Of a stretch of 64,000 nt of DNA, positions 1-64,000 are shown in pieces; the first letter of the stretch is position 1, and every line of letters starts with the position of its first letter. The position numbers and the translations under genes were made by a program. The DNA comes from an uncultured Altererythrobacter sp. (GTDB taxonomy: Bacteria > Pseudomonadota > Alphaproteobacteria > Sphingomonadales > Sphingomonadaceae), in contig CAJXNC010000001.1 in assembly GCA_913056125.1 (NCBI GenBank), positions 62,001 through 126,000 of the forward strand, in the 5' to 3' direction. The notes under the pieces were generated by a model. The model was not told where the DNA came from. It saw nothing but the letters and a program-made list of their open reading frames with translations, and ran no database searches.

Positions 1-267
1 TGCATCGATGTAGTCCTGCACGGTGCCGTAGCTGGCGGGATTGGCCGAAGCGTTGAAGAGGTTGGGGAAGAGATACCATTCCTCCAGCTGCGCCAGCGTC
101 CAGTCCTGCCTGTCGGATAGCGAGCACTGGGCAACACTCGGCGTTGGCGTAGGAGCCGTGCTGCTGGGCGTTGGTGTGGGGGCATTGGCCGTGGCCCCGC
201 CACCTCCGCCGCAGGATGTGAGCATGGCGGCACATGCCAGTGCCAGGGCGGTCTTGGAGGTTTGCAT
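1..267 (-). CDS. S41-type peptidase lipoprotein, N-terminal part (cut by window edge)
   Basis: Reverse-strand reading from the ATG at 267 gives a signal peptide ending in a lipobox-like TSCGGGG, then a Thr/Pro linker (APTPTP-type), then a segment with QDWTLAQLEEWYLFP. That segment resembles the region ahead of the protease domain in S41 (C-terminal-processing) peptidases of Sphingomonadales. The reading frame is open at base 1, so only 89 codons are seen and the PDZ and catalytic Ser/Lys region lies outside. The protein would be anchored in the outer membrane or periplasm. The family call rests on this short segment only; a generic lipoprotein remains possible. Confidence 0.6.
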   Translation of the reverse strand, partial: MQTSKTALALACAAMLTSCGGGGGATANAPTPTPSSTAPTPTPSVAQCSLSDRQDWTLAQLEEWYLFPNLFNASANPASYGTVQDYIDA

Positions 268-485
268 GGGGCGAATCCGTATGGGCTTGGACGAGAAAGT
301 TACGATTGAGACGGTATCGGGGGGAGTCCCCTCAAGCAAGGACTCATTCCGGGCCTAGATTGCTGATTTTGCGGATTCATTCACAATCCTTCGACAGATC
401 ATAGGGCACACGCCCTTGCAATGGGGCGTATCAGGCGGCACATCGCCCTCCTTCGGTCCTGTCAGGACGAATGAATTGTACGGAT

Positions 486-499
486 GCGCCAATTGGCGC
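486..499. promoter_or_regulatory. perfect 14-bp palindrome in the leader of the PEBP gene
   Basis: GCGCCAATTGGCGC is a perfect palindrome followed directly by TTTT and then the GGAGGA ribosome site of the gene at 513. It could be an operator or a short attenuator-like hairpin; the sequence alone does not decide. Confidence 0.35.
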
Positions 500-512
500 T
501 TTTGGAGGAACG

Positions 513-1112
513 ATGCCGGATCAACTGCCCGATTGGCTGGGCCAGGCCCTGCCCAATGCGAGGCCCGCTCATGCGGGACTGGTGGCGGCGAAACTCGGCA
601 GCCCCCAGGCATTCGAGAAGGGCGGGTTCAAGCTCTCTTCCGCGGCATTTCGTGATGGCGGAGAGCTCGATCCCTGCTTCACGGCAGACGAAGAGGACTC
701 CGTTGCGCCGCCGCTCGAGTGGACCGCGCCGCCGCCGGGCTCGCATGAATGCGTGCTGGTGGTCGAGGATCCCGACGGCATCAAGGGCAAGAGCTTTTGC
801 CACTGGCTGGTTTGGGGGCTGCCCGCGCAGAAGGGGCAGATCCTCGAGGGGGAAGTACCGCCGCGCCAGGGAAAGAACTCCTTCGGCAATTCCGAATGGC
901 TGCTGCCCGATCCGCCGACCGGTGCGGAGCCGCATGATTACGTATTCCAGCTCTTTGCGCTTGATCTCCCGCTGACGCTGATGCCGGGTGCAAGCCGTGA
1001 CGAACTGGTGGAGGCCATGGATGGCCATGTGACAGCCGTAACGCTGCTGACCGGGACCTATGCCCGGGAAGAAGGCGGTGACTACGATTGGGAAGCCGAG
1101 GACGAGGAGTGA
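513..1112 (+). CDS. YbhB/YbcL-type PEBP family protein
   Basis: 199 aa. It carries the phosphatidylethanolamine-binding/Raf-kinase-inhibitor-like signature: DPDG at residues 86-89, HW at 97-98 and a long acidic C-terminal tail. Bacterial YbhB/YbcL proteins are cytosolic or periplasmic with no settled biochemical role. The start at 513 is chosen because GGAGGAAC lies just upstream; an in-frame ATG at 471 would include the palindrome and lacks a ribosome site. No signal peptide is seen. The next gene (SWIB) follows in the same direction after about 40 bp, so the two may be cotranscribed. Confidence 0.85.
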   Translation: MPDQLPDWLGQALPNARPAHAGLVAAKLGSPQAFEKGGFKLSSAAFRDGGELDPCFTADEEDSVAPPLEWTAPPPGSHECVLVVEDPDGIKGKSFCHWLVWGLPAQKGQILEGEVPPRQGKNSFGNSEWLLPDPPTGAEPHDYVFQLFALDLPLTLMPGASRDELVEAMDGHVTAVTLLTGTYAREEGGDYDWEAEDEE

Positions 1113-1152
1113 AGAGCCCGTCTTCGGCGATTTTGAAGGGAAGGAAAGTATA

Positions 1153-1404
1153 ATGGCTGCAAAGAACAATGCGCTGAACAAGCCGGTGAACCTCTCGGGC
1201 GCGCTCGAGAACGTTGTCGGCAAGGGCCCGATGACCCGTGCCCAGGTTACCAGCAAGGTGTGGGAATACATCAAGGCGAATGGCCTGCAGGACAGCAAGG
1301 ACAAGCGCCAGATCAACCCGGACGGCAAGCTGGGCGCCGTGATCGGCAATGATCAGATCTCGATGTTCAAGATGACGGCTGCGGTCTCCAAGCACCTCAG
1401 CTAA
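1153..1404 (+). CDS. SWIB/MDM2 domain protein
   Basis: 83 aa, almost entirely one SWIB domain, with the typical VWEYIKANGLQD and INPDGKLG segments. The fold is related to the p53-binding domain of MDM2 and occurs in stand-alone form in many bacteria, where the function is unclear; fusions to topoisomerase in chlamydiae suggest a link with DNA. AAGGAAAG upstream serves as ribosome site. A strong terminator follows at 1456, closing the PEBP-SWIB unit. Confidence 0.88.
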   Translation: MAAKNNALNKPVNLSGALENVVGKGPMTRAQVTSKVWEYIKANGLQDSKDKRQINPDGKLGAVIGNDQISMFKMTAAVSKHLS

Positions 1405-1455
1405 GCCGCTTGTCTTCGCAGGCTCCTTGCCTGCCAATGTCAGATTAGCCGATTT

Positions 1456-1488
1456 CGGGCGGGGCGCAGCATGTGCCTCGCCCGTTTT
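1456..1488 (+). terminator. intrinsic terminator after the SWIB gene
   Basis: CGGGCG at 1456-1461 pairs with CGCCCG at 1479-1484, extended inward by GGGC/GCC pairing, and is followed by TTTT at 1485-1488. Confidence 0.75.
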
Positions 1489-1644
1489 CGTTTCGGCACA
1501 GATCTTCGCATATCCGAAGCCTTCGCATTTCTGGAGAATTGACTTGCCGCGGTGAGCGCCCACATGGCAATAAGACTGCAATTGATCAGGACCCCGGGCG
1601 GCAACACGATTCCGCGCGGCACGAGAGGAAAGGGCTTAACTGCC

Positions 1645-2907
1645 ATGGCAACCATTGTTGGCGGCGTCGCCACGTCGCATACCCCCACCATCGCCTTCGC
1701 CAAGGATGGCGGCAAGCAGGACGATCCCGTCTGGAAGCCGATCTTCGAAGGCTATGAGCCGGTCCAGGAATGGTTCCGCGAGAAGAAGCCCGACGTGCTG
1801 GTCTATATCTACAATGACCACATGACCTCCTTCTTCGACCATTACAGCCACTTTGCGCTGGGCGTGGGCGAGGAGTTCAAGGCCGCCGACGAAGGCGGTG
1901 GCCCGCGCGACATCCCGGCGATCAAGGGTGACCCGAAGTTCGCCGAGCATGTCGCCCGCGTGATGGTCGCCAATGAATTCGACCTGTCCTATTTCCAGGG
2001 CAAGGGGCTGGACCACGGCGCCTTCTCGCCGCTTTCGGTCATGGTCGACTATGACGAGGACAAGGGCTGGGCCTGCAAGCTGCTGCCGGTGGTGTGCGGC
2101 GTGCTGACCGTGCCGCTGCCCAGCGCGCGCCGTTTCTACAAGTTCGGCAAGAGCCTGCGCCAGGCTATCCTTTCCTATCCCGAGGAGATCAAGGTAGCCA
2201 TCGCCGGCACCGGCGGGCTGTCGCACCAGGTCCATGGCGAAGGCTGCGGCTTCAACAATCCCGACTGGGACATGGAATTCATGGACCGCCTCGAGAAGGA
2301 CCCTGAAAGCCTGCTCGACATGACGGTGGCAGAACTGGCCAAGCTGGGCGGCTGGGAAGGCGCCGAGGTGGTCATGTGGCTGATGATGCGCGGCGCGCTG
2401 TCGGCCGATGTGGAGTGCATCCACAAGACCTATTTCCTGCCTTCCATGTGCCCGATCGCGACCATGATCATGGAAGAGCGCACACCGGATGCTCCGGTCG
2501 AGGATCCTGCCGTGACGCGTGCGCGCGCCGATCGCGATTATGCCGGTGCCGAGGATATGGAAGGGACCTATCCCTTCACCATCGAGCGCAGCGTCAAGGG
2601 CTTCCGCCTCAACCACTTCCTCCACTCGCTGACCGAGCCCGAAATGCGCAAGCTGTTCCGCGAGGACGAGGAAGCCGCCTATGTGAAGGGCGGACTGACC
2701 GAGGAAGAGGCAGACCTCGTCCGCCGCCGCGACTGGATCGGCATGATCCATTACGGCGTGATCTTCTTCATGCTCGAGAAGCTCGGCGCAGTGACCGGTA
2801 TCGGCAATATCGATATCTATGCGGCGATGAAGGGCCTTTCGGTTCCCGAATTCCAGAAGACCCGCAACGCCCAGATCAATTACGGCGTGGCCGGCAAGGA
2901 AGACTAA
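1645..2907 (+). CDS. fused LigB-LigA extradiol dioxygenase, gallate dioxygenase type (copy 1)
   Basis: 420 aa, matching the single-chain gallate dioxygenases DesB/GalA (about 420 aa). These cleave gallate between C4 and C5 to 4-oxalomesaconate with Fe(II), in the cytosol. The N-terminal LigB part carries the expected ligands and catalytic residues: His12, His59, His124, His194 in GTGGLSHQVHG, and Glu241 in GAEVVMW. The C-terminal part (from about residue 320) is a LigA-type alpha domain with RRRDWIGMIHYG. Tyr392 and Tyr413 sit where, as I recall, DesB uses C-terminal tyrosines to hold gallate. The ATG at 1645 is chosen because it gives His12 family numbering and has AGAGGAAAGG upstream. A paralogue is at 14612. 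Protocatechuate or another catechol as substrate is not excluded. Confidence 0.85.
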   Translation: MATIVGGVATSHTPTIAFAKDGGKQDDPVWKPIFEGYEPVQEWFREKKPDVLVYIYNDHMTSFFDHYSHFALGVGEEFKAADEGGGPRDIPAIKGDPKFAEHVARVMVANEFDLSYFQGKGLDHGAFSPLSVMVDYDEDKGWACKLLPVVCGVLTVPLPSARRFYKFGKSLRQAILSYPEEIKVAIAGTGGLSHQVHGEGCGFNNPDWDMEFMDRLEKDPESLLDMTVAELAKLGGWEGAEVVMWLMMRGALSADVECIHKTYFLPSMCPIATMIMEERTPDAPVEDPAVTRARADRDYAGAEDMEGTYPFTIERSVKGFRLNHFLHSLTEPEMRKLFREDEEAAYVKGGLTEEEADLVRRRDWIGMIHYGVIFFMLEKLGAVTGIGNIDIYAAMKGLSVPEFQKTRNAQINYGVAGKED

Positions 2908-2927
2908 CACCTTCCTCGCCGCATCAG

Positions 2928-2954
2928 TCCAGCCCGCATGCCTGGGGGGCTGGA
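2928..2954 (+). terminator. hairpin after dioxygenase copy 1
   Basis: TCCAGCCC at 2928-2935 is exactly complementary to GGGCTGGA at 2947-2954. There is no clear T-run, so it may be a weak terminator or an RNA-stabilising stem. The ATG at 2938 lies in its loop, which argues against that codon as start of the next gene. Confidence 0.5.
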
Positions 2955-2985
2955 CAGCCATGCGGCTTTGTGCCGAAGTTGCGGG

Positions 2986-4422
2986 GTGATCGGAACCGAA
3001 TTACTCCTGTTGCTGCTTTTGTCGCTGGCGCAGCTGGCGGTACTGCTGCGTGCCCTGCTCCGGAGGCACCGAGATCCGGCCACGCGGCTGGCCTGGGTGC
3101 TCGTCGTCATGGTGATCCCGGTCTTCGGCATGATCGCCTACCTGTTGCTGGGCGAGTTGCGGATCGGTGCCCGCAGGCTCAACCTCGTCCAGCAGATCGC
3201 CCGGCGTACGCCACGTCCATCCGTCGTGGAACCGGCAGCCCAGCTGTTGGCCGGCAGCGAATACTCCGCGCCCTTCGCACTGGGGCGCACCGTCAACGAT
3301 CTTCCTCCCACGGTCGGAAACTCCGCCGAACTCTCGTCGGACGAAAATGCCGCGGTCGATGCCATGGTTGCCGATATCGACAGCGCCCGGCACCATGTGC
3401 ACTTCCTCACCTATATCTGGCTCGACGACAATAACGGCTGCAAGTTGAAGGACGCGCTGTCGCGTGCGGCAAGGCGCGGCGTCGATGTCCGCGCGCTGGC
3501 CGATGCGCTGGGATCGCGCGGCTTTATCCGTTCGAACCATTGGCGCGAACTGGAGGAGGCGGGCGTCGCGGTGAGGGAGGCCCTGCCCGTCGGCAACCTT
3601 CTCTGGACCATGATCCGCGGCCGGGTCGACCTGCGGAACCACCGCAAACTGCTCATCGTCGACAACGATACCGGCTGGTGCGGGAGCCAGAACGCCGCCG
3701 ACCCGGAATTTCGTATCAAGGCGAAATACGCCCCCTGGGTGGATATCATGACCCGCTGGAAGGGCCCCGTCGTTCGCGAGTTGCAATATCTCTTCGTCAT
3801 CGACTGGCTCGCCGAAAGCGACCAGAATCTCGACTATCTCCTGTCCGAGCGGCCGCTTCCGGATACCGATGGGACAATCATCGCCCAGGTGATCGGAACC
3901 GGTCCTGCGCTTTCGATCCCCTTGATGAGCGCGGTTTTCTGCGAGCTGATATACTCTGCACGCCGCACGCTGACGATCACCACGCCCTATTTCGTGCCGG
4001 ACGAGAACCTGCTCTTCGCCCTGGTCTCGGCTGCGCGTCGCGGCGTGGAAACGACACTTGTCGTGCCGCAGCGCAATGACAGCCGGATCGTCGCTGCGGC
4101 GAGCCGCAGCCACTATCGCGATCTTGTGGAGGCCGGCGTAACCATTTGCGAGTTCCGGCCCGGCCTGCTGCATGCCAAGACGATGGTGGTCGATGAATCC
4201 GTCGCCTTGATCGGCTCGGCCAATCTCGATCGGCGCAGTTTCGAACTCAACTTCGAAGCCAATGTCCTCTTCATGGACTCCGAATTCGTCCGACAGCTCG
4301 GTGTTCGCCAGCAATCCTATATCGCACAGTCGGCTGTTGTCGGACCGGATGAAATCGCGGACACCGGCCATCTCCGCCATGCCTGGTACAACTTCATGGC
4401 GATGATCGGCCCGCTACTCTGA
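2986..4422 (+). CDS. cls: cardiolipin synthase, phospholipase D family
   Basis: 478 aa from the GTG at 2986, close to E. coli ClsA (486 aa). The protein joins two phosphatidylglycerols, or a similar pair, into cardiolipin at the inner membrane. Two N-terminal hydrophobic segments (TELLLLLLL and LVVMVIPVFGMIAYLLLGE) are followed by two HKD motifs, NHRKLLIVD and LHAKTMVVD, each trailed by a G-S-x-N block. An upstream ATG at 2938 lies within a hairpin loop and would add an unusual hydrophilic N-terminus, so the GTG is preferred; the exact start is uncertain. It stands between the dioxygenase and an exported protein of unknown function. Confidence 0.88.
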   Translation: MIGTELLLLLLLSLAQLAVLLRALLRRHRDPATRLAWVLVVMVIPVFGMIAYLLLGELRIGARRLNLVQQIARRTPRPSVVEPAAQLLAGSEYSAPFALGRTVNDLPPTVGNSAELSSDENAAVDAMVADIDSARHHVHFLTYIWLDDNNGCKLKDALSRAARRGVDVRALADALGSRGFIRSNHWRELEEAGVAVREALPVGNLLWTMIRGRVDLRNHRKLLIVDNDTGWCGSQNAADPEFRIKAKYAPWVDIMTRWKGPVVRELQYLFVIDWLAESDQNLDYLLSERPLPDTDGTIIAQVIGTGPALSIPLMSAVFCELIYSARRTLTITTPYFVPDENLLFALVSAARRGVETTLVVPQRNDSRIVAAASRSHYRDLVEAGVTICEFRPGLLHAKTMVVDESVALIGSANLDRRSFELNFEANVLFMDSEFVRQLGVRQQSYIAQSAVVGPDEIADTGHLRHAWYNFMAMIGPLL

Positions 4423-4528
4423 TAGAGCCACCTTCGGACGGGAGATGTCCAGATGAAGGGCACGATCCATGGTTGCCCGCGCAGCGACGCTCGTCCATCC
4501 TCCGTCTGAAGTTAGTGGGGAGAGGGGA

Positions 4529-5452
4529 ATGCTTAAGCGAAGGCGGGCCTTGACGGGCTTGGTGTTGGGACTGGTCCTGTCTTGTCTGGCAGGCGTGCTG
4601 GTTTCGGCGCCCGCGATCGCACAGGATGCGGACCATTATCGTGGTGGCTGGCGCACCGATGCGGGCGATCGCCATGTCTACGAGTTCGTGATCCGCGGCA
4701 CCGAGGTGACCGGCATCTATTGCACCTTTTGTGCTGACGGGACCACGCTGGCGCCGATCCACGGTAGCTTCGATGCGGGCGATGGGATTGCCTACACCGT
4801 GCGTCACCTGAATCTCGATGGATCGCTGGCGTCGACCGATACGCTGACAGCCCGCCTGGTGGACGGTGCGCTCCACGTCTCAGGCACAAGAGGCGCAGAT
4901 GGCGCAGCGATAGAGCATGTGGCGATCAAGGATCCGCGCGGCCCCACGCCCGCACCCTATCCGCAAGCGGTCCTGCCGCCCGATGCGCCGCCCGTTCCTG
5001 TGTTGCAGGGAGGCTTTGGCGGCGGTGGAGGCGGGTCTCCCGCCCCCTATGTCGCGCCGGGCGAATGGAAGGAATTGACGGCAGATGACGTGGTCGGCGT
5101 CTGGCTCGGCTTCGGCACCGGGATGGACAAGCAGTATTTCCTCATCCGCAAGGATGGGGACCGCCTGTTCGGCCTCGCCTGCGGGCGCTGCGACAATCCC
5201 TATACGTTCGGCGCACTGGAAAACTTCGTCATCGAGGGCGATGTGCTGACATTCGACATCGTGCACCAGGATTGGGGCGAGGGGACGCGGCTGCCTTTCA
5301 CACGCCACGTATCGGCGCAGATCGGCATGAACGAGATGCATATGGATGCGCGGCGCGACGATGCACCCGATCGCCCCGGTATCGTGGCCTCGCTGGTCGG
5401 TCCCGTCGCGATCGAGGCGACTGCTGGCAATGTGGTGGTCGACAAGGAGTAG
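4529..5452 (+). CDS. exported protein with two CxxC repeats, function unknown
   Basis: 307 aa, start at 4529 after GGGAGAGGGGA. Signal peptide to about residue 31 (APAIA-Q). The mature part has two similar halves: about residues 39-120 with CTFC at 65-68, and about 189-285 with CGRC at 218-221. A Pro/Gly-rich linker separates them (about 138-175). Each half starts with a GxW and beta-rich strands, so an internal duplication is likely. The paired CxxC sites could hold a metal or form disulfides in the periplasm. I do not recognise the family. It directly precedes the CEMIP-like pair with 173 bp between, but lacks their shared leader, so a functional link is only suggested. Confidence 0.7.
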   Translation: MLKRRRALTGLVLGLVLSCLAGVLVSAPAIAQDADHYRGGWRTDAGDRHVYEFVIRGTEVTGIYCTFCADGTTLAPIHGSFDAGDGIAYTVRHLNLDGSLASTDTLTARLVDGALHVSGTRGADGAAIEHVAIKDPRGPTPAPYPQAVLPPDAPPVPVLQGGFGGGGGGSPAPYVAPGEWKELTADDVVGVWLGFGTGMDKQYFLIRKDGDRLFGLACGRCDNPYTFGALENFVIEGDVLTFDIVHQDWGEGTRLPFTRHVSAQIGMNEMHMDARRDDAPDRPGIVASLVGPVAIEATAGNVVVDKE

Positions 5453-5541
5453 GGCGACTGAGCCGCGCCCAGCCTGCGGGCAGGCATGCCGGGGTTGTTA
5501 CAAACAATTACACCCGGTCTGCGCGCTCGCCTGATATCTTG

Positions 5542-5605
5542 TTGGCAAAGCGGTCTGTCCATTGCAGACTGTAGGCAATTAATTTGAGCGGGACCGAAGA
5601 GTCCC
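5542..5605 (+). promoter_or_regulatory. shared promoter/leader element, copy 1
   Basis: TTGGCA at 5542-5547, 17 bp, CAGACT at 5565-5570, then a stem GGGAC/GTCCC at 5590-5605 (loop CGAAGA). The same layout precedes the other three CEMIP-like genes and an exported amidohydrolase. The first hexamer looks like a -35, but the second is not a sigma70 -10; the pair GGCAAA ... GCAGA also reads as a direct repeat 23 bp apart, as an operator might. Confidence 0.6.
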
Positions 5606-5625
5606 CCGGGTGAGAGGAAAACATC

Positions 5626-8124
5626 ATGCGCAAGCATCCAAATCTGTATCTTTTCGCGTCGGTCATTCCGGCAAGTCTCATGCTCGCTTCGGGCGCTGCG
5701 GCGCAGTCGCTCTGGTCCGATGCCTCGACCTGGCCTTCGGGTGAGGTTCCCGGCGAAGGCGACGAAGTCACCATCACCCGCGACATGGACGTGGTGCTCG
5801 ATGTCGATGCTCCGGGCCTGCGCAGCCTGACCATCCAGGGCAAGCTCGCCTTTTCGGACGAGCGTGACATCAGCCTCGAAAGCGAGTGGATCTATGTCCC
5901 CGGCGGCGAGCTGACGATCGGCACCGAGGCGAACCCGTACCAGCACAATGCCAGCATCACGCTGACCGACAATGTGCAGGGTGAAGACATCAACACGATG
6001 GGCGACCGCGGCATCATGCTGATGCAGGGCACGCTCAACATGCACGGCACCACCGACCACACCTGGACCAAGCTTGCGGCCACTGCCGAAAAGGGTGCGA
6101 CCAGCATTACTGTGCTTGACGCTTCGGGCTGGGAAGCAGGCGACGAGATCGTCCTCGCATCGACCGACTTCAATCCGCGCCAGGCCGAGCGCCGGACGCT
6201 TACGGCGGTCAACGGCAACACGCTGAGCTTTGCCGAGCCGCTCGAATACATGCACTTTGGCGAGATCACTTTCGGCGTCGACGAGCGTGGCGAAGTCGGC
6301 ATGCTCACCCGCAACATCAAGGTGCAGGCGTCCGACGACAACCTTGAAACCTATTTTGGCGGCCACATCATGGCGATGTCCGGCTCCGAAATGTATGTCG
6401 ACAGCGTCGAGCTTTCGCGCATGGGCCAGCACCTGACGCTGGCGCGTTACCCGATCCACTTCCACGTTTTGGGCGAGGGCGAAGGCCAGTATATTCGCAA
6501 CGCCGCGATCCACGACACGTTCAATCGCTGTGTGACGATGCACGGCACCAACAATCTGCTGGTGGAAAACAACGTCACCTTCAACACGGTCGGCCACTGC
6601 TTCTTCATGGAAGACGGGATCGAACAGGGTAACCAGATCGTCCGCAATCTCGGCATCCAGACCAAGTGCCACCCGACCCTGCCTTGCGAGCCGACCAATC
6701 TCGGCATCCCGGGCGAGCGTGGCAACGGACAGCAGTCCGAACATGTCCTGCTCCCCTCGGACAATACGGTCGCGACCTACTGGATCACCAATCCGGCGAA
6801 TGACTATATCGACAATGTCGCCGCCGGCTCGGATTCGACCGGTTTCTGGATGTCGCTGCCCGAACACCCGAACGGCCAGTTCGAAGGCACGGAGATCGCC
6901 GCCAATACCTGGCCGCGCCGCATGCCGGCGGGCGAGTTCCGCGGCAATACCGCGCACTCCAATTTCGACGGCATGATGTTCGACCGCAACATCAACCAGG
7001 ACAATACGTTCGGCGTCACCGGCAGCGCGCATATCGCACGCGAAGATCCGTCGGACCCGAACAGCCCGTCGATCGAAACGCATATCGAGGACTTCACGGC
7101 CTACAAGAACCGCAATGGCGGTGTCTGGGCGCGCGGTGAAATGAATGTGTTCCGCAATCTGCGCGTGGCCGACAATGCCATCGGCTACACCCACGCTTCG
7201 GGCTCGATCGGCCGCGATCCTTTCACCTCGCGCGTGGTGGATTCGCTGTTCGTGGGTGAAAGCGACAATATCGGCAATCCGACGACCGAGGACGAGTTGG
7301 CCTATGGCCGCAGCCTGCCCAAGCATGTCGCCGACTTCCCGATCCGCGGCTATGAATATTACGACTTCCTCCATTCGGTGGAGGACAGCACCTTCATCAA
7401 CTTCGAGGATAATGACACGCGCCAGGCGGGTGCCATGTCCTACCTGCTCTATACCAGCTTCGGCATGAGCACGCTGAACGGGGTCGAGGGCCTGACCTTC
7501 GTCAATGCCAAGCCGGTCCATTTCCCCGAGGAAGTGCGCCGCTGGTCGAACGATTTCGGTGGTCGTTCCGCCTATGCCACCGCGACCATCCATGATCGCG
7601 ACGGTTCGATCACTGGCACGCCCGACAGCTATGTCGTGATCGACAACGGCATAGCGGCGTCCGACGACACCTGTGAGATCAAGCCCACCTGGGGTGCTGC
7701 CATCTGCCGCGGCGATGTCGGCCGGTTCAGCTTGGGCGGCGGTTTCGGCTTCTTCGGTCCTTCGGGAGAGCCGGTGGTCCTCAGCCGCAATGGAAGGCGC
7801 TGGGAATATACCGGCCAGGGCACGATCAGCAGCGGCGCCGAAGTGCGCGTCGATACCGGTCGTGAGAGCCTCGAGCTCTCGCTTACCGAAATGGATGCGG
7901 ATAGCTGGGTGATCTTCCAGCTGCCCGGCTTCAACTCCGCCACCGGCGGCGAAGCGGCAGACAGTATCGATGCGCTGCGTGCCTCCAGCGAGACGGCCTA
8001 TTTCCAGGCCGAGGATGCGCTGTGGGTCAAGCTGGTTGCCGATCCTGCACCTGAGGGCGAAACCGTTGGCATCCGCTCGCCGCAGGCCTCGGTCGCGGTC
8101 AGCAGGACGGGCCTTGGCGGCTAA
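5626..8124 (+). CDS. secreted CEMIP/TMEM2-like G8 and beta-helix protein, copy 1
   Basis: 832 aa. Signal peptide to about residue 26 (GAAA-Q), then a G8 domain (about 27-150) starting SLWSD and with the W-x2-G-x2-P-x2-GD pattern, then a long right-handed beta-helix. Landmarks match my memory of human CEMIP and TMEM2: RYPIHFH (about 274), RCVTMHGT, GHCFFMEDG (about 322), AAGSDSTGFW (about 400) and AHSNFDG (about 444). In animals this core binds and cleaves hyaluronan. The bacterial substrate is unknown; an extracellular polysaccharide is a reasonable guess. The C-terminus ends in a beta strand and GLGG, shared with the paralogues. It has its own leader and terminator, so it is a single-gene unit. 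Start ATG follows AGAGGAAAA. Confidence 0.85.
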   Translation: MRKHPNLYLFASVIPASLMLASGAAAQSLWSDASTWPSGEVPGEGDEVTITRDMDVVLDVDAPGLRSLTIQGKLAFSDERDISLESEWIYVPGGELTIGTEANPYQHNASITLTDNVQGEDINTMGDRGIMLMQGTLNMHGTTDHTWTKLAATAEKGATSITVLDASGWEAGDEIVLASTDFNPRQAERRTLTAVNGNTLSFAEPLEYMHFGEITFGVDERGEVGMLTRNIKVQASDDNLETYFGGHIMAMSGSEMYVDSVELSRMGQHLTLARYPIHFHVLGEGEGQYIRNAAIHDTFNRCVTMHGTNNLLVENNVTFNTVGHCFFMEDGIEQGNQIVRNLGIQTKCHPTLPCEPTNLGIPGERGNGQQSEHVLLPSDNTVATYWITNPANDYIDNVAAGSDSTGFWMSLPEHPNGQFEGTEIAANTWPRRMPAGEFRGNTAHSNFDGMMFDRNINQDNTFGVTGSAHIAREDPSDPNSPSIETHIEDFTAYKNRNGGVWARGEMNVFRNLRVADNAIGYTHASGSIGRDPFTSRVVDSLFVGESDNIGNPTTEDELAYGRSLPKHVADFPIRGYEYYDFLHSVEDSTFINFEDNDTRQAGAMSYLLYTSFGMSTLNGVEGLTFVNAKPVHFPEEVRRWSNDFGGRSAYATATIHDRDGSITGTPDSYVVIDNGIAASDDTCEIKPTWGAAICRGDVGRFSLGGGFGFFGPSGEPVVLSRNGRRWEYTGQGTISSGAEVRVDTGRESLELSLTEMDADSWVIFQLPGFNSATGGEAADSIDALRASSETAYFQAEDALWVKLVADPAPEGETVGIRSPQASVAVSRTGLGG

Positions 8125-8135
8125 TCGGACTGGAA

Positions 8136-8160
8136 CCCCCGGCGCAAGCCGGGGGCTTTC
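8136..8160 (+). terminator. intrinsic terminator after CEMIP-like copy 1
   Basis: CCCCCGGC at 8136-8143, loop GCAA, GCCGGGGG at 8148-8155, then CTTTC. It separates copies 1 and 2 into independent transcription units. Confidence 0.8.
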
Positions 8161-8200
8161 ACTTTGGCGGCGCAGATGGATCGTTCGAGGTCCGGTCCTC

Positions 8201-8264
8201 TTGGCAAATTGATCCGTCCGCTGCAAAAGTGCGGCCAAACACGGAATACGGGACGCCAAGTCCC
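8201..8264 (+). promoter_or_regulatory. shared promoter/leader element, copy 2
   Basis: TTGGCA at 8201-8206, exactly 17 bp, CAAAAG at 8224-8229, then stem GGGAC/GTCCC at 8250-8264 (loop GCCAA). The hairpin begins 49 nt after the first hexamer, against 48 in copy 1. It lies between the terminator of copy 1 and the start of copy 2. Confidence 0.6.
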
Positions 8265-8283
8265 GATTGAGGGGAAAATCGCC

Positions 8284-10827
8284 ATGCGTCTGCAGTCACG
8301 CCTGCTCTGTTTCTCGATGCTTCTTCCCGCGTCGCTTATGCTCGGCGCAGGGAGCGCGGCGGCCCAGTCGCTCTGGTCCGATCCGGCCACTTGGCCTTCG
8401 GGCGAAGTTCCGGCTGAAGGCGATGCCGTGACTATCGGTGAAGGGATGGATGTCATCCTCGATGTCAGCCCGCCCGCGCTGCGCAGCCTGACGATCAACG
8501 GCAAGCTCAGCTTTTCGGACGAGAGCGACATCGACCTTGTGACCGAGTGGATTTATGTCCCCGGCGGCGAGCTGGAGATCGGCACCCAAGCCAGCCCGCA
8601 TACGCGCCTCGCCACCATTACGCTTACCGACAATGTCCCCGGAGAGGACGTCAACACGATGGGCGATCGCGGTATCATGCTGATGCGCGGCACGCTCAAC
8701 CTGCATGGCGACCGGGAAAACAGCTGGACGAAACTCTCCGCCACCGCCGAAAAGGGTGCCACGAGCATTCAGGTGCTCGACGCCAGCGACTGGCGCGTGG
8801 GCGACGAGATCGTCCTTGCCTCGACAGACTTCAATCCGCGCCAGGCCGAGCGGCGCACCATCACTGCGGTGAATGGCAACGCGCTGAGCTTCGCCGAGCC
8901 GCTAGAATACATGCATTTCGGCGAAGTCACCTTCGGCGTGGACGAGCGCGGCGAAGTCGGCCTGCTGACCCGCAATATCCGCATCCGCGCTTCGGAAGAT
9001 GCCGATGCAAACGGCTTTGGCGGCCACATCATGGCGATGTCGGGTTCCGAAATGTATGTCGACAGCGTCGAGCTGTCCCGCATGGGACAGCACCTGACGC
9101 TCGCCCGCTATCCGATCCACTGGCACCTGATCGGCGAAGGCCAGGGCCAGTACATTCGCAATGCGGCGATCCACGATACTTACAGCCGCTGCGTGACAGT
9201 CCATGGCACGAACGACCTGCTGGTCGAAGGCAATGTCACCTTCAACACGGTCGGCCATTGCTTCTTCCTCGAGGACGGGATCGAGACGGGCAACCAGTTC
9301 GTCCGCAATCTCGGCATCCAGACCAAGTGCCACATGACCCTGCCATGTGAGCCGACAAACCTGACCCTGGACGAGCAGTCCACTGCCGGACAACGCTCGC
9401 CCAACATCCTAATCCCGTCTGACAATACGGTGTCGACCTTCTGGATCACCAATCCCGACAATCTCTACCGCGACAATGTGGCGGCAGGCTCCGACCAGAT
9501 CGGGTTCTGGATGGCCTTCCCGACTCATCCGACCGGCGCGTTCGAAGGCACGGAGATCGCCGCCCAGACATGGCCAGGCCGCACCCAGCTGCGCGGCTTC
9601 ATCGGCAATGTTGCCCATTCCAATTTCGACGGGCTGATGCTCGATCGCGGCCCCGGTCCCGACGGGACTTTCGGCATCGCCGGCCCCAACCTCATCGTTT
9701 ACAACGATCCCGCGGATACCAGCAGTGGCACGGTGGAATCGGTCGTCGCCGACGATTTCACCGCCTACAAGAACAGCAATGGTGCCATCTGGGGCCGAGG
9801 CGAATACCACCTCTACAGGAACCTCAAGCTGGCCGATAATGCGATCGGCTTTACCCATGCCTCGGGCGCACCCGGTGTCGCTCCCTATACGACGCGCGTG
9901 GTGGATTCGCTGTTCGTGGGTGAGAGCGACAATGTCGGCAATCCGACCACGCCGGCGGAGATCGCCTATGGACGCAGCCTGCCCAAGGTAGAGGCCGACT
10001 TCCCGATCCGCGGTTACGAGTATTACGACTTCCTCCACCATGTGGAGAACACCCGTTTCGTGAACTACGTGCCCAACACCACGCGCGATGCGGGCGCCTT
10101 GTCCTACCTGCTGTTCACCAGTTTCGGCATGAGCACGGAGAACACGGTCGAGGGGCTGACCTTCGAAAACGCACAGCCGGTCAGCTTCCCGCCGATCCAG
10201 CGCCGCTGGGCCTCGGATTATGGCCGCAGCGCCGCTTACAAGAGCGCCGCCTTCACCGATCTGGACGGTTCTGTCGGCGGTATTCCCGGCGCGACCATCG
10301 TCATCAATAACGGCATCGCGGCGAGCGAGGATGATTGCGAGATCAAGGCGAGCTGGAATGCGGCGATCTGCCCCGGCGATGTCGGCCGTTTCGCCATAGC
10401 CGGCAATTTCAGCGGCTTCTCTGCCGGTCCGATAGCCGAGCCGATCATCCTGCAGCGCAACGGCTTGCGCATGGAATATACCGGTGAGACCACGCTCGGC
10501 GCAGGGGCGGAGGTTCGGGTCGAGACGTCGCGCGAAAACCTGCAGGTTTCGCTTAACGAGATGGATAGCGGCTCGGCGGTCATCCTCGAATTCCCCGGCT
10601 ATGCCTCTGCCACTGGCGGTGTCGAGGCGGCCAGCATGGATGCCTTGCGCGCGGCCACGGAGACCTCCTTCTTCAGGGACGGAGATTCGCTCTGGGCCAA
10701 GCTGGTCGTCGACAATGAGGCCGGCCTCGAGATTGCGCCCGGCAGCAATGCCCCTCCCGGTTTTGCACCCCGCGCCATTCCCGTCGGGGCCTTTATCGAA
10801 GTGAGTAAGACCGGGCTGGGCGGCTAG
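8284..10827 (+). CDS. secreted CEMIP/TMEM2-like G8 and beta-helix protein, copy 2
   Basis: 847 aa from the ATG at 8284; the frame is open 40 codons further up, but that stretch contains the leader hairpin. Signal peptide to about residue 28 (GSAAA-Q), G8 domain (SLWSDPATWPSG start), beta-helix with RYPIHWH (Trp where the other copies have Phe), GHCFFLEDG, AAGSDQIGFW and AHSNFDG. The paired-cysteine segment DDCEIKASWNAAICPGD near residue 680 is shared with copy 1. A short tail insert (APPGFAPRAIP) precedes the closing VSKTGLGG. It overlaps the convergent amidohydrolase gene by four bases. It is closest in detail to copy 1, consistent with tandem duplication. Substrate unknown. Confidence 0.85.
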   Translation: MRLQSRLLCFSMLLPASLMLGAGSAAAQSLWSDPATWPSGEVPAEGDAVTIGEGMDVILDVSPPALRSLTINGKLSFSDESDIDLVTEWIYVPGGELEIGTQASPHTRLATITLTDNVPGEDVNTMGDRGIMLMRGTLNLHGDRENSWTKLSATAEKGATSIQVLDASDWRVGDEIVLASTDFNPRQAERRTITAVNGNALSFAEPLEYMHFGEVTFGVDERGEVGLLTRNIRIRASEDADANGFGGHIMAMSGSEMYVDSVELSRMGQHLTLARYPIHWHLIGEGQGQYIRNAAIHDTYSRCVTVHGTNDLLVEGNVTFNTVGHCFFLEDGIETGNQFVRNLGIQTKCHMTLPCEPTNLTLDEQSTAGQRSPNILIPSDNTVSTFWITNPDNLYRDNVAAGSDQIGFWMAFPTHPTGAFEGTEIAAQTWPGRTQLRGFIGNVAHSNFDGLMLDRGPGPDGTFGIAGPNLIVYNDPADTSSGTVESVVADDFTAYKNSNGAIWGRGEYHLYRNLKLADNAIGFTHASGAPGVAPYTTRVVDSLFVGESDNVGNPTTPAEIAYGRSLPKVEADFPIRGYEYYDFLHHVENTRFVNYVPNTTRDAGALSYLLFTSFGMSTENTVEGLTFENAQPVSFPPIQRRWASDYGRSAAYKSAAFTDLDGSVGGIPGATIVINNGIAASEDDCEIKASWNAAICPGDVGRFAIAGNFSGFSAGPIAEPIILQRNGLRMEYTGETTLGAGAEVRVETSRENLQVSLNEMDSGSAVILEFPGYASATGGVEAASMDALRAATETSFFRDGDSLWAKLVVDNEAGLEIAPGSNAPPGFAPRAIPVGAFIEVSKTGLGG

Positions 10828-12248
10828 GGACGCAGTTCCGCTGGGTCCAGCAGGGTTCCGTCGGTGACAACTGCACTCACCTGCTGCAGGTGGGCGAAGT
10901 CCTCCAACGGATTTGCGCGGACGAACAGCAAATCTGCTTCGTGGCCTGGCGCGATCCGGCCCGTCCGCTCGTCAATGCCGAGCAGTCTTGCGCCCTCGAT
11001 CGTTGCCATGCGCAGCACGGCCCATGCCGGAATGCCCGCCTCGCGGTGCAAAGCCATTTCGCGTGACATGCTGATCCCCGGCGCAACCCAGGGATTGGCG
11101 AGATCGGTGCCGATGGTCATCGGAACGCCCGCCTCATAGGCAAGCCGGGTCATCTCCAGCACCTTGGGCCAGACCTGCTGCGCGCGTGCGTAGTCCTCCG
11201 GCATCCAGCCAAGGTCGAAACGAAATAGCGTGCGCCAGTTCGTCACCATGTCGGGATGGGCAAAGGCAGCATCGCGCTCGGCCACTTCGGGCATATTGCC
11301 GTGGAAGGCAGGCTCGAAAGCGATCAGCGTGGCATCGAGATAGACCTGTTCGCGGGCAAGCGTCGCCAGCATCTCGCGCACCGGTTCGGACTGGAGGTCT
11401 GCCGCTTCGTACCATTCGAAAAAGGCGAAACTGCCCGGGCGGCGGCTAGCGAGGTATGCGTCACGGGCTTCGGCAGGAAGCAGGTCCGGGCTAATCGGCA
11501 TCATGTGGACCAGCGCATCGATCCCCAGCTCGGCAGCACGTGTCCAGCTGACATCGGAGAGATGGCCGATCGCAGGCAAGCCATTGGCATGGGCGGCCGC
11601 AATGCCCTCCGCCACGTCTGTCTCGCTCAGCCCTTCATAGAGCTTGATGAAGTCTGCGCCTGCCGCCGCCTGCCGGTGCACGATATCGCCGATGGAGGTC
11701 GCCCCGTCCGGCTGGACCATCGGCCCGTCCACTTTCACGGGCTGGCGATTGACGAGCGGGGCGGCATGGTACGCTTCGGGCCCAAGCAGCGTACCGTCGG
11801 CCACCGCAGCCGAGTATGCTTGGTTCTCATCGAGGTCGCCGGCGGGATTGCGGACCGTGGTGACACCATAGGCAAGCAGCGCATTGGCATTGAAAGCGTA
11901 TATGTCTGCCCTGTCCTCGATCACCATGACAGGCGCACCGTCGCGCATATCGATCGCGACCGGGCCCCAGGTTACATGCGCATGGGTATCAATCAGGCCG
12001 GGGAGGGCGAATGTCCCGGAGAGATCGTGCATGTTGGCCCCGTCGGTTGCCACCGGCCGGCCAGTCCCTATTTCCGTGATGCGCGTGCCGTCCACCACGA
12101 TATAGCTGTCGGGCGTCAGCGTCTCCGTCTCGGGATCGACCAGCGTGGTGCCAAAATAGATGTCCCGGTCACGCGCATGGATCTGTGCGGGCAGGGCGAG
12201 GGCCAGCGCGGAAGCCGCGAAAAGGGCGGTGGTCGGTCGGGCATGCAT
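10824..12248 (-). CDS. exported metal-dependent amidohydrolase, imidazolonepropionase-like
   Basis: 474 aa. Signal peptide to about residue 25 (QIHA-R), then an amidohydrolase-superfamily barrel: metal-binding HAH in LIDTHAHVTWG, a candidate bridging Lys in FIKLYEG, His in AIGHLSD, and the late Asp in IGTDL. Related exported enzymes of this group are often prolidase or cyclic-dipeptide/hydantoin hydrolases; the exact substrate cannot be read here. It is convergent with CEMIP-like copy 2 and its upstream region repeats the leader of the CEMIP-like genes, so it probably belongs to the same regulon and acts in the periplasm or outside the cell. Confidence 0.82.
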   Translation of the reverse strand: MHARPTTALFAASALALALPAQIHARDRDIYFGTTLVDPETETLTPDSYIVVDGTRITEIGTGRPVATDGANMHDLSGTFALPGLIDTHAHVTWGPVAIDMRDGAPVMVIEDRADIYAFNANALLAYGVTTVRNPAGDLDENQAYSAAVADGTLLGPEAYHAAPLVNRQPVKVDGPMVQPDGATSIGDIVHRQAAAGADFIKLYEGLSETDVAEGIAAAHANGLPAIGHLSDVSWTRAAELGIDALVHMMPISPDLLPAEARDAYLASRRPGSFAFFEWYEAADLQSEPVREMLATLAREQVYLDATLIAFEPAFHGNMPEVAERDAAFAHPDMVTNWRTLFRFDLGWMPEDYARAQQVWPKVLEMTRLAYEAGVPMTIGTDLANPWVAPGISMSREMALHREAGIPAWAVLRMATIEGARLLGIDERTGRIAPGHEADLLFVRANPLEDFAHLQQVSAVVTDGTLLDPAELRP

Positions 12249-12284
12249 CGGAACGTGATCCTTTCGAATTGCTACGTTCCAGCA

Positions 12285-12345
12285 GTCCCCGGCGGGACGA
12301 ATTTCTTACAAACCAATTCTTTCCGCAGGCAGTTCGCCTTGCCAG
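12285..12345 (-). promoter_or_regulatory. shared promoter/leader element, divergent copy 5 (amidohydrolase)
   Basis: On the reverse strand: CTGGCA at 12345-12340, 17 bp, AAAGAA at 12322-12317, then stem GTCCC/GGGAC at 12298-12285 (loop GCCG). The hairpin starts 47 nt after the first hexamer, as in the CEMIP-like genes, but the arms are swapped and the second hexamer is degenerate. Confidence 0.45.
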
Positions 12346-12355
12346 CTTGTCGCGC

Positions 12356-14218
12356 CTAATTCAGCATTTCCAGCTGTTCCCCGGCTTCGAGCCAGCGCGT
12401 TTCCGCCTCTTCCAGCAAGGACGCTACGTCTGCGCGGCGCATGGACAGCTCCTGCACTGACATGCCCGCAAGCTTTCCTTCGGCCTTTGCCGGATCGATA
12501 AGCGCCGCATCGAGCCCGGCGCATTCGGCCTGTAGCCGGGCCATGTCCTTTTCCGCTTCTGTCACGAGCGCCTTGGCCTTGCGTGCCTCCTCGCGGTCAC
12601 GGGCAGCAGCCTTGCGGTCCTTCTTCCCGGATTTCGGCTTGCTATCCCCGGCAGGCTGGTTCCGGCCCAGCACGAAGTCGATATAGTCCTCCATGCTGCC
12701 ATCGAAATTGCGTGCGGTACCGCCATCGACCAGCACCAGCCGGTCGGCGGTAAGTTCCACCATGTGGCGATCGTGACTGATCAGGATCACCGCGCCCGAA
12801 TAATCGTTCAGCGCCTGCACCAATGCCTCGCGCGCATCGACATCGAGGTGGTTGGTGGGCTCGTCCAGGATCAGGATATGCGGCGCTTCATAGGTGATCA
12901 GCGCAAGCGCCAGCCGCGCCCGCTCCCCGCCGGACAATTTCGCCACCAGCGTGGTGGCCTTGTCCCCGGCAAATCCGAACCGTCCGAGCTGTGCGCGCAC
13001 GGCCGAAGGCGTCTTGCCTTCCATCAGCCTTGTCATGTGCTGCAGCGGCGTGTCGTCGCCCGAAAGCTCCTCCACCTGATACTGGGTGAAATAGCCGACC
13101 TTCATGCGCCCGGTGGCGAAGATCTCGCCTTCCATCGGCGCCAATTGTGCCGCCAGCAGGCGGGCGAGCGTGGTCTTGCCATTGCCGTTGCGGCCGAGCA
13201 GTGCGATCCGGTCATCCGGGTCGATCCGCAGGTTCAGCCGTCGCAGGATCGGTGTGTCGCCATACCCGACAGTGGCCATGTCGAGCGTGATCAGCGGCGG
13301 TTTCAGTTCCGTTGGCTGGGGGAAGTCGAAGCTGAGGCTGGGATCTTCCATCAGCGCTGCGATCGGCTGCATCTTCTCCAGCATCTTGGCGCGCGATTGC
13401 GCCTGTTTCGCGGTCGAAGCGCGCGCGCTGTTGCGGCGGACATAGTCTTCCAGCTTGGCCCGCTGGGCATCCTGCGCCGCCTTGGCTGCGGCCAGCTGTG
13501 CGGCGCGCTCGGCCCGCTGCCGCTCGAAGCTGTCATAGGTGCCGGGATAAAGCGTCAGCTGGCCGCCCTGCAGGTGCAGGATGTGGTCGACTACATTGTT
13601 GAGCAGGTCGCGTTCGTGGCTGATGACTATCAGTGTAGCGGGATAGGACTTGAGGAAGCTCTCCAGCCATAGCGTCGCTTCGAGGTCGAGATGGTTGCTG
13701 GGCTCGTCCAGCAGCAGCACGTCGGGCCGCGAAAACAGCAACGCGCCAAGCGCCACACGCATCTTCCAGCCGCCCGAAAAACTGTCGAGCGGCCGTTCCT
13801 GCATGTCCTCGTCGAAGCCCAGGCCCAGCAGGATGCGCGAAGCGCGAGCGGGCGCAGTATAGGCATCGATCGCGATCAGCCGCTCATACAGGTCGCCCAG
13901 TCGGTCCGGGTCCTCACAGGTCTCGGCTTCGGCCATGAGGCTGGTACGCTCGACATCGGCTGCCAGCACCGTCTCGAGCGGTGTGGCGCTGCCATGCGGT
14001 GCTTCCTGCGCAATATAGCCAAGACGTGCGCGGCGTGGCTTTTCGATCTCGCCCTCATCGGGTTCGATCTCGCCGATCAGTGCCTTCATCAATGTCGATT
14101 TGCCGGCACCATTGCGTCCGATCAGGCCCACACGCGCACCCGGCGGCACGGAGGCGCTGGCATGACCCAGAATGGTGCGTCCGCCAAGGCGCACGGTGAT
14201 GTTCCTGATCGTCAGCAT
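12356..14218 (-). CDS. ABC-F family ATPase (duplicated ABC cassette, no membrane part)
   Basis: 620 aa with two ABC ATPase cassettes. First: Walker A GRNGAGKST, signature FSGGWKMR, Walker B LLLLDEPSNHLD. Second: GRNGNGKTT, LSGGERARL, ILILDEPTNHLD. A basic linker between them matches the interdomain arm of ABC-F proteins, and a Lys/Glu-rich coiled-coil tail closes the protein, as in YheS/Uup relatives. ABC-F proteins act on the ribosome, for translation quality control or antibiotic protection. No transmembrane segments are present. A role in the surrounding degradation genes is not evident. Confidence 0.93.
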   Translation of the reverse strand: MLTIRNITVRLGGRTILGHASASVPPGARVGLIGRNGAGKSTLMKALIGEIEPDEGEIEKPRRARLGYIAQEAPHGSATPLETVLAADVERTSLMAEAETCEDPDRLGDLYERLIAIDAYTAPARASRILLGLGFDEDMQERPLDSFSGGWKMRVALGALLFSRPDVLLLDEPSNHLDLEATLWLESFLKSYPATLIVISHERDLLNNVVDHILHLQGGQLTLYPGTYDSFERQRAERAAQLAAAKAAQDAQRAKLEDYVRRNSARASTAKQAQSRAKMLEKMQPIAALMEDPSLSFDFPQPTELKPPLITLDMATVGYGDTPILRRLNLRIDPDDRIALLGRNGNGKTTLARLLAAQLAPMEGEIFATGRMKVGYFTQYQVEELSGDDTPLQHMTRLMEGKTPSAVRAQLGRFGFAGDKATTLVAKLSGGERARLALALITYEAPHILILDEPTNHLDVDAREALVQALNDYSGAVILISHDRHMVELTADRLVLVDGGTARNFDGSMEDYIDFVLGRNQPAGDSKPKSGKKDRKAAARDREEARKAKALVTEAEKDMARLQAECAGLDAALIDPAKAEGKLAGMSVQELSMRRADVASLLEEAETRWLEAGEQLEMLN

Positions 14219-14517
14219 GGCCGCGCGCCCTATCAGGGACTGCAGTGGAATTCTAATGGCAAAGCATGCAGCGGCATCAAGGGCGGGGTCATGGCGCGCC
14301 CGGACCCCAATGTATTCCGCATTTCTTGATCTTTCCTACTCCCGATCTGGCCTGCCATCGAATTGCGACCATGCAAGTGCTACCTGTCGAGCCCAGCCTT
14401 TCCCCGCCCTCCGAGCGCCGTGATCCACCCTCCTGGGTTTTTGCGAACAGGACAGTGTGTCAGGTGTGAGGGGTTAGGTGGATCTGGCCCGGCATCGGCA
14501 TTTGACCCAGCGCAAGG

Positions 14518-14538
14518 ATTGTATGTGCCGCTTACAAT
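14518..14538. promoter_or_regulatory. inverted repeat upstream of dioxygenase copy 2
   Basis: ATTGTA-N9-TACAAT lies 74 bp before the start of the gene at 14612, inside a 393-bp gap (14219-14611) that otherwise shows no coding potential. It has the size of a dimeric regulator site (LysR or GntR type). TTGACC at 14502 is a possible -35. Confidence 0.4.
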
Positions 14539-14611
14539 ATTTCACCCTCACCAAGACGAATCAGATGGCGGCAATTGAATGGTCTGGCCGCCTTGAGGAG
14601 GGAGAGTAGCA

Positions 14612-15880
14612 ATGGCTCAGATTGTTGGCGGTTTCGCCGTTTCCCATACGCCCACCATCGCCTTCGCGCAGGATGCGGGCAAGCAGGACGACCCGGTGTG
14701 GAAGCCGATTTTCGACGGTTTCGAACCGGTCAAGAAGTGGCTGGCGGACACCAAGCCCGACGTGATCATCTACGTCTACAACGATCACATGACCTCCTTC
14801 TGGATGCGGCACTACTCGCATTTCGCCATCGGCATTGGCGAAGAATATGCGGCAGCCGACGAAGGCGGCGGACCGCGCAAGATCCCGCCGATCAAGGGCG
14901 ATCCCGATTTCGCGCAGCACCTCGCCTTCGGCATGGTCGCAGACGAGTTCGACCTGTCCTATTGGCAGGGCATGGGGCTCGACCACGGCGCATTCTCGCC
15001 GCTTTCGGTCCTGCTGCCGCATTCGGACGAGGAAGGCTGGCCGTGCAAGATCGTGCCGCTCCAGTGCGGCGTGCTCGAACTGCCGATCCCCAAGGCCAAG
15101 CGCTTCTGGGATTTCGGCCGGAGCCTGCGCCGTGCGATCCAGAACTATCCCGCCGATATCAAGGTGGCGATTGCCGGCACGGGCGGCCTCTCGCACCAGG
15201 TCCATGGCGAACGCTGCGGCTTCAACAATGTCGAGTGGGACCATGAGTTCATGGACCGCCTCGCCAACGATCCCGAAGGGCTGCTCGACATCCCCGTGGG
15301 CGAGCTGGTCAAGCTCGGCGGCATGGAAGGCGCCGAGATCGTGATGTGGATGCTGATGCGCGGCGCGCTGGCTCCCAAGGTGAACGAGCTGCATCGCAGC
15401 TTCTTCCTGCCCTCGATGACCTCGATTGCCTCGATGGTGTTCGAGGATGCGGAGGAAGACCCTTCGCCCGAGAGCAAGGAAGACTACGCCAAGCGCATCT
15501 ATTGGGATGTCGCCCCGGCGCTCGACCTCGAGGGCACCTATCCCTTCACCATCACTCGCAGCGCCAAGGCGTGGCGGATCAACAATTTCCTCCACTCGAT
15601 TGTCGAGCCGGACTTCCGCGAGCGGTTCAAGACTGATTTCGAGGCCTTGGCGGACGAATATGAGCTGACCGAGGAAGAGAAGACCATGATCCGCGATCTC
15701 GATTGGATCGGCATGATCCATTACGGCGTGATCTTCTTCAATCTGGAAAAGCTCGCCCCGGTCGTGGGCCTCGGCAATATCGACGTCTATGCGGCGATGA
15801 AGGGGATGAGCGTCCCCGAATTCCAGAAGACCCGCAATGCGGCGATCAACTACTCGGTCGAGGCGGAACCCGCCGACTGA
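14612..15880 (+). CDS. fused LigB-LigA extradiol dioxygenase, gallate dioxygenase type (copy 2)
   Basis: 422 aa, collinear with the gene at 1645. His12 and His59 are kept; one extra residue (WMRHYSHF) shifts later ligands by one: His125 in GLDHGAFSP, His195 in GLSHQVHG and the Glu of GAEIVMW. The LigA-type part has RDLDWIGMIHYG, and the tyrosines of IDVYAAMKG and AINYSV are kept. GAGGAGGGAGAG is a strong ribosome site. Two nearly full-length paralogues within 12 kb suggest different substrates or inducers; the loop around residues 270-300 differs most. No ring-cleavage follow-up genes (hydratase, aldolase, transporter) are visible nearby. Confidence 0.85.
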   Translation: MAQIVGGFAVSHTPTIAFAQDAGKQDDPVWKPIFDGFEPVKKWLADTKPDVIIYVYNDHMTSFWMRHYSHFAIGIGEEYAAADEGGGPRKIPPIKGDPDFAQHLAFGMVADEFDLSYWQGMGLDHGAFSPLSVLLPHSDEEGWPCKIVPLQCGVLELPIPKAKRFWDFGRSLRRAIQNYPADIKVAIAGTGGLSHQVHGERCGFNNVEWDHEFMDRLANDPEGLLDIPVGELVKLGGMEGAEIVMWMLMRGALAPKVNELHRSFFLPSMTSIASMVFEDAEEDPSPESKEDYAKRIYWDVAPALDLEGTYPFTITRSAKAWRINNFLHSIVEPDFRERFKTDFEALADEYELTEEEKTMIRDLDWIGMIHYGVIFFNLEKLAPVVGLGNIDVYAAMKGMSVPEFQKTRNAAINYSVEAEPAD

Positions 15881-15904
15881 ACCGGGAAAAGCTAGGCAGG
15901 CGGG

Positions 15905-16951
15905 TTAATCGACGGGCAGGCCCAGCACGCGCGCCGGATTGTGCTTGAACATCAGGTCGAGCTCGTCCTCGGTGAAGCCCTCGGCGCGCAGCAGGTTTGC
16001 CGAAAGGACCAATGCGTCAGCATGGTTGGGCGTACCGACCAGCCCGCTATCGGTCGAGACGATGCAATGCTCGGGGCCAAGCGCGCGGATCATGGCGACC
16101 ATGCCCGGGCGGCTGGCATCCGAATAGAGCGTGTTGGCGACGACCTCGGCAAAGCCGCCTAGTGCCACTGCTTCGCGCAGTTGCTCGATGCTTGGGTCGG
16201 TATATTGTGGGCCGAGGCCGGGATGGGTGACGATGATCTTCTCGATCCCGCGTTCGCGCGCTGCATGCATGATCTGCAGCATTTCGGCCGAGTTCACATG
16301 GCCGGTGGCGAGCGTCAGGTCGTATTCGGCAATCAGGTCGAGCACTTCGAGGACTTGCGGCAACAACTCGCCATCCTCGGACACGCGGACGAAGGGACGG
16401 GTGTCGCCATTGACCATCACCTCATGCTCGGAATCATGCGTCGGCATCCACACGACCTTGCCGTAATGTCCGTCCATCTCGGCAAAGACGCGCACCGCCA
16501 TGGGGTTGATCCCGCCGACGCTGACATTGAGCGCGATTCCGCCGAACACTTCCAGATCGGGCGCAGCATATTTGCGCGTCAGATTGGCGATGGCCGCCGT
16601 CTCGGTCCAGTGACTCTTGATGACGATGGCGCGCATGCCGCGCTCCTGCGCGCGCGTGGCGATCTCGAAAGCGTCCCATTGCCGGTTATAGGTGTCGGGT
16701 CCGAAATGGGCGTGGATGTCCACCGCGCCATCGAGGATGCGGTCCTGCAGGTTCTGGTCTTCGGACGGTGTGGGATCGTAGCGGGAGAAGGCTGCCCATG
16801 CATTGCCGCCATTGTCGGGCACCGGCCTGACGACCGAGGGGATCGCGTCAGGTGCCCAACTGGTTGCCTCGCCATTTTCCTGCGCCAGCGCTGCGCCCGG
16901 CATGACTGCCAACAGCATGGCAAATCCCTTCAAGGCAAATTTCGATTTCAT
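15905..16951 (-). CDS. exported amidohydrolase-like protein (DUF6282-like)
   Basis: 348 aa from the ATG at 16951, after GGGAGAG. Signal peptide to about residue 23 (GAALA-Q). Metal-binding pattern of the amidohydrolase superfamily: DIHAHFGP near residue 75, HW in VIKSHWTE, H in ATGHVNS and VTHPGLG, and D in STDSGLVG. This arrangement resembles proteins annotated DUF6282. The signal peptide puts it in the periplasm, so it is unlikely to follow the cytosolic dioxygenase directly even though it is convergent with it. Substrate unknown. Confidence 0.72.
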   Translation of the reverse strand: MKSKFALKGFAMLLAVMPGAALAQENGEATSWAPDAIPSVVRPVPDNGGNAWAAFSRYDPTPSEDQNLQDRILDGAVDIHAHFGPDTYNRQWDAFEIATRAQERGMRAIVIKSHWTETAAIANLTRKYAAPDLEVFGGIALNVSVGGINPMAVRVFAEMDGHYGKVVWMPTHDSEHEVMVNGDTRPFVRVSEDGELLPQVLEVLDLIAEYDLTLATGHVNSAEMLQIMHAARERGIEKIIVTHPGLGPQYTDPSIEQLREAVALGGFAEVVANTLYSDASRPGMVAMIRALGPEHCIVSTDSGLVGTPNHADALVLSANLLRAEGFTEDELDLMFKHNPARVLGLPVD

Positions 16952-17003
16952 CGGCCGCTCTCCCAACAGTCCGGGAACGAGACTATCCGAGCGGCTGGCG
17001 CGG

Positions 17004-17435
17004 TCAATCGGTCAACTTGACCCTATCGGCGGGCTGGCTTTCCCGGCGCAGCGGCCAATCGATCGCATGGCTGCACCAAAGCGCCAACCAGATGAGCAGC
17101 GGTTGCGCCAGCATGCGCGGGACATGGTAGGCAAGGCCCCAGCCGCCATCCTAGCGTGCCAGGTCAAGCAGCATATGGTTCAGATTGGCCGGCCAGACGC
17201 ACAGTGCGTAAAGCGCCAGGCCGATACCCGCCACCCGGCGCAACCTTTTCGACCAGGGTTGGAGCAATGCCGCTGCCCCGACGAGCTCGGCGATCCCCGT
17301 CCAGAGGACTACAGTATCTGGGAAGGGGACCCATCCCGGCATGATCCGCAAGAAGGGATCGGGTGCTGTCAGGTGGAAATAGCCTGCCACGACATACAAG
17401 CTTGCAAGCAGCAGGCGCGCGATGCCGCGAATCAT
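17004..17435 (-). pseudogene. DoxX-like membrane protein, interrupted by an in-frame TAG
   Basis: The reading from 17435 gives a 94-residue hydrophobic protein (LLLASLYVVAGYFHL start) of the small DoxX-like type, ending at TAG (17153-17151). The same frame continues for 48 more codons to TGA at 17006-17004 and encodes what looks like the missing last helix, with AQPLLIWLALWC and IDWPLRR, as in related full-length proteins. One base change therefore appears to have split a roughly 142-codon gene. The first three helices might still be made. A sequencing error would give the same picture. Confidence 0.65.
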
Positions 17436-17579
17436 TCGGATAGTCGGTCACTGCGGGAGGAACTGTGCGGTCCTGCAGGCGCAAAACCCTAGGAGCGGCT
17501 GCGAAGGACCTGCCATGCGCTTCCAGCCGGCAAGACAGGCAACCCCGCCGGCAAATCCCGTTCGATCCTGTGCGAAATT

Positions 17580-19115
17580 CTAGGATGCATCGCCTGCTGT
17601 CCTGGCAACCGGCTTTCCGGCAATATGGTGATTGTCGATGTTCCGCTTGCGGACCTTGAAACTGTAGAAGTTCCCAATTCGGGTGCGTTTCAGCTTCCTG
17701 ATCAGGAATTCCAGCTTGCTTTCCGGGTTGATCGGCCAATCGAGGAGTTGCGGCCAGAGCTGCCGCACAACCTCTTCGTACAGCCTTCCGGAGACGCGCT
17801 CCTCAATAGGGACAGACTGCATAGCCTCAAGCAAGGCACGACAATTATGCGGGCCGAAGCTCTCGATCGCGAGGTCGTACTGGGCCTGATGGTGGGCCGC
17901 CCAGCGAGAAAGCCGGAACTCCGAGTAGAACAGATCGGACAGGGCATGATCGTACTCCCTGGCCTTGCTCGAAGCTTCCTCGAGCCAGTCCTGGGTTACC
18001 TGTCTTGCCAGGTTGTTGGAGTTCCAGATTGGAAGCAGCGCACCGAGATGATCCGCTGCCGGGACATTCAAATGCTGGAAAAGATTGTCAGCGCCTTGGT
18101 GACCGGTGGTTCTCCAGGAGTTTGCCGGGAGATGCTCCCACCATGCATTGGTAAGCCCTTCGCGATTGAGCGAGGAGATCGTCGTGTTGGCGCGGTAGAC
18201 GCGTTGCAGCCAGGAGGGCAGCGGGGCAGAGGCATTGATGACATTATGCTTCAATCCGAAGTGCTTCAGCATCATACCCGGAATGCGAGTGTCGGCATGG
18301 ATCCGGTAATTCTCGCCCGGTCGGTAGGTGGTATAGTAAAAGCAGTCTGCCGAGACATCCCGGGTGGCAGCAAAGATGATGCGAGAATCCTTTCCCGCAG
18401 TCATGGAGACGGATAGTGGCGAGCGAGCGGCGGCTGCGTTGACCATGCCCCTGAGATATTTGGCGGCCCGTTCCGACGCCGTCTTGATATCCATGACTGC
18501 GCGTGGACGACGCGGCCAATATCGCTCCATCGACGCCTGGTCCAAATCCAGCAGGTGATTGGCGACTAGCTGCCGGCAATCGCGAATTGCCGTGACATGG
18601 AAGGGAAGCCAGGTGTCCCTCGCATAATACTGGCATCTCACGAGTTCGGTAACCTCTTCCGCAACGGGGAGACCAAGCTCTTCGGCAAGCAATGAGGTAT
18701 CCGATGCGCACCAGGTGCCTTCCGAAGTGCGGGTGAAGGCCGCCGTCCGGAAACCGCTGCAATCCTGCAGCAGGACTGTCCTGTCCGGTCCGGCGATCAG
18801 GAGAACCCAGCGTCCCCCAAGGTGTTCCGTCCTTTCAATGATCTCGGTCTCCGAGGAGCAATTGTCAGCCAGGGCCCTGGCAATGTCCGAGTTGCTTCGT
18901 GTCGGCTCGAGTGGATCGAGTATTTCCCCCAGGACTGCGACGCTGAGGAGTTCGCCCTCTGCCAGAGACACGCTCAGATCGGGGTGATGGGCCAGGTAGA
19001 GATGTTTGAATCCCTTCCTTGCAAAGGATGCCGGCGCCCGTTCGGCCTCACGAGGTCCCAGTAGATATTGGCGTCTGTGATGCAGGCGTTCGAAGGATTC
19101 TGGGTCATCGGACAT
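17580..19115 (-). CDS. asparagine-synthase-related protein without glutaminase cysteine
   Basis: 511 aa from the ATG at 19115; an upstream open frame to 19367 is probably not translated. The N-terminal third looks like a reduced Ntn-type domain (GGRWVLLIAG, VLLQDCSGFRTAAF) but lacks a Met-Cys start, so it cannot be a normal glutaminase. The middle has a PP-loop-like TAGKDSRIIF, the ATP-binding site of Asn_synthase domains. Such proteins adenylate carboxylates, for example in lasso peptide or exopolysaccharide work. No peptide precursor or transglutaminase partner is seen here, so its role is open. Confidence 0.7.
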   Translation of the reverse strand: MSDDPESFERLHHRRQYLLGPREAERAPASFARKGFKHLYLAHHPDLSVSLAEGELLSVAVLGEILDPLEPTRSNSDIARALADNCSSETEIIERTEHLGGRWVLLIAGPDRTVLLQDCSGFRTAAFTRTSEGTWCASDTSLLAEELGLPVAEEVTELVRCQYYARDTWLPFHVTAIRDCRQLVANHLLDLDQASMERYWPRRPRAVMDIKTASERAAKYLRGMVNAAAARSPLSVSMTAGKDSRIIFAATRDVSADCFYYTTYRPGENYRIHADTRIPGMMLKHFGLKHNVINASAPLPSWLQRVYRANTTISSLNREGLTNAWWEHLPANSWRTTGHQGADNLFQHLNVPAADHLGALLPIWNSNNLARQVTQDWLEEASSKAREYDHALSDLFYSEFRLSRWAAHHQAQYDLAIESFGPHNCRALLEAMQSVPIEERVSGRLYEEVVRQLWPQLLDWPINPESKLEFLIRKLKRTRIGNFYSFKVRKRNIDNHHIAGKPVARTAGDAS

Positions 19116-19227
19116 GATGGCAGTCTTTCTGGTCAGAGCATTTTTCAGGTTTCTGGTACTTCGCGGTACACAAGAGGGATACCGTGGCCCATGGTTGCGA
19201 GGACAGCTTTCGCCCGGAATTTGAAGG

Positions 19228-19677
19228 TTATGAGGTGCTTGAGCCTGGAGCCCAGCCAGCTGCGGCGAGCGTGAAGCCCGCAAAGTCGAATCCCGGTGCG
19301 ACCACGCAGGAGACCAGCGTATAGCCGTGCTCGCCGCCTTCTGCCGGCATGGCACCCTGCCATTCATGGGGCGCGATCACATGTTGCAGGTGCTCGCCTT
19401 CAGCGATGGCAGGTCCCAGACGCACGCTGCTCACCGGCCCGTCATCGCCCGGTGCCAGCCATAGGTCGAGCGAATCGCCCGCATGCCACAACCAGATTTC
19501 CGCTGCATCGACCTTGTGCCAGTGCGACTTCTGGCCGGCTTCGAGCAAGAAGTGGATCGAGGTGGCGATGGAACGTCCGTCAGATCCGGCTGCGCCGCGC
19601 CACAGCTCCTTGAACCAGCCGCCTTCGGGATGCGGCTGCAGCCCGAGTTGTTCGATAATCTCTCTTGCGTCGGTCAT
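19228..19677 (-). CDS. cupin protein, DUF985 type
   Basis: 149 aa from the ATG at 19677. It has the DUF985/Cupin_5 pattern: HPEGGWFKELWR near residue 17, SIHFLLEAGQKSHWHKVDAAEIW with metal-type His/Glu, and CVVAPGFDFAGF. These small single-domain cupins are common next to unrelated genes and their reaction is not established. It lies 112 bp upstream of the asparagine-synthase-like gene and 8 bp downstream of a small exported protein on the same strand, so the three may form an operon. Confidence 0.85.
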   Translation of the reverse strand: MTDAREIIEQLGLQPHPEGGWFKELWRGAAGSDGRSIATSIHFLLEAGQKSHWHKVDAAEIWLWHAGDSLDLWLAPGDDGPVSSVRLGPAIAEGEHLQHVIAPHEWQGAMPAEGGEHGYTLVSCVVAPGFDFAGFTLAAAGWAPGSSTS

Positions 19678-19685
19678 GTCCGAAG

Positions 19686-20084
19686 TCACTGCGGGCCGAG
19701 ACCGAATTCCTGCCGCTCCCGATTGATATAGGGCCGGCACATCTCGCCGATCTTGAGGATATAGACCGCCACGGGCGAGAACCTCTCATACTGGTCCTCT
19801 TGGTATGCCGCCGTGATCTGAGCGGCGAGGACGGCAGCGGTAACACGGCTTTCGATGAGGCAGCGCGTCCGCCCGCGCTTGGCCAATGCTTCTGTCAGCG
19901 AGTCATCGACGAAGAAATAGTTCAGGCTGTCATTGAGGCCCTGGACGTAGGCGGCCTTTGCTTCAGGAGTGAGCGAAAGCCAGCCTCCGCGCGTATTGAC
20001 GAATCCCTCGGCCTGCGCGGAAACAGCAAAGCCGAGACTAAGCAGCAATGCGATTGCCCATCTGAAGCCCCTGATAAATCCCAT
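19686..20084 (-). CDS. small exported protein, unknown function
   Basis: 132 aa from the ATG at 20084, preceded by AAGGA. Signal peptide to about residue 25 (VSAQA-E). The mature part is helical with two cysteines (RTRCLIES and GEMCRPY) and the pattern WLSLTPEAKAAYVQGLNDS, loosely like Rap1a/Tai-type immunity proteins; that resemblance is weak. It opens a possible operon with the cupin and asparagine-synthase-like genes. Confidence 0.6.
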   Translation of the reverse strand: MGFIRGFRWAIALLLSLGFAVSAQAEGFVNTRGGWLSLTPEAKAAYVQGLNDSLNYFFVDDSLTEALAKRGRTRCLIESRVTAAVLAAQITAAYQEDQYERFSPVAVYILKIGEMCRPYINRERQEFGLGPQ

Positions 20085-20488
20085 CTTTACTGTCCTTATT
20101 GACCCTGCGGCGCAAATATCGATCTTCACGGCATCCCACGTAGCGTGGCCCCATTTCAAGAAGTTGTTCTATTTCAATCCTTCCTTTCCCTCGTTCCTTG
20201 ACAATGGTAAACACCGGGTCAACCTTACTGGTTACGTGATCTTTACGGGACGATTCGTTCTGCGGTAGGTTTTGGAACCGCCGAGTGGGGCGTAAGGTTC
20301 AGTAGGGACTACCGGATGGTGGCTTGGGGAAAATTGGGGAGACAGGGGCTTTAGCGAAATTTGATTTGCCGGAGCATTCGGCACGTCGGCCTTGGTAGCT
20401 GGGTCGTGTCATTTCTGCGCAAGATACCTCATCCATTGAGCGAGTTACGGGAAAGTGGGCCTTGGGGTCCGTGAATTTGGAGATTGAG
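20085..20488. other. 404-bp intergenic region between divergent genes
   Basis: Lies between the reverse gene ending its upstream side at 20084 and the adhesin gene at 20489. AT-richer than its surroundings in the 20160-20250 part, as expected for two divergent promoters. No reading frame with convincing codon use and no clear operator is seen. Confidence 0.4.
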
Positions 20489-22609
20489 ATGAAGAGCGTC
20501 AAATTTAGCATCATGTGCGGTACGGCATTGTCGGTCATTGCCTTTGCTGCGCCGGCCAATGCGCAGATCACGATTGGTCCCGACCCAATCGAGGTGAATG
20601 ACGGTGGTACGCCGAGCACTCCTAATGCGGGTGGCAACCTCAACACGAATGGCGAAAATATTACCATGGGTGGCGGCAATATCAGTACCCAAGGTGGTAA
20701 CATCTTCACCTCCGGCGGCGACATTGGCACTAATGGCGGCGAGCTGTTCACTGGCGGTGGCAACTTTGGCACCAATGGTGGCAATATCGACTCCTCGGGT
20801 GGTTTCATTAGCAGCGACGGTGGCTATATCAGCACCTTGGGCGGTGAGCTGCGCACGGTCGGAGGCGATCTTAGCCTGGATGGCGGTTCCATTACCGCCG
20901 CGGACACGATTGGCGGTTCCGCTGGCAGTGTAACGATCCAGTCGAACACTCTTGGCACTGCCAGCACTCTCACTGTGTCGGATACCGGCATTACGTTGCA
21001 TGGCGGCACCACTTCTACCGATGTCGTGATCGACAACAACGGTATTCTGGTGACCGATTCGACCAACGGCCAGACCTTCCAGCTGGATGATTCGGGCAAC
21101 GGCACCTTCGCCGGCAACGTCGATGCAGTTGACGTCAATGCCAGCGGCAATGTCACGGCTACCGGAGATGTGTCGGGCACGAATGGCACCTTCACCGGCA
21201 CGGTGAGCGGCGCTACCGGCAGCTTCACTACCGTTGATGCGACTACCGGCAACATCACCACGGTCAATTCGACCACCGGCAACATCACCACGGTCAATTC
21301 GACCACCGGTAACATCACCAACGTCAACTCGACCACCATCGTGAACAGCGGCAATGTCGGTACGGCAACCCTGACCACGACCGGCGATGCCAGCGTCGGC
21401 GGCGCTCTTGCTGTGACGGGTGCGACCACCACAAATGGTATCACCAACACCGGCGACATCGCTACCGACACGCTGACCACCACGGGTGACGTAAGCGTCG
21501 GCGGCGATCTCGACATGAACGGCAACGACATCAACAATGTCGGCACGATCAACGCCTCGACCGGCAATATCGGCACCGTCAACGCCGGCACGGTCAACAC
21601 CAATACCGTGAACGCGGGTGCGGTGAATGCCACCACGGCGACGATCGGCACAGTGAACGCCACGACGGTCAATTCCGACACCGGCAATTTCGGTACGGTC
21701 AATGCGACCACCGGCAACATCGCAACCGTCAATGCCGATACGGTCAACTCGACCACTGCCAACCACGGCACGGTCAATGCCGATGTCGCGAATGTCGGCG
21801 TGGTGAACTCGACCACGGTGAATGCCTCGACCGGCAATATCACTACGGTCAACTCGACCACGATCAACAACACCGGCGATGCCACGATCGGTGGTGACCT
21901 CGGTGTGACCGGCACCACGACCACCACCAACTTGGTCGCAACCGACGCCACGGTGAACAACACGCTGACCGTTGGCGGCCTCACTTCGGCGAACGGCGGC
22001 ATCGTGACGAACGGTGCATCCATCAATGCCGGTTCGGGTGCGATCTCGACCACCGGTGCAGTCAGCGCGGGCACTCTGGGTGTTACCGGCGGTGCCACGA
22101 TTGGTGCCGACCTCGCTGTGGGCGGTAACATCTCGGCCGACGGTTCGGTCTCCTCGGTCGGCGGTTTCTCGACCACCGATGGCGACATTGTCACCGTCAA
22201 TGGCGACGTTTCGGCTGGCGGTATCACGCTCGACAGCTCGACCGGTCGCGTCACCGGCGTTGCTGCCGGTGTGGACCCGACCGATGCGGTCAACCTCGGC
22301 CAGCTGAACTCGGCTGTGAGCACGCTCAACGCACGTATCGACGGTATCGAGAGCCGCGTTGTGGACCTCGAGTTCCAGAACAAGCAGGCCTTCCAGGGTA
22401 TTGCGATGGCATTCGCCCAGAATGCTGCTCCGCTTAACCTCGACAATGGTGAAGGCGGTATCGCCCTCGGTGCCGGCGTCTTCGAAGGCGAATATGCCGG
22501 TTCGTTCCGTGCCGGCTTCGTCACCGAAAGCGGCTTCGGCATTGGCGCCAATGTCGGCTTCTCCGAAGATGCCGTTGGCGGCGGCGTGGGTGCCAGCATC
22601 AAGTTCTGA
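20489..22609 (+). CDS. trimeric autotransporter adhesin (YadA anchor)
   Basis: 706 aa from the ATG at 20489 after GGAGATTGAG; signal peptide ends NAQ at about residue 25. The C-terminal 78 residues are a YadA-type beta-barrel anchor (GIAMAFAQNAAPL ... GVGASIKF), preceded near residue 600 by the neck motif DAVNLGQL and a short coiled coil (NARIDGIESRVVDLE). The passenger is unusual: first Gly-rich repeats of about seven residues (GGNIxTxGG), then many copies of TGNITTVNS/TVNATT-like units, with almost no Lys, Arg, Glu or aromatic residues. It would be exported by Sec and displayed as a trimer on the cell surface, for adhesion or aggregation. It is monocistronic, with a strong terminator after it. 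Confidence 0.9.
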   Translation: MKSVKFSIMCGTALSVIAFAAPANAQITIGPDPIEVNDGGTPSTPNAGGNLNTNGENITMGGGNISTQGGNIFTSGGDIGTNGGELFTGGGNFGTNGGNIDSSGGFISSDGGYISTLGGELRTVGGDLSLDGGSITAADTIGGSAGSVTIQSNTLGTASTLTVSDTGITLHGGTTSTDVVIDNNGILVTDSTNGQTFQLDDSGNGTFAGNVDAVDVNASGNVTATGDVSGTNGTFTGTVSGATGSFTTVDATTGNITTVNSTTGNITTVNSTTGNITNVNSTTIVNSGNVGTATLTTTGDASVGGALAVTGATTTNGITNTGDIATDTLTTTGDVSVGGDLDMNGNDINNVGTINASTGNIGTVNAGTVNTNTVNAGAVNATTATIGTVNATTVNSDTGNFGTVNATTGNIATVNADTVNSTTANHGTVNADVANVGVVNSTTVNASTGNITTVNSTTINNTGDATIGGDLGVTGTTTTTNLVATDATVNNTLTVGGLTSANGGIVTNGASINAGSGAISTTGAVSAGTLGVTGGATIGADLAVGGNISADGSVSSVGGFSTTDGDIVTVNGDVSAGGITLDSSTGRVTGVAAGVDPTDAVNLGQLNSAVSTLNARIDGIESRVVDLEFQNKQAFQGIAMAFAQNAAPLNLDNGEGGIALGAGVFEGEYAGSFRAGFVTESGFGIGANVGFSEDAVGGGVGASIKF
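21241..21330 (+). repeat. 30-bp tandem repeat, three units, in the adhesin gene
   Basis: Units at 21241, 21271 and 21301 encode TTGNITTVNS-type decapeptides. Units 1 and 2 differ at one base and unit 3 at four. Copy-number change here would keep the frame and lengthen or shorten the stalk. Confidence 0.85.
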
Positions 22610-22640
22610 TCCGCTCAGCGGTTCAGCTTTGAACAAACGG

Positions 22641-22668
22641 CCGGCGGTCCTCTTGCGAGGGCCGCCGG
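22641..22668 (+). terminator. intrinsic terminator after the adhesin gene
   Basis: CCGGCGGTCCTC, loop TTGC, GAGGGCCGCCGG: a 12-bp stem with one mismatch, followed by TTGTCTATT. Confidence 0.8.
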
Positions 22669-22753
22669 TTGTCTATTGGGGGAAGCGGCCTAACTGGAGT
22701 AGCTTGTCGCCGAAGGCAATTGCCGCGCCTGCCAAGTCTGAAGGATCCCCTGC

Positions 22754-23998
22754 GTGAAGAACAAGACCCTTGCCCTGATCGCCTTGGCCCTTGCCGTACC
22801 TGCACGGGCTGAAACGGCAGAGGAAGTCGCCGAGGCCGCGCTTGAGGCGATGCCGGTGTGGGACGGGCACAACGATGTTCCGATGCAGTTGCGCTTCCGT
22901 TTCGGAAACAGGATCGGTGGCTTCACCTTTGTCGATACATCCTTCACTGCCGATAACCCGCGTGGGGCCATGCAGACAGACCTTGTGCGGCTGCGCGAAG
23001 GGCATGTCGGTGCGCAATTCTGGTCGATCTTTGTGCCGACCTCCATGCCCGAGCCGGAAGCTGCGGTCGCAGCACTCGAGCAGATCGACGTAACCAAGCG
23101 GCTTGTGGCCGCCAATGCCGACGAGATGGCATTTGTGGCTACTGCAGACGAGGTCGCGGCGGCGATGTCACAAGGCAAGATTGCCTCGCTGATGGGTATC
23201 GAAGGTGGGCATCATATTGCCAACAGCCTCGCTGTGCTGCGGCAGATGTATGCGCTGGGCGTGCGCTACATGACGCTGACCCATTCGGCCAATGTGGCAT
23301 GGGCAGACAGCGCTGACGGAGTGCCGGTAAACGGCGGCCTCTCCGACTTCGGACGCGATGTGGTGCGCGAGATGAACCGATTGGGCATGATCGTCGATCT
23401 CAGCCACGTCAGTGCAGACACCATGCGCGATGCGATCGAGACATCTGCCGCGCCGGTGATCTTCAGCCATTCGAGCGCTCGTGGGCTGGTCAACGAATCG
23501 CGTAATGTTCCAGATGATGTGCTGGTCAGCCTGAAGGACAATGGCGGCATCGTGATGGTGACCCCGGTCGCGGGCTATATCAGCACGGCGAAGAACGATT
23601 GGCTGGGGGATCGCGCAGGTGAGCAGGCGCGGCTGGAATGGCAATGGCAGGGCCAGCCCGACCGGGTGAGCGAAGGCATGCAGGCATGGCTGACTACTCA
23701 TCCCGAGCCGGTCGCGACGGTAGCGGACCTTGCCGACCATATCGATCACATCCGCGCAGTGGCGGGAATCGATCACATCGGCATTGGCGGAGATTACGAT
23801 GGCTGGACCGATTTCGCCGAGGGACTGGGCGATGTCTCAACCTATCCGGCCCTTTTCACCGAGCTGGCCCGGCGCGGCTACACGCAGGAAGAGCTCGAGA
23901 AGATCTCCGGTCGTAACATGATGCGCGTTCTGCGCGCGGTCGAAGCCTATGCAGCAAGCCAGGCGGGAATGCCGCCTGTCGAAAGCTCTAACAGCTGA
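22754..23998 (+). CDS. exported membrane-dipeptidase family (M19) peptidase
   Basis: 414 aa, GTG start at 22754 after AAGGATC. Signal peptide to about residue 19 (VPARA-E). Renal-dipeptidase-type dizinc site: DGHNDVP (His-x-Asp) near residue 37, Glu in MGIEGGHH, His in LSHVSADT and FSHSSARG, and IGIGGDYDG late in the chain. It would hydrolyse dipeptides, possibly with D-residues, in the periplasm. It is convergent with the small DUF3008 gene and stands alone after the adhesin terminator. Confidence 0.9.
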   Translation: MKNKTLALIALALAVPARAETAEEVAEAALEAMPVWDGHNDVPMQLRFRFGNRIGGFTFVDTSFTADNPRGAMQTDLVRLREGHVGAQFWSIFVPTSMPEPEAAVAALEQIDVTKRLVAANADEMAFVATADEVAAAMSQGKIASLMGIEGGHHIANSLAVLRQMYALGVRYMTLTHSANVAWADSADGVPVNGGLSDFGRDVVREMNRLGMIVDLSHVSADTMRDAIETSAAPVIFSHSSARGLVNESRNVPDDVLVSLKDNGGIVMVTPVAGYISTAKNDWLGDRAGEQARLEWQWQGQPDRVSEGMQAWLTTHPEPVATVADLADHIDHIRAVAGIDHIGIGGDYDGWTDFAEGLGDVSTYPALFTELARRGYTQEELEKISGRNMMRVLRAVEAYAASQAGMPPVESSNS

Positions 23999-24181
23999 TC
24001 AGGCCGCGTGCTCGGGCAATCCGGTACGGTCCGTAGATGCAAGGTCTTCGAGTTCTTGCTCGGACATTGAATCGTACATTTCCTTCGAAGCGCCTTCGAG
24101 CTCGCTGACCTTTGCTTCGCCGCGCTTGGCTGCAAGCGCCGCACCGGCGGCCCTTTGCTGTGCTTTCGATTTAGCTGGCAT
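23999..24181 (-). CDS. DUF3008 family small protein
   Basis: 60 aa from the ATG at 24181. The start MPAKSKAQQRAAGAALAAKR and the later SKEMYDSMSEQELEDLAST are the hallmark of DUF3008, a short basic-then-acidic family widespread in Proteobacteria without a known role. No membrane segment. A longer frame from 24202 lacks family support at its N-terminus. Confidence 0.88.
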   Translation of the reverse strand: MPAKSKAQQRAAGAALAAKRGEAKVSELEGASKEMYDSMSEQELEDLASTDRTGLPEHAA

Positions 24182-24202
24182 GGCTCGTAATTTCCGGTTC
24201 AA

Positions 24203-24385
24203 TCAGCTGATGGCTGGTACGATCCACACGGCGGACAGGATGGTGACCGCCAGTATCAGGCTGGCACCCAGCACCCAGCGCACCACTCCTTCCTTGGAGC
24301 CGGCGCTTGCCTCGGTTTCCTCGATGTGAACTTCGTCGCCTTTGCGTTCCATGATCATTGCTTTCGTAGAATCGACTTGGGTCAT
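24203..24385 (-). CDS. small single-span membrane protein, unknown
   Basis: 60 aa. An acidic N-terminal half (KGDEVHIEETEASAG) is followed by one hydrophobic helix (VLGASLILAVTILSAVWIV) at the C-terminus, so it is probably a tail-anchored inner-membrane protein. It ends 21 bp upstream of the DUF3008 gene on the same strand. No family recognised; an internal start is possible. Confidence 0.5.
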   Translation of the reverse strand: MTQVDSTKAMIMERKGDEVHIEETEASAGSKEGVVRWVLGASLILAVTILSAVWIVPAIS

Positions 24386-24457
24386 GCCAAATCTACGAAG
24401 CGCGCAGAGGAATGTTCCGCCTCCGGAGGACGGGCTTTGGTCTGTAGTGAGCCGGGA

Positions 24458-25297
24458 TCAGTCGCGCAGCAGGTCGTTAATTCCGGTCTTGGAGCGCGTC
24501 TGCGCATCGACCGTTTTCACGATCACAGCGCAATAGAGGCTGGGTCCGGGCGATCCGTCGGGCAGCGGCTTACCGGGCATGGCGCCGGGCACGACGACTG
24601 CATAGGGTGGAACCTTGCCCATGTGCACTTCGCCGGTCGCTCGATCGACGATCTTGGTCGATGCGCCGAGATAGACTCCCATCGACAGCACCGCGCCTTC
24701 ACCCACGATCACGCCCTCGGCAACTTCACTGCGGGCGCCGATAAAGGCCCCGTCGCCGATCACGACCGGTCCGGCCTGCATGGGTTCGAGCACGCCGCCG
24801 ATTCCTGCACCGCCGGAAATGTGCACGTTCTTGCCGATCTGCGCGCAGGAGCCGACGGTGGCCCAGGTATCGACCATGGTCCCTTCATCGACATAGGCGC
24901 CGATATTCACGAAGCTGGGCATCAGCACCACGTTCTTGCCGATGAAGCTGCCCTGCCGAGCTACGGCGCCGGGAACTACGCGGAAGCCGGCTTCCCTGAA
25001 GCGGTTGGCGCCCCATCCGGCAAACTTGCTCGGGACCTTGTCGAAGCCGGGTGCGCCTGCTGCGCCGAAATCGACTACCTCATTGTCGTTGAGACGGAAG
25101 GAAAGCAGCACGGCCTTCTTGAGCCACTGATTGACGGTCCAGCCGCCATTGCCGTCGGGCTCGGCCACGCGGGCCGTGCCGCTGTCGAGCAGGGCCAAAG
25201 CCGCCTCGACATGCGCGCGCACATCGCTGCTCGCGGGCGTTACGCTGTCACGCGCTTCCCAAGCCTCTTCGATGGCGGTCTCAAGATCGGCACTCAT
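24458..25297 (-). CDS. dapD: 2,3,4,5-tetrahydropyridine-2,6-dicarboxylate N-succinyltransferase
   Basis: 279 aa, as usual for DapD. It transfers succinyl from succinyl-CoA to tetrahydrodipicolinate in lysine and diaminopimelate synthesis, in the cytosol. The protein shows the helical N-terminal domain, the conserved [26 protein letters not shown] segment of the left-handed hexapeptide helix (split here for length: [14 protein letters not shown] and [12 protein letters not shown]), and the C-terminal [12 protein letters not shown] at 25297 is preferred over 25306 because AGGGGA is 8 bp before it. Confidence 0.96.
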
Positions 25298-25381
25298 TGG
25301 CGGCATCCCCTGCTTGTAACTTGCTGTCCAGCGCCGCTAGCTTGCCATTGGAGGCGGGGCAAGGGGAGAAGGGCGCTCGCT

Positions 25382-26020
25382 TCAGCTCATCAGGTCGCGG
25401 GCAAAGCCGATCAGCCCGGTCTGGCGCACACGTCTGAGGCGCTCGGCATGCAGGATCGTTTGCACCTTGGCGAAGCACGCCTCCACGTCGTCATTGACCA
25501 CGACATAATCATAGCCGTCCCAATGGCTGATTTCCGAGCGTGCGCGGTCCATGCGTCCCTGGATTACCTCCTCGCTATCGGTCCCGCGCGACCGCAGGCG
25601 ATGTTCGAGTTCGGCGATACTCGGAGGCAGGAGGAAGACCGAAACGACATCCGCACCGGCCCGCTGTGAGAGCTGTTGCGCGCCCTGCCAGTCGACATCG
25701 AAGAGGAAATCCTGCCCTTGCTCGAGGCCCTGCGTCACCTGCGCGCGCGGCGTGCCGTAGAGATTGCCGAACACTTCGGCCCATTCGAGAAAGGCATCCT
25801 CCGCCACGCGGGAGCGGAAGTTCTCGGTATCGGTGAAGTGATAGTCCTTGCCGTCGACCTCGCCGGGCCGGATGCCGCGCGTCGTAACGGAGACGGACAT
25901 GGCGAGTCCGCCTTCCTCTGCTGTCAGCAGCTTGCGCGCAATCGTGGTCTTGCCAGCCCCCGAGGGAGAGGAAAGGATGAACATCAGTCCGCGGCGCGGG
26001 AGGTCTCTGGAATCGGCCAT
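25382..26020 (-). CDS. gmk: guanylate kinase
   Basis: 212 aa from the ATG at 26020; the family is about 205-210 aa. It phosphorylates GMP to GDP with ATP. P-loop SSPSGAGKTT (residues 17-26), the GMP-binding SVSVTTRGIRPGEVDGKDYHF, and FDVDWQGAQQL are all present. A longer frame to 26125 overlaps nothing useful and has no ribosome site. dapD follows on the same strand after about 85 bp. Confidence 0.96.
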   Translation of the reverse strand: MADSRDLPRRGLMFILSSPSGAGKTTIARKLLTAEEGGLAMSVSVTTRGIRPGEVDGKDYHFTDTENFRSRVAEDAFLEWAEVFGNLYGTPRAQVTQGLEQGQDFLFDVDWQGAQQLSQRAGADVVSVFLLPPSIAELEHRLRSRGTDSEEVIQGRMDRARSEISHWDGYDYVVVNDDVEACFAKVQTILHAERLRRVRQTGLIGFARDLMS

Positions 26021-26051
26021 GAGCGCTTCTGGCGCATGGCGGCGTGCTTGA

Positions 26052-26432
26052 TCAAGTGTCGGAGCTGTCGCTTTCCAGTGCTGCGGATCGCTTCCCCCTG
26101 GCGCGCCGCGCCTTCCCGCGTTCATACAGCGTCCTGGCGATCAATCCGGTGCCGACCAGCGCCGCGCCGGGGACCGAACTGGTGGCGACACGCGAAACAG
26201 CAACGGCCGTCAGCGTGCTGCTGGCGGACTTGTTGCGCATGACTTGTTGCGCAGTTTCCTTGCCGTAGCGTCCCTTGAGGATGCGCTTCTCCACAAAGCG
26301 ACGCAGGAATGTTGTGCCGATGCGCATGACAAGGTCGGCCATCAGCAAGTTTGTTTCAGGATCGGTTGCCGGCTGCAGGGCAGTATCGGGGGCTGGCTCG
26401 ACCTGGTTGCGACGCCGCTTGCCCCTTGCCAT
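26052..26432 (-). CDS. hypothetical protein with basic ends
   Basis: 126 aa. Very basic N-terminus (MARGKRRRN), a central segment LVMRIGTTFLRRFVEKRILKGRYG, a weakly hydrophobic stretch (SSVPGAALVGTGLIARTLYE) and a basic tail. It lies between sspB and gmk on the same strand with gaps of about 11 and 31 bp, so it is likely transcribed with them. No family recognised; codon use is like its neighbours, so I take it as real. Confidence 0.6.
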   Translation of the reverse strand: MARGKRRRNQVEPAPDTALQPATDPETNLLMADLVMRIGTTFLRRFVEKRILKGRYGKETAQQVMRNKSASSTLTAVAVSRVATSSVPGAALVGTGLIARTLYERGKARRARGKRSAALESDSSDT

Positions 26433-26443
26433 CGCCGTGCCGC

Positions 26444-26947
26444 CTATTTCTTGCGGCCGAAATCGACCGTCACGACATTGGAGCCATCATCGGCTCCTGC
26501 GCTCCCATCCGGTCCGGCACCCTCGGGTCCGTCATTTTCGGGATCGTCATGATCCGTCGGTTCGACATCGCTGGCTGCGGCCTGGAACTGCAGACCGAAA
26601 TCGACAGCCGGGTCGACGAAAGCAGTGATGGCGGAGAAGGGGATAATCAGCTGGGCAGGGCGCTGGTTGAAGCTCAGCCCAACGGAAAAGCCGTGTTCGT
26701 CCACCTTCAAGTCCCAGAACTTGTTCTGCAGCACGATCGTCATCTCGTCCGGAAAACGCTCACGCAGGTCCTGGCGGATATCAACTCCCGGTGCGCCGGT
26801 CTTGAAGGTGATGTAGAAATGATGGTCGCCCGGCAAGGCACCGCCCTGCCGTTCGACTTCGCCAAGAACTCGGCCGACGACCGCGCGCAGGGCTTCCTGC
26901 ACGATCTCGTCATAGGGTATCAGGCTGTCAGGCGTATCATCGCTCAT
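26444..26947 (-). CDS. sspB: ClpXP adaptor SspB, alphaproteobacterial type
   Basis: 167 aa from the ATG at 26947. The folded part (about residues 10-120: DSLIPYDEIVQEALRAVVG, HHFYITFKT, PDEMTIVLQNKFWDL, FSVGLSFNQRPAQLIIPF) is the SspB substrate-binding fold that tethers ssrA-tagged proteins to ClpX. After an acidic flexible linker, the last residues NVVTVDFGRKK are the ClpX-binding tail. The gene is divergent from hisB. No clear ribosome site; the long upstream frame overlaps hisB and is antisense noise. Confidence 0.9.
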   Translation of the reverse strand: MSDDTPDSLIPYDEIVQEALRAVVGRVLGEVERQGGALPGDHHFYITFKTGAPGVDIRQDLRERFPDEMTIVLQNKFWDLKVDEHGFSVGLSFNQRPAQLIIPFSAITAFVDPAVDFGLQFQAAASDVEPTDHDDPENDGPEGAGPDGSAGADDGSNVVTVDFGRKK

Positions 26948-27053
26948 ATCACGCGCTAGGTGACTATCTGCAGGCCTTTGGTCAAGGCGCAAAGCGGCAT
27001 TGATCCACCGCCATCCCTTGCGAAAGGCGCATCCGGGCCTATAGGCAATCACC

Positions 27054-27647
27054 ATGAGAACGGGCCGGATAGAGCGAAAAACCGCCGAGACGGATATCCT
27101 TGTCGAGGTAAATCTCGACGGGGCGGGGAAATATGACATTTCCACGGGCATCGGCTTCCTCGACCACATGGTGGAGCAGTTTTCGCGCCACTCGTTAATC
27201 GATGTGACCTTGAAGGTGAACGGCGACCTGCATGTCGACCAGCACCACACGACCGAGGACAGCGCCATCGCGCTGGGCCAGGCATTGGCACAGGCGCTTG
27301 GCGACAAGGCGGGAATCGGTCGATATGGCGAGGCGCACTCGCCGATGGACGAGACCATGGCGCGCGTTGTGCTCGATATTTCGGGCAGGCCATTCCTCGT
27401 GTGGAAGGCGCGCTTCACGCAGGAAAAGCTCGGCGAATGGGATACCGAGCTGATTGAGCACTGGTTCCACTCGGTGGCGCAGGCCGCCGGGCTGACGCTG
27501 CATTGCCAGGTGCTTTACGGCTCGAACAACCACCATATCTGCGAGGCGCTCTACAAGGGTTTTGCCCGCGCCATGCGCGAAGCGGTCGAGCTCGACCCTC
27601 GCAAGGGCGGAGCGGTACCCTCCACAAAGGGACAATTGGGTGGGTAA
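27054..27647 (+). CDS. hisB: imidazoleglycerol-phosphate dehydratase
   Basis: 197 aa, the normal length of monofunctional HisB. It converts IGP to imidazole acetol phosphate with Mn(II). Metal-binding patterns [31 protein letters not shown] and [13 protein letters not shown] are complete. First gene of a compact his cluster (hisB-hisH-hisA-x-hisF-x-hisE); hisG, hisD and hisC are not in this window and a hisI-like gene is elsewhere (54803). Confidence 0.97.
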
Positions 27648-28272
27648 CCGCGTTGCGCTGATCGATTACGGCGCCGGCAACCTTCACTCCGTTCACAACG
27701 CGCTGAAGGCCGCAGGCAGTGAATTTATCACCGTTACAGACGATCCCGATCTCGTGCGCGGTGCGCAGCGCATTGTTCTGCCCGGCGTTGGCTCGTTTCG
27801 CGCCTGCTATGAGGGACTGACGGGCATTCCCGGCATGGTCGAGGCGCTTGAAGAGCGCGTGTTGAAGGATGGCGTGCCCTTCCTCGGCATCTGCGTCGGC
27901 CTGCAATTGCTGGCGACACGCGGGCTCGAACATGGCGAGACGCCTGGCCTTGGCTGGATCGAAGGCGATGTGACGCTGATCGAGCGCACCGATCCGGAGA
28001 TCAAGGTGCCGCATATGGGCTGGAACGATGTCCAACTTACCCCGCACCACGGCGACCACGATCTGCTGGAGGAGGGCGAGGCCTATTTCCTCCATTCCTA
28101 CCATTTCGTGCCTGCCAACGGGCATGATATAGCCGCGATGACCGACCATGGTGGTGGCCTGGTGGCGGCCATTGCGCGCGACAATATTATCGGCGTGCAG
28201 TTCCACCCGGAGAAGAGCCAGCGATACGGGCTGGACCTGCTGGCACGCTTCCTTGAATGGAATCCCACATGA
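27640..28272 (+). CDS. hisH: imidazole glycerol phosphate synthase, glutaminase subunit
   Basis: 210 aa from a GTG at 27640 that overlaps the end of hisB (TTGGGTGGGTAA), implying coupled translation. Class I glutaminase: nucleophile Cys in [11 protein letters not shown], and the His/Glu pair in GVQFHPEKS. It feeds ammonia to HisF. Confidence 0.95.
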
Positions 28273-28997
28273 TCATTTTTCCGGCGATCGACCTCAAGGG
28301 CGGCGAAGTCGTGCGCCTTGCGGAAGGCGACATGGATCGCGCCACCGTCTATGGCGACAATCCGGCCGCGCAGGCGCTGATCTTCGCCGAGGCCGGAGCG
28401 CAGCACCTGCATGTCGTCGATCTCGACGGGAGCTTTGCCGGTCGCGCGGAAAATCGCGAGGCGGTGGAGGCCATCGTTGAGGCCTTTCCGGGCTACGTCC
28501 AGCTTGGCGGCGGCATTCGCGACGCAGCAGCGGTTGAGGGATGGTTCAACCTTGGCGTGGCGCGCGTGGTCATGGGCTCGGCCGCGCTCAAGGATCCGGA
28601 ATTCGTCAAGCAGATGGCGAAGGAATGGGAGAACGGCATCGTCGTCGCCGTCGATGCGCGCGATGGCATGGTGGCGACAGAGGGTTGGGCCGAAGTGTCG
28701 GACGTGCCTGTAGTCGACCTTGCCCGCCGGTTCGAGGATGCGGGCGTTGCCAGCCTGCTGTTCACCGATATCGGGCGCGACGGCTTGCTCAAGGGCTGCA
28801 ATGTCGATGCGACGGTGGACCTAGCACGCAGTGTGGACATTCCGGTGATTGCCAGCGGCGGCGTGAAGGGGCTGGACGATATTCACATGCTGTCGATCCA
28901 TGCGGACGAGGGGATCGAGGGCGTGATTACCGGCCGCGCGCTTTACGAAGGCAAGCTCGACCTTGCGACCGCGATTGCGATGGCGGAGCGCGCTTAA
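28269..28997 (+). CDS. hisA: ProFAR isomerase (phosphoribosylformimino-AICAR-phosphate isomerase)
   Basis: 242 aa. TIM barrel with catalytic Asp in PAIDLKGG at the N-terminus and the second Asp in LFTDIGRDG; phosphate loops QLGGGIRD and VIASGGV. The ATG overlaps the hisH stop (ATGA), so it is translationally coupled. Confidence 0.96.
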   Translation: MIIFPAIDLKGGEVVRLAEGDMDRATVYGDNPAAQALIFAEAGAQHLHVVDLDGSFAGRAENREAVEAIVEAFPGYVQLGGGIRDAAAVEGWFNLGVARVVMGSAALKDPEFVKQMAKEWENGIVVAVDARDGMVATEGWAEVSDVPVVDLARRFEDAGVASLLFTDIGRDGLLKGCNVDATVDLARSVDIPVIASGGVKGLDDIHMLSIHADEGIEGVITGRALYEGKLDLATAIAMAERA

Positions 28998-29044
28998 CCC
29001 GATTTCAGCACTGGTCCGATAAAGAGGTCCGCAAGGAGGCTCCG

Positions 29045-29434
29045 ATGTTCGGACTGTTCAAACGCAACAAGGCACCTGGCTGGTCGCTCGTGGTTGTCCC
29101 CGAGGGCGAGCACAAGACGCACGACGTCGAAGCGCGGCTCTATGCACCGGGAGCGAAGCGCGGCCAGTCCTCTGGCAAGCTGTCGCAGGATCGCTGGAGC
29201 CATGGGGTAGGGCGCTTCCGCATTCGCGCGCGCAAGCTCGATCCGCAAAACGATGGAACGGCGCGTCTCTATTGTGATGATACGCTCGTCTCCGAATTCG
29301 AGGTTTCGGGCAGCAGTTTCGAGTTCAGGTGGCGCGGCGATGTCACCGATGACATGCCCAAATTCGAGATCGGCCAGACAATCCGGCTCGAGGCCGGAAG
29401 CACGGTACTGACCGGAGTGGTCGAGCCCGACTGA
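29045..29434 (+). CDS. hypothetical protein in the his operon
   Basis: 129 aa with an excellent AAGGAGG site before the ATG at 29045. Starts [18 protein letters not shown] and continues as an all-beta, soluble protein without cysteines or signal peptide. It lies 47 bp after hisA and 40 bp before hisF, so it is cotranscribed with histidine synthesis genes, but no enzyme motif is visible. Role unknown. Confidence 0.7.
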
Positions 29435-29474
29435 ATTCTCGCATTTGCGCCCGCGCTGTGGCAGGGGCGTGCGC

Positions 29475-30236
29475 ATGACCGTTCGTATCCGCGTAATCCC
29501 CTGTCTCGACGTGGCCGATGGCCGCGTAGTCAAGGGCGTCAATTTCGTCGATCTCAAGGATGCCGGCGACCCGGTCGAGCAGGCGCAGGCCTATGACGCC
29601 GCCGGGGCGGACGAGCTGTGCTTCCTCGACATTTCTGCCAGCCATGAAGGGCGCGGGACTTTGCTCGATATCGTCCGGCGCACGGCGGAAGTCTGCTTCA
29701 TGCCCGTCACCGTGGGCGGCGGCGTGCGCACGGTCGAGGATGCGCGCGCGCTGCTGCTGGCAGGAGCGGACAAGGTGGCGGTCAATTCCGCCGCCGTGTC
29801 GCGACCCGAAGTGATCACCGAAATTGCCGAGCGCATGGGCAGCCAGTGCATCGTCGCCAGCGTCGATGCGCGCTGGGTGCACGATCACTGGGAAATCTTC
29901 ACGCATGGCGGCAGGCGCGCGACCGGCATCGACGCCGTGGAGCATGCGGTGCGCATGGCCGAAATGGGCGCAGGCGAATTGCTCGTCACCAGCATGGATG
30001 GAGACGGGACGCAGAAGGGCTACGACCTCAAGCTCACCCGCACGATTGCCGATGCGGTTTCGGTGCCGGTGATCGCCAGCGGCGGCGTCGGTACGCTCGA
30101 TCACCTGGTGGAAGGCGTGACCGAAGGTCATGCCAGTGCGGTGCTGGCTGCCAGCATCTTCCATTTCGGAACCTATTCGATTGCCAATGCGCATGATGCG
30201 CTGCGCGCCGCCGGTTTACCCGCGCGCAGCGTCTAG
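29475..30236 (+). CDS. hisF: imidazole glycerol phosphate synthase, cyclase subunit
   Basis: 253 aa from the ATG at 29475. TIM barrel with catalytic Asp in [14 protein letters not shown] and Asp in [12 protein letters not shown]; phosphate loops VGGGVR and IASGGVG. With HisH it makes IGP and AICAR from PRFAR. Confidence 0.97.
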
Positions 30237-30302
30237 TCCCATCGCGGGACGTTAACACACTCCCGATTGCGGGGATCGCGCGCGAGGCAGATGGGCTGTG
30301 CC

Positions 30303-30470
30303 ATGCTTACGCGCATCCTCCTCATACTTGCCCTCAGCCTCGTTATCGTGAACGCACCGGCTGCGGCGGCGGGAAGCGCGCAGGTTCCCGAAGGTTCATC
30401 CATGACCCTGTTCGCGCTCGGCCTTGCCGGAGTGATGATCGGCCGCCGTTTCGCCCGACGTCGTCGCTAA
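30303..30470 (+). CDS. tiny exported protein with PEP-CTERM-like tail
   Basis: 55 aa from the ATG at 30303. A signal peptide (to about AAAAG) is followed after a few residues by VPEGSSMTLFALGLAGVMIG and a run of arginines. That is the layout of PEP-CTERM sorting signals (Pro-Glu, hydrophobic helix, basic end) but with PEG in place of PEP. Nothing is left between the two signals. It sits between hisF and hisE. It may be a remnant of a larger protein or a real micro-protein. Confidence 0.5.
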   Translation: MLTRILLILALSLVIVNAPAAAAGSAQVPEGSSMTLFALGLAGVMIGRRFARRRR

Positions 30471-30512
30471 GGCGGCTTGACTGGCGCGCGCAGGCTGCGC
30501 ATCCCCAAGCCC

Positions 30513-30827
30513 ATGGATATTCTTGAGCATCTCGAACAGGTCATCGCCGAGAGGCGCAATGCCTCGCCCGATGAAAGCTATGTCGCCAAGCTCAATGCGC
30601 GCGGCATGCCTGTAATCGCCCGCAAGCTGGGTGAAGAGGGTGTCGAAGCGGCTATTGCTACGCTTTCGGGCAGCGATGAGGAATTGGTGGGCGAGGGTGC
30701 CGACATCCTCTTCCACCTGATGGTGGCGCTACAGGCGCGTGGTATTGCCTTTGCCGATGTGCTGGCAGAGCTGGAGAAGCGCGAGGGCGTTTCCGGTCTC
30801 GTCGAAAAGGCGAGCAGGAGCGAATGA
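30513..30827 (+). CDS. hisE: phosphoribosyl-ATP diphosphatase
   Basis: 104 aa from the ATG at 30513 (a TTG at 30477 would extend it against family pattern). All-alpha MazG-like NTP pyrophosphatase fold with KLGEEGVEAAIA and ELVGEGADILFHLMV holding the Mg-binding acidic residues. It hydrolyses PR-ATP to PR-AMP. The stop overlaps the HIT start. Confidence 0.94.
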   Translation: MDILEHLEQVIAERRNASPDESYVAKLNARGMPVIARKLGEEGVEAAIATLSGSDEELVGEGADILFHLMVALQARGIAFADVLAELEKREGVSGLVEKASRSE

Positions 30828-31207
30828 TGGAAGCAGTGGATGCCAGCCAGCCCTACGATCGCGACAATATCTTCGCCAAGATCCTGCGTGGCGAGATCCC
30901 TTGCGACAAGGTCTATGAGGACGAGTTTGCTCTCGCATTCAATGATATCGCTCCGCAGGCACCGGTGCATGTGCTGGTGATTCCCAAGGGCGAATATGTC
31001 AGCTGGGACGACTTCTCCGCCAAGGCATCGGATGCGGAAGTTGGCGGTTTCGTGCGTGCCGTCGGTATTATTGCGCGCGAGCTTGGCCTGGTCGAGCCCG
31101 GCTATAGGCTGCTCTGCAATCTCGGCGCGGATGGCGGCCAGATCGTGCCGCATGTCCATGTACATCTGTGCGGCGGAAAGTCCCTGGGGCGGATGATTTC
31201 GGGTTGA
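30824..31207 (+). CDS. HIT family nucleotide-binding protein
   Basis: 127 aa. Histidine triad HVHVHLCGG near the C-terminus and the N-terminal NIFAKILRGEIPCDKVYEDE typical of the Hint branch, which cleaves phosphoramidates such as AMP-lysine. ATG overlaps hisE by four bases; a second in-frame ATG follows at once. HIT genes frequently follow hisE in alphaproteobacteria. Confidence 0.94.
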   Translation: MMEAVDASQPYDRDNIFAKILRGEIPCDKVYEDEFALAFNDIAPQAPVHVLVIPKGEYVSWDDFSAKASDAEVGGFVRAVGIIARELGLVEPGYRLLCNLGADGGQIVPHVHVHLCGGKSLGRMISG

Positions 31208-31282
31208 ACCGAGTCAGTCCCCCGTCAATCTGTGGGTGACGGCCTTCCCGCCGAGTCCTGTGCCCGCTAGAAGCGGTAGGGG

Positions 31283-31738
31283 ATGGAGAGTGAATTGCAG
31301 CCGAGCAGCGGAATTTTCGAGGGGCATTGCCACCTCTTCCCGGTGCGCGTCTATTACGAGGACACCGATCTGTCGGGCCTCGTCTATCATGCCAATTACC
31401 TGAAGTTCTGCGAGCGCGCCCGCTCGGACCTGTTGCGGCTCCTCGGCATCGACCAGCGTAAGGCGCATGAGGACGGCGTTGGAAATTATGCGGTAGCCGA
31501 GGCCAATCTGCGCTATTTTATTCCTGCGCGCCTCGATGATTCACTCACCGTTCAAACAGAATGTGTGGAACTGAAGGCTGCAAGCGTCCGTTTGCGGCAG
31601 CGCCTGATGCGTGGAGGGGATCTCTTGGTGGAAGTGACTGTTCGCGTCGGTTTCATCGCGCCTTCCGGCAGGCCGCGTCGCCAGCCCGACGAATGGCGCA
31701 AAGCCTTTGACGATTTCTTTGTGAAAGACCCTGAATGA
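31283..31738 (+). CDS. ybgC: Tol-Pal system-associated acyl-CoA thioesterase
   Basis: 151 aa hot-dog-fold thioesterase: YYEDTDLSGLVYHANYLKFCERAR includes the catalytic Asp in the 4-HBT pattern. It precedes tolQ and its stop overlaps the tolQ ATG, the standard arrangement ybgC-tolQRAB-pal. Its physiological link to Tol-Pal is thought to lie in phospholipid metabolism. Confidence 0.93.
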   Translation: MESELQPSSGIFEGHCHLFPVRVYYEDTDLSGLVYHANYLKFCERARSDLLRLLGIDQRKAHEDGVGNYAVAEANLRYFIPARLDDSLTVQTECVELKAASVRLRQRLMRGGDLLVEVTVRVGFIAPSGRPRRQPDEWRKAFDDFFVKDPE

Positions 31739-32439
31739 CTTCGCTCGATTTCCTGGCCGCAGCGGGCGCCAGCGCCCCGACCCGGCTCGATCCCATGCAA
31801 TTGTTCCTCGATGCCGACATCGTCGTGCAGATCGTGATTGCCGGCCTGCTGCTGGCTTCGGTCTGGGTGTGGATGATCATCATCGCTTTCTCACTGCGAA
31901 TGGCCAATGTGCGCGGAAGGTCGAACAAGTTCGAGCAGGATTTCTGGACTTTGGACGAGCCCGAGGCACTGCTTCAGCGCAGCAAGGCTGATTCGCCCTC
32001 GGGTCGCGTGGCAGCTGCTGGCTTTTCGGAATGGCGCCGTTCGGCCAAGGCCGGGATCAGGGATCGCCAAGCCGCCATGGCCAGGATTGGCCAGGCGATG
32101 GAAGACCAGGTTGCGGCGGAAGCGGACAAGCTCGCAAACCGGCTCAATTTCCTGGCGACCACGGGGTCCGTTGCCCCCTTTGTGGGCCTTTTCGGCACCG
32201 TTTGGGGCATCATGAACAGCTTCTTCCAGATCGGGACGCAGCAGAATTCCTCACTCGCCGTGGTCGCTCCGGGCATCTCGGAGGCGCTGTTCGCCACGGC
32301 CATCGGCCTGTTCGCGGCAATCCCCGCGGTCATTGCCTATAACCGCTTCTCCAACGCGGTGAACGGTTTCGAGGCAAAGCTGCAGCGCTTCGCCGATCGC
32401 GTGCATGCCAATGTCAGCCGCGAAATGGAGCAGGCGTGA
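31735..32439 (+). CDS. tolQ: Tol-Pal system protein TolQ
   Basis: 234 aa, three membrane helices: about residues 30-52, 140-165 (TTGSVAPFVGLFGTVWGIM) and 180-200 (ALFATAIGLFAAIPAVIAYN). MotA/ExbB-type proton-channel subunit that, with TolR, powers outer-membrane constriction at division. Confidence 0.95.
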   Translation: MTSLDFLAAAGASAPTRLDPMQLFLDADIVVQIVIAGLLLASVWVWMIIIAFSLRMANVRGRSNKFEQDFWTLDEPEALLQRSKADSPSGRVAAAGFSEWRRSAKAGIRDRQAAMARIGQAMEDQVAAEADKLANRLNFLATTGSVAPFVGLFGTVWGIMNSFFQIGTQQNSSLAVVAPGISEALFATAIGLFAAIPAVIAYNRFSNAVNGFEAKLQRFADRVHANVSREMEQA

Positions 32440-32484
32440 TGTTCGGCCTTCGCTTTGCTCCGGCAGTTGCGGCACCACCCCACG

Positions 32485-32535
32485 CCCCCACCCGGCCTCC
32501 CAAACAGGGTAGGCTCCTGGGTGGCCGGGTGGGGG
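32485..32535. repeat. long GC-rich inverted repeat between tolQ and tolR
   Basis: CCCCCACCCGGCC at 32485-32497 is the exact complement of GGCCGGGTGGGGG at 32523-32535; CCCA/TGGG (32499-32502 and 32518-32521) extends the stem inside a T-T mismatch. It fills much of the 134-bp tolQ-tolR gap, where family members normally abut. It may be a mobile palindromic repeat, or a stem adjusting tolR expression. Confidence 0.8.
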
Positions 32536-32573
32536 TGCGGGCCGGTGCCGTTCCCGACCGTGAGGTCGGATAG

Positions 32574-33020
<447 letters not shown>

Positions 33021-33033
33021 GCGCGCAATTCCA

Positions 33034-33831
33034 ATGGGCCCCATCGCCAACCTTGCGCGTGAAGAGAAGCTCGGCCTTGCGGTCGCGGCTTTCGCGCATA
33101 TTGCGTTGTTCGCGGCGCTGATCCTCAAGGATGACAGCCATCCGGCATACGAAATGTCCGAGCGGATCAATGTCAGCCTGGCGACCGAGGTAAGTCTCGA
33201 ATCGACTGCGCCCGATCCTTCGAGCAATCCTGCGGCTTCTGCTGCGCCCGAACTGTCGGAGGAACCGCAACCCGATCCAGCCCCGGTTGTGGAGCAGCAG
33301 GTGACCCAGCCGGTTGCGGAGCAACCGCGGCCGCCCGTGCAGGAGCGCTCGCAAGTGGCGCAGCCCACTGTCGAGCGACCGCAGCAGCCGGCGCCGCGCC
33401 AGACGCAGGCTCCCGCGCCGAGAGAGCAATCCTCGGGCACGCGGCTCAATGAGCGTTTCCTCGAGGGCATGAGCGATGGCGACGGGCGCGAAGGCGATCC
33501 CGGCGACCGGCCCAATCCGCAGCAGCAGCAGAGCATTCTTGCTGCCATCGTGCGCCAGTTGAAGCCGCACTGGAACCCGCCTTCCGGCCTCGAGGTCGAT
33601 CGCCTGCAGACCGTGGTGCGTTTCCGCCTCAATCGCGACGGTTCGCTCAACGGCAATCCCGAAGTGCTGCGCACGGACGGACAGACGAGTTCGAACCGGG
33701 CGCAGGTCAGGCGTCACCAGGAACAGGCCGTGCGTGCCGTTCGCCTGGCTGCGCCCTTCAATTTGCCTGAGCGCTTCTATTCTGGCTGGCGCACTGTAGA
33801 AATGGACTTCAATCAGGACCTGGCTCGATGA
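33034..33831 (+). CDS. tolA: TolA-like cell envelope protein (TonB C-terminal domain)
   Basis: 265 aa from the ATG at 33034. One N-terminal helix (LGLAVAAFAHIALFAALIL), a long Pro/Gln/Glu-rich spacer (about residues 55-160) in place of the E. coli helical domain, and a C-terminal TonB/TolA-type domain (IVRQLKPHWNPPSGLEVD onward). It links TolQR to TolB and Pal across the periplasm. It overlaps tolB by four bases. Confidence 0.88.
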   Translation: MGPIANLAREEKLGLAVAAFAHIALFAALILKDDSHPAYEMSERINVSLATEVSLESTAPDPSSNPAASAAPELSEEPQPDPAPVVEQQVTQPVAEQPRPPVQERSQVAQPTVERPQQPAPRQTQAPAPREQSSGTRLNERFLEGMSDGDGREGDPGDRPNPQQQQSILAAIVRQLKPHWNPPSGLEVDRLQTVVRFRLNRDGSLNGNPEVLRTDGQTSSNRAQVRRHQEQAVRAVRLAAPFNLPERFYSGWRTVEMDFNQDLAR

Positions 33832-35240
33832 ATCTCAGACAATCCCTTTCCGCTTTGTTCGCCATTGCAATGCTGGCTGCCGGCGGCCCAGCTCTTGCGC
33901 AGGATGAAGCTATCTCGCTCGATCCCTCTTCGCTCGACGCGGAAGGCAATGCGACTGCCGATGCGGGCGAGGAGAGCGTGCTGCGCGGGACCGTAACAGC
34001 CGACGCCTGGCAGGACCTCGGCATTGCGATTGCCAGTTTTGCGACCAACCAGGATGTGCCGACGCCGGCCAATGCCGATGGCACTGCCTCCCTCGGGCAT
34101 GAGCTGGCGCGCGTGGTCTTTGCCGATCTGCGCAATAACGGGCTGTTTCGCCCGGTCGGGCCGGATGCCCTGCCGCGTCCTTCCTATGCCCAGATAACCG
34201 CGCCGAGCTGGCGCACTTGGCAGAGCCAGTCTGCAGAAATGCTCGTCCATGGCTATGTCCGCGCGAACAATGACGGGAGGCTGACCGTCGGTTGCTATCT
34301 CTACGACGTGATCCTGGAGGAAGAGCTGGTCCGCGAAGGCTGGATCGTTTCGCCAGCCGAGTGGCGCCGTGCGGCGCATAAATGCGCTGATCTCGTCTAT
34401 TCGCGCCTGTCGGGGGAAAGTCCCTTCTTCGACAGTCGCATCGCCTATATTGCCGAGACGGGCCCCAAGGAACGCCGTATCAAGCGGCTCGCCATCATGG
34501 ATAGCGACGGGGCCAACCACCGCTTCATCACCAACGGCCAGTCGACCGCGCTGACCCCGCGCTATTCACCCGACTATTCGCGCATCGCCTACCTGTCCTA
34601 TGTCGACGGCAATCCGCGCATCTATGTCTATGACATCGGGACTGGCCAGCAGACGCTGGTGACGCAAAGCTCCAACCCCACTTTCGCCCCGCGCTGGAGT
34701 CCGGATGGCCGCTATTTGCTCTATTCCATGGCCGTAGCCGGGAATACGGATATCTACCGCGTGCCTTCGGCTGGCGGTGCCTCGATCCGGCTGACCAGCA
34801 GCCCGGCGATCGAGGTTGGCGGTTCCTATTCGCCCGACGGGACGCAGATCGTCTTCGAAAGCGACCAGTCGGGCACGCAGCAGTGCTACACGATGAATGC
34901 CGACGGTTCGAACCAGCGGCGGATCAGCTTCTTCGGCGGCCGATGCGCCACGCCCGAATGGAGCCCGCGCGGCGACCAGATTGCATTCACCCATATTGTG
35001 GGCGACTTTCATATCGCGGTGATGGACACCAATGGGCGCAACATGCGCACCCTGACCAATGGCTGGCAGGACGAAGCGCCGACTTGGGCGCCCAATGGTC
35101 GCATCATCCAGTTCTTCCGATCCGAGCGTAACACGGGTAATGCTTCAATCTGGCAGGTCGACCTGACCGGCGAGAACGAACGCCGTCTCAACACGCCGGT
35201 AGGGGCTTCAGATCCGGCCTGGGGACCGGTTCTGCCGTAA
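33828..35240 (+). CDS. tolB: Tol-Pal system protein TolB
   Basis: 470 aa. Signal peptide to about residue 24 (GPALA-Q), an N-terminal TolB domain, then a six-blade propeller seen as repeated YSPDxxRIAY, WSPDGRYLLY, YSPDGTQIVF and WSPRGDQIAF units. Periplasmic; binds Pal and TolA. ATG overlaps the tolA stop. Confidence 0.96.
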   Translation: MNLRQSLSALFAIAMLAAGGPALAQDEAISLDPSSLDAEGNATADAGEESVLRGTVTADAWQDLGIAIASFATNQDVPTPANADGTASLGHELARVVFADLRNNGLFRPVGPDALPRPSYAQITAPSWRTWQSQSAEMLVHGYVRANNDGRLTVGCYLYDVILEEELVREGWIVSPAEWRRAAHKCADLVYSRLSGESPFFDSRIAYIAETGPKERRIKRLAIMDSDGANHRFITNGQSTALTPRYSPDYSRIAYLSYVDGNPRIYVYDIGTGQQTLVTQSSNPTFAPRWSPDGRYLLYSMAVAGNTDIYRVPSAGGASIRLTSSPAIEVGGSYSPDGTQIVFESDQSGTQQCYTMNADGSNQRRISFFGGRCATPEWSPRGDQIAFTHIVGDFHIAVMDTNGRNMRTLTNGWQDEAPTWAPNGRIIQFFRSERNTGNASIWQVDLTGENERRLNTPVGASDPAWGPVLP

Positions 35241-35296
35241 TTGCGTTTATTCCCTATCGGGCTGAAACCCGACACTCGTTTGAGGAGGATTCTGGA

Positions 35297-35821
35297 ATGC
35301 AACGTTATGCCGTCATCCTTGCCGCCACCAGTGTTCTGGCGTTGGCGGCCTGTAAGAAGGAACCACCGGAGACTCTGCCTCCGGCACCGGTCGCCTCTGC
35401 TCCTGCCCCGTCGACCCCTGCTCCGACCCCGGCGCCGAGGCCCACCGGACCACAGCCCGGCAGCCAGGCTCACTTCGCTTCGGCAATGGCCGGTCGCGAC
35501 GTGATCTTCTTCGACACCGACAAGTACAATATCGACAGCGAAGACGCTGTGGCACTGCGTGCCCAGGCCGAATACATGCTGCAATATACGAGCGCGGGTG
35601 CAACGATCGAAGGCCATGCCGACGAACGCGGCACGCGCGAATACAATCTTGCCCTCGGCGAACGCCGGGCCAATGCTGCCAAGAACTACCTTGTCAGTCT
35701 TGGTGTGGCGGAAAGCCGCCTGCGCACGGTCAGCTACGGTGAGGAACGTCCGGCAGCCACCGGTTCGAACGAGCAGGCCTGGGCGCGCAACCGCCGAGCG
35801 GTTACGGTGATGATCGACTGA
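35297..35821 (+). CDS. pal: peptidoglycan-associated lipoprotein Pal
   Basis: 174 aa. Lipobox LALAAC (Cys about 19), a Pro/Ala-rich linker, then an OmpA-type peptidoglycan-binding domain (VIFFDTDKYNID, TIEGHADERGTREYNLALGERRA). GAGGAGG-like ribosome site (TTTGAGGAGGATT) before the ATG. Closes the tol-pal operon. Confidence 0.97.
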   Translation: MQRYAVILAATSVLALAACKKEPPETLPPAPVASAPAPSTPAPTPAPRPTGPQPGSQAHFASAMAGRDVIFFDTDKYNIDSEDAVALRAQAEYMLQYTSAGATIEGHADERGTREYNLALGERRANAAKNYLVSLGVAESRLRTVSYGEERPAATGSNEQAWARNRRAVTVMID

Positions 35822-36001
35822 TCAGTCGGCGACCAGAGAAATAGCCGGGATAGCCTGGCCAAAGGCGGGCGCGGAGGCATGAGCTTTCGCGCCCGTTCCC
35901 ATTGCATGCTGGACATCGTGCCGGTCCGCAGTGCTGGACAGCGCAAAGGCTGCCATGGCGAAGACGGAAAAAGCGGCTGCGATAGACAGTTGCTTGCTCA
36001 T
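35822..36001 (-). CDS. small exported protein, unknown
   Basis: 59 aa from the ATG at 36001: MSKQLSIAAAFSVFAMAAFA signal peptide followed by a short polar segment (DRHDVQHAMGTGAKAHASAP). Convergent with pal, with the two stops abutting. No family recognised; kept because of a convincing signal peptide. Confidence 0.45.
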   Translation of the reverse strand: MSKQLSIAAAFSVFAMAAFALSSTADRHDVQHAMGTGAKAHASAPAFGQAIPAISLVAD

Positions 36002-36144
36002 GACAGTGCAACTAGGCACTGCGTTTCGTTTTGCAATGCAACATGTGTAAGGAATTGTATCGTTTCGGCGAAAACCTTCACAGTGGTTTGAGTAGGCGCG
36101 GGCAGGCCTTATACTGCCTGAATAGTGAAAGGCAGGCAGGTTTG

Positions 36145-36678
36145 ATGGCGCGTTCGCGGCGTTCCGACAATTGGGGTTTCCCGCGCTGGGGCGGATACGA
36201 ATCCAGCCGTGAGGCAGTCAATGTGCGTATCTGCGATCGTCATGGCTGCAACGAGAAGGGCGATTGCCCCGCTCCCAAATCGCCCAACAGCAAGGAACGT
36301 TGGTATTTCTGCGAAAAGCATGCCGCGGAATACAACAAGGGCTGGGACTATTTCGAAGGCCTCGACAAGGAAGAAGCTGCCAACCGCGCCAAGGCCGAGC
36401 GCAGCGAGAATGCCGGCTATGCAGAAGCGCAGCATTATGGCTGGGGTGGCGGCGGCGATGGCAGCCGCAGCGCCGACGAGATGCGCGCGCTCGAAGTGCT
36501 TGAGCTGGAAGTCGATGCGAGTTTTGACGACGTGAAGAAGGCTTGGCGCGCAAAGGCCAAGGAAGTTCACCCCGATGTCCGTCCGGGCGATGAAGAGGCG
36601 GCCAAGGCCTTCCAGGCGTATCAGCTTGCCTATGAGGTCCTGCGCCAGGCCGAAGAACGCCGCGAGTGGAAGGGATGA
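36145..36678 (+). CDS. J-domain (DnaJ-like) protein
   Basis: 177 aa from the ATG at 36145. N-terminal part with cysteine/histidine pairs (VRICDRHGCNEKGDCPAP ... FCEKHAAEY) that may bind zinc, a Gly-rich spacer, and a C-terminal J domain (about 115-177) with HPD in AKEVHPDVRPG. It would stimulate DnaK. The stop overlaps the next start (ATGA). Confidence 0.9.
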   Translation: MARSRRSDNWGFPRWGGYESSREAVNVRICDRHGCNEKGDCPAPKSPNSKERWYFCEKHAAEYNKGWDYFEGLDKEEAANRAKAERSENAGYAEAQHYGWGGGGDGSRSADEMRALEVLELEVDASFDDVKKAWRAKAKEVHPDVRPGDEEAAKAFQAYQLAYEVLRQAEERREWKG

Positions 36679-37682
36679 TCCGCCCTTTGCTGGCGGTCGC
36701 CGCGCTCGCTTGCGCTGTTCCTCTTGCTGCTCAGGACGATGGTGCCCCGATCGCGATCGGCAAGCAGGGCAGTTTCGCAGTAGGTGGCAGGATCGTTGTG
36801 AATGACGAAGGTGCCACGCAATCCTGTGGGCACGGGTATGTCGAATACCAGATTCCCGCCTATCCGCGGGATAACAAGCTGTTCTTCTGGCACTCCTCGA
36901 GCCCGTTCGTATGGCAGAACAACTGGGAAGGCGACGAGGGATTCCAGAGCCTGTTCCTGAGGCGGGGCTACACAACTTTCTTGTGGGACGGACCAGGCGT
37001 GGGCCGCGCAAACTGGGGTTGTGAAGAGCAAAGCTACAGCCCGTCCGCCGGTCGCGACCAGCAGAACTTCACGTCCTGGCGCTTGGGTCCCGATTGGCTG
37101 GACTGGTTCGATGGTATCCAGTTCCCCACCGACAACGCTTTCGCCATCAACCAGGCAATGCGCGCGCGCTATAATGAATTCGACACGATGGACGCCATCA
37201 GGATCGAGGCTGAAGCAGCTGCCGAGGCATTCGACCAGGTCGATGGCGCGATCGCTGTCACCTCCTCCGCGGGAGGCTTGCGGGCGTTGCTCGCGGCGAC
37301 GCAGAGCGACAACGTCCGAGCCATCATCGCCTATGAAAATCCGGGTTACCTCTTTCCCGAAGGCGAGGGGCCCGATGGGCCGGACACGCCCTTCGGCCCG
37401 CTGCATGTTAGCGAAGAAGAATTTGCCCGGCTGCTGGCCATCCCCATGCAGTTCGTCTGGGGTGACAATATCGAAGGCCACGCCATCTGGCGCAGCAAGC
37501 TCGAGGAATGCCGGCAATTCGTCGATCTCGTCAACGCACGGGGCGGTAAAGCCGAAATCCTGCTATTGCCGGAAGTTGGCCTCACCGGAAATACGCACAT
37601 GCCCTTTGCCGATCTCAACCATCGGGATGTGGCTAGGCTGATGGACGACTTCCTTGCCCGGCACGGACTGGATAGCCGTTAA
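36675..37682 (+). CDS. exported alpha/beta hydrolase
   Basis: 335 aa from the ATG at 36675, coupled to the J-domain gene. Signal peptide to about residue 19 (PLAA-Q). Alpha/beta-hydrolase features: LWDGPGVGRANWG near the oxyanion region, a nucleophile elbow-like VTSSAGG near residue 200, and the late His in GNTHMPFADLNH. Similar proteins are annotated as exported esterases; the substrate is unknown. Convergent with the lipoprotein gene, whose stop is adjacent. Confidence 0.75.
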   Translation: MIRPLLAVAALACAVPLAAQDDGAPIAIGKQGSFAVGGRIVVNDEGATQSCGHGYVEYQIPAYPRDNKLFFWHSSSPFVWQNNWEGDEGFQSLFLRRGYTTFLWDGPGVGRANWGCEEQSYSPSAGRDQQNFTSWRLGPDWLDWFDGIQFPTDNAFAINQAMRARYNEFDTMDAIRIEAEAAAEAFDQVDGAIAVTSSAGGLRALLAATQSDNVRAIIAYENPGYLFPEGEGPDGPDTPFGPLHVSEEEFARLLAIPMQFVWGDNIEGHAIWRSKLEECRQFVDLVNARGGKAEILLLPEVGLTGNTHMPFADLNHRDVARLMDDFLARHGLDSR

Positions 37683-38621
37683 TCAGGGTACGACAGCGGT
37701 CTGCTGGCCAAGGAAGCTTCCCAGGAACTTTCTGCCGTCGTCATGTACAACGCGGAAAAGGATGACCATTTCTTCACGGTCCGGCCCCGCCAGGGTGCCC
37801 ACGATCTGGCCGCTGAAACCAGATGCCGCGTCTTCGGCAGTTCCCGCAAAGGCTCCGGTGGCCGCCAATGTCGCCTCGAAGTCGAGTGTTGCGACGGTTG
37901 TCGGCGTTCCACCGATATCCACGACGACCGGGACCGAGCCGGTCAGTTCAGGTCCGGCAGTGCCAGGGGTAACGGTAAAAGTCGGCGATGGCTGGGTGAT
38001 TGAATCGAACGTGGTCGTCCCCGAAGTGCCGCCTGCAATCTCTGCATCACCGGTATAGGCGAGCGTTGTGTCGATGGCCTCTTCGGTCTCCACCGGCTTG
38101 ACGAATAGCAGGACTCGGCGGCTCCGAAGTTCGCCCGGAATGGTTTCGCGGATGAAGGGATCTGTCTTTTCCAGCTGAACCCGCAAAAGGTTCTCGAATG
38201 GCGTTTCCATGATCAGCCTGCCAGAGGCGTTCTCATAGACGCGCTCTGTCGGAGAAACGCTGACCCGGTCGGTGCCAAGGAATTCCAGGATGTCCTCGGT
38301 GGTGACGAAGCGGTAAAGCACGGCTTCGGGGTCCAGTTCGAACGCCACCGCGCCCAGGTCGTTGATGATCCTGCCGTCGCTGAAAACCTCGTCACCCCCG
38401 GTGCCGGGGGTGAAATAGGCGTAAATATACATCCGCACCGTGCTGACCTCGAATTCTTCGGTGAAATCGAAGGTTACGTCTGCAGGAGTAGGAGTTTCCG
38501 TCGGTGTCGGAGTAGGTGTCTCGGTCGGTGTCGGGTCGGGCGTGTTGTTGCCACCGCCACAGGATGCGAGGAGGGAACAGCACGCTGCGGCGCCGAGCAA
38601 ATAGCGAAGTTTCGAAGACAC
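37683..38621 (-). CDS. lipoprotein with possible TbpB-like C-terminal barrel
   Basis: 312 aa from a GTG at 38621 after CGGAA. Lipobox LLASCGGG, then a Thr/Pro/Glu linker (PTPTETPTP repeated). The C-terminal stretch GAFAGTAEDAASGFSGQIVGT followed by LAGPDREEMVILF resembles the small beta-barrel of transferrin-binding-protein-like lipoproteins common in Erythrobacter relatives. It would sit at the outer membrane. Function not inferable beyond that. Confidence 0.6.
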   Translation of the reverse strand: MSSKLRYLLGAAACCSLLASCGGGNNTPDPTPTETPTPTPTETPTPADVTFDFTEEFEVSTVRMYIYAYFTPGTGGDEVFSDGRIINDLGAVAFELDPEAVLYRFVTTEDILEFLGTDRVSVSPTERVYENASGRLIMETPFENLLRVQLEKTDPFIRETIPGELRSRRVLLFVKPVETEEAIDTTLAYTGDAEIAGGTSGTTTFDSITQPSPTFTVTPGTAGPELTGSVPVVVDIGGTPTTVATLDFEATLAATGAFAGTAEDAASGFSGQIVGTLAGPDREEMVILFRVVHDDGRKFLGSFLGQQTAVVP

Positions 38622-38774
38622 TGAATTTCCGTTCTTTATGGTTTCGTGTGCGGTCTGCGCGGAATGGATGCTGTCATAACGGCACTGTCCGAAGCGGGGC
38701 AAGGCGTTTTCGCCGAATTGCCCCAGCGGGATGAACGCCAACTGAAGTCGCGGACGGACCTTGTGCACATCAGC

Positions 38775-40196
38775 TCAGAACAAGGTCGCCATCGCCCAGC
38801 AGGCGCCGACCACGAGGAAGATGCCTGTTACATCGATAAGCAACCCCGCGCCGACCATACGCGGCAGCGAAATGCGCCCCGTTGCCCAGGCGATGGCATT
38901 CGGGCCTGTTCCTGCGGGCAGCATGAAGCCCCAGCTGGCGGCCATGGCCGCAGGCATGGCCAGCAGCAGTGGATCTCCGCCCAGCGCAATCGCAAGGCTG
39001 GCCACTACGGGCATGATCCCGCTTGCCGTGGCGACATTGCTGGCAAATTCGGTGACCAGGACCACCATGGCGACCACCGCCAGGGCAACCAGCAGCAGGG
39101 GGACATTGGCCAGTGGCAGCAGCGCCTGACCCAGCCATTCGGCAAGGCCCGTCCGCGTCATGGCGCCCGCCAGAGCCAGTCCGCCGCCGAACATCATGAT
39201 CACGCCCCAGGGGGCGCAATTGGCTTCGCGCCAGTTGAGCAGCCGTCTGCCCGTGCCGTCGGGAAGGATGAACAGGGCAAAGCCGGCAATTATCGCGATG
39301 GTCCCGTCTGTCAGGGAATTCGCGGGCAGGTAGGGAGTAAGCAGCGGCCGCAACATCCAGGCCGTGAAAGTAACCGCAATTACGGGAATCAGGCGCCTTT
39401 CCGCCACGGTCCAGGGGCCATGCGGGTCAATTGCCTCGCGCGCGGCGGCTGTATCGAATGGATGGCTTGCCACCTGCTGCACCTTGCCGAGGACGAAAGC
39501 GGCAATGGGAATCCCTATTAGGACGATGGGCACGCCGAAAACGGCCCATTTGGCAAAGCTGATTTCCACCCCGATGGTTTCGTCCAGCAGGGCAACGGCG
39601 ATGGCATTGGTGGGAGAACCGATGATCGTGCCGAGCCCGCCAATACTTGCCGCAAAGGCGATACCCATGGGCAGGGCGCCTGAGAGGCCAAGCTTGTCGC
39701 TGTCTTCATCACCGCCCAAGGCTCCGCCACCTGCGAGCACCGCCAACGCCATCGGCATCATGATCAGCGCGGTCGACGTGTTGGATATGATGTTGGAGAG
39801 GATCGCCGCGGCGATCATGAAGGCGAGCAAGATGCCCATCGCGCCGCCGCGGTCCCCGATCAGCCTGAGAATGAACAGGGCGAGGCGCTTGTGCAGCCCG
39901 GTGCGCTCGATGGCCAGGGCAATGAAGGCACCGCCCAGCAGCAGGAAGAGAATCGGCGAATAGTAATCGCTGGCAACTTCGTCGGCGCTCCCCGCCCCGA
40001 AGAATGGCAGGACGGCGAAAGGCAGCAGTGCGGTGGCCGTGAGCGGTATGGCTTGCGTCATCCACCAGGCGGCCATCCACACGACCATACCGGCCACATG
40101 CCATGCCGCCTGCGGCATTGCTTGCGGCGCAGGAAAGATGATCGTGGCGGCAAAGCCCGCCAATCCGACCCAGAATCCGATGCGGCTGGCCGTCAT
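38775..40196 (-). CDS. SLC13/DASS-family sodium:anion symporter
   Basis: 473 aa, about 11-12 membrane helices. The two signature SNT-type motifs are present: IISNTSTALIMMP (about residue 140) and TEFASNVATASGIMPV (about 390), with GTIIGSPTNAIA after the first. Family members import dicarboxylates, sulfate or similar anions with Na+. Selectivity cannot be read from the sequence. Confidence 0.9.
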   Translation of the reverse strand: MTASRIGFWVGLAGFAATIIFPAPQAMPQAAWHVAGMVVWMAAWWMTQAIPLTATALLPFAVLPFFGAGSADEVASDYYSPILFLLLGGAFIALAIERTGLHKRLALFILRLIGDRGGAMGILLAFMIAAAILSNIISNTSTALIMMPMALAVLAGGGALGGDEDSDKLGLSGALPMGIAFAASIGGLGTIIGSPTNAIAVALLDETIGVEISFAKWAVFGVPIVLIGIPIAAFVLGKVQQVASHPFDTAAAREAIDPHGPWTVAERRLIPVIAVTFTAWMLRPLLTPYLPANSLTDGTIAIIAGFALFILPDGTGRRLLNWREANCAPWGVIMMFGGGLALAGAMTRTGLAEWLGQALLPLANVPLLLVALAVVAMVVLVTEFASNVATASGIMPVVASLAIALGGDPLLLAMPAAMAASWGFMLPAGTGPNAIAWATGRISLPRMVGAGLLIDVTGIFLVVGACWAMATLF

Positions 40197-40269
40197 GTCC
40201 GGCTCTTGTCCTTCTCTCCCATTGGCCTACGATCCTAGCTGTTGTGGAGCATCGAGCAAGGAGAGTGTC

Positions 40270-40656
40270 ATGCCAAACGGCCAGGTTCTGGGGATTGGCG
40301 GGGTCTTCCTGCGCTCGGCCGATCCCGTACGGTTGGCGGCTTGGTATCGCATCCATCTTGGCTTCACGGCCACCGCGACGGTGGAACCACCCGAAGACGG
40401 CAATTATGTCTGGATGCAGGAGGCGGGGCCGACAGTCTTCTCGATCTTTCCCACCGATGACGATTACTGGCCGGAGGAACGGCAGGTTATGCTCAATCTG
40501 CGCGTATCGGGAATCGAGGCGCTGACCGAGCGGCTGCAACTTGCCGGAATCGAGGTCATCACCAAGCCTGAATGGAACATGCCCGGGGTCGGGCGTTTCG
40601 CGCGGATCCATGACCCGGACGGCAATCCGATCGAATTGTGGGAGCCTGCGGGCTAG
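40270..40656 (+). CDS. VOC family protein (glyoxalase/dioxygenase fold)
   Basis: 128 aa single vicinal-oxygen-chelate module pair: GVFLRSADPVRLAAWYRIHLG at the start, VMLNLRVSGIEAL in the middle, ARIHDPDGNPIELWEP at the end with the metal-type Glu. Stand-alone members act in glyoxal or aromatic detoxification or antibiotic binding. Preceded by AAGGAGAG. Confidence 0.88.
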   Translation: MPNGQVLGIGGVFLRSADPVRLAAWYRIHLGFTATATVEPPEDGNYVWMQEAGPTVFSIFPTDDDYWPEERQVMLNLRVSGIEALTERLQLAGIEVITKPEWNMPGVGRFARIHDPDGNPIELWEPAG

Positions 40657-40668
40657 CCCCAAACGAAT

Positions 40669-40694
40669 GGGGCGCAGCCTCGCGGCCACGCCCC
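40669..40694. terminator. terminator hairpin between convergent VOC and infC genes
   Basis: GGGGCG at 40669-40674 pairs with CGCCCC at 40689-40694 and AGCC/GGCC-type pairing extends inward; T-rich bases follow on the plus side. It may serve both convergent units. Confidence 0.6.
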
Positions 40695-40722
40695 TTTGGT
40701 GATCTTGCGATGTGGTGCGCGC

Positions 40723-41265
40723 TTACTTGGGCGCGATGACCATCAGCATCTGCCGGCCTTCGAGGCGCGGGAATGCTTCCACCTTGGCGATCTCGGCAAC
40801 GTCTTCCTGAACCCGCTTGAGCAGGTCCATGCCAAGGTGCTGGTGCGCCATTTCGCGTCCGCGGAAGCGCAGGGTGACCTTCACCTTGTCGCCGTTCTCG
40901 ATGAACTTGTTCATTGCCCGCATCTTCACGTCGTAATCGTGATCGTCGATGTTCGGACGCATCTTGATCTCTTTGATGTCCTGCGTCTTCTGACTCTTGC
41001 GTGCGAGGTTGGCTTTCTTCTGCGCCTCGTAGCGATATTTGCCGACATCCAGGAACTTGCACACGGGCGGGTCTGCATTGGGCGAGACTTCGACCAGGTT
41101 CAGCCCTGCATCGGCTGCCTGTTCGATCGCTTCCTCAGTGTACAAGACGCCGATATTCTCGCCATTCTCGTCAATGACGCGAACTTTTTCGGCCTGGATC
41201 ATATTGTCGTAACGCGGGCCGGACTTGACCGGCGGTGCCATCATGCGGCGGGGTGGACGTGGTAT
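40723..41265 (-). CDS. infC: translation initiation factor IF-3, probable ATA start
   Basis: 180 aa if started at the ATA (41265-41263), equal to E. coli IF-3. N-domain [21 protein letters not shown], basic linker, and C-domain [14 protein letters not shown] with [14 protein letters not shown]. The ATA is followed by CCACGTCCACCC and lies 8 nt after AGGAG (41278-41274). The ATGs at 41244 and 41241 have no ribosome site. A non-AUG start would fit the known autoregulation of infC by start-codon discrimination (AUU in E. coli). ATG at 41244 would give 173 aa. Confidence 0.93.
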
Positions 41266-41341
41266 GGGCTATGCTCCTGTAGCTTCGATTTGAGGGCCCC
41301 ATGTAGAGCCTAATCCGGCCTTGCGCTAGGGGGTCCGAGCG

Positions 41342-42058
41342 CTAGGCCGCACTTCGCCACAAATGAAAGCGGGCAAGCCTTTTCCCGGCGGGGACAATGG
41401 CATCCACCGCCCGCGCGGGCTGCAGCGCATCGAGGATTGCCGGATCGGCTGCGTTCATTCCGCCGGTCAGCGCACCGAAGGCCGGCAGGATCATCCTGCC
41501 CGAGCCGCTCTCACCTTCGCTCACCACGGTGCATGGACGGCGGATATGCCTGTCGTGCATCTTGACCTGCAGGCGCGGGTGGAAATGGCCGGAAAGCTCC
41601 GGCCGGGTCTCTCCTTTCAACGCCTGGTGGCGCAGGACCGCGCCCGCTACGTGCAGTTCCTCGACGAATGTCCCGCCGCATTGCGCCCGGCCTTTGTTGT
41701 CCTGGCCCTCGTCATGATTGCCGGTGACCCACACCCAGTCGAGCGCCGTGGTCAGTGCATGGAGCATCCCTGCTGCATGCGCTTCCAGCCGCGCGGGTCC
41801 TTCCCCGTCATGGAAATTGTCCCCCAGAGTATAGACCCGGCGCGCGCCGGTTTCTTTCACGGCGGCCGCCAGCCTTTCGAGCGTTTCGCGGCTGTCATAG
41901 GGCGGCAGGAACTGCCCGCCACGCGCATAGGAGCTGGCCTTTTCCAGATGCAGGTCCGCCACCAGCAGCGCATTCTCACGCGGCCAGAACAGCGCGCGAT
42001 CTCCGGCAAGGCGGAATTCCTGGCCGCAAAAGAGGAATGCGAACGAAACGGGAACCAT
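41342..42058 (-). CDS. pdeM: metallophosphoesterase, PdeM-like (ligase-associated)
   Basis: 238 aa from the ATG at 42058. Calcineurin-like metal motifs DLHLEKAS, GDNFHDGEG, GNHDEGQD and SGHFHPRLQ. The start (FLFCGQEFRLAGDRALFWPRENALLVADLHLEKAS, quoted in parts: ALFWPRENALLVADLH) matches PdeM, a nuclease usually encoded beside an ATP-dependent ligase and Lhr-type helicase. Those partners are not adjacent here: downstream is infC, upstream hemF is divergent. Confidence 0.85.
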   Translation of the reverse strand: MVPVSFAFLFCGQEFRLAGDRALFWPRENALLVADLHLEKASSYARGGQFLPPYDSRETLERLAAAVKETGARRVYTLGDNFHDGEGPARLEAHAAGMLHALTTALDWVWVTGNHDEGQDNKGRAQCGGTFVEELHVAGAVLRHQALKGETRPELSGHFHPRLQVKMHDRHIRRPCTVVSEGESGSGRMILPAFGALTGGMNAADPAILDALQPARAVDAIVPAGKRLARFHLWRSAA

Positions 42059-42119
42059 TGGCTTCACTTGCCGCGTGGCAAAGGCTTTGGCAAGGGGGCT
42101 TTCGTACGAGGAGATTGAG

Positions 42120-42977
42120 ATGACTGACTGGAGCGCACAGACCGGGCTCGCCCGCGAATGGTTCGAAAGCCTGCGCGACCGAATCTGCGCCGAGTTCGAG
42201 GCGATCGAGCGCGAGGCCGGATCGGATGCGTCGTTCGAATACACGCCCTGGGACCGCGATACGGATGACGGCTCCGAAGGTGGCGGCGGCGTGCGCGGCG
42301 TGATGAAGGGCAAGGTGTTCGAGAAGGTCGGCGTCAATGTCTCGACCGTTTCGGGCGAATTTGCTCCGCAGTTTGCTGCCACGATCAACGGCGCGGACGA
42401 AGACAATCGCAGCTTTACCGCCACGGGTATCTCGCTGGTCGCGCATATGGCCAACCCGCACGTTCCCGCCGTCCATATGAACACGCGTTTCCTGACAACG
42501 CAGGCGGCCTGGTTCGGCGGCGGTGCGGACCTCAACCCGCCGATCCCGTACGAAGAAGATACAGAGGCCTTCCACGCCCGATTCCGTGCGGCCTGTGCAG
42601 CGCATAACCCGACCTATTACGACAAGTTCAAGAAGTGGGCGGATGACTACTTCTTCATCCCCCACCGCAATGTCGCGCGCGGCGTGGGCGGCATCTTCTA
42701 CGACCATCTCGAATGTGCGGACGAGGCGCAGTTCGAGCGCAACTTCGCCTTCACCAGGGATGTGGGCGAGGCATTCCTCGATTCCTTCCCGGCCATCGTG
42801 CGCAAGCGCATGGGACAGGAATGGAGCGAAGAGGAAAAGAAGCAGCAGCTCGAATGGCGCGGGCGTTATGTCGAGTTCAACCTCGTCTATGACCGGGGCA
42901 CGCTGTTCGGTCTCAAGACTGGCGGCAATATCGATGCCATCCTGATGAGCCTGCCGCCCGAAGTGACTTGGAGTTAG
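42120..42977 (+). CDS. hemF: oxygen-dependent coproporphyrinogen III oxidase
   Basis: 285 aa from the ATG at 42120 after GAGGAGATTGAG. Motifs GVNVSTVSGEF, HMNTRFL, WFGGGADLNP, FFIPHRNVARGVGGIFYD and the C-terminal YVEFNLVYDRGTLFGL are all as in HemF. It makes protoporphyrinogen IX in heme and bacteriochlorophyll synthesis under oxygen. Confidence 0.97.
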   Translation: MTDWSAQTGLAREWFESLRDRICAEFEAIEREAGSDASFEYTPWDRDTDDGSEGGGGVRGVMKGKVFEKVGVNVSTVSGEFAPQFAATINGADEDNRSFTATGISLVAHMANPHVPAVHMNTRFLTTQAAWFGGGADLNPPIPYEEDTEAFHARFRAACAAHNPTYYDKFKKWADDYFFIPHRNVARGVGGIFYDHLECADEAQFERNFAFTRDVGEAFLDSFPAIVRKRMGQEWSEEEKKQQLEWRGRYVEFNLVYDRGTLFGLKTGGNIDAILMSLPPEVTWS

Positions 42978-43015
42978 GCTCAGGTCCTGAGCTGAGACCT
43001 GCTTCCCGGCAGTAG

Positions 43016-43453
43016 CTAAGGCACCATGTCCTGCGTTTCATGGTGGCGTTTCCAGTTAAGGAAATGCGCGACCACGACAAGGGACGCGCCCATAACTGTG
43101 AACAGCGTTTCCTTGAGGTCATTTCCGACGAGCGTGCCCAACGCAATCAGGGCCAAGCCGATTGCGCCAAGGATCGCGGGGCGGACGAGGCGATGGCGGA
43201 GATAGCCACGAAGCAATGCGATGCCGGTGACCGGCAGGGCAATTCCGAGCAAGACAGGGTGTGCCCATTCCTCCAAGGGCAGGCCCAAAGCGAGGAATGG
43301 CAGCAATGCGGTCGCGATCGGCAGGGCCAGGCAGTGAATGACGCAAATGCCCGAGATGATCATTCCCCATCGGTCGAGGCCCGATATGGCCGCCTTGCCG
43401 TGCGCTTCCTGCAAACGATCCTCGTCCCCGGTTCGCTTGGGCCAATTCGTCAC
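43016..43453 (-). CDS. MerC-domain membrane protein
   Basis: 145 aa from the GTG at 43453 with GGGAG eight bases before it. Four membrane helices of the MerC type; the first holds the metal-binding pair in SGICVIHCLALP. MerC proteins carry Hg(II) in mer operons, but no other mer gene is here, and a Zur-like box lies about 90 bp upstream, so a role in zinc or other metal uptake is more likely. Confidence 0.85.
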   Translation of the reverse strand: MTNWPKRTGDEDRLQEAHGKAAISGLDRWGMIISGICVIHCLALPIATALLPFLALGLPLEEWAHPVLLGIALPVTGIALLRGYLRHRLVRPAILGAIGLALIALGTLVGNDLKETLFTVMGASLVVVAHFLNWKRHHETQDMVP

Positions 43454-43540
43454 TCTTGATCTCCCTGGATGATCTGACCGCACGGAAAGGGACGGAACGA
43501 ACTGTCATTGCGACGAGCTGGCGCCGGTGGGTCTACATTA

Positions 43541-43557
43541 ATGATATAATATATCAT
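43541..43557. promoter_or_regulatory. Zur-like operator, copy 1 (merC / CHAP gene)
   Basis: ATGATATAATATATCAT, a perfect 8+1+8 inverted repeat. Size, AT-rich core and position between divergent genes fit a Fur-family (Zur) site. Fifteen of 17 bases recur at 56665 next to zinc-type genes. Confidence 0.6.
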
Positions 43558-43597
43558 AAGGTCGAGGCGTTGGGTTTCAAGGTGTGCGGAGGGAATC

Positions 43598-44164
43598 TTG
43601 TCCAGGTTTCGTTTTCCTGTTTGGCGGGATGGCAGGAGTGTCCTGCGCCGGATCCTGTCCGGAATTGTCCTGTTCTCGATATCGCTACCGGTTACGGCTC
43701 ATGCGCGGCTGCAATGCGTTCCCTATGCACGTGAAGTGTCTGGCATCGAGATCTTTGGCGATGCGCACACTTGGTGGGCAAAGGCGAGTGAGCGTTATGA
43801 GCGCGGATCGGAACCTCGGATCGGCGCGGTAATGTCCTTCAGCTCCACCTTGGCCATGCCGGTCGGTCACGTGGCGGTTGTGAGCGCCATCGTCGATAAT
43901 CGCCGGGTTCTGATCGACCACGCAAACTGGTCCGCTCCCGGAATGATCGAGGATGACGTGCTCGTGCAGGACGTTTCGGCCGCCGGGGACTGGAGCGCGG
44001 TGCGTGTCTGGTATGGCCCCATTGCCGCGCTCGGTGCGCGCAGCAATCCTGTCAACGGCTTCATCTATCGCGATCCCGTATCCGCATCTGACGCTGGTCC
44101 GGTGCTTGCCATCCATGACCGAGCGCATTTGACCGATTCTGCTGTGCTCCAGCCAGTGCGTTAA
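43598..44164 (+). CDS. exported CHAP-domain peptidoglycan amidase-like protein
   Basis: 188 aa from a TTG at 43598 with GGAGGGAATC in front. Signal peptide to about residue 36 (VTAHA-R). The CHAP pattern follows: catalytic Cys in LQCVPYAREVSG, FGDAHTWW, and His in PVGHVAVVSAI, then the polar DHANW. It would cut peptide bonds in peptidoglycan in the periplasm. It is divergent from merC across the Zur-like box, 41 bp away, so it may share its control. Confidence 0.8.
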   Translation: MSRFRFPVWRDGRSVLRRILSGIVLFSISLPVTAHARLQCVPYAREVSGIEIFGDAHTWWAKASERYERGSEPRIGAVMSFSSTLAMPVGHVAVVSAIVDNRRVLIDHANWSAPGMIEDDVLVQDVSAAGDWSAVRVWYGPIAALGARSNPVNGFIYRDPVSASDAGPVLAIHDRAHLTDSAVLQPVR

Positions 44165-44498
44165 GGCGCAATCCTTTCTAGCGGTGCTATGTACCAGTTT
44201 TGCAGATTGGGCGGACAACCTGCATTTCACGGCTTGCCCCGAGGCAAGGATGGCGGACTCTCCTCTCTTGTAGGCTCGGCCATACGCCAGCGCCGGTTTC
44301 GTGTACCCGAGTTCGCGCAGCAAAATTATCCTGAGGAGTGTCAACTTCGCACACTCTCCGCAAGTTCATGAAAAAGAATGTAAAATTCTGAAATTCAGCA
44401 AGCGCTACGATGTCAATTTCGTCAGCTTCGTCGCATGACCCCTTTGTCGGCGAATTTCCTTGCGTGTCATTGGGGATGCAACACACTATCTTGGCAGG
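44165..44498. other. 334-bp intergenic region before rsh
   Basis: No convincing coding frame. GAGTGT/ACACTC (44336-44356, loop of nine) forms a small stem. The stretch 44370-44420 is AT-rich and may hold the rsh promoter. A TTG at 44460 opens the rsh frame early but lacks a ribosome site. Confidence 0.4.
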
Positions 44499-46580
44499 AT
44501 GCTGAGGCAGTACGAACTGGTCGAGCGGGTCAAGGAATACGATCCGGACGCCGATGAGGCGCTGCTCAACCGTGCCTATGTCTACACCGTGCAGAAGCAC
44601 GGGGCGCAGAAGCGCGCCAGCGGCGATCCCTATTTCAGCCACCCGGTCGAAGTTGCCGGGCTGATGACCGATCTCAAGCTCGACCAGGAAACGATCATGA
44701 CCGCGCTGCTCCACGATACGGTGGAGGATACGCTGGCGACGATCGAGGATATCGAGGACAATTTCGGCCCCGAAGTCGCGCGGCTGGTCGATGGCGTGAC
44801 CAAGCTCTCCAAGATCGAGCAGATGCCCGAGAACGAGCGTGCAGCCGAGAATTTGCGCAAGTTCCTGCTGGCGATGAGCGAGGATTTGCGTGTCCTGCTC
44901 GTCAAGCTGGCGGACCGGCTGCACAATATGCGCACGCTTCACTTCATCAAGAATGAGGACAAGCGTCGCCGCATCGCGCGCGAGACCATGGATATCTACG
45001 CCCCTCTGGCCGAGCGCGTGGGCATGTACGAATATATGCGCGAGATGCAGCTTCTGGCATTCGAGCAGCTCGAGCCGGAAGCTTACGCCACCATCACCGC
45101 GCGGTTGGAGCAGATCCGCTCAAGCGAGGGCGGGCAGGTTGATGCTATCGCGCTCAAGATCAAGCAGGCACTGGCCGAAGCGGGCGTACAGGTCGAGGTT
45201 TGGGGTCGCGAAAAACATCCGTATTCGATCTGGCGCAAGATGGCCGAGCGGCACATGCCCTTCGAGCAGGTGACCGACATCATGGCTTTCCGTGTGCTGA
45301 CCGACAGCGTGGAGGATTGTTACCGTGCGCTCGGCGTGTTGCACACGGCCTGGAAGATGGTTCCGGGGCGCTTCAAGGATTACATCTCTACGCCCAAGAC
45401 CAATGGCTATCGGTCCCTGCACACCACGCTGATCCATGCCGGCTCGATGCGCGTCGAAGTACAAATCCGCACGCACGAGATGCACCGGACCAACGAGTTC
45501 GGCCTCGCTGCGCATTGGGCCTACAAACAGGAAGGCCGCCCCGATGGCGAGGTCGGCTGGCTGCGGGACTTGATCGAGATCGTCGATGCCAGCCACGACG
45601 CCGAGGAACTGCTCGAGCATACCAAGCTGGCAGTCTACCAGAACCGCATCTTCGCCTTTACGCCCAAGGGTGCGCTGTTCCAGTTGCCCAAGGGCGCGAC
45701 CCCGGTCGATTTCGCCTTTGCCGTGCATACCGATCTCGGCGCGCAGACGGTGGGCGCCAAGATCAACGGCCGGCATATGCCGCTGCGTACGCAGCTGGGC
45801 AATGGCGACGTGGTTGAGATCATCAAGGGCGCCCATGCCCAGCCACAATTGTCCTGGCTCGGCTTCGTGGTGACGGGCAAGGCCCGCGCGGCAATCCGCC
45901 GCGCCGTGCGCCTCAAGGAACGCAGCGAAATCGCCGAGATCGGCACCAAGCTGTTCGAAGAGATCAGCGAGCGCCTGCCGACAAAGGTTGGCAAGAAGGC
46001 GATCAAGGCCGCGCTAGAGCGCCTCGATTTTGAGGACGAGGAAGACATGATGTTCGCCATAGGATCGGCCAAGCTGACCGATCGCGAAGTCATGGAAGCG
46101 CTTGTTCCCGGCAGCACCAGCGATCTACCGGCCGAGCCTGCACAGGGTCGTGCCATCAGTATCAAGGGGCTGACACCGGGCATGGGCTTTGCCCTGGCCG
46201 ATTGCTGCCACCCGCTGCCGGGGGACCGGATCGTGGGCCTCAAGCGCAAGGGCAAAGGTGTGGAGGTGCATTCGATCGACTGCCTCGAACTCGCCAATGG
46301 CGAGGATGTCGACTGGGTCGATCTGTCATGGGGCGAACATTCGCACGGAGCGGTCGGCCGATTGAGCGTTGTGCTCTACAACCGCCCCGGCACGCTGGCG
46401 GACATGGCTGCCATTTTCGCCAGAAACAGCGCCAATGTGATGAACCTCGAGCTCAGCCAGCGCGACGATCCTTTCCATACTTACGAGATCGACCTGGAGG
46501 TGCAGGACCTCGCGCACCTTACGCGCATCCTGAGTTCGCTCCGGGCGAGCGATGCCATCGCCCAAGCGGACAGGGTTTAG
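44499..46580 (+). CDS. rsh: bifunctional (p)ppGpp synthetase/hydrolase (RelA/SpoT homologue)
   Basis: 693 aa from the ATG at 44499 (MLRQYELVERVKEYDPDADE, the usual start in this group). Intact HD hydrolase domain (YFSHPVEVAG, ALLHDTVEDT), synthetase domain with GYRSLHTTLI and EVQIRTHEMH, TGS domain (FTPKGALFQLPKGATPVDFAF), zinc-finger-like ADCCHPLPGD and a C-terminal ACT domain (GRLSVVLYNRPGTLADMA). It is probably the sole Rsh of the stringent response. Its stop overlaps the convergent DUF1905 gene by four bases. Confidence 0.96.
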   Translation: MLRQYELVERVKEYDPDADEALLNRAYVYTVQKHGAQKRASGDPYFSHPVEVAGLMTDLKLDQETIMTALLHDTVEDTLATIEDIEDNFGPEVARLVDGVTKLSKIEQMPENERAAENLRKFLLAMSEDLRVLLVKLADRLHNMRTLHFIKNEDKRRRIARETMDIYAPLAERVGMYEYMREMQLLAFEQLEPEAYATITARLEQIRSSEGGQVDAIALKIKQALAEAGVQVEVWGREKHPYSIWRKMAERHMPFEQVTDIMAFRVLTDSVEDCYRALGVLHTAWKMVPGRFKDYISTPKTNGYRSLHTTLIHAGSMRVEVQIRTHEMHRTNEFGLAAHWAYKQEGRPDGEVGWLRDLIEIVDASHDAEELLEHTKLAVYQNRIFAFTPKGALFQLPKGATPVDFAFAVHTDLGAQTVGAKINGRHMPLRTQLGNGDVVEIIKGAHAQPQLSWLGFVVTGKARAAIRRAVRLKERSEIAEIGTKLFEEISERLPTKVGKKAIKAALERLDFEDEEDMMFAIGSAKLTDREVMEALVPGSTSDLPAEPAQGRAISIKGLTPGMGFALADCCHPLPGDRIVGLKRKGKGVEVHSIDCLELANGEDVDWVDLSWGEHSHGAVGRLSVVLYNRPGTLADMAAIFARNSANVMNLELSQRDDPFHTYEIDLEVQDLAHLTRILSSLRASDAIAQADRV

Positions 46581-46900
46581 AGCAGTTTTAGAGAAACCTC
46601 GGTCTCGACGCCCTCGGCAAGACCCTCCGCCTTGCGTACGGCGGCCTTGAGCGGGAGGATAAAGCCGCCCGAGGACTGGCTGGGAAAGACCGAAGTCGAC
46701 CACTCGGTTTCGCCGATCCGGGCCTTGACCTTGACCGAGCCGAAACCTCGTCCGGCACCCAGTTCGAGCCGCCGCATCGCCTCATGCGCGGCAATAGCTT
46801 CGCCCGCCTCGCCATCGATTGTGAGGAAATGCCAGCTCGCCGGGCTGGTGCCGTTCGACCATATCCAGATCGTGCCGCGATGCGTGACGGTGTCGCTCAC
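46577..46900 (-). CDS. DUF1905-type protein, copy A
   Basis: 107 aa from a GTG at 46900 that overlaps the stop of copy B (CTGTGAG). Core RGFGSVKVKARIGETEWSTSVFP followed by GGFILPLKAAVRKAEG, quoted in two parts. DUF1905 is a small beta-barrel-like domain of unknown role. It closes a four-gene reverse operon: metallopeptidase, cyclophilin, DUF1905 B, DUF1905 A. Confidence 0.85.
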   Translation of the reverse strand: MSDTVTHRGTIWIWSNGTSPASWHFLTIDGEAGEAIAAHEAMRRLELGAGRGFGSVKVKARIGETEWSTSVFPSQSSGGFILPLKAAVRKAEGLAEGVETEVSLKLL

Positions 46901-47217
46901 AGCAGGGTAAGCTCGGCGGTGACCTTGCCGCCTTCTTCCAGTCTCTCGGCGCGGCGGACCGCAGCCTTGACCGGCAGAAACCAGCCGTATTCTTCGGGGA
47001 AAAGGCTGGTCGACCACTCGGTCTCGCCGATCCGCGCCTCGACCTTGACCGAGCCGAAGCCGCGCCTTTTGCCGCTGGTGATCCGGCTGTGCAGTTCGTG
47101 CGTGCTGACCTGCTTTGCGTCGTCGCCCTCGATCCTGAGATAGGTGGCCAGCATACCACTATCGTTGCGCCAGCCCAGAAGCTCGCCCGAGACGTTCAAG
47201 ATATCGCCCTGCATCAT
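46897..47217 (-). CDS. DUF1905-type protein, copy B
   Basis: 106 aa; ATG at 47217 overlaps the stop of the cyclophilin gene and has GGAGGAAG in front. Core RRGFGSVKVEARIGETEWST and WFLPVKAAVRRAERLE, clearly a tandem duplicate of copy A with a different N-terminus (SGELLGWRNDSGMLATYL). Confidence 0.85.
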   Translation of the reverse strand: MMQGDILNVSGELLGWRNDSGMLATYLRIEGDDAKQVSTHELHSRITSGKRRGFGSVKVEARIGETEWSTSLFPEEYGWFLPVKAAVRRAERLEEGGKVTAELTLL

Positions 47218-48266
47218 TCTTCCTCCACGGAGCGGATGGGGACTTGCACGTTGCACACATCCACCCCGCCAGCGGGCACGGTGTAGAACTCGTCACTCCG
47301 ATTGGCGCGGATTTCGACATAGCGGGCGAAGCTCTCACTCTCGGTGGCAAGATATTCGTAGCGCGGCGGAGGGAATTGCTCGACTTCGCTGCCCAATCTC
47401 ACAGAGATGATCGGCGTGTCCTCGGCCCGGTTGGCATAAACCCCGGCATCGCCCGTCCCTCGCCTCAGTGTCGAGAGATGCTCCATCCCGTCGATCACCC
47501 GGCCCACCACCGCGATATTGCGGTCGAGCTGGCGCGGTGCATGGCCGATCACCGCATAGAGCTCGCTGCCCGTGCCGGTGGTTTCGATATCGCGCGCCAC
47601 GCCGACCGAGCCATAGCAATGTGTTGGCCAAATATTGAAGTCGATTGGCTCCTTTGTGCGTGCCTCCAGTTCCTCCAGGTTTCTGGGTGGAGGACCGCTC
47701 GGGTGGGCCGCGACGGGCAAACCGCGCGAGAAGCCTGACACGCCGCCGATCCAGACACCCGGATCAGAGAACGCCGATTCATCACCAGTATATGGATCGG
47801 GTATCGGCAAGGGATAGAATTTGGGTTCGAAGCTCGCGGGATCGCTCGCCGACTTTGCGTGTGCCTGCGAAATGTACTCGAGGCCCTCCGTGTCGATGAG
47901 CGTCTCCGGCAGTGGCCTCGGATCCATCCCCAGTTCGGGATCGCCGCCGCCCCATTGCACCACCCAATTGTCGACTGCGCGGTAGACGCTGGTCCCATCC
48001 CACCAATGAGCTTGCGCCAGCGTGCGTATATTCTCCACCCAGGGCTGGCTGAAGGGCGCGGGCAAAAGCTGGATCACCACGCGCCGCTCGGACCCGTCGG
48101 CTTCCGGCTGGAGTCGCATGACCAGCAAGTCCTCCGGCGCGATTTCTACCCATTCATCGGGCGAGGATGCTTCGACCACCGAAGCGGGCGTGACCGGCTC
48201 TTCCTCCTGCGCCGCAGCGGGCAGGGCGAGCAACAGGGCGACGAGCGGCAAGGCAAGCAATCTCAT
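47214..48266 (-). CDS. exported cyclophilin-type peptidyl-prolyl isomerase
   Basis: 350 aa from the ATG at 48266; signal peptide to about residue 19 (ALPAAA-Q). Cyclophilin landmarks: HWWDGTSVYRAVDNWVVQWGGGDPE and NRAEDTPIISVRLG (shown in parts: SVYRAVDNWVVQWGGGDP). It is about twice the length of a minimal cyclophilin owing to inserts between strands, as in other sphingomonad members. Likely helps fold proline-containing outer-membrane or periplasmic proteins. Coupled to both neighbours by stop/start overlaps. Confidence 0.87.
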   Translation of the reverse strand: MRLLALPLVALLLALPAAAQEEEPVTPASVVEASSPDEWVEIAPEDLLVMRLQPEADGSERRVVIQLLPAPFSQPWVENIRTLAQAHWWDGTSVYRAVDNWVVQWGGGDPELGMDPRPLPETLIDTEGLEYISQAHAKSASDPASFEPKFYPLPIPDPYTGDESAFSDPGVWIGGVSGFSRGLPVAAHPSGPPPRNLEELEARTKEPIDFNIWPTHCYGSVGVARDIETTGTGSELYAVIGHAPRQLDRNIAVVGRVIDGMEHLSTLRRGTGDAGVYANRAEDTPIISVRLGSEVEQFPPPRYEYLATESESFARYVEIRANRSDEFYTVPAGGVDVCNVQVPIRSVEEE

Positions 48267-48667
48267 TCCACCATCTCCTCCAGCGCATGCATCGCCTCGT
48301 CCGACAGGCCGAAATGGTGTCCGATCTCGTGAATGGTCACATGGGCGACGAGGTGCTCGAGCGTCTCGTCCCCGCGCTCGCACCATTCGAGCAGGATCGG
48401 AACCCGGAACAGGCGGATGCGATCGGGCATGGTTCCCGAATGCTCGACGCTCTTCATATCGAGCGGAAGACCCTCATAGATGCCGGTCAGTTCGAAGGCG
48501 TTCTCGATCTCCATGGCATCGAGAAGTTCGTCTTCCGCGAAGTCCTCTACTTGCAGGATCACGTCGCCCAGATGGGCGCGGAATTGCTCGGGCAGGAGGG
48601 CGATGGCCTTGCGCGCCATCGCTTCCATTTCCTCCGCCGTGGGAGCATCGCCGAATATGCGTGCCAT
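48263..48667 (-). CDS. small zincin-like metallopeptidase family protein
   Basis: 134 aa with HExxH in VTIHEIGHHFGLSDEAM near the C-terminus; the third ligand is probably the Asp of LSDE. This short cytosolic family (minimal gluzincin-type, formerly DUF1025) has an unknown substrate. First gene of the reverse operon; its stop overlaps the cyclophilin start. Confidence 0.88.
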   Translation of the reverse strand: MARIFGDAPTAEEMEAMARKAIALLPEQFRAHLGDVILQVEDFAEDELLDAMEIENAFELTGIYEGLPLDMKSVEHSGTMPDRIRLFRVPILLEWCERGDETLEHLVAHVTIHEIGHHFGLSDEAMHALEEMVE

Positions 48668-48749
48668 TTGTATGAATTAGGGCGCGCTGCGGCGCTTGTC
48701 ATCCGTGGGATGTGCGGCTAGACGCGCCGCTCTGCCAAATCAGGCATGC

Positions 48750-48840
48750 GGAGCGGTGGCCGAGTGGTCGAAGGCGCACGCCTGGAAAGTGTGTATACGG
48801 TAACCCCGTATCGAGGGTTCGAATCCCTCCCGCTCCGCCA
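48750..48840 (+). tRNA. tRNA-Ser (anticodon GGA)
   Basis: 91 nt including an encoded CCA. Acceptor GGAGCGG/CCGCTCC, D-arm GGCCGAGTGGTCGAAGGC, anticodon GGA at 48784-48786, a long variable arm (TATACGGTAACCCCGTAT region) typical of class II tRNAs, and GGTTCGAATCC in the T-arm. It borders the second CEMIP-like pair; tRNA-Ser genes are common integration sites, but no integrase is in view. Confidence 0.96.
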
Positions 48841-48885
48841 CTTACCTGTGACTTCGCGACATCTGAGAAGCTGCTGTGCGAAATC

Positions 48886-48899
48886 CCGCAATTTTGCGG
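48886..48899. terminator. small hairpin between tRNA-Ser and CEMIP-like copy 3
   Basis: CCGCA, loop ATTT, TGCGG. It lies 46 nt after the tRNA and 87 nt beyond the stop of the reverse gene; it could end either. A similar hairpin and flank recur at 54677. Confidence 0.4.
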
Positions 48900-48985
48900 C
48901 ATTTGCGCCGTAGACGGTAGCGCAGAGAGGAATCGGTCAGAGCAAACTGGAAGAGCGGCAAAACCCTTAGCCTGAATTGCGGGCG

Positions 48986-51661
48986 TCAGCCGCCGAGGCC
49001 TTCCCTGCTTACTGTTATGCGGGCCTGCAGATCCGTCGGAAGGATGACCGGCCCGACCGGCGCATCGGCTACCAGCTTGACCCAGATTGTATCACCGTTG
49101 CTAAACCATGAGGTCTCGTTCGCTGTTCGCAATGCACTCATGCTGGTCGCTTCGGTTCCGGAAGCTGCACTGGTGAAGCCCGGCAGCTCGAAGATTACCC
49201 ATGAGCCTTCGTCCATCTCACTAAAACTGAGAGTAACTTCCTCTCTTTCGGTCTTCACCTCGATCTCGGTGCCGGCGCGCACAGTGCTTTGGTTGGAAGT
49301 GATCTGAAACTCTCTGCCATCCCGAACGAGCGCGATGGGCGGCTGCGGAGCACGAGGTGCGAACGTCGCGCCAGGAGTAGCCCTCTCGGCAGGAGCGGCG
49401 GGAGTGTATGGCGCATCCGGAGTGTTCGCCATGAACAAGGAGAAGCGGGCGGTCCGCGAGCTAAGATCGAGTCCGGGCGGAATTTCTCCGAGGCCTTCCG
49501 AGAGCCACAGTCGACCGATATCGCCGGTGCAGACAGAGGCGTTCCAGCTGGGACGGATCTGGCAGCTCTCGTCGGTGACGACGCTATTGTTCTCGCCGTC
49601 ATGGAGCAGGATGTGCGAATCCGGGATGCCCGTCACCGAGCCATCCAGATCGTGGATCGTTAGCGTCCGATAACCTGCCGCACCCCTGTTGTCGTTGTCG
49701 AACCGGGGCTCGATGTTCGGAAAATAGACTGGCTTGGCGTCGACGAATTCTGCGCCGCTGATGGAGCTTCTGGTGCTGACCCCGGAGCTTGAGAACAGCA
49801 GGTAGGATAGCGCGCCCGTCTTGCGCAGATCGTTGTCCTGGAAATTGACGAATGTCGTGTTCACCACCTCGTCGCGGTAATCGTAATATTCGTATCCGCG
49901 GATAGGGAAATCAGGGATCAGCGGCTTGGGCAGGCTGCGGCCATAGGCCAGCTCCTCCGCCGTGGCCGGGTTGCCGATATTGTCGGTCTCACCCACCACC
50001 AGCGAATTGATCAGTCGGGAGTTGAACGGTGAATTGCCGATGTCGCCGGAAGCTTGCGTCATGCCAATGGCATTGTCGGCGAACTTCGCATTGCTGTATA
50101 TATAAAGTTCACCCCGGCCCCAGAGACCACCGTTGCGGTTCTTGTAGCTGGTCAGGTCCTCGAAGTGCGATTCCATTGGCTCGCTGTCCAAGTCGTTCGG
50201 ATCTTCCAGCGGCAGAAAGGGGACGCCGGTCAGACCGAAGGTATTGTCCCGGTAGAAATTCCGATCGAACATGAAGCCATCGAAGTTGGAATGTGCCGTG
50301 TTGCCCCTGAATGTGCGCAACGGCGTGCGGCGCGGCCATGTCTCGGCGGCGATCTCCGTATCCAGGAAGGCGCCGTTGGGATGCTCCGGTACGGACAGCC
50401 AGAAACCGGTCGAGTCCGACCCTGCTGCAACATTATCGATGTAGCTATTGTCGGGGTTTGTGATCCAGAAGGACGCAACCGTATTGTCCGAAGGCAACAG
50501 CGCGTTCCCGCCAAAGAAGCTGGCCTCCCGGGCGGACATACCTTCTGGCACCACATAGTTTCGCTCTGCGTTGGCAGCGAGGTTCGTGGGCAAGCAGTCC
50601 AGCGTCGGATGGCACTTAGTCTGGATGGCGAGGTTCCGGACGAATTCGTTCCCCGTCTCGATCCCGTCTTCCATGAAGAAGCAATGGCCCACCGTGTTGA
50701 AGGTCACATTGCCTTCGATCCTGAGGTCGTTCGTGCCATGCACCGTCACGCAGCGGTTGAACGTGTCGTGGATCGAGGTGTTGCGGACATATTGCCCTGC
50801 GCCTTCGCCCAGAATGTGGAAATGGATCGGATAGCGCGCGAGCGTCAGGTGCTGGCCCATGCGGTTGAGCTCGACACCGTCGATATACAATTCAGAGCCG
50901 CCCATCGCCATGATGTGGCCGCCGAAATAGCTTTCCGCGGCGTCTTCGGAGGCCTGGATGCGGATATTGCGGGTCAGCATGCCGACCTCGCCGCGTTCAT
51001 CGACGCCGAAAGTGATTTCGCCGAAATGCATATATTGCAGCGGCTCTACGAAACTGATCGTGTTGCCGCTCACTGAAGTGATGGTGCGGCGCTCCGCCTG
51101 GCGCGGATTGTAGTCGGTCGAGGCGAGGACGATCTCGTCTCCCGCTTGCCATCCGCTCGCGTCCAGCACGGAAATGCTGGTCGAGCCACGCTCTGCGGTA
51201 GCAGAAAGCTTGGTCCAGCTATGCTCGCGATTGCCATGCATGTTCAGAGTGCCGCCCATCAGCATGATGCCCCGGTCACCCATCGTATTGATGTCCTCGC
51301 CCGGCACATTGTCGGTCAGCGTAATCGAGGCATTGTGCTGGTGGGGATTGGCTTCGGTGCCGATGGTCAGCGAACCGCCCGGAACATAGATCCACTCGCT
51401 CTCCAGCGCGATGTCGCGCTCATCGGAGAAGGTCAGGCTGCCCTGCACGGTCAGGCTGCGCAGGCCCGGCGCGTCCATATCGAGCACGACATCCATGTCG
51501 CGGGTGATTTCGACCGCATCGCCTTCGCCCGGCACCTCGCCCGAAGGCCAGGTGTTCGGATCGGACCACATCGACTGGGCATGCGCGGCATTCACGGCAC
51601 CTAGCAGGCAGGTTGCTGGAAGGAGCGAGGAGGCGAGGAGCAGGCGAGGCTGCATGCGCAT
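48986..51661 (-). CDS. secreted CEMIP/TMEM2-like G8 and beta-helix protein, copy 3
   Basis: 891 aa from the ATG at 51661 (GGGAG nine bases before). Signal peptide ends AAHA-Q, then SMWSDPNTWPSGEVP opens the G8 domain. Beta-helix landmarks RYPIHFHILGEG, RCVTVHGT, GHCFFMEDG, AAGSDSTGFW and AHSNFDG are kept. Compared with copies 1 and 2 it has an extra loop after CLPTNLAANAER and a Pro/Ala-rich insert (APYTPAAPAERATPGA) before the last beta module, and the cysteine segment reads DESCQIRPSWNASVCTGD. It ends VSREGLGG. It is closest to copy 4, which lies directly upstream on the same strand. Likely extracellular or cell-surface carbohydrate-active; substrate unknown. Confidence 0.85.
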   Translation of the reverse strand: MRMQPRLLLASSLLPATCLLGAVNAAHAQSMWSDPNTWPSGEVPGEGDAVEITRDMDVVLDMDAPGLRSLTVQGSLTFSDERDIALESEWIYVPGGSLTIGTEANPHQHNASITLTDNVPGEDINTMGDRGIMLMGGTLNMHGNREHSWTKLSATAERGSTSISVLDASGWQAGDEIVLASTDYNPRQAERRTITSVSGNTISFVEPLQYMHFGEITFGVDERGEVGMLTRNIRIQASEDAAESYFGGHIMAMGGSELYIDGVELNRMGQHLTLARYPIHFHILGEGAGQYVRNTSIHDTFNRCVTVHGTNDLRIEGNVTFNTVGHCFFMEDGIETGNEFVRNLAIQTKCHPTLDCLPTNLAANAERNYVVPEGMSAREASFFGGNALLPSDNTVASFWITNPDNSYIDNVAAGSDSTGFWLSVPEHPNGAFLDTEIAAETWPRRTPLRTFRGNTAHSNFDGFMFDRNFYRDNTFGLTGVPFLPLEDPNDLDSEPMESHFEDLTSYKNRNGGLWGRGELYIYSNAKFADNAIGMTQASGDIGNSPFNSRLINSLVVGETDNIGNPATAEELAYGRSLPKPLIPDFPIRGYEYYDYRDEVVNTTFVNFQDNDLRKTGALSYLLFSSSGVSTRSSISGAEFVDAKPVYFPNIEPRFDNDNRGAAGYRTLTIHDLDGSVTGIPDSHILLHDGENNSVVTDESCQIRPSWNASVCTGDIGRLWLSEGLGEIPPGLDLSSRTARFSLFMANTPDAPYTPAAPAERATPGATFAPRAPQPPIALVRDGREFQITSNQSTVRAGTEIEVKTEREEVTLSFSEMDEGSWVIFELPGFTSAASGTEATSMSALRTANETSWFSNGDTIWVKLVADAPVGPVILPTDLQARITVSREGLGG

Positions 51662-51679
51662 GTTGTATTTCTCCCAATC

Positions 51680-51742
51680 GGGATCGTGAGTCCCAAATCC
51701 ACTTTCACACGAAGATTTGCAGGTCGATGGCGTGCTTGACAA
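51680..51742 (-). promoter_or_regulatory. shared promoter/leader element, copy 3
   Basis: Reverse strand: TTGTCA at 51742-51737, 17 bp, CAAATC at 51719-51714, then stem GGGA/TCCC at 51694-51680. The hairpin starts 48 nt after the first hexamer. It lies in the 154-bp gap between copies 4 and 3. Confidence 0.6.
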
Positions 51743-51815
51743 GTATGCTGGGCGGCATGGCGACGCGATCCATTCCTGGATCAGGTGCGTCGGCCTAGCA
51801 CTGGCTCCCGCTCGG

Positions 51816-54476
51816 TCAGCTGCCAAGCCCTTCCAGGTTGACCGTAATGCTGGCCTGGAGATCGAGGCCACGGACCGGAACGATGGGGGGATCGGTCACC
51901 ACCAGCTTGACCCAAAGGCCGTCCTCATCCCGGAACCAGGAGGTCTCCTCAGCTGCGCGCAGGGCCTCCATGCTGCCCTGTTCCGTCCCGGAAGCTGCGC
52001 TGGCGAAGCCCGGCAGTTCGAATATCACCCATGAGTGCTGGTCCATTTCGGCAATGCTTAGCGTGACCTCCTGCCTTTCAGTCTTCACCTCCATCTCCGT
52101 GCCCGACTTCACATTGCTCAAATTGCCGGTGATGCGGAACTCGGTGCCATTACGGATCAGCGCGATGGGCGGCTCCGGAGCGGGTGGCGGTGGAGGCGGC
52201 GGAGGCGGAGCCGCGGAAGTAGCCCGAGGTGGTGCAATGGCCGCAGCGACCAGAGCGATCCTTCGGGTCCGCGTGCTGATATCGAGATTGCCCGGGAGTT
52301 CTCCCCTATCGGTCGAGAGGTTTAACCGACCGATATCGCCGGTGCAGACCGAGGCGTTCCAGCTGGGACGGATCTGGCAGCTCTCGTCGGTGACGACGCT
52401 GTTGTTCTCGCCATCGTGGAGCAAGACATGGGCATCGGGGATGCCCGTCACCGAACCGTCGATATCGTAGATCGACAGCGTGCGGTAACCCGCGCCGCCG
52501 CGGTTATCATTGTCGAAGCGGGGATCGATATTCGGGAAGTAGACCGGCTTGGCGTTGACGAAACGCGCACCTTCGACAGAGCTTGCGGTGGAGACGCCGG
52601 AGCTGGTGTACAGCAGCCATGACAGCGCACCGGTCTTGCGCAGCTCGTTGTCCTGGTAATTCACGAAAGTCGGGTTCACGATCTCGTCGCGGTAATCATA
52701 GAACTCGTAGCCGCGGATCGGGAAATCGGGGATCAGGGGCTTGGGCAGGCTGCGACCGTATGCGATCTCCTCCGGCGTCGTGGGATTGCCCACATTGTCG
52801 CTCTCGCCCACGAACAACGAATCCTGCACGCGCGAGGTAAACTCTTCGGTGCCGAAATCACCCGATGCCTGCGTCATGCCGATGGCATTGTCGGCGAGCC
52901 TGATATTGCGGAACAGGAATAGCTCCCCGCGGCCCCAGACGCCGCCATTGCGGTTCTTGTAGCTGGTCAGGTCGTCGAAATGCGTTTCGACCGCCTCGCT
53001 CTCCATGTCGGCAGGGTTTGACAGCGCCAGGAGCGCGCTGCCGCCCAGGGCGAAGGTGTTGTCTTCATTGATGTTCCGGTCGAACATGAAGCCATCGAAG
53101 TTGGAATGCGCCACATTGCCCCTGAAGGCGCGCAGCGGCGTCAGGCGCGGCCAGGTATTGGCGGCAATTTCGGTGCCGAGAAACTGACCGTTGGGGTGCA
53201 TCGGCAGAGACAACCAGAATCCGGTGGAATCGGACCCCGCCGCCACATTGTCGATGTAGCTATTGTCCGGATTGGTGATCCAGAAGGACGCGGCCGTATT
53301 GTCTGAAGGCAGCAGCGTGTTCCCGCCGTGAAAGCTGGCTTGGCTGTAGGCCGCGCGATTTTCCTGCCTCAGGGGCCTCTCCGCGTTGGCACCCAGATCG
53401 GTGGGCACGCAGTCCAATGTCGGATGGCACTTGGTCTGGATCGCCAGATTACGGATGAACTCGTTTCCGTGCTCGATCCCGTCTTCCATGAAGAAGCAGT
53501 GGCCGACCGTGTTGAAGGTGACGTTGTTCTCGACCCGGAGGTTGTTCGTCCCGTGCACCGTCACGCAGCGGTTGAAGGTGTCGTGGATAGCGGCGTTGCG
53601 GACATACATGCCCGCGCCTTCGTCGAGCATGTGGAAATGGATCGGGTAGCGCGCCAGCGTCAGATGCTGGCCCATGCGGTTGAGCTCGACGCTGTCGACG
53701 AACATGCGCGAGCCGCCCATCGCCATGATGTGCCCGCCGAAATAACTCTCTGCTGCGTCTTCCGATGCTTGGATGACAATGTTGCGGGTCAGCATCCCGA
53801 CCTCGCCGCGCTCATCGACGCCGAAGGTTATCTCGCCGAAATGCATATAATCGAGCGGCTCGGCGAAACTGATCCTGTTGTCGCTTACGCTGGTGATGGT
53901 GCGCCGTTCGGCCTGGCGCGGATTATAGTCGGTCGAGGCGAGCACGATCTCATCGCCCACGTGCCATTCCGACGCATCGAGGACCTCGATGCTGGTCGCG
54001 CCGCGCTCGGCAGTGGCAGCAAGCTTGGTCCAGCTGTGGGTGCTCGTGCCGTGCAGGTTGAGCGTTCCGCGCAGCAATATGATGCCCCGATCGCCCATGG
54101 TATTAATGTCCTCGCCCTCTACATTATCGGTGAGGGTGATAGTCGCGTCGTGCTGGTAGGGGTTCGCCTCGGTGCCGATTTGCAACTTGCCGCCCGGCAC
54201 GTAAATCCACTCGCTTTCGAGGCTGATGTCACGCTCGTCCGAAAAGCTTAGCTTTCCCTGGATAGTGAGGCTACGCAGGCCCGGCGCATCCTGATCGAGC
54301 ACCACGTCCATGTCGGGAGTGATCTCCACTGCGTCGCCCGCTGCAGGCACCTGTCCGCCCGGCCAGGTCGCCGGATCTGACCAGAGCGATTGTGCATTGG
54401 CGGCAGAGCCCGCTCCCAACAGGGCTGCGATCGACAAGAGCAGCGTGGTTCTGAGCGAGCGGGACTGCAAGTGCAC
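51816..54476 (-). CDS. secreted CEMIP/TMEM2-like G8 and beta-helix protein, copy 4
   Basis: 886 aa from a GTG at 54476, chosen because GAAGAGGAAA precedes it, it begins a good signal peptide (to SAANA-Q), and it stands the same distance from the leader as in the other copies; the frame is open a further 49 codons through the leader. G8 start SLWSDPATWPGGQVP, then RYPIHFHMLDEG, RCVTVHGT, GHCFFMEDG, AAGSDSTGFW and AHSNFDG. A run of nine prolines sits in the linker before the last module. Ends VNLEGLGS. DESCQIRPSWNASVCTGD is shared word for word with copy 3. Confidence 0.85.
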   Translation of the reverse strand: MHLQSRSLRTTLLLSIAALLGAGSAANAQSLWSDPATWPGGQVPAAGDAVEITPDMDVVLDQDAPGLRSLTIQGKLSFSDERDISLESEWIYVPGGKLQIGTEANPYQHDATITLTDNVEGEDINTMGDRGIILLRGTLNLHGTSTHSWTKLAATAERGATSIEVLDASEWHVGDEIVLASTDYNPRQAERRTITSVSDNRISFAEPLDYMHFGEITFGVDERGEVGMLTRNIVIQASEDAAESYFGGHIMAMGGSRMFVDSVELNRMGQHLTLARYPIHFHMLDEGAGMYVRNAAIHDTFNRCVTVHGTNNLRVENNVTFNTVGHCFFMEDGIEHGNEFIRNLAIQTKCHPTLDCVPTDLGANAERPLRQENRAAYSQASFHGGNTLLPSDNTAASFWITNPDNSYIDNVAAGSDSTGFWLSLPMHPNGQFLGTEIAANTWPRLTPLRAFRGNVAHSNFDGFMFDRNINEDNTFALGGSALLALSNPADMESEAVETHFDDLTSYKNRNGGVWGRGELFLFRNIRLADNAIGMTQASGDFGTEEFTSRVQDSLFVGESDNVGNPTTPEEIAYGRSLPKPLIPDFPIRGYEFYDYRDEIVNPTFVNYQDNELRKTGALSWLLYTSSGVSTASSVEGARFVNAKPVYFPNIDPRFDNDNRGGAGYRTLSIYDIDGSVTGIPDAHVLLHDGENNSVVTDESCQIRPSWNASVCTGDIGRLNLSTDRGELPGNLDISTRTRRIALVAAAIAPPRATSAAPPPPPPPPPAPEPPIALIRNGTEFRITGNLSNVKSGTEMEVKTERQEVTLSIAEMDQHSWVIFELPGFASAASGTEQGSMEALRAAEETSWFRDEDGLWVKLVVTDPPIVPVRGLDLQASITVNLEGLGS

Positions 54477-54493
54477 GGCTGTTTCCTCTTCCG

Positions 54494-54557
54494 CAGGTTC
54501 ACCGTCCTGCTCTGGTGTTTTCCCTATAGGTTTGCCGACAGGAAGCCAGTTTGCCAA
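54494..54557 (-). promoter_or_regulatory. shared promoter/leader element, copy 4
   Basis: Reverse strand: TTGGCA at 54557-54552, 17 bp, CAAACC at 54534-54529, then a changed stem CAGG/CCTG at 54509-54494 whose AGGAC start is 49 nt after the first hexamer. Here GGCAAAC occurs twice, 23 bp apart, as an exact direct repeat. Confidence 0.55.
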
Positions 54558-54802
54558 GTGCACCAGCCACATGTCCATTCCCGGCTTTTCAGAGCAATAA
54601 GGGGGGCTAGACGTCTGTTGCACTGATTAGCAGTTCCGGCACCCAGTCTTTAACTTTCCCGACACCAAAGAAGCCGTGCGGAAAACCGCACAATTTTGCC
54701 AATTATTGGCTCAAGCTTGAGGCTGAAATGCTCGGCAGGGAATGCGTGAATTTCGGATGAAGTCGCCCAGCAGGGCCTAGCGTGTGCCGTTGACTTCGAG
54801 TT
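54558..54802. other. intergenic region between CEMIP-like copy 4 and hisI
   Basis: No gene seen. It contains the hairpin TGCGG-AAAA-CCGCA (54677-54690) followed by CAATTTT, which may terminate or punctuate the hisI transcript side. The surrounding bases (GTGCG ... CGCA ... ATTTTGC) resemble those at 48878-48898 on the other side of the CEMIP-like pair. Confidence 0.4.
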
Positions 54803-55294
54803 CTAGAGCGAAGTCGGGTTTGGCAGTCCGTCATATACTGACTCTGCATCGAAGGCGCACTCATGCTCGGTCCGTGTCAGACGTGCAGGCGCGGAAGCAG
54901 GCAATGCAGCAAGATCGATCTCACGGTAGAAGCACGACCGGAAGCCGACGTGACAACTGCCCGGTCCATCGAGCCGGACCACGAGGATGATCGCATCCTG
55001 ATCGTCGTCGACGAGAATTCGTTCGACGGTTTGAGTGAACCCGCTGTGTTCTCCCTTGTGCCAAAGTGCCTCTCGGCTGCGCGACCAGAAGTGCGCATGC
55101 CCCGTCCTCAATGTCAGTTCCAATGCCTCGGTATTCATATAGCCGAGCATGAGAATCGAATTATCCTCGATGTTCGTCACCACCGCAGGAAGTAGTCCGG
55201 CAGCGTCAAAGCGCGGGGCGAAATCGTTTCCCAGTTCTACCTGCTCAACGCTTTGGCGAGCGGCAAACAAATAGGGCGGAGAGGTGTCTGTCAT
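54803..55294 (-). CDS. hisI: phosphoribosyl-AMP cyclohydrolase (HisI) with one zinc ligand replaced
   Basis: 163 aa from the ATG at 55294 after GAGGAAATTCCC. HisI signature MLGYMNTEALELTLRTGHAHFWSRSREALWHKG (in parts: HAHFWSRSREALWHKG). Usual enzymes hold zinc with three cysteines, the first in a DCDxD motif. Here that motif reads DDDQD (Asp97 for Cys), while Cys114 (SCHVG) and Cys121 (SCFY) remain. It lies downstream of the HupE-type gene with a Zur-like box upstream, away from the main his operon, which has no hisI. Either it is a low-zinc paralogue, with a normal hisI outside the window, or the only copy. Confidence 0.88.
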   Translation of the reverse strand: MTDTSPPYLFAARQSVEQVELGNDFAPRFDAAGLLPAVVTNIEDNSILMLGYMNTEALELTLRTGHAHFWSRSREALWHKGEHSGFTQTVERILVDDDQDAIILVVRLDGPGSCHVGFRSCFYREIDLAALPASAPARLTRTEHECAFDAESVYDGLPNPTSL

Positions 55295-55395
55295 GGGAAT
55301 TTCCTCAGCTTCGTACAAATTCAATGCGCCCAAATTGTATTGGCATCCCGCGTATCTGGCTGTCGCGTGCTCCTGGCTCCATGATGTCCTTTGCA

Positions 55396-56595
55396 TCACG
55401 CTGCGCCCCAGGACTGTGCTATCCGTTCGATGGCCCAAAACGCGCCTATCACTGCAATGCAAAGCGACGCGGGAACTACGACAATTGGCCGGTAGAGGTG
55501 CTCGACATGTTCACGTTTCAGCAGCCTCTGCAGCAACAAAGCCGGCACAAGTGCGAGCGCGATTACAGTTAGCTGTCCAAGTTCAACGCCGATGTTGAAC
55601 GACAAGAGAGCGGGTGCGAAGTGCCCCTGGGGGAGGCCCAGTTCTAGCAGAACGCTTGCAAAGCCCAGGCCGTGAAACAGGCCGAAGGCGAACACCACGA
55701 ACGGTCGCCACCGAGTCATGTTTTTGAAGAACAAGTTCTCAATCGCGACAAATGCAATGGAGAGAGCAATAAGCGGTTCGACGATGTCAGAAGGCGCTGT
55801 AACCAGTCCGGAGGCAGCCAATCCGAGGGTGATGGTGTGTGCGACGGTGAATGCGGTGATCTGGGCGATCAGTGAACGAAGGCGTGTCGAGGCGAGGAAC
55901 AACGCCAGCACGAACAGAATGTGGTCAAGGCCCTTCGGCAAGATGTGTTCATATCCCAAGCGCACATAGAGGCTGACCGTGTCCCAGACTGTACGCTCTT
56001 CGGCTGTGGGCGGCACAGGCGGTAATACCGGCTGAGGTTCCATTACCGTGTTTGGTGTTGCGCTTTCTTCAACTTCGGACGGTGTTGGGGTTGCAGCAGG
56101 CGTGACAGCGACGGTCGCCATTGTTCTTTGAATCGGCATTGATTGCTCAGCGGAAGGAGTAGGCACCACGGCAATGGTTCCGCTCCTGGCCGGCGCTGGG
56201 TCTCGGACGGTCTCTTGCGCAATCGCTTCAATTGGCGAAGTTTCTTCCCCCAGCGATGTTTCTTCAGCCGTTGTTTCCTCAGCAGTCGTTTCCTCACCGG
56301 TCGAATCTTCCTCAACCGGAAGGACCGCCACCGGAGCCTCAGCAAAGACATCCACTGTCGAAGAATTCTCTTCCCAAGGTAAGCCCTCGGTTGTTGGTCT
56401 ATTCGACCAAGGTGTGACCCCGCCAAAGCCTGAGAATTGGTTGCGCTGGCACGCCCACGGATCCAGCTCACACAGATCGTCAAGGGGATGTGCGGAAGCG
56501 TGAAAGGCCGTCAATAAGAACGCCGCCGCGACGCATGCAAAAGCAGCTCGCGACAAGCGGGCAAGGATTATCTGCACGGGCCACTTTGCGACCAC
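55396..56595 (-). CDS. HupE/UreJ_2 family membrane protein with acidic periplasmic region
   Basis: 399 aa from a GTG at 56595 (AAGGA nine bases before). Signal peptide or first helix to about residue 36 (HASA-H), then an exported region rich in Glu/Thr (residues about 95-130) and Pro, then about six helices with HupE/UreJ motifs: YEHILPKGLDHILFVLAL, TAFTVAHTITL, FGLFHGLGFA, GVELGQL. Family members move nickel, cobalt or probably other divalent metals. With a Zur-like box 70 bp upstream, divergence from a zinc GTPase and hisI downstream, zinc is the likely cargo or signal. Confidence 0.82.
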   Translation of the reverse strand: MVAKWPVQIILARLSRAAFACVAAAFLLTAFHASAHPLDDLCELDPWACQRNQFSGFGGVTPWSNRPTTEGLPWEENSSTVDVFAEAPVAVLPVEEDSTGEETTAEETTAEETSLGEETSPIEAIAQETVRDPAPARSGTIAVVPTPSAEQSMPIQRTMATVAVTPAATPTPSEVEESATPNTVMEPQPVLPPVPPTAEERTVWDTVSLYVRLGYEHILPKGLDHILFVLALFLASTRLRSLIAQITAFTVAHTITLGLAASGLVTAPSDIVEPLIALSIAFVAIENLFFKNMTRWRPFVVFAFGLFHGLGFASVLLELGLPQGHFAPALLSFNIGVELGQLTVIALALVPALLLQRLLKREHVEHLYRPIVVVPASLCIAVIGAFWAIERIAQSWGAA

Positions 56596-56664
56596 AAAGA
56601 GTTTGTCCTTTCTGGGCTTGGGCTTGATCGCACGCAGCCTTGCAAGCGCACGCGATCCCTGTCA

Positions 56665-56681
56665 ATGATATGATATATTAT
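56665..56681. promoter_or_regulatory. Zur-like operator, copy 2 (hupE-type / zigA)
   Basis: ATGATATGATATATTAT, matching the perfect palindrome at 43541 in 15 of 17 bases. It lies between the two divergent genes, 70 bp from one start and 29 bp from the other. Confidence 0.6.
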
Positions 56682-56709
56682 TAATTCTAGTTGCGAGAGG
56701 GCCCCCTCA

Positions 56710-57933
56710 TTGACCATCGCCGCCAATCGCCTGCCTGTCACAGTTCTTTCCGGCTTCCTTGGAGCGGGCAAGACCACGCTGCTCAATCACATCCTTGCCA
56801 ATCGTGAGGGCAAGCGCGTTGCCGTTATCGTCAATGATATGTCGGAGGTGAATATTGATGCGGACCTCGTCCGCGGCGGCGAGGCATCGCTGTCCCGATC
56901 CGAGGAAGCGCTCGTCGAAATGACCAATGGCTGTATCTGCTGCACCTTGCGCGACGACTTGCTGAAAGAAGTGCGTACGCTCGCCGAAGATGGACGTTTC
57001 GACTATCTTGTCATTGAGAGCACAGGTATCTCGGAACCGCTTCCAGTTGCCGCGACATTCTCCTTTCGCGATGAATTTGGCGAGAGCCTGGGCGATGTTT
57101 CCCGGATCGACACCATGGTTACGGTTGTTGATGCGGTGAACCTGCTTGCTGACTATTCCAGTTCCGACCTGCTGTCGGCACGTGGAGAAACTGCTGGCGA
57201 AGGCGACGACCGCAGCCTTGTGTCACTGCTTGTCGAGCAGATCGAATTTGCCGATGTGGTGATTGTCAATAAGGCCGGCGAGGTCAGTCCCGAAAAGCTC
57301 GCTACGGTCAAGAAGGTCGTAGCATCACTCAATGCCGATGCGCGCATTATCGAGGCCGATTACGGGAAGGTCGCTCTCGATCAGGTGCTGGATACCGGGC
57401 TTTACGATGAAGAGCAGTCAGAGCAGCACCCGCTTTGGCTGAAGGAGCTTTACGATTTTGCGAGCCATCGGCCCGAGACCGAGGAATATGGCGTCGAGAG
57501 CTTCGTCTATCGCGCGCGCCGACCGTTCGACCCGGAGAACTTCTATGCTTTTTTGGTCGGCGGAGACCTCGACAAGATCATTCGCGCGAAAGGCCATTTC
57601 TGGCTTGCGACACGTCCAGACTATCTTGGCGAGTTGGCGGTTGCAGGAACGCAAAAAAGCGTGAGCCTGATGGGTCGGTGGTGGGCTGCAGTGCCAAAGA
57701 ATCGCTGGCCCGAGGACGGTTCCTTTGAGGAATTCGTGCTCAAGCATTGGGACGCGGATTGGGGCGACAGGCGGCAAGAAATCGTCTTCATCGGCATCGG
57801 CATGGAAGAAGCCGAACTCAAGGCGGCGCTGGATGAATGCCTGGTACCGGCAACCGGCTTTGCTCCCGAGGATTGGGCAGACATGCGCGATCCTTTCCCT
57901 GCTTGGGGAGAGCGGACAGCCGAATCTGCCTGA
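56710..57933 (+). CDS. zigA: COG0523 GTPase, ZigA-type zinc chaperone
   Basis: 407 aa, TTG start at 56710 after GAGAGGG. G3E-family GTPase: Walker [13 protein letters not shown] (about 14-25), metal motif CICC (75-78), [15 protein letters not shown] as base-recognition loop, and a C-terminal CobW_C domain ([12 protein letters not shown] onward). The ZigA/YeiR branch has been linked to zinc delivery in starvation. No His-rich loop. Faces the hupE-type gene across the Zur-like box. Confidence 0.88.
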
Positions 57934-57950
57934 TTCCGCCCGTACCGGGA

Positions 57951-58082
57951 TTGCCGATCACCGCCGATCTGGCCTTTTTGCAGGACGCTTTGCCCGATCG
58001 GCAGATGAAGAGAATGATGGAAGGCGTCGAAGCTATCCTTGCGCCGACCAACGACGCGTTTCTTAAACCAAGGAGAATCTGA
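57951..58082 (+). CDS. possible 43-residue ORF between the two GTPase genes
   Basis: TTG at 57951 to TGA at 58082 reads MPITADLAFLQDALPDR and ends APTNDAFLKPRRI, with amphipathic helical character. It fills an otherwise unexplained 150-bp gap in a tight operon. Ribosome site is poor (CGGGA). It may be a small protein, a gene remnant, or chance. Confidence 0.3.
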   Translation: MPITADLAFLQDALPDRQMKRMMEGVEAILAPTNDAFLKPRRI

Positions 58083-58083
58083 C

Positions 58084-59226
58084 TTGTTTCCCGATAGTGT
58101 TCGCGATGGCGACAGAATCCCGGTAACAGTACTCACAGGATTTCTTGGCAGCGGAAAGACGACAGTCCTCAACCATCTCGTGCGCCAGCCTGAGATGGAT
58201 CGCACGCTGGTTGTCATCAACGAATTTGGCTCAGTTGGCCTGGATCATGAGCTCATCGAGCGTTCGAACGAGGATCTGGTGGTCGAGATGATGGGAGGAT
58301 GCCTTTGCTGCACGATCAGCGGCGATCTTCTCAAGACCTTGCGCGAGGCCACATGGCGTTTCGTCAGGGACGATGAAATGATGTTTGACAGGGTCGTCAT
58401 AGAGACAACTGGCCTGGCTGATCCGGCGCCAATATTGCACACGCTGATGACCGATATCGTTCTGCACTCGCGCTATGAATTGCGCGGCGTAGTTTCCACT
58501 GTCGATGCGGCCAATGGGCTCCAGACGCTGGCGGCGCATGAAGAGTCGATCAAGCAGGTAGCCGTGGCCGATCACATTCTCCTGACCAAGACAGACATTG
58601 CAGAACCTGAAGAAACTGCCTGCCTGAGAAAGCGATTGCAGAACCTCAATCCGGGTGCGGCCATCGAAACGGTTGATCAAGGCCAAGTGAAAGCGAGCGA
58701 TCTCTTCTCCATTGGCTTGTTCGATCCGACCAGGAAGACAGCTGATGTGGAAGCCTGGCTCAATGTCGAAGCCTATCGCGACCTGACGAAGTCGGATTCG
58801 CATGGTCACGGTCATCATCACCATGACCACGACCATTCGCATGATGACGTAAACCGCCATGACGAGCGCATTCGGGCAGTCTGTGTTACTTTCGATGAGC
58901 CGCTCAACGATTTGGCATTTGATCGCTGGATCAGCGTTTTGACGACCTTTACCGGCGAGAATCTCCTTCGATTGAAGGCTATTGTGAACATCGAAGGGGT
59001 AGGGCGCCCAATGGTGCTGCATGCAGTTCAACACATCATGCACATGCCTACCGAATTGGACGCATGGCCCAGTGAAGATCGGCGTACGCGCATGGTCTTG
59101 ATTGTTCGCGACATGTCTGACGAAGATTTGCGCGCGACACTCAAGTTATTGACGGAAGGGGTCGGCAAATACCGTTTCGAAGGATTGCCTTTCGCCTCGG
59201 CCGACAAGGTCGCTGACAATGGCTGA
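58084..59226 (+). CDS. COG0523 GTPase with His-rich loop
   Basis: 380 aa, TTG at 58084 with AAGGAG nine bases before. Walker A TGFLGSGKTT, CLCC (73-76), IETTGLADPAP, TKTD, then a His/Asp-rich loop (about residues 240-254: HGHGHHHHDHDHSHDD) and CobW_C domain (AVCVTFDEPLNDLAFDRWI). The loop suggests metal storage or buffering. Differs from the first GTPase in sequence and loop, so they are separate subfamilies rather than a recent duplicate. Confidence 0.88.
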   Translation: MFPDSVRDGDRIPVTVLTGFLGSGKTTVLNHLVRQPEMDRTLVVINEFGSVGLDHELIERSNEDLVVEMMGGCLCCTISGDLLKTLREATWRFVRDDEMMFDRVVIETTGLADPAPILHTLMTDIVLHSRYELRGVVSTVDAANGLQTLAAHEESIKQVAVADHILLTKTDIAEPEETACLRKRLQNLNPGAAIETVDQGQVKASDLFSIGLFDPTRKTADVEAWLNVEAYRDLTKSDSHGHGHHHHDHDHSHDDVNRHDERIRAVCVTFDEPLNDLAFDRWISVLTTFTGENLLRLKAIVNIEGVGRPMVLHAVQHIMHMPTELDAWPSEDRRTRMVLIVRDMSDEDLRATLKLLTEGVGKYRFEGLPFASADKVADNG

Positions 59227-59287
59227 TGGTTCGCTACTATGCCGCCGATCCTGATCGGATGAAGAAAAGAAAAGTGGGAGGAATAGA

Positions 59288-60937
59288 ATGTCGGGTAATG
59301 GTTGGAGGAGGTTCTCCTCGGTGTGTGCGGGTGCTCTGGCGTTGCTGGTCGGCGCGTCGGCCTGTACACAGGAGACAGCGGAAGCGCCGCCGAATATCCT
59401 CTTCGTCGTTCTCGACGATGTCGGCACCGATATGACCACCGGCGTGTTGCCGGGCGAGATCGACCGAATGCTGGCGCAATATGGGCCGGACGGTCTCAAC
59501 CACCCGAATTTCGCGAATATCGATGGCGGTCCGGCATCGACGCCTGTCCTGGATTCGCTGGCTATGCAAAGCCTCGTGTTTGCCAATGCGTGGGCAGAGC
59601 CTTTCTGCTCACCAACACGCGCGGCAATGCTTACTGGCCTCTATCCGCAGCGCACCGATGTGCTCGACTATACCGGCTGGCTCTCGCAGAACCATCTCTC
59701 GCTGGTGACCCTGCTGAGCGAGCAGGATTACACCTCGGCAATCTTCGGAAAGTGGCACGTTGCCGGTCTCAACGATATCCGGCCGGACGCGCCACCACAG
59801 GAGGGTCCGCTCTATCCGGGCATGAAGCCGAAGGAAGCAGGCTTCGACCTGTTCCTCGGCGATATGAATGGCGCACTTCCGGACTATTGGGATTATGAGG
59901 TGTCGATCCAGGACGCCGATACGGCGCCTGCCGAATGGCGGGTTGAGACACAGACCGCTCGTTCGCTGGATGGCATCGAGTCCACCACCTTCGCGCCTGT
60001 CGTCAAAGTTGCCGATACGATCGATTGGATCACGCAGCAGGAAAGTGCGGATCCCGACAAACCTTGGTTTGCCTGGCTGGCCTTCAACATGGTGCATATC
60101 CTTCCCGCCCAGCCGCCAGTCATTGTTCCCAACCGGGATACGCTGAATGCGGAAGCCGCAGCGGAAATCGAAGCGTGCGGAGGCGAGTTCGGAAGCCACA
60201 ATCTCGGCTCATGCTCGGCACCTGCGCTCAATCGTGCGATGATGAATGCTACCGACACGGTGCTGGGCAGGCTGCTTGCGGCCGTTGACGAGCTGGATCC
60301 GAATACAATCGTCATCGTGATCGGCGATAACGGCACGGGCCAATATGGCCGGCCGCAGGTGAATTTCCTCGACAATCTCTATTTGACCTATGAAGGGCGC
60401 GGCAAAGGGACAGGCTATGAAAGCGGCGTTCGAGTGCCACTGATGGTCCGCGGCCCGGGTATCGAGGCAGGGCGCAGTGATGCCATTGTCCATGCGGTGG
60501 ACATGTTCTCTACGATCGCCGAGGTCGCTGGCGCCACACCGCCCATGAGCGTGCCCAACCGGGCCGGAGATGCGATGCTCCCGCTCGACTCCATGTCTCT
60601 GGTGCCGATCTTGTCCGGCAATGTGCAGGATGTTCGCGATCCCGACACCGGCTATGTGATTGCCCAGGGACGCACTCCATTGGCTGGCAATCGCGCTCAG
60701 GCTGCTATCCGCAACGCGACTTACAAATTGCTTTGCACCCGTTCGGACAATGACAGCAAGGAGAGCTGCCAGTTCTACAATCTCGTTGTCGACCCGCTGG
60801 AAGAGTTCCCGCTTCCCGCGCCGGCCAGTTGCGAGGCTGTTGCCGACGTTCCACCGAGCGCCGATGAGGCGTGGCATTACTGCCACCTGATGAATGTCAT
60901 GCTGACCGAAACGGTGCTGGCCGAAAACCAGTCCTGA
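59288..60937 (+). CDS. sulfatase lipoprotein (formylglycine type)
   Basis: 549 aa. Lipoprotein signal (LLVGASAC, Cys26). Alkaline-phosphatase fold with metal-binding NILFVVLDDVGTD, the maturation motif CSPTRAAMLTG (Cys107, to become formylglycine), GKWHVAG and IGDNGTG. Substrate by sequence is open: algal or glycosaminoglycan-like sulfate esters, or a non-carbohydrate sulfate. It follows the second GTPase after 61 bp, without a Zur-like box of its own, so it may be read through from the zinc operon. Confidence 0.88.
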   Translation: MSGNGWRRFSSVCAGALALLVGASACTQETAEAPPNILFVVLDDVGTDMTTGVLPGEIDRMLAQYGPDGLNHPNFANIDGGPASTPVLDSLAMQSLVFANAWAEPFCSPTRAAMLTGLYPQRTDVLDYTGWLSQNHLSLVTLLSEQDYTSAIFGKWHVAGLNDIRPDAPPQEGPLYPGMKPKEAGFDLFLGDMNGALPDYWDYEVSIQDADTAPAEWRVETQTARSLDGIESTTFAPVVKVADTIDWITQQESADPDKPWFAWLAFNMVHILPAQPPVIVPNRDTLNAEAAAEIEACGGEFGSHNLGSCSAPALNRAMMNATDTVLGRLLAAVDELDPNTIVIVIGDNGTGQYGRPQVNFLDNLYLTYEGRGKGTGYESGVRVPLMVRGPGIEAGRSDAIVHAVDMFSTIAEVAGATPPMSVPNRAGDAMLPLDSMSLVPILSGNVQDVRDPDTGYVIAQGRTPLAGNRAQAAIRNATYKLLCTRSDNDSKESCQFYNLVVDPLEEFPLPAPASCEAVADVPPSADEAWHYCHLMNVMLTETVLAENQS

Positions 60938-60986
60938 AGAAGAGTGGCCAAGAGGTCACGGGGACACCCAAGGGAGAGCTTACCAC

Positions 60987-61847
60987 ATGTCTGATAACAG
61001 CAGTTCCATGCAGGATGATCCCGCCTTCGAAGACTGGGGCGGGGAGATGGGAGAGCGTTGGCTCACTTATCTCGACCAGTTTGAGGGGATGATCGCTCCG
61101 GCAGGTGAAGCCGCATTGGCAAAGGCTTCAGCGCAGCCGGGTGAGCGTGTGCTTGATGTTGGCTGCGGTGGCGGTGCCAGTACACTCGCGCTTGCAGGTG
61201 CAGTTGGGCCGGACGGCCATGTAACCGGGTTGGATATCTCGCCGCAGCTTATCGAGCATGCGACGAAGCGTGGCCGCAATGCGGGCCTCGAAAACCTCTC
61301 CTGGATGGTTGCCGACGCGGAGACGGAAGAGCTGGAGCAGGGGGCTTATGATCTGGTGTTTTCCCGTTTCGGCATCATGTTCTTCCACGATTCCGAGGCC
61401 GCCTTTGCCAATATCTGCAAGGCCAATAAAGGCGGGCGTCTGTGTTGCGTCGTCTGGGGGCCTCCACCGGAGAATCCCTGGGTCCTGAAAATGGGGGAGA
61501 TCGTCGCCTCGGTGGTCGAACAGCCCGAACCCGATCCAACTGCTCCCGGCCCGTTCCGATTTGCCAACCCCGAGACTTTTCGCGCCATTTTGGAGGGTGC
61601 CGGGTATCGCGAGGTTGCAATTGAACCATGGCACGGTCCGCAGCTTGTCGGCGGCAAAGGGGCTACGCCTTCCCATGCTGCCCGGTTCGCTATGGAGGCC
61701 TTCAATCTTGAAGAATCGGTCGCCGAAGCCGGTGATGAGGCCAAGCAGAAGGTCTTGCATGACCTTCAGGCCTTGTTTGCCGAGTATCATGGTGACGACG
61801 GAGTCTCGATGCCGGCGATGACCTGGTTGGTCTCGGCACAGGCCTGA
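60987..61847 (+). CDS. class I SAM-dependent methyltransferase
   Basis: 286 aa. Rossmann motif I VLDVGCGGGAST (residues 55-66), motif II TGLDISPQLI, then FSRFGIMFFHD as post-I/IV region. Resembles UbiE-like small-molecule methyltransferases; the acceptor is unknown. 49 bp after the sulfatase, convergent with another methyltransferase. Confidence 0.85.
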   Translation: MSDNSSSMQDDPAFEDWGGEMGERWLTYLDQFEGMIAPAGEAALAKASAQPGERVLDVGCGGGASTLALAGAVGPDGHVTGLDISPQLIEHATKRGRNAGLENLSWMVADAETEELEQGAYDLVFSRFGIMFFHDSEAAFANICKANKGGRLCCVVWGPPPENPWVLKMGEIVASVVEQPEPDPTAPGPFRFANPETFRAILEGAGYREVAIEPWHGPQLVGGKGATPSHAARFAMEAFNLEESVAEAGDEAKQKVLHDLQALFAEYHGDDGVSMPAMTWLVSAQA

Positions 61848-61856
61848 CTGCGGATT

Positions 61857-62666
61857 TCAGCCTGCCTGCTTGTTCCCCATTGCGATGATTGCCGGTGACG
61901 CCACAGCGATGACGTCTCCGTTCCGCGCCGCGAGCTCGTCCAGTTCAGCCAGCAGCTCCGCTTTCTGACTCTCGTCGAGTAAGGGCCAGATGGGACTGAA
62001 CTGGAACAGCCGGTCGGGCTGTGCGAGCATTTCGCGTGTAATTCGGAAGTCACTCGTAACTTCGTGAAACCGAAGTGTGACCAGACCGGCCCGGCTGAGT
62101 GCAGCCTCAAATCTGTCCCGGTCTGTCCATTCGACCATGCCGGGCACAGTTTCGGGGATGTCGAGGTCGGGAAACTTCCACTCGGAAATGGTTGCCAGCA
62201 GAAGATTGGCTGCGGCCCCAGACGGTTCTTTCCAGGTTCCGATGCATGCCAGACCATCGGGCTTGAGTACCCGGACCATCTCCGAAAGGCCCCGGTTCCA
62301 GTCCTCGAACAGCATGATGCCGAACATGGAAAAGGCCGCATCAAAGTTGTTGTCTGGCAGGTCCAGAGCCTGTCCATTCATCACTCTTGCCTCGACACCG
62401 GGCAGGCCAAGTTCAACGATGGATTGGACCATTCCCTGCGAAAAGTCTGTTGCCAGTACCCGATTTCCGGAGGCCGCAACGAATTTGGTGAGCGCTCCAC
62501 TGCCTGCGGCAATATCGAGCACATGCGCTTCTTGCGGGAGATCCGCCAGCATCCATGCCTTCTCGCTATAGAATGCGGTGAAGTCATTCACGATATCGCG
62601 ATAATCGGCATTCCCGTCCCAGAAAGAGGGATCATTGAGCTTGCCGGGGGAGTCTGCCTGGCTCAA
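61857..62666 (-). CDS. class I SAM-dependent methyltransferase
   Basis: 269 aa. Motif I VLDIAAGSGALT (residues 49-60), ATDFSQGMV, FDAAFSMFGIMLFEDW. Related in layout to the convergent gene at 60987 (both have FGIMxFxD), so they may be distant paralogues. Its ATG overlaps the stop of the DUF3299-like gene, so it is the last gene of the reverse operon with the permease. Confidence 0.85.
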   Translation of the reverse strand: MSQADSPGKLNDPSFWDGNADYRDIVNDFTAFYSEKAWMLADLPQEAHVLDIAAGSGALTKFVAASGNRVLATDFSQGMVQSIVELGLPGVEARVMNGQALDLPDNNFDAAFSMFGIMLFEDWNRGLSEMVRVLKPDGLACIGTWKEPSGAAANLLLATISEWKFPDLDIPETVPGMVEWTDRDRFEAALSRAGLVTLRFHEVTSDFRITREMLAQPDRLFQFSPIWPLLDESQKAELLAELDELAARNGDVIAVASPAIIAMGNKQAG

Positions 62667-63157
62667 ACGGGCCTCGCATTGTTGAGGACGTAGAAAATCC
62701 CGCTCTCATCCTCGCCGGTAAGCTCAAGCACACCTTCGACAACGATGACACGGTCGTCACTGAGACTGAATGGTCGGGTCGCCTTCACTTCGATGAACTG
62801 ATTGGGTGCGGCGTGGAAATGGAATGGGCATCCGGGAGGGTAGCCCAGTAGTATGAAATGCGTCTGGCGTCGCCCTGGTTCGAAGGCATCCATCCAGCCG
62901 GCAACCCTGATACGTGTCCCTTCCAGGCGCCGGACCTGTTCGGTGAAAACGGGGCGAGAAATAATATAGCCTTCGGAATCGAAGCGCGTGATTTCGCTGG
63001 TCGCCTCCAGCACTTGCCAGGAGGTTCCACCCCTGGGCGTTGCGGCGGGTTGCCAGACATCGAGATCGGTCGGGAGAGCTACCTCATGTATCGCACCTGC
63101 CGGAGTGGACAGGCAAAGCGGCACTGCGAGAATTGCTGGCAGGATCTTTTTCATCAA
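62663..63157 (-). CDS. exported DUF3299-like protein
   Basis: 164 aa. Signal peptide to about residue 22 (STPAGA-I). The pattern IRVAGWMDAFEPGR, HFILLGYPPGCPFHFH, FIEVKATRP and VVEGVLELTG matches DUF3299-type small beta proteins; the CPFHFH segment could bind metal. In Vibrio a DUF3299 protein is encoded with an ABC transporter in a zinc-regulated (zrg-type) operon; here an FtsX-type permease lies just upstream, so the same pairing is likely. Confidence 0.72.
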   Translation of the reverse strand: MMKKILPAILAVPLCLSTPAGAIHEVALPTDLDVWQPAATPRGGTSWQVLEATSEITRFDSEGYIISRPVFTEQVRRLEGTRIRVAGWMDAFEPGRRQTHFILLGYPPGCPFHFHAAPNQFIEVKATRPFSLSDDRVIVVEGVLELTGEDESGIFYVLNNARPV

Positions 63158-63169
63158 GGAGATGTCCTT

Positions 63170-64000
63170 TCAGTTTCGCTGGAGGATTGACGCAAGATGC
63201 GAGCGGGAAACACGCAGGGCGGGAAGCAGGGCGGCCAATGTGCCGACGAGGATGGTCGCCAGAAAGATTATTGCTTCTGCCATACCGAGATTCCACGCCG
63301 AGATTCCCGCGGTTTCGAGAACCTGCCAAAGCTGGGCGCCGATCCACAAGATTGTATGGGCCGCGGCCACACCAAGGATGGCGGCAAGTCCGGAGCATAG
63401 GAGTCCTTCAAGCAGGACGGTGAGGAAGATGTCTCTCCTGCTTGCCCCCATAACGCGAAGGAGCGCGAGGTCCGGTTCGCGGCTGCGCATGGCAGACCAC
63501 AGGCTGACAAACACCGCCAGCGCCCCGGCAAATGCCAGCAAGACTGCTAAGGCCACAATGCCCTTGATCGCGGGGTCAAAAAGTCCGAGCAGGCGGGTGC
63601 TTTCGCGCGCCGGTGAAGCGGCCTGGAGATTGGTGCCGCGGTTGATCGAAGGGGGAAGGCGTACGGCAGCCGCCGGATTTCGATAGCCAACCAGGATTGC
63701 GGTTATTTCCAGTTCAAGATCGTGTTCCGCAGCATCATGCGCATGCTCGTCATGATCTGCGTGATCATTTTCGTCGGCATGGTCTTCTTCATACTCATGG
63801 TCGACATGCGCTATACTGTGAACATCCCACACACTTTCCACGCTCGTGACGATCAGGCGATCTATGGGTTTTCCTGTGGGTGCAAGGATGCCAACGACCT
63901 CGAATGGAGTTGCGGTATGGCCCGCTTCGCCACTGTCCTCGGCAAGGCCGTGGCTGCCAATGAATTTCTGGCCGATTGTAGCGCCGGTTTCGCGAGCAAC
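63170..64000 (-). CDS. FtsX/MacB-type ABC permease with His-rich loop (cut by window end)
   Basis: 277 codons visible; the frame is open to 64000. It starts within a MacB-type periplasmic domain (ATIGQKFIGSHGLAED, FEVVGILAPTG, VTSVESVW), then a loop of about 30 residues dominated by His, Asp and Glu (HVDHEYEEDHADENDHAD and onward), then three helices with MRSREPDLALLRVMGASRRDIF and a C-terminal SHLASILQRN. The ATPase partner must lie outside. The His-rich loop and the DUF3299 neighbour suggest zinc handling. GTG codons at 63841 and nearby are internal, not the start. Confidence 0.82.
   Translation of the reverse strand, partial: VARETGATIGQKFIGSHGLAEDSGEAGHTATPFEVVGILAPTGKPIDRLIVTSVESVWDVHSIAHVDHEYEEDHADENDHADHDEHAHDAAEHDLELEITAILVGYRNPAAAVRLPPSINRGTNLQAASPARESTRLLGLFDPAIKGIVALAVLLAFAGALAVFVSLWSAMRSREPDLALLRVMGASRRDIFLTVLLEGLLCSGLAAILGVAAAHTILWIGAQLWQVLETAGISAWNLGMAEAIIFLATILVGTLAALLPALRVSRSHLASILQRN

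Follow-up and report, generated by a model that had tools for sequence, protein, structure and literature searches.

Two adjacent genes in a 64,000-nucleotide stretch of DNA from an uncultured Altererythrobacter sp. (hereafter the window, whose numbering is used throughout) encode proteins that a preliminary description, made from the sequence, had taken for bacterial homologues of the animal hyaluronidase-type proteins CEMIP and TMEM2. The locus therefore raises two questions: whether the kinship is genuine, and whether it implies that the bacterial proteins cleave hyaluronan or some other polysaccharide.

The animal side of the comparison is itself contested. Narita et al. reported that purified TMEM2 depolymerises hyaluronan (PMC10474455), but both the status of TMEM2 as an enzyme and the location of the CEMIP/TMEM2 active site are disputed (PMC10206443 and PMC10276149 versus PMC10474455). 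A 2025 review speaks of a "major controversy" (PMC12254123), and a 2026 review allows that lytic or non-canonical CEMIP mechanisms may be involved and describes microbial hyaluronidases as lacking homology to the mammalian ones (PMC13113925); in the accessible part of another review CEMIP is named in the references only (PMC11669647). Within the open-licence literature we recognised no paper on bacterial relatives of CEMIP/TMEM2 or on mutants of the core residues described below.

Relationship of the tandem proteins to TMEM2 and CEMIP

The window holds two tandem pairs of paralogous genes, W1 with W2 and W3 with W4 (Table 1). The mechanical open reading frame of W2 begins upstream of the start adopted here, with a TTG at 8164, and for W4 a GTG start at 54476 was picked for its signal-peptide-like N-terminus. 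The N-termini of W1 and W2 consist of charged residues followed by a hydrophobic stretch that ends at A-x-A-Q, a signal-peptide-like arrangement as read from the sequence, and both proteins are probably exported. Both matched the Pfam models for G8 (PF10162; 107.7 bits for W1 and 101.0 bits for W2, cut-off 22.9) and CEMIP_beta-hel (PF24606; 274.9 and 277.7 bits, cut-off 27.3). The initial picture of two proteins of 832 and 847 aa with a signal peptide, a G8 domain and a beta-helix was thus borne out, with the reading frames present, signal-peptide-like starts in place and the domains above cut-off. PF10162 was also above cut-off in W3 and W4, while NCBIfam offered no name for W1 or W2 at E 1.

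Table 1. Paralogous G8/CEMIP-type genes in the window
Gene	Position	Strand	Start and length	Description
W1	5626..8124	+	ATG, 832 aa	G8 and CEMIP-type beta-helix, probably secreted; bears the candidate active-site strip
W2	8284..10827	+	ATG at 8284, 847 aa	Tandem paralogue of W1, 68% identity
W3	48986..51661	-		Fourth paralogue, immediately downstream of W4; reading frame extends to 51871
W4	51816..54476	-		Third paralogue in the window; reading frame extends to 54623

These genes are part of a larger set, as PF24606 gave 12 matches across the whole 3.01 Mb genome. Ten of the genes are complete, two matches are cut short by contig ends (the end of C1 and the start of C9) and two more contig ends bear only the starts of such G8/CEMIP_beta-hel genes, so that the simplest count is 12 genes. 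The other nine whole paralogues are 61-73% identical to W1. When 11 whole or partial genes were compared, identical runs of 45-62 bases were found in eight paralogue pairs with overall identity of 68-75%, and 77 identical bases are common to two contig ends, inside paralogue starts. Gene conversion is not claimed, since the proteins are so conserved that identical runs may reflect constraint.

Searching all PDB sequences with W1 (phmmer) returned human TMEM2 (8c6i_A) at E 1.1e-94, and because the next match fell at chance level (E 0.099) a fortuitous likeness is excluded. W1 and TMEM2 are 34% identical over 575 columns, and the best of the close set of bacterial proteins defined below reaches 36% over 591 columns. 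The landmark strings earlier named as common to the animal proteins (RYPIHFH or RYPIHWH, RCVT-HGT, GHCFF-EDG, AAGS--xGFW and AHSN) do occur in that order, and TMEM2 has RYPVHFH, RCITVHGT, GHCFFLEDG, AAGSQDAGIW and VHSN at the aligned places. TMEM2 was compared by sequence and by structure, and CEMIP through its Pfam model.

An AlphaFold2 model of W1 built from 42 relatives (set A2) had a mean pLDDT of 82.4 and a pTM of 0.84. Searched against the PDB with Foldseek, it matched TMEM2 with a TM score of 0.80 by query length (E 1.4e-44) and of 0.53 by the length of the target, TMEM2 being longer. The other 49 PDB matches listed, which comprise phage depolymerases, tailspikes, polysaccharide lyases, glycosidases, epimerases and an adhesin, had TM scores of at most 0.25 by query length, and BFVD gave weak beta-helix matches only (TM ≤0.35 by query length). 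Phage capsule depolymerases, PL6 lyases and the AlgG/AlgE epimerases thus share the right-handed beta-helix fold class with W1 at 6-12% identity and within these TM limits, and close fold similarity to PL6 lyases of the chondroitinase B type was not found among the PL6 structures listed (TM ≤0.14 by query length). According to Niu et al., only one of the two calcium-binding acids of PL6 is kept in TMEM2 (PMC10206443). Merely generic beta-helix similarity, the outcome that would have undone the proposed homology, is excluded, and membership of the CEMIP/TMEM2 family is upheld by sequence, domain models and fold alike.

This homology is already implied by the matches to the Pfam CEMIP model and by the annotation of plasmid copies as 'G8 domain-containing protein'. 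What seems to be new is a minimal architecture free of GG domains, a set of 12 genes in one genome and a candidate active site that they have in common with human TMEM2. With TMEM2 (CEMIP2, PDB 8c6i) the bacterial proteins share the G8 start, an uninterrupted right-handed beta-helix, the core motifs and the full set of eight strip residues described in the next section. TMEM2 adds to this a membrane anchor, a pair of lectin-like (GG) domains and a small inserted beta-sandwich (PMC10206443), whereas the bacterial proteins start with a signal-peptide-like stretch and lack any GG domain. CEMIP (KIAA1199, HYBID) is secreted, as they probably are, and resembles them in matching the CEMIP_beta-hel and G8 models; it differs in its two GG domains, in which R187 is needed for activity, and in a reported requirement for cells and clathrin (PMC6888145, PMC11764312).

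The absence of the GG domain is seen both in the alignment and in domain searches. In the phmmer alignment, residues 155-164 of W1 bridge residues 166-340 of the TMEM2 chain in 8c6i. G8 and CEMIP_beta-hel were each found in 42 of the 42 A2 members at E ≤0.001, a GG-domain Pfam family in none of them at E 0.001, and beyond the first two models only Beta_helix was matched (3/42, E 0.001). Single changes at R265, D273 and D286, and changes of H248 together with A303, abolish the activity of TMEM2 (PMC10206443, PMC10276149). Sato et al. place mouse TMEM2 H248 and A303, which were lost together, in the same GG/lectin-like domain as CEMIP R187, and their chimeras of mouse and human TMEM2 indicate that the part behind the GG domain is required as well as the GG domain (PMC10276149). 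Mapping the residues needed for animal activity onto the bacterial proteins, as had been suggested for this locus, consequently gave half an answer: every tested activity-killing change that was located falls in the GG/lectin-like domain, and these residues are absent from the bacterial relatives because the domain is. The label "hyaluronidase homologue" therefore stands for ancestry and is unproven for activity. As a GG-less form, the bacterial proteins offer a simple model for the disputed active site, and one that is possibly easier to express in E. coli.

A conserved strip of eight residues

Eight residues of W1 (H247, R274, Y275, H278, H280, H306, E329 and E333) recur unchanged in TMEM2 and in all 11 distant rows of the alignment. 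In human TMEM2 their counterparts would be H519, R546, Y547, H550, H552, H585, E608 and E612, numbers obtained by adding 82 to those of the chain; with this offset, Cys472 of the chain coincides with the published Cys554. The distant rows are nine plasmid proteins (from Vitreoscilla, Planctomyces, Salipiger, three Leisingera, Antarctobacter, S2214 and Ruegeria) and two viral-contig proteins (L111 and L112); for Leisingera NJS201 (H9) the strip is carried by the second of two annotated pieces. The close set was assembled without a motif filter, from frames of at least 780 aa matching W1 at E 1e-20, and its 79 proteins, which include W1-W4 and the other paralogues of the genome, have a mean pairwise identity of 64%. 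H247, H306, E329 and E333 are present in 79/79 of these proteins and R274, Y275, H278 and H280 in 78/79, the exception being a gap. A selection limited to proteins with two out of three motifs (strip residues or H324 occur in two of the three) also yielded 79 proteins and the same counts.

Conservation across the close set is extensive, with 223 columns at least 97% constant in the 79 bacterial proteins; 111 of these carry the same residue in TMEM2, including a few columns outside the 572-residue TMEM2 stretch (e.g. D59) that cannot be trusted. Between positions 165 and 460 of W1, 34 of 296 residues are kept in TMEM2, Vitreoscilla and Planctomyces, as are six of the 12 histidines, an enrichment with a one-sided p of 0.0008 (19 residue types tested). 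Four further positions were dropped from the list of invariant residues on comparison with all 11 distant rows. E262, at first counted in the strip, is replaced by A in three of these rows, and by A or G in four of the 79 close proteins; W386 and N397 differ in two and three of the 11 distant rows, respectively; and D516 was placed differently by two alignments. At positions 301 and 324, the R and H of W1 also occur in TMEM2, in the Vitreoscilla and Planctomyces proteins and in the two viral rows, whereas all seven Rhodobacterales rows show W and A there.

The plasmid proteins differ in how closely they resemble W1. Those of Vitreoscilla filiformis and Planctomyces sp. SH-PL62, at 28-29% identity, share G8 and CEMIP_beta-hel matches above cut-off, the eight strip residues and both R301 and H324. 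The Rhodobacterales proteins (Leisingera, Salipiger, Antarctobacter, Ruegeria and strain S2214) share a match in the G8 region and, in 7/7, the eight strip residues; they are 27-29% identical to W1 over 29-38% of its length, or 21-25% overall for the two that were aligned, and have different C-terminal parts.

In the W1 model, each of four consecutive turns opens with one of the predicted strands 246-250, 277-280, 303-306 and 326-328, and H247, H278/H280, H306 and E329 should on that account be stacked on one sheet; the strand register was read by hand from the strand list, and the pLDDT of the model in these blocks is 72-92. We propose the strip as the candidate active site of a secreted polysaccharide-cleaving enzyme. 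With the eight residues kept from planctomycete and phage proteins to human TMEM2, the question of the active site can be reduced to a handful of point mutants.

Distribution, ancestry and gene neighbourhoods

Of 149 genomes from the family, 10 (in 5 of 96 genera) carry PF24606, as do 6 of 296 from the order and 3 of 398 from the phylum, where G8 was found in 4 of 398; the three samples overlap, and the genome under study is counted in each. Among the eight listed genomes of the genus, three (this one included) carry PF24606 and five are without it. Given this scattered presence, the CEMIP-type gene is an accessory gene of patchy occurrence, reaching at most 12 matches in any one genome. Scanning the named collection with two clade-specific peptide patterns recovered 76 loci, mostly from Altererythrobacter, Croceibacterium, Alteraurantiacibacter, Erythrobacter and unclassified alphaproteobacterial MAGs; the remainder belong to Novosphingobium, Sphingobium and a few MAGs labelled Caulobacterales, beta or gamma, binning errors being possible. 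Deinobacterium chartae also carries the CEMIP family, and a search of the phage collection gave no relative at E 0.001.

The TMEM2 core scored 297 bits against the best protein of the close set, 116 against Vitreoscilla and 107 against Planctomyces. In a tree of 25 rows and 299 columns, TMEM2 grouped with the close set (support 97/90), and the alternative that joins the close set to Vitreoscilla without TMEM2 was rejected (p-AU 0.0014). This placement raises the possibility of an old gene transfer between bacteria and animals, which we regard as a lead and not as proof, since the tree contains five other relatives and TMEM2 as the sole animal sequence, on a branch of 4.0.

The neighbouring genes were surveyed for the Erythrobacteraceae-type genes and for the plasmid copies. 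For the former, 119 of 126 immediate neighbours (90-900 aa) were scanned, five fragments of G8 genes, one duplicate and one 90-aa reading frame being omitted. No Pfam family occurred in more than six of the 119 proteins, sulfatase occurring in two, and an argument from operon or locus logic was dropped for this reason. Clustering 688 nearby proteins from 78 loci gave a largest neighbour cluster present in 12 of the 78. By eye, this cluster resembles TonB-dependent receptors, from which nothing is drawn because such receptors are frequent in this bacterial group.

The seven Rhodobacterales plasmid relatives (H4-H10) have a different setting, all of them lying within or next to gene clusters for exopolysaccharide. 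All seven are accompanied by glycosyltransferases or by genes for polysaccharide export, six by GH16 and five by sulfotransferases; these counts are not all independent, since three of the seven come from Leisingera strains. The Vitreoscilla and Planctomyces plasmid copies have no exopolysaccharide neighbours and lie instead near cytochrome c maturation and metal efflux genes. The Rhodobacterales contexts support "polysaccharide" as the target of the family at large and say little about the exact substrate here.

Possible functions of the bacterial proteins

To our knowledge, no activity is known for any bacterial member of the CEMIP/TMEM2 family. The best inference for W1 and W2 remains that of extracellular carbohydrate-degrading proteins with the substrate left unspecified. 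Going further, we think it somewhat probable that they are secreted polysaccharide-cleaving enzymes, a stripped-down form of the CEMIP/TMEM2 family in which the core strip is active on an acidic substrate other than hyaluronan. In this scheme an exported right-handed beta-helix, opening with G8 and free of the GG/lectin-like domains of the animal proteins, would bind a polysaccharide chain along its length and cut it at the strip, with H247 on the first of four successive turns, H278 and H280 (alongside R274 and Y275) on the next, H306 on the third and E329 and E333 on the last. The substrate would most likely be extracellular, an acidic polysaccharide (sulfated or bearing uronate) that comes from bacteria or algae, and the many diverged paralogues in one genome may provide a set of related specificities. 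If so, the family would represent a class of bacterial polysaccharide enzymes that has yet to be characterised. Against this reading stand the dispute over TMEM2 (PMC10206443 and PMC10276149 versus PMC10474455), the lack of a constant carbohydrate-related neighbour beside the Erythrobacteraceae-type genes, and the distance of the Rhodobacterales relatives, in all seven of which R301 and H324 are replaced by W and A.

One alternative is that they are non-enzymatic surface or matrix proteins, in which the beta-helix would bind polysaccharide for adhesion or in a biofilm matrix and the invariant residues would hold the fold or a structural metal. Constant catabolic neighbours are missing, many paralogues would suit adhesins, a lectin-type domain, Laminin_G_3, is present in one relative (from Salipiger) and the weak fold matches listed include PfbA, an adhesin of pneumococcus; moreover, the TMEM2 ectodomain neither cleaved nor bound hyaluronan in the experiments of Niu et al. 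(PMC10206443). We nevertheless judge such a role rather unlikely, as an arginine, a tyrosine, four histidines and two glutamates kept from planctomycete to human appear to be more than a scaffold usually needs, and purified TMEM2 was active in the hands of Narita et al. (PMC10474455).

A further alternative is that the proteins modify polysaccharide without net degradation, either as C-5 epimerases similar to AlgE and AlgG or by trimming the cell's own exopolysaccharide during export. Sets of Arg, Tyr and His serve uronate lyases and epimerases alike, AlgG and AlgE6 are among the weaker fold matches listed, and the Rhodobacterales relatives sit inside exopolysaccharide clusters, one of them annotated with a type I secretion target domain. 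Such a function is improbable here: AlgG and AlgE6 reach TM scores of only 0.14-0.21 by query length, the copies in this genome do not lie beside recognisable exopolysaccharide genes (a judgement made partly by eye), and the activity reported for the animal proteins is depolymerisation.

The degradation of hyaluronan was also considered at the level of the genome. GH88 and KduI form the usual route for unsaturated uronate products. The genome gave no match to GH88 (0/1; three control genomes positive) or to KduI (0/1; six control genomes positive, five of them over cut-off), and a search for PL8 hyaluronan lyase gave no match in this genome and none in the control genomes either, so that it carries no weight. 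Hyaluronan is thus an unlikely food for this bacterium, given the absent GG domain, the lack of GH88 and KduI matches and the 12 paralogues. Despite the identity between W1 and TMEM2 and the finding that CEMIP-expressing cells cut hyaluronan in the manner of an endo-beta-N-acetylglucosaminidase (PMC6888145), it is accordingly very improbable that W1 and W2 are true hyaluronidases or hyaluronan/chondroitin lyases that degrade animal matrix, as the domain in which animal loss-of-function changes lie is missing, the uronate route finds no match, 12 copies would be odd for one simple substrate and the Rhodobacterales relatives sit in biosynthesis clusters.

Returning to the strip as a site of polysaccharide cleavage, a bolder extension, which we put forward tentatively and hold to be possible but doubtful, is that it is the real active site of the whole CEMIP/TMEM2 family, human proteins included. 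The GG domain would then only feed substrate, the bacterial proteins would represent the minimal enzyme, and animals and Erythrobacteraceae would owe their common gene lineage to an old transfer. The four histidines and two glutamates might form a metal site that is empty or invisible in the TMEM2 crystal structure, which has a resolution of 3.5 Å (PMC10206443), at which a bound metal could escape notice. The cleavage chemistry of the bacterial proteins might be hydrolysis, elimination or a metal-assisted route. The PL31 parallel beta-helix lyases, whose catalytic set is described as His/Tyr and Arg and whose likeness rests on their description in a review table (PMC12254123), provide a lead for an elimination mechanism.

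G8 genes on a plasmid and on viral contigs

Genes of the CEMIP/TMEM2-like family (G8 genes) were found on a Croceibacterium atlanticum plasmid, where two of them flank two DUF6152 genes, a gene for a TonB-dependent receptor and one for a MarR regulator; a plasmid location is therefore possible for G8 genes. Two viral contigs also carry members of the family, and in the alignment both proteins have 8/8 of the residues that make up the candidate active site. Besides its G8 gene, the first contig (L111) has one gene for the large subunit of a terminase and another for a portal-like protein; comparison of its G8 protein with the PHROGs families gave no hit at E 0.001. On the second (L112), a major tail protein (phrog_584) is encoded upstream of the G8-type protein.

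Features on mobile elements and in the window
Feature	Coordinates	Strand	Location
Two G8 genes and genes between (L103)	11985-22580		Croceibacterium atlanticum plasmid NZ_CP011453.2
CEMIP-like G8 protein, 905 aa (L111)	5962-8679	+	IMGVR_UViG_3300038306_000202
G8-type protein, truncated at contig end (L112)	5950-7389	+	IMGVR_UViG_3300036791_001569
Exported-looking protein, 327 aa	4469-5452	as W1	window, directly upstream of W1
Protein built of TGNITTVNSTTGNI-type repeats, 715 aa	20462-22609		window
Phosphoribosyl-AMP cyclohydrolase and HupE/UreJ-type membrane protein, then two CobW-type genes	54803-59226		window, upstream of second G8 pair
Sulfatase (PF00884, 125 bits, Pfam scan)	59342-60937		window, ~5 kb from second G8 pair

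Contig ends and split copies

Within the source genome, contig C13 at its end and contig C2 at its start are each cut off in the first part of a G8 gene, where they share 77 identical bases; the assembly thus breaks at paralogue repeats. Copies at contig ends also occur in several named genomes. Elsewhere, a number of G8 copies appear as two separate open frames or give a pair of profile matches (loci L072 and L099 7953-10556; G079:C4 829377-833226), suggesting that these are broken copies or sequencing errors.

Surroundings of the two G8 pairs in the window

The first pair (W1 and W2) is flanked, one on each side, by genes at 1582-2907 and 14612-15880, which we take to be of the LigB-like extradiol dioxygenase type. 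The exported-looking protein next to W1 had no Pfam match at E 0.01. Upstream of the second pair (W3 and W4), the cyclohydrolase and HupE/UreJ-type genes lie on the same strand as the pair and the two CobW-type genes are divergent; the setting of these genes may be one of metal limitation. Judged by eye, the TGNITTVNSTTGNI-repeat protein elsewhere in the window looks like a surface protein.
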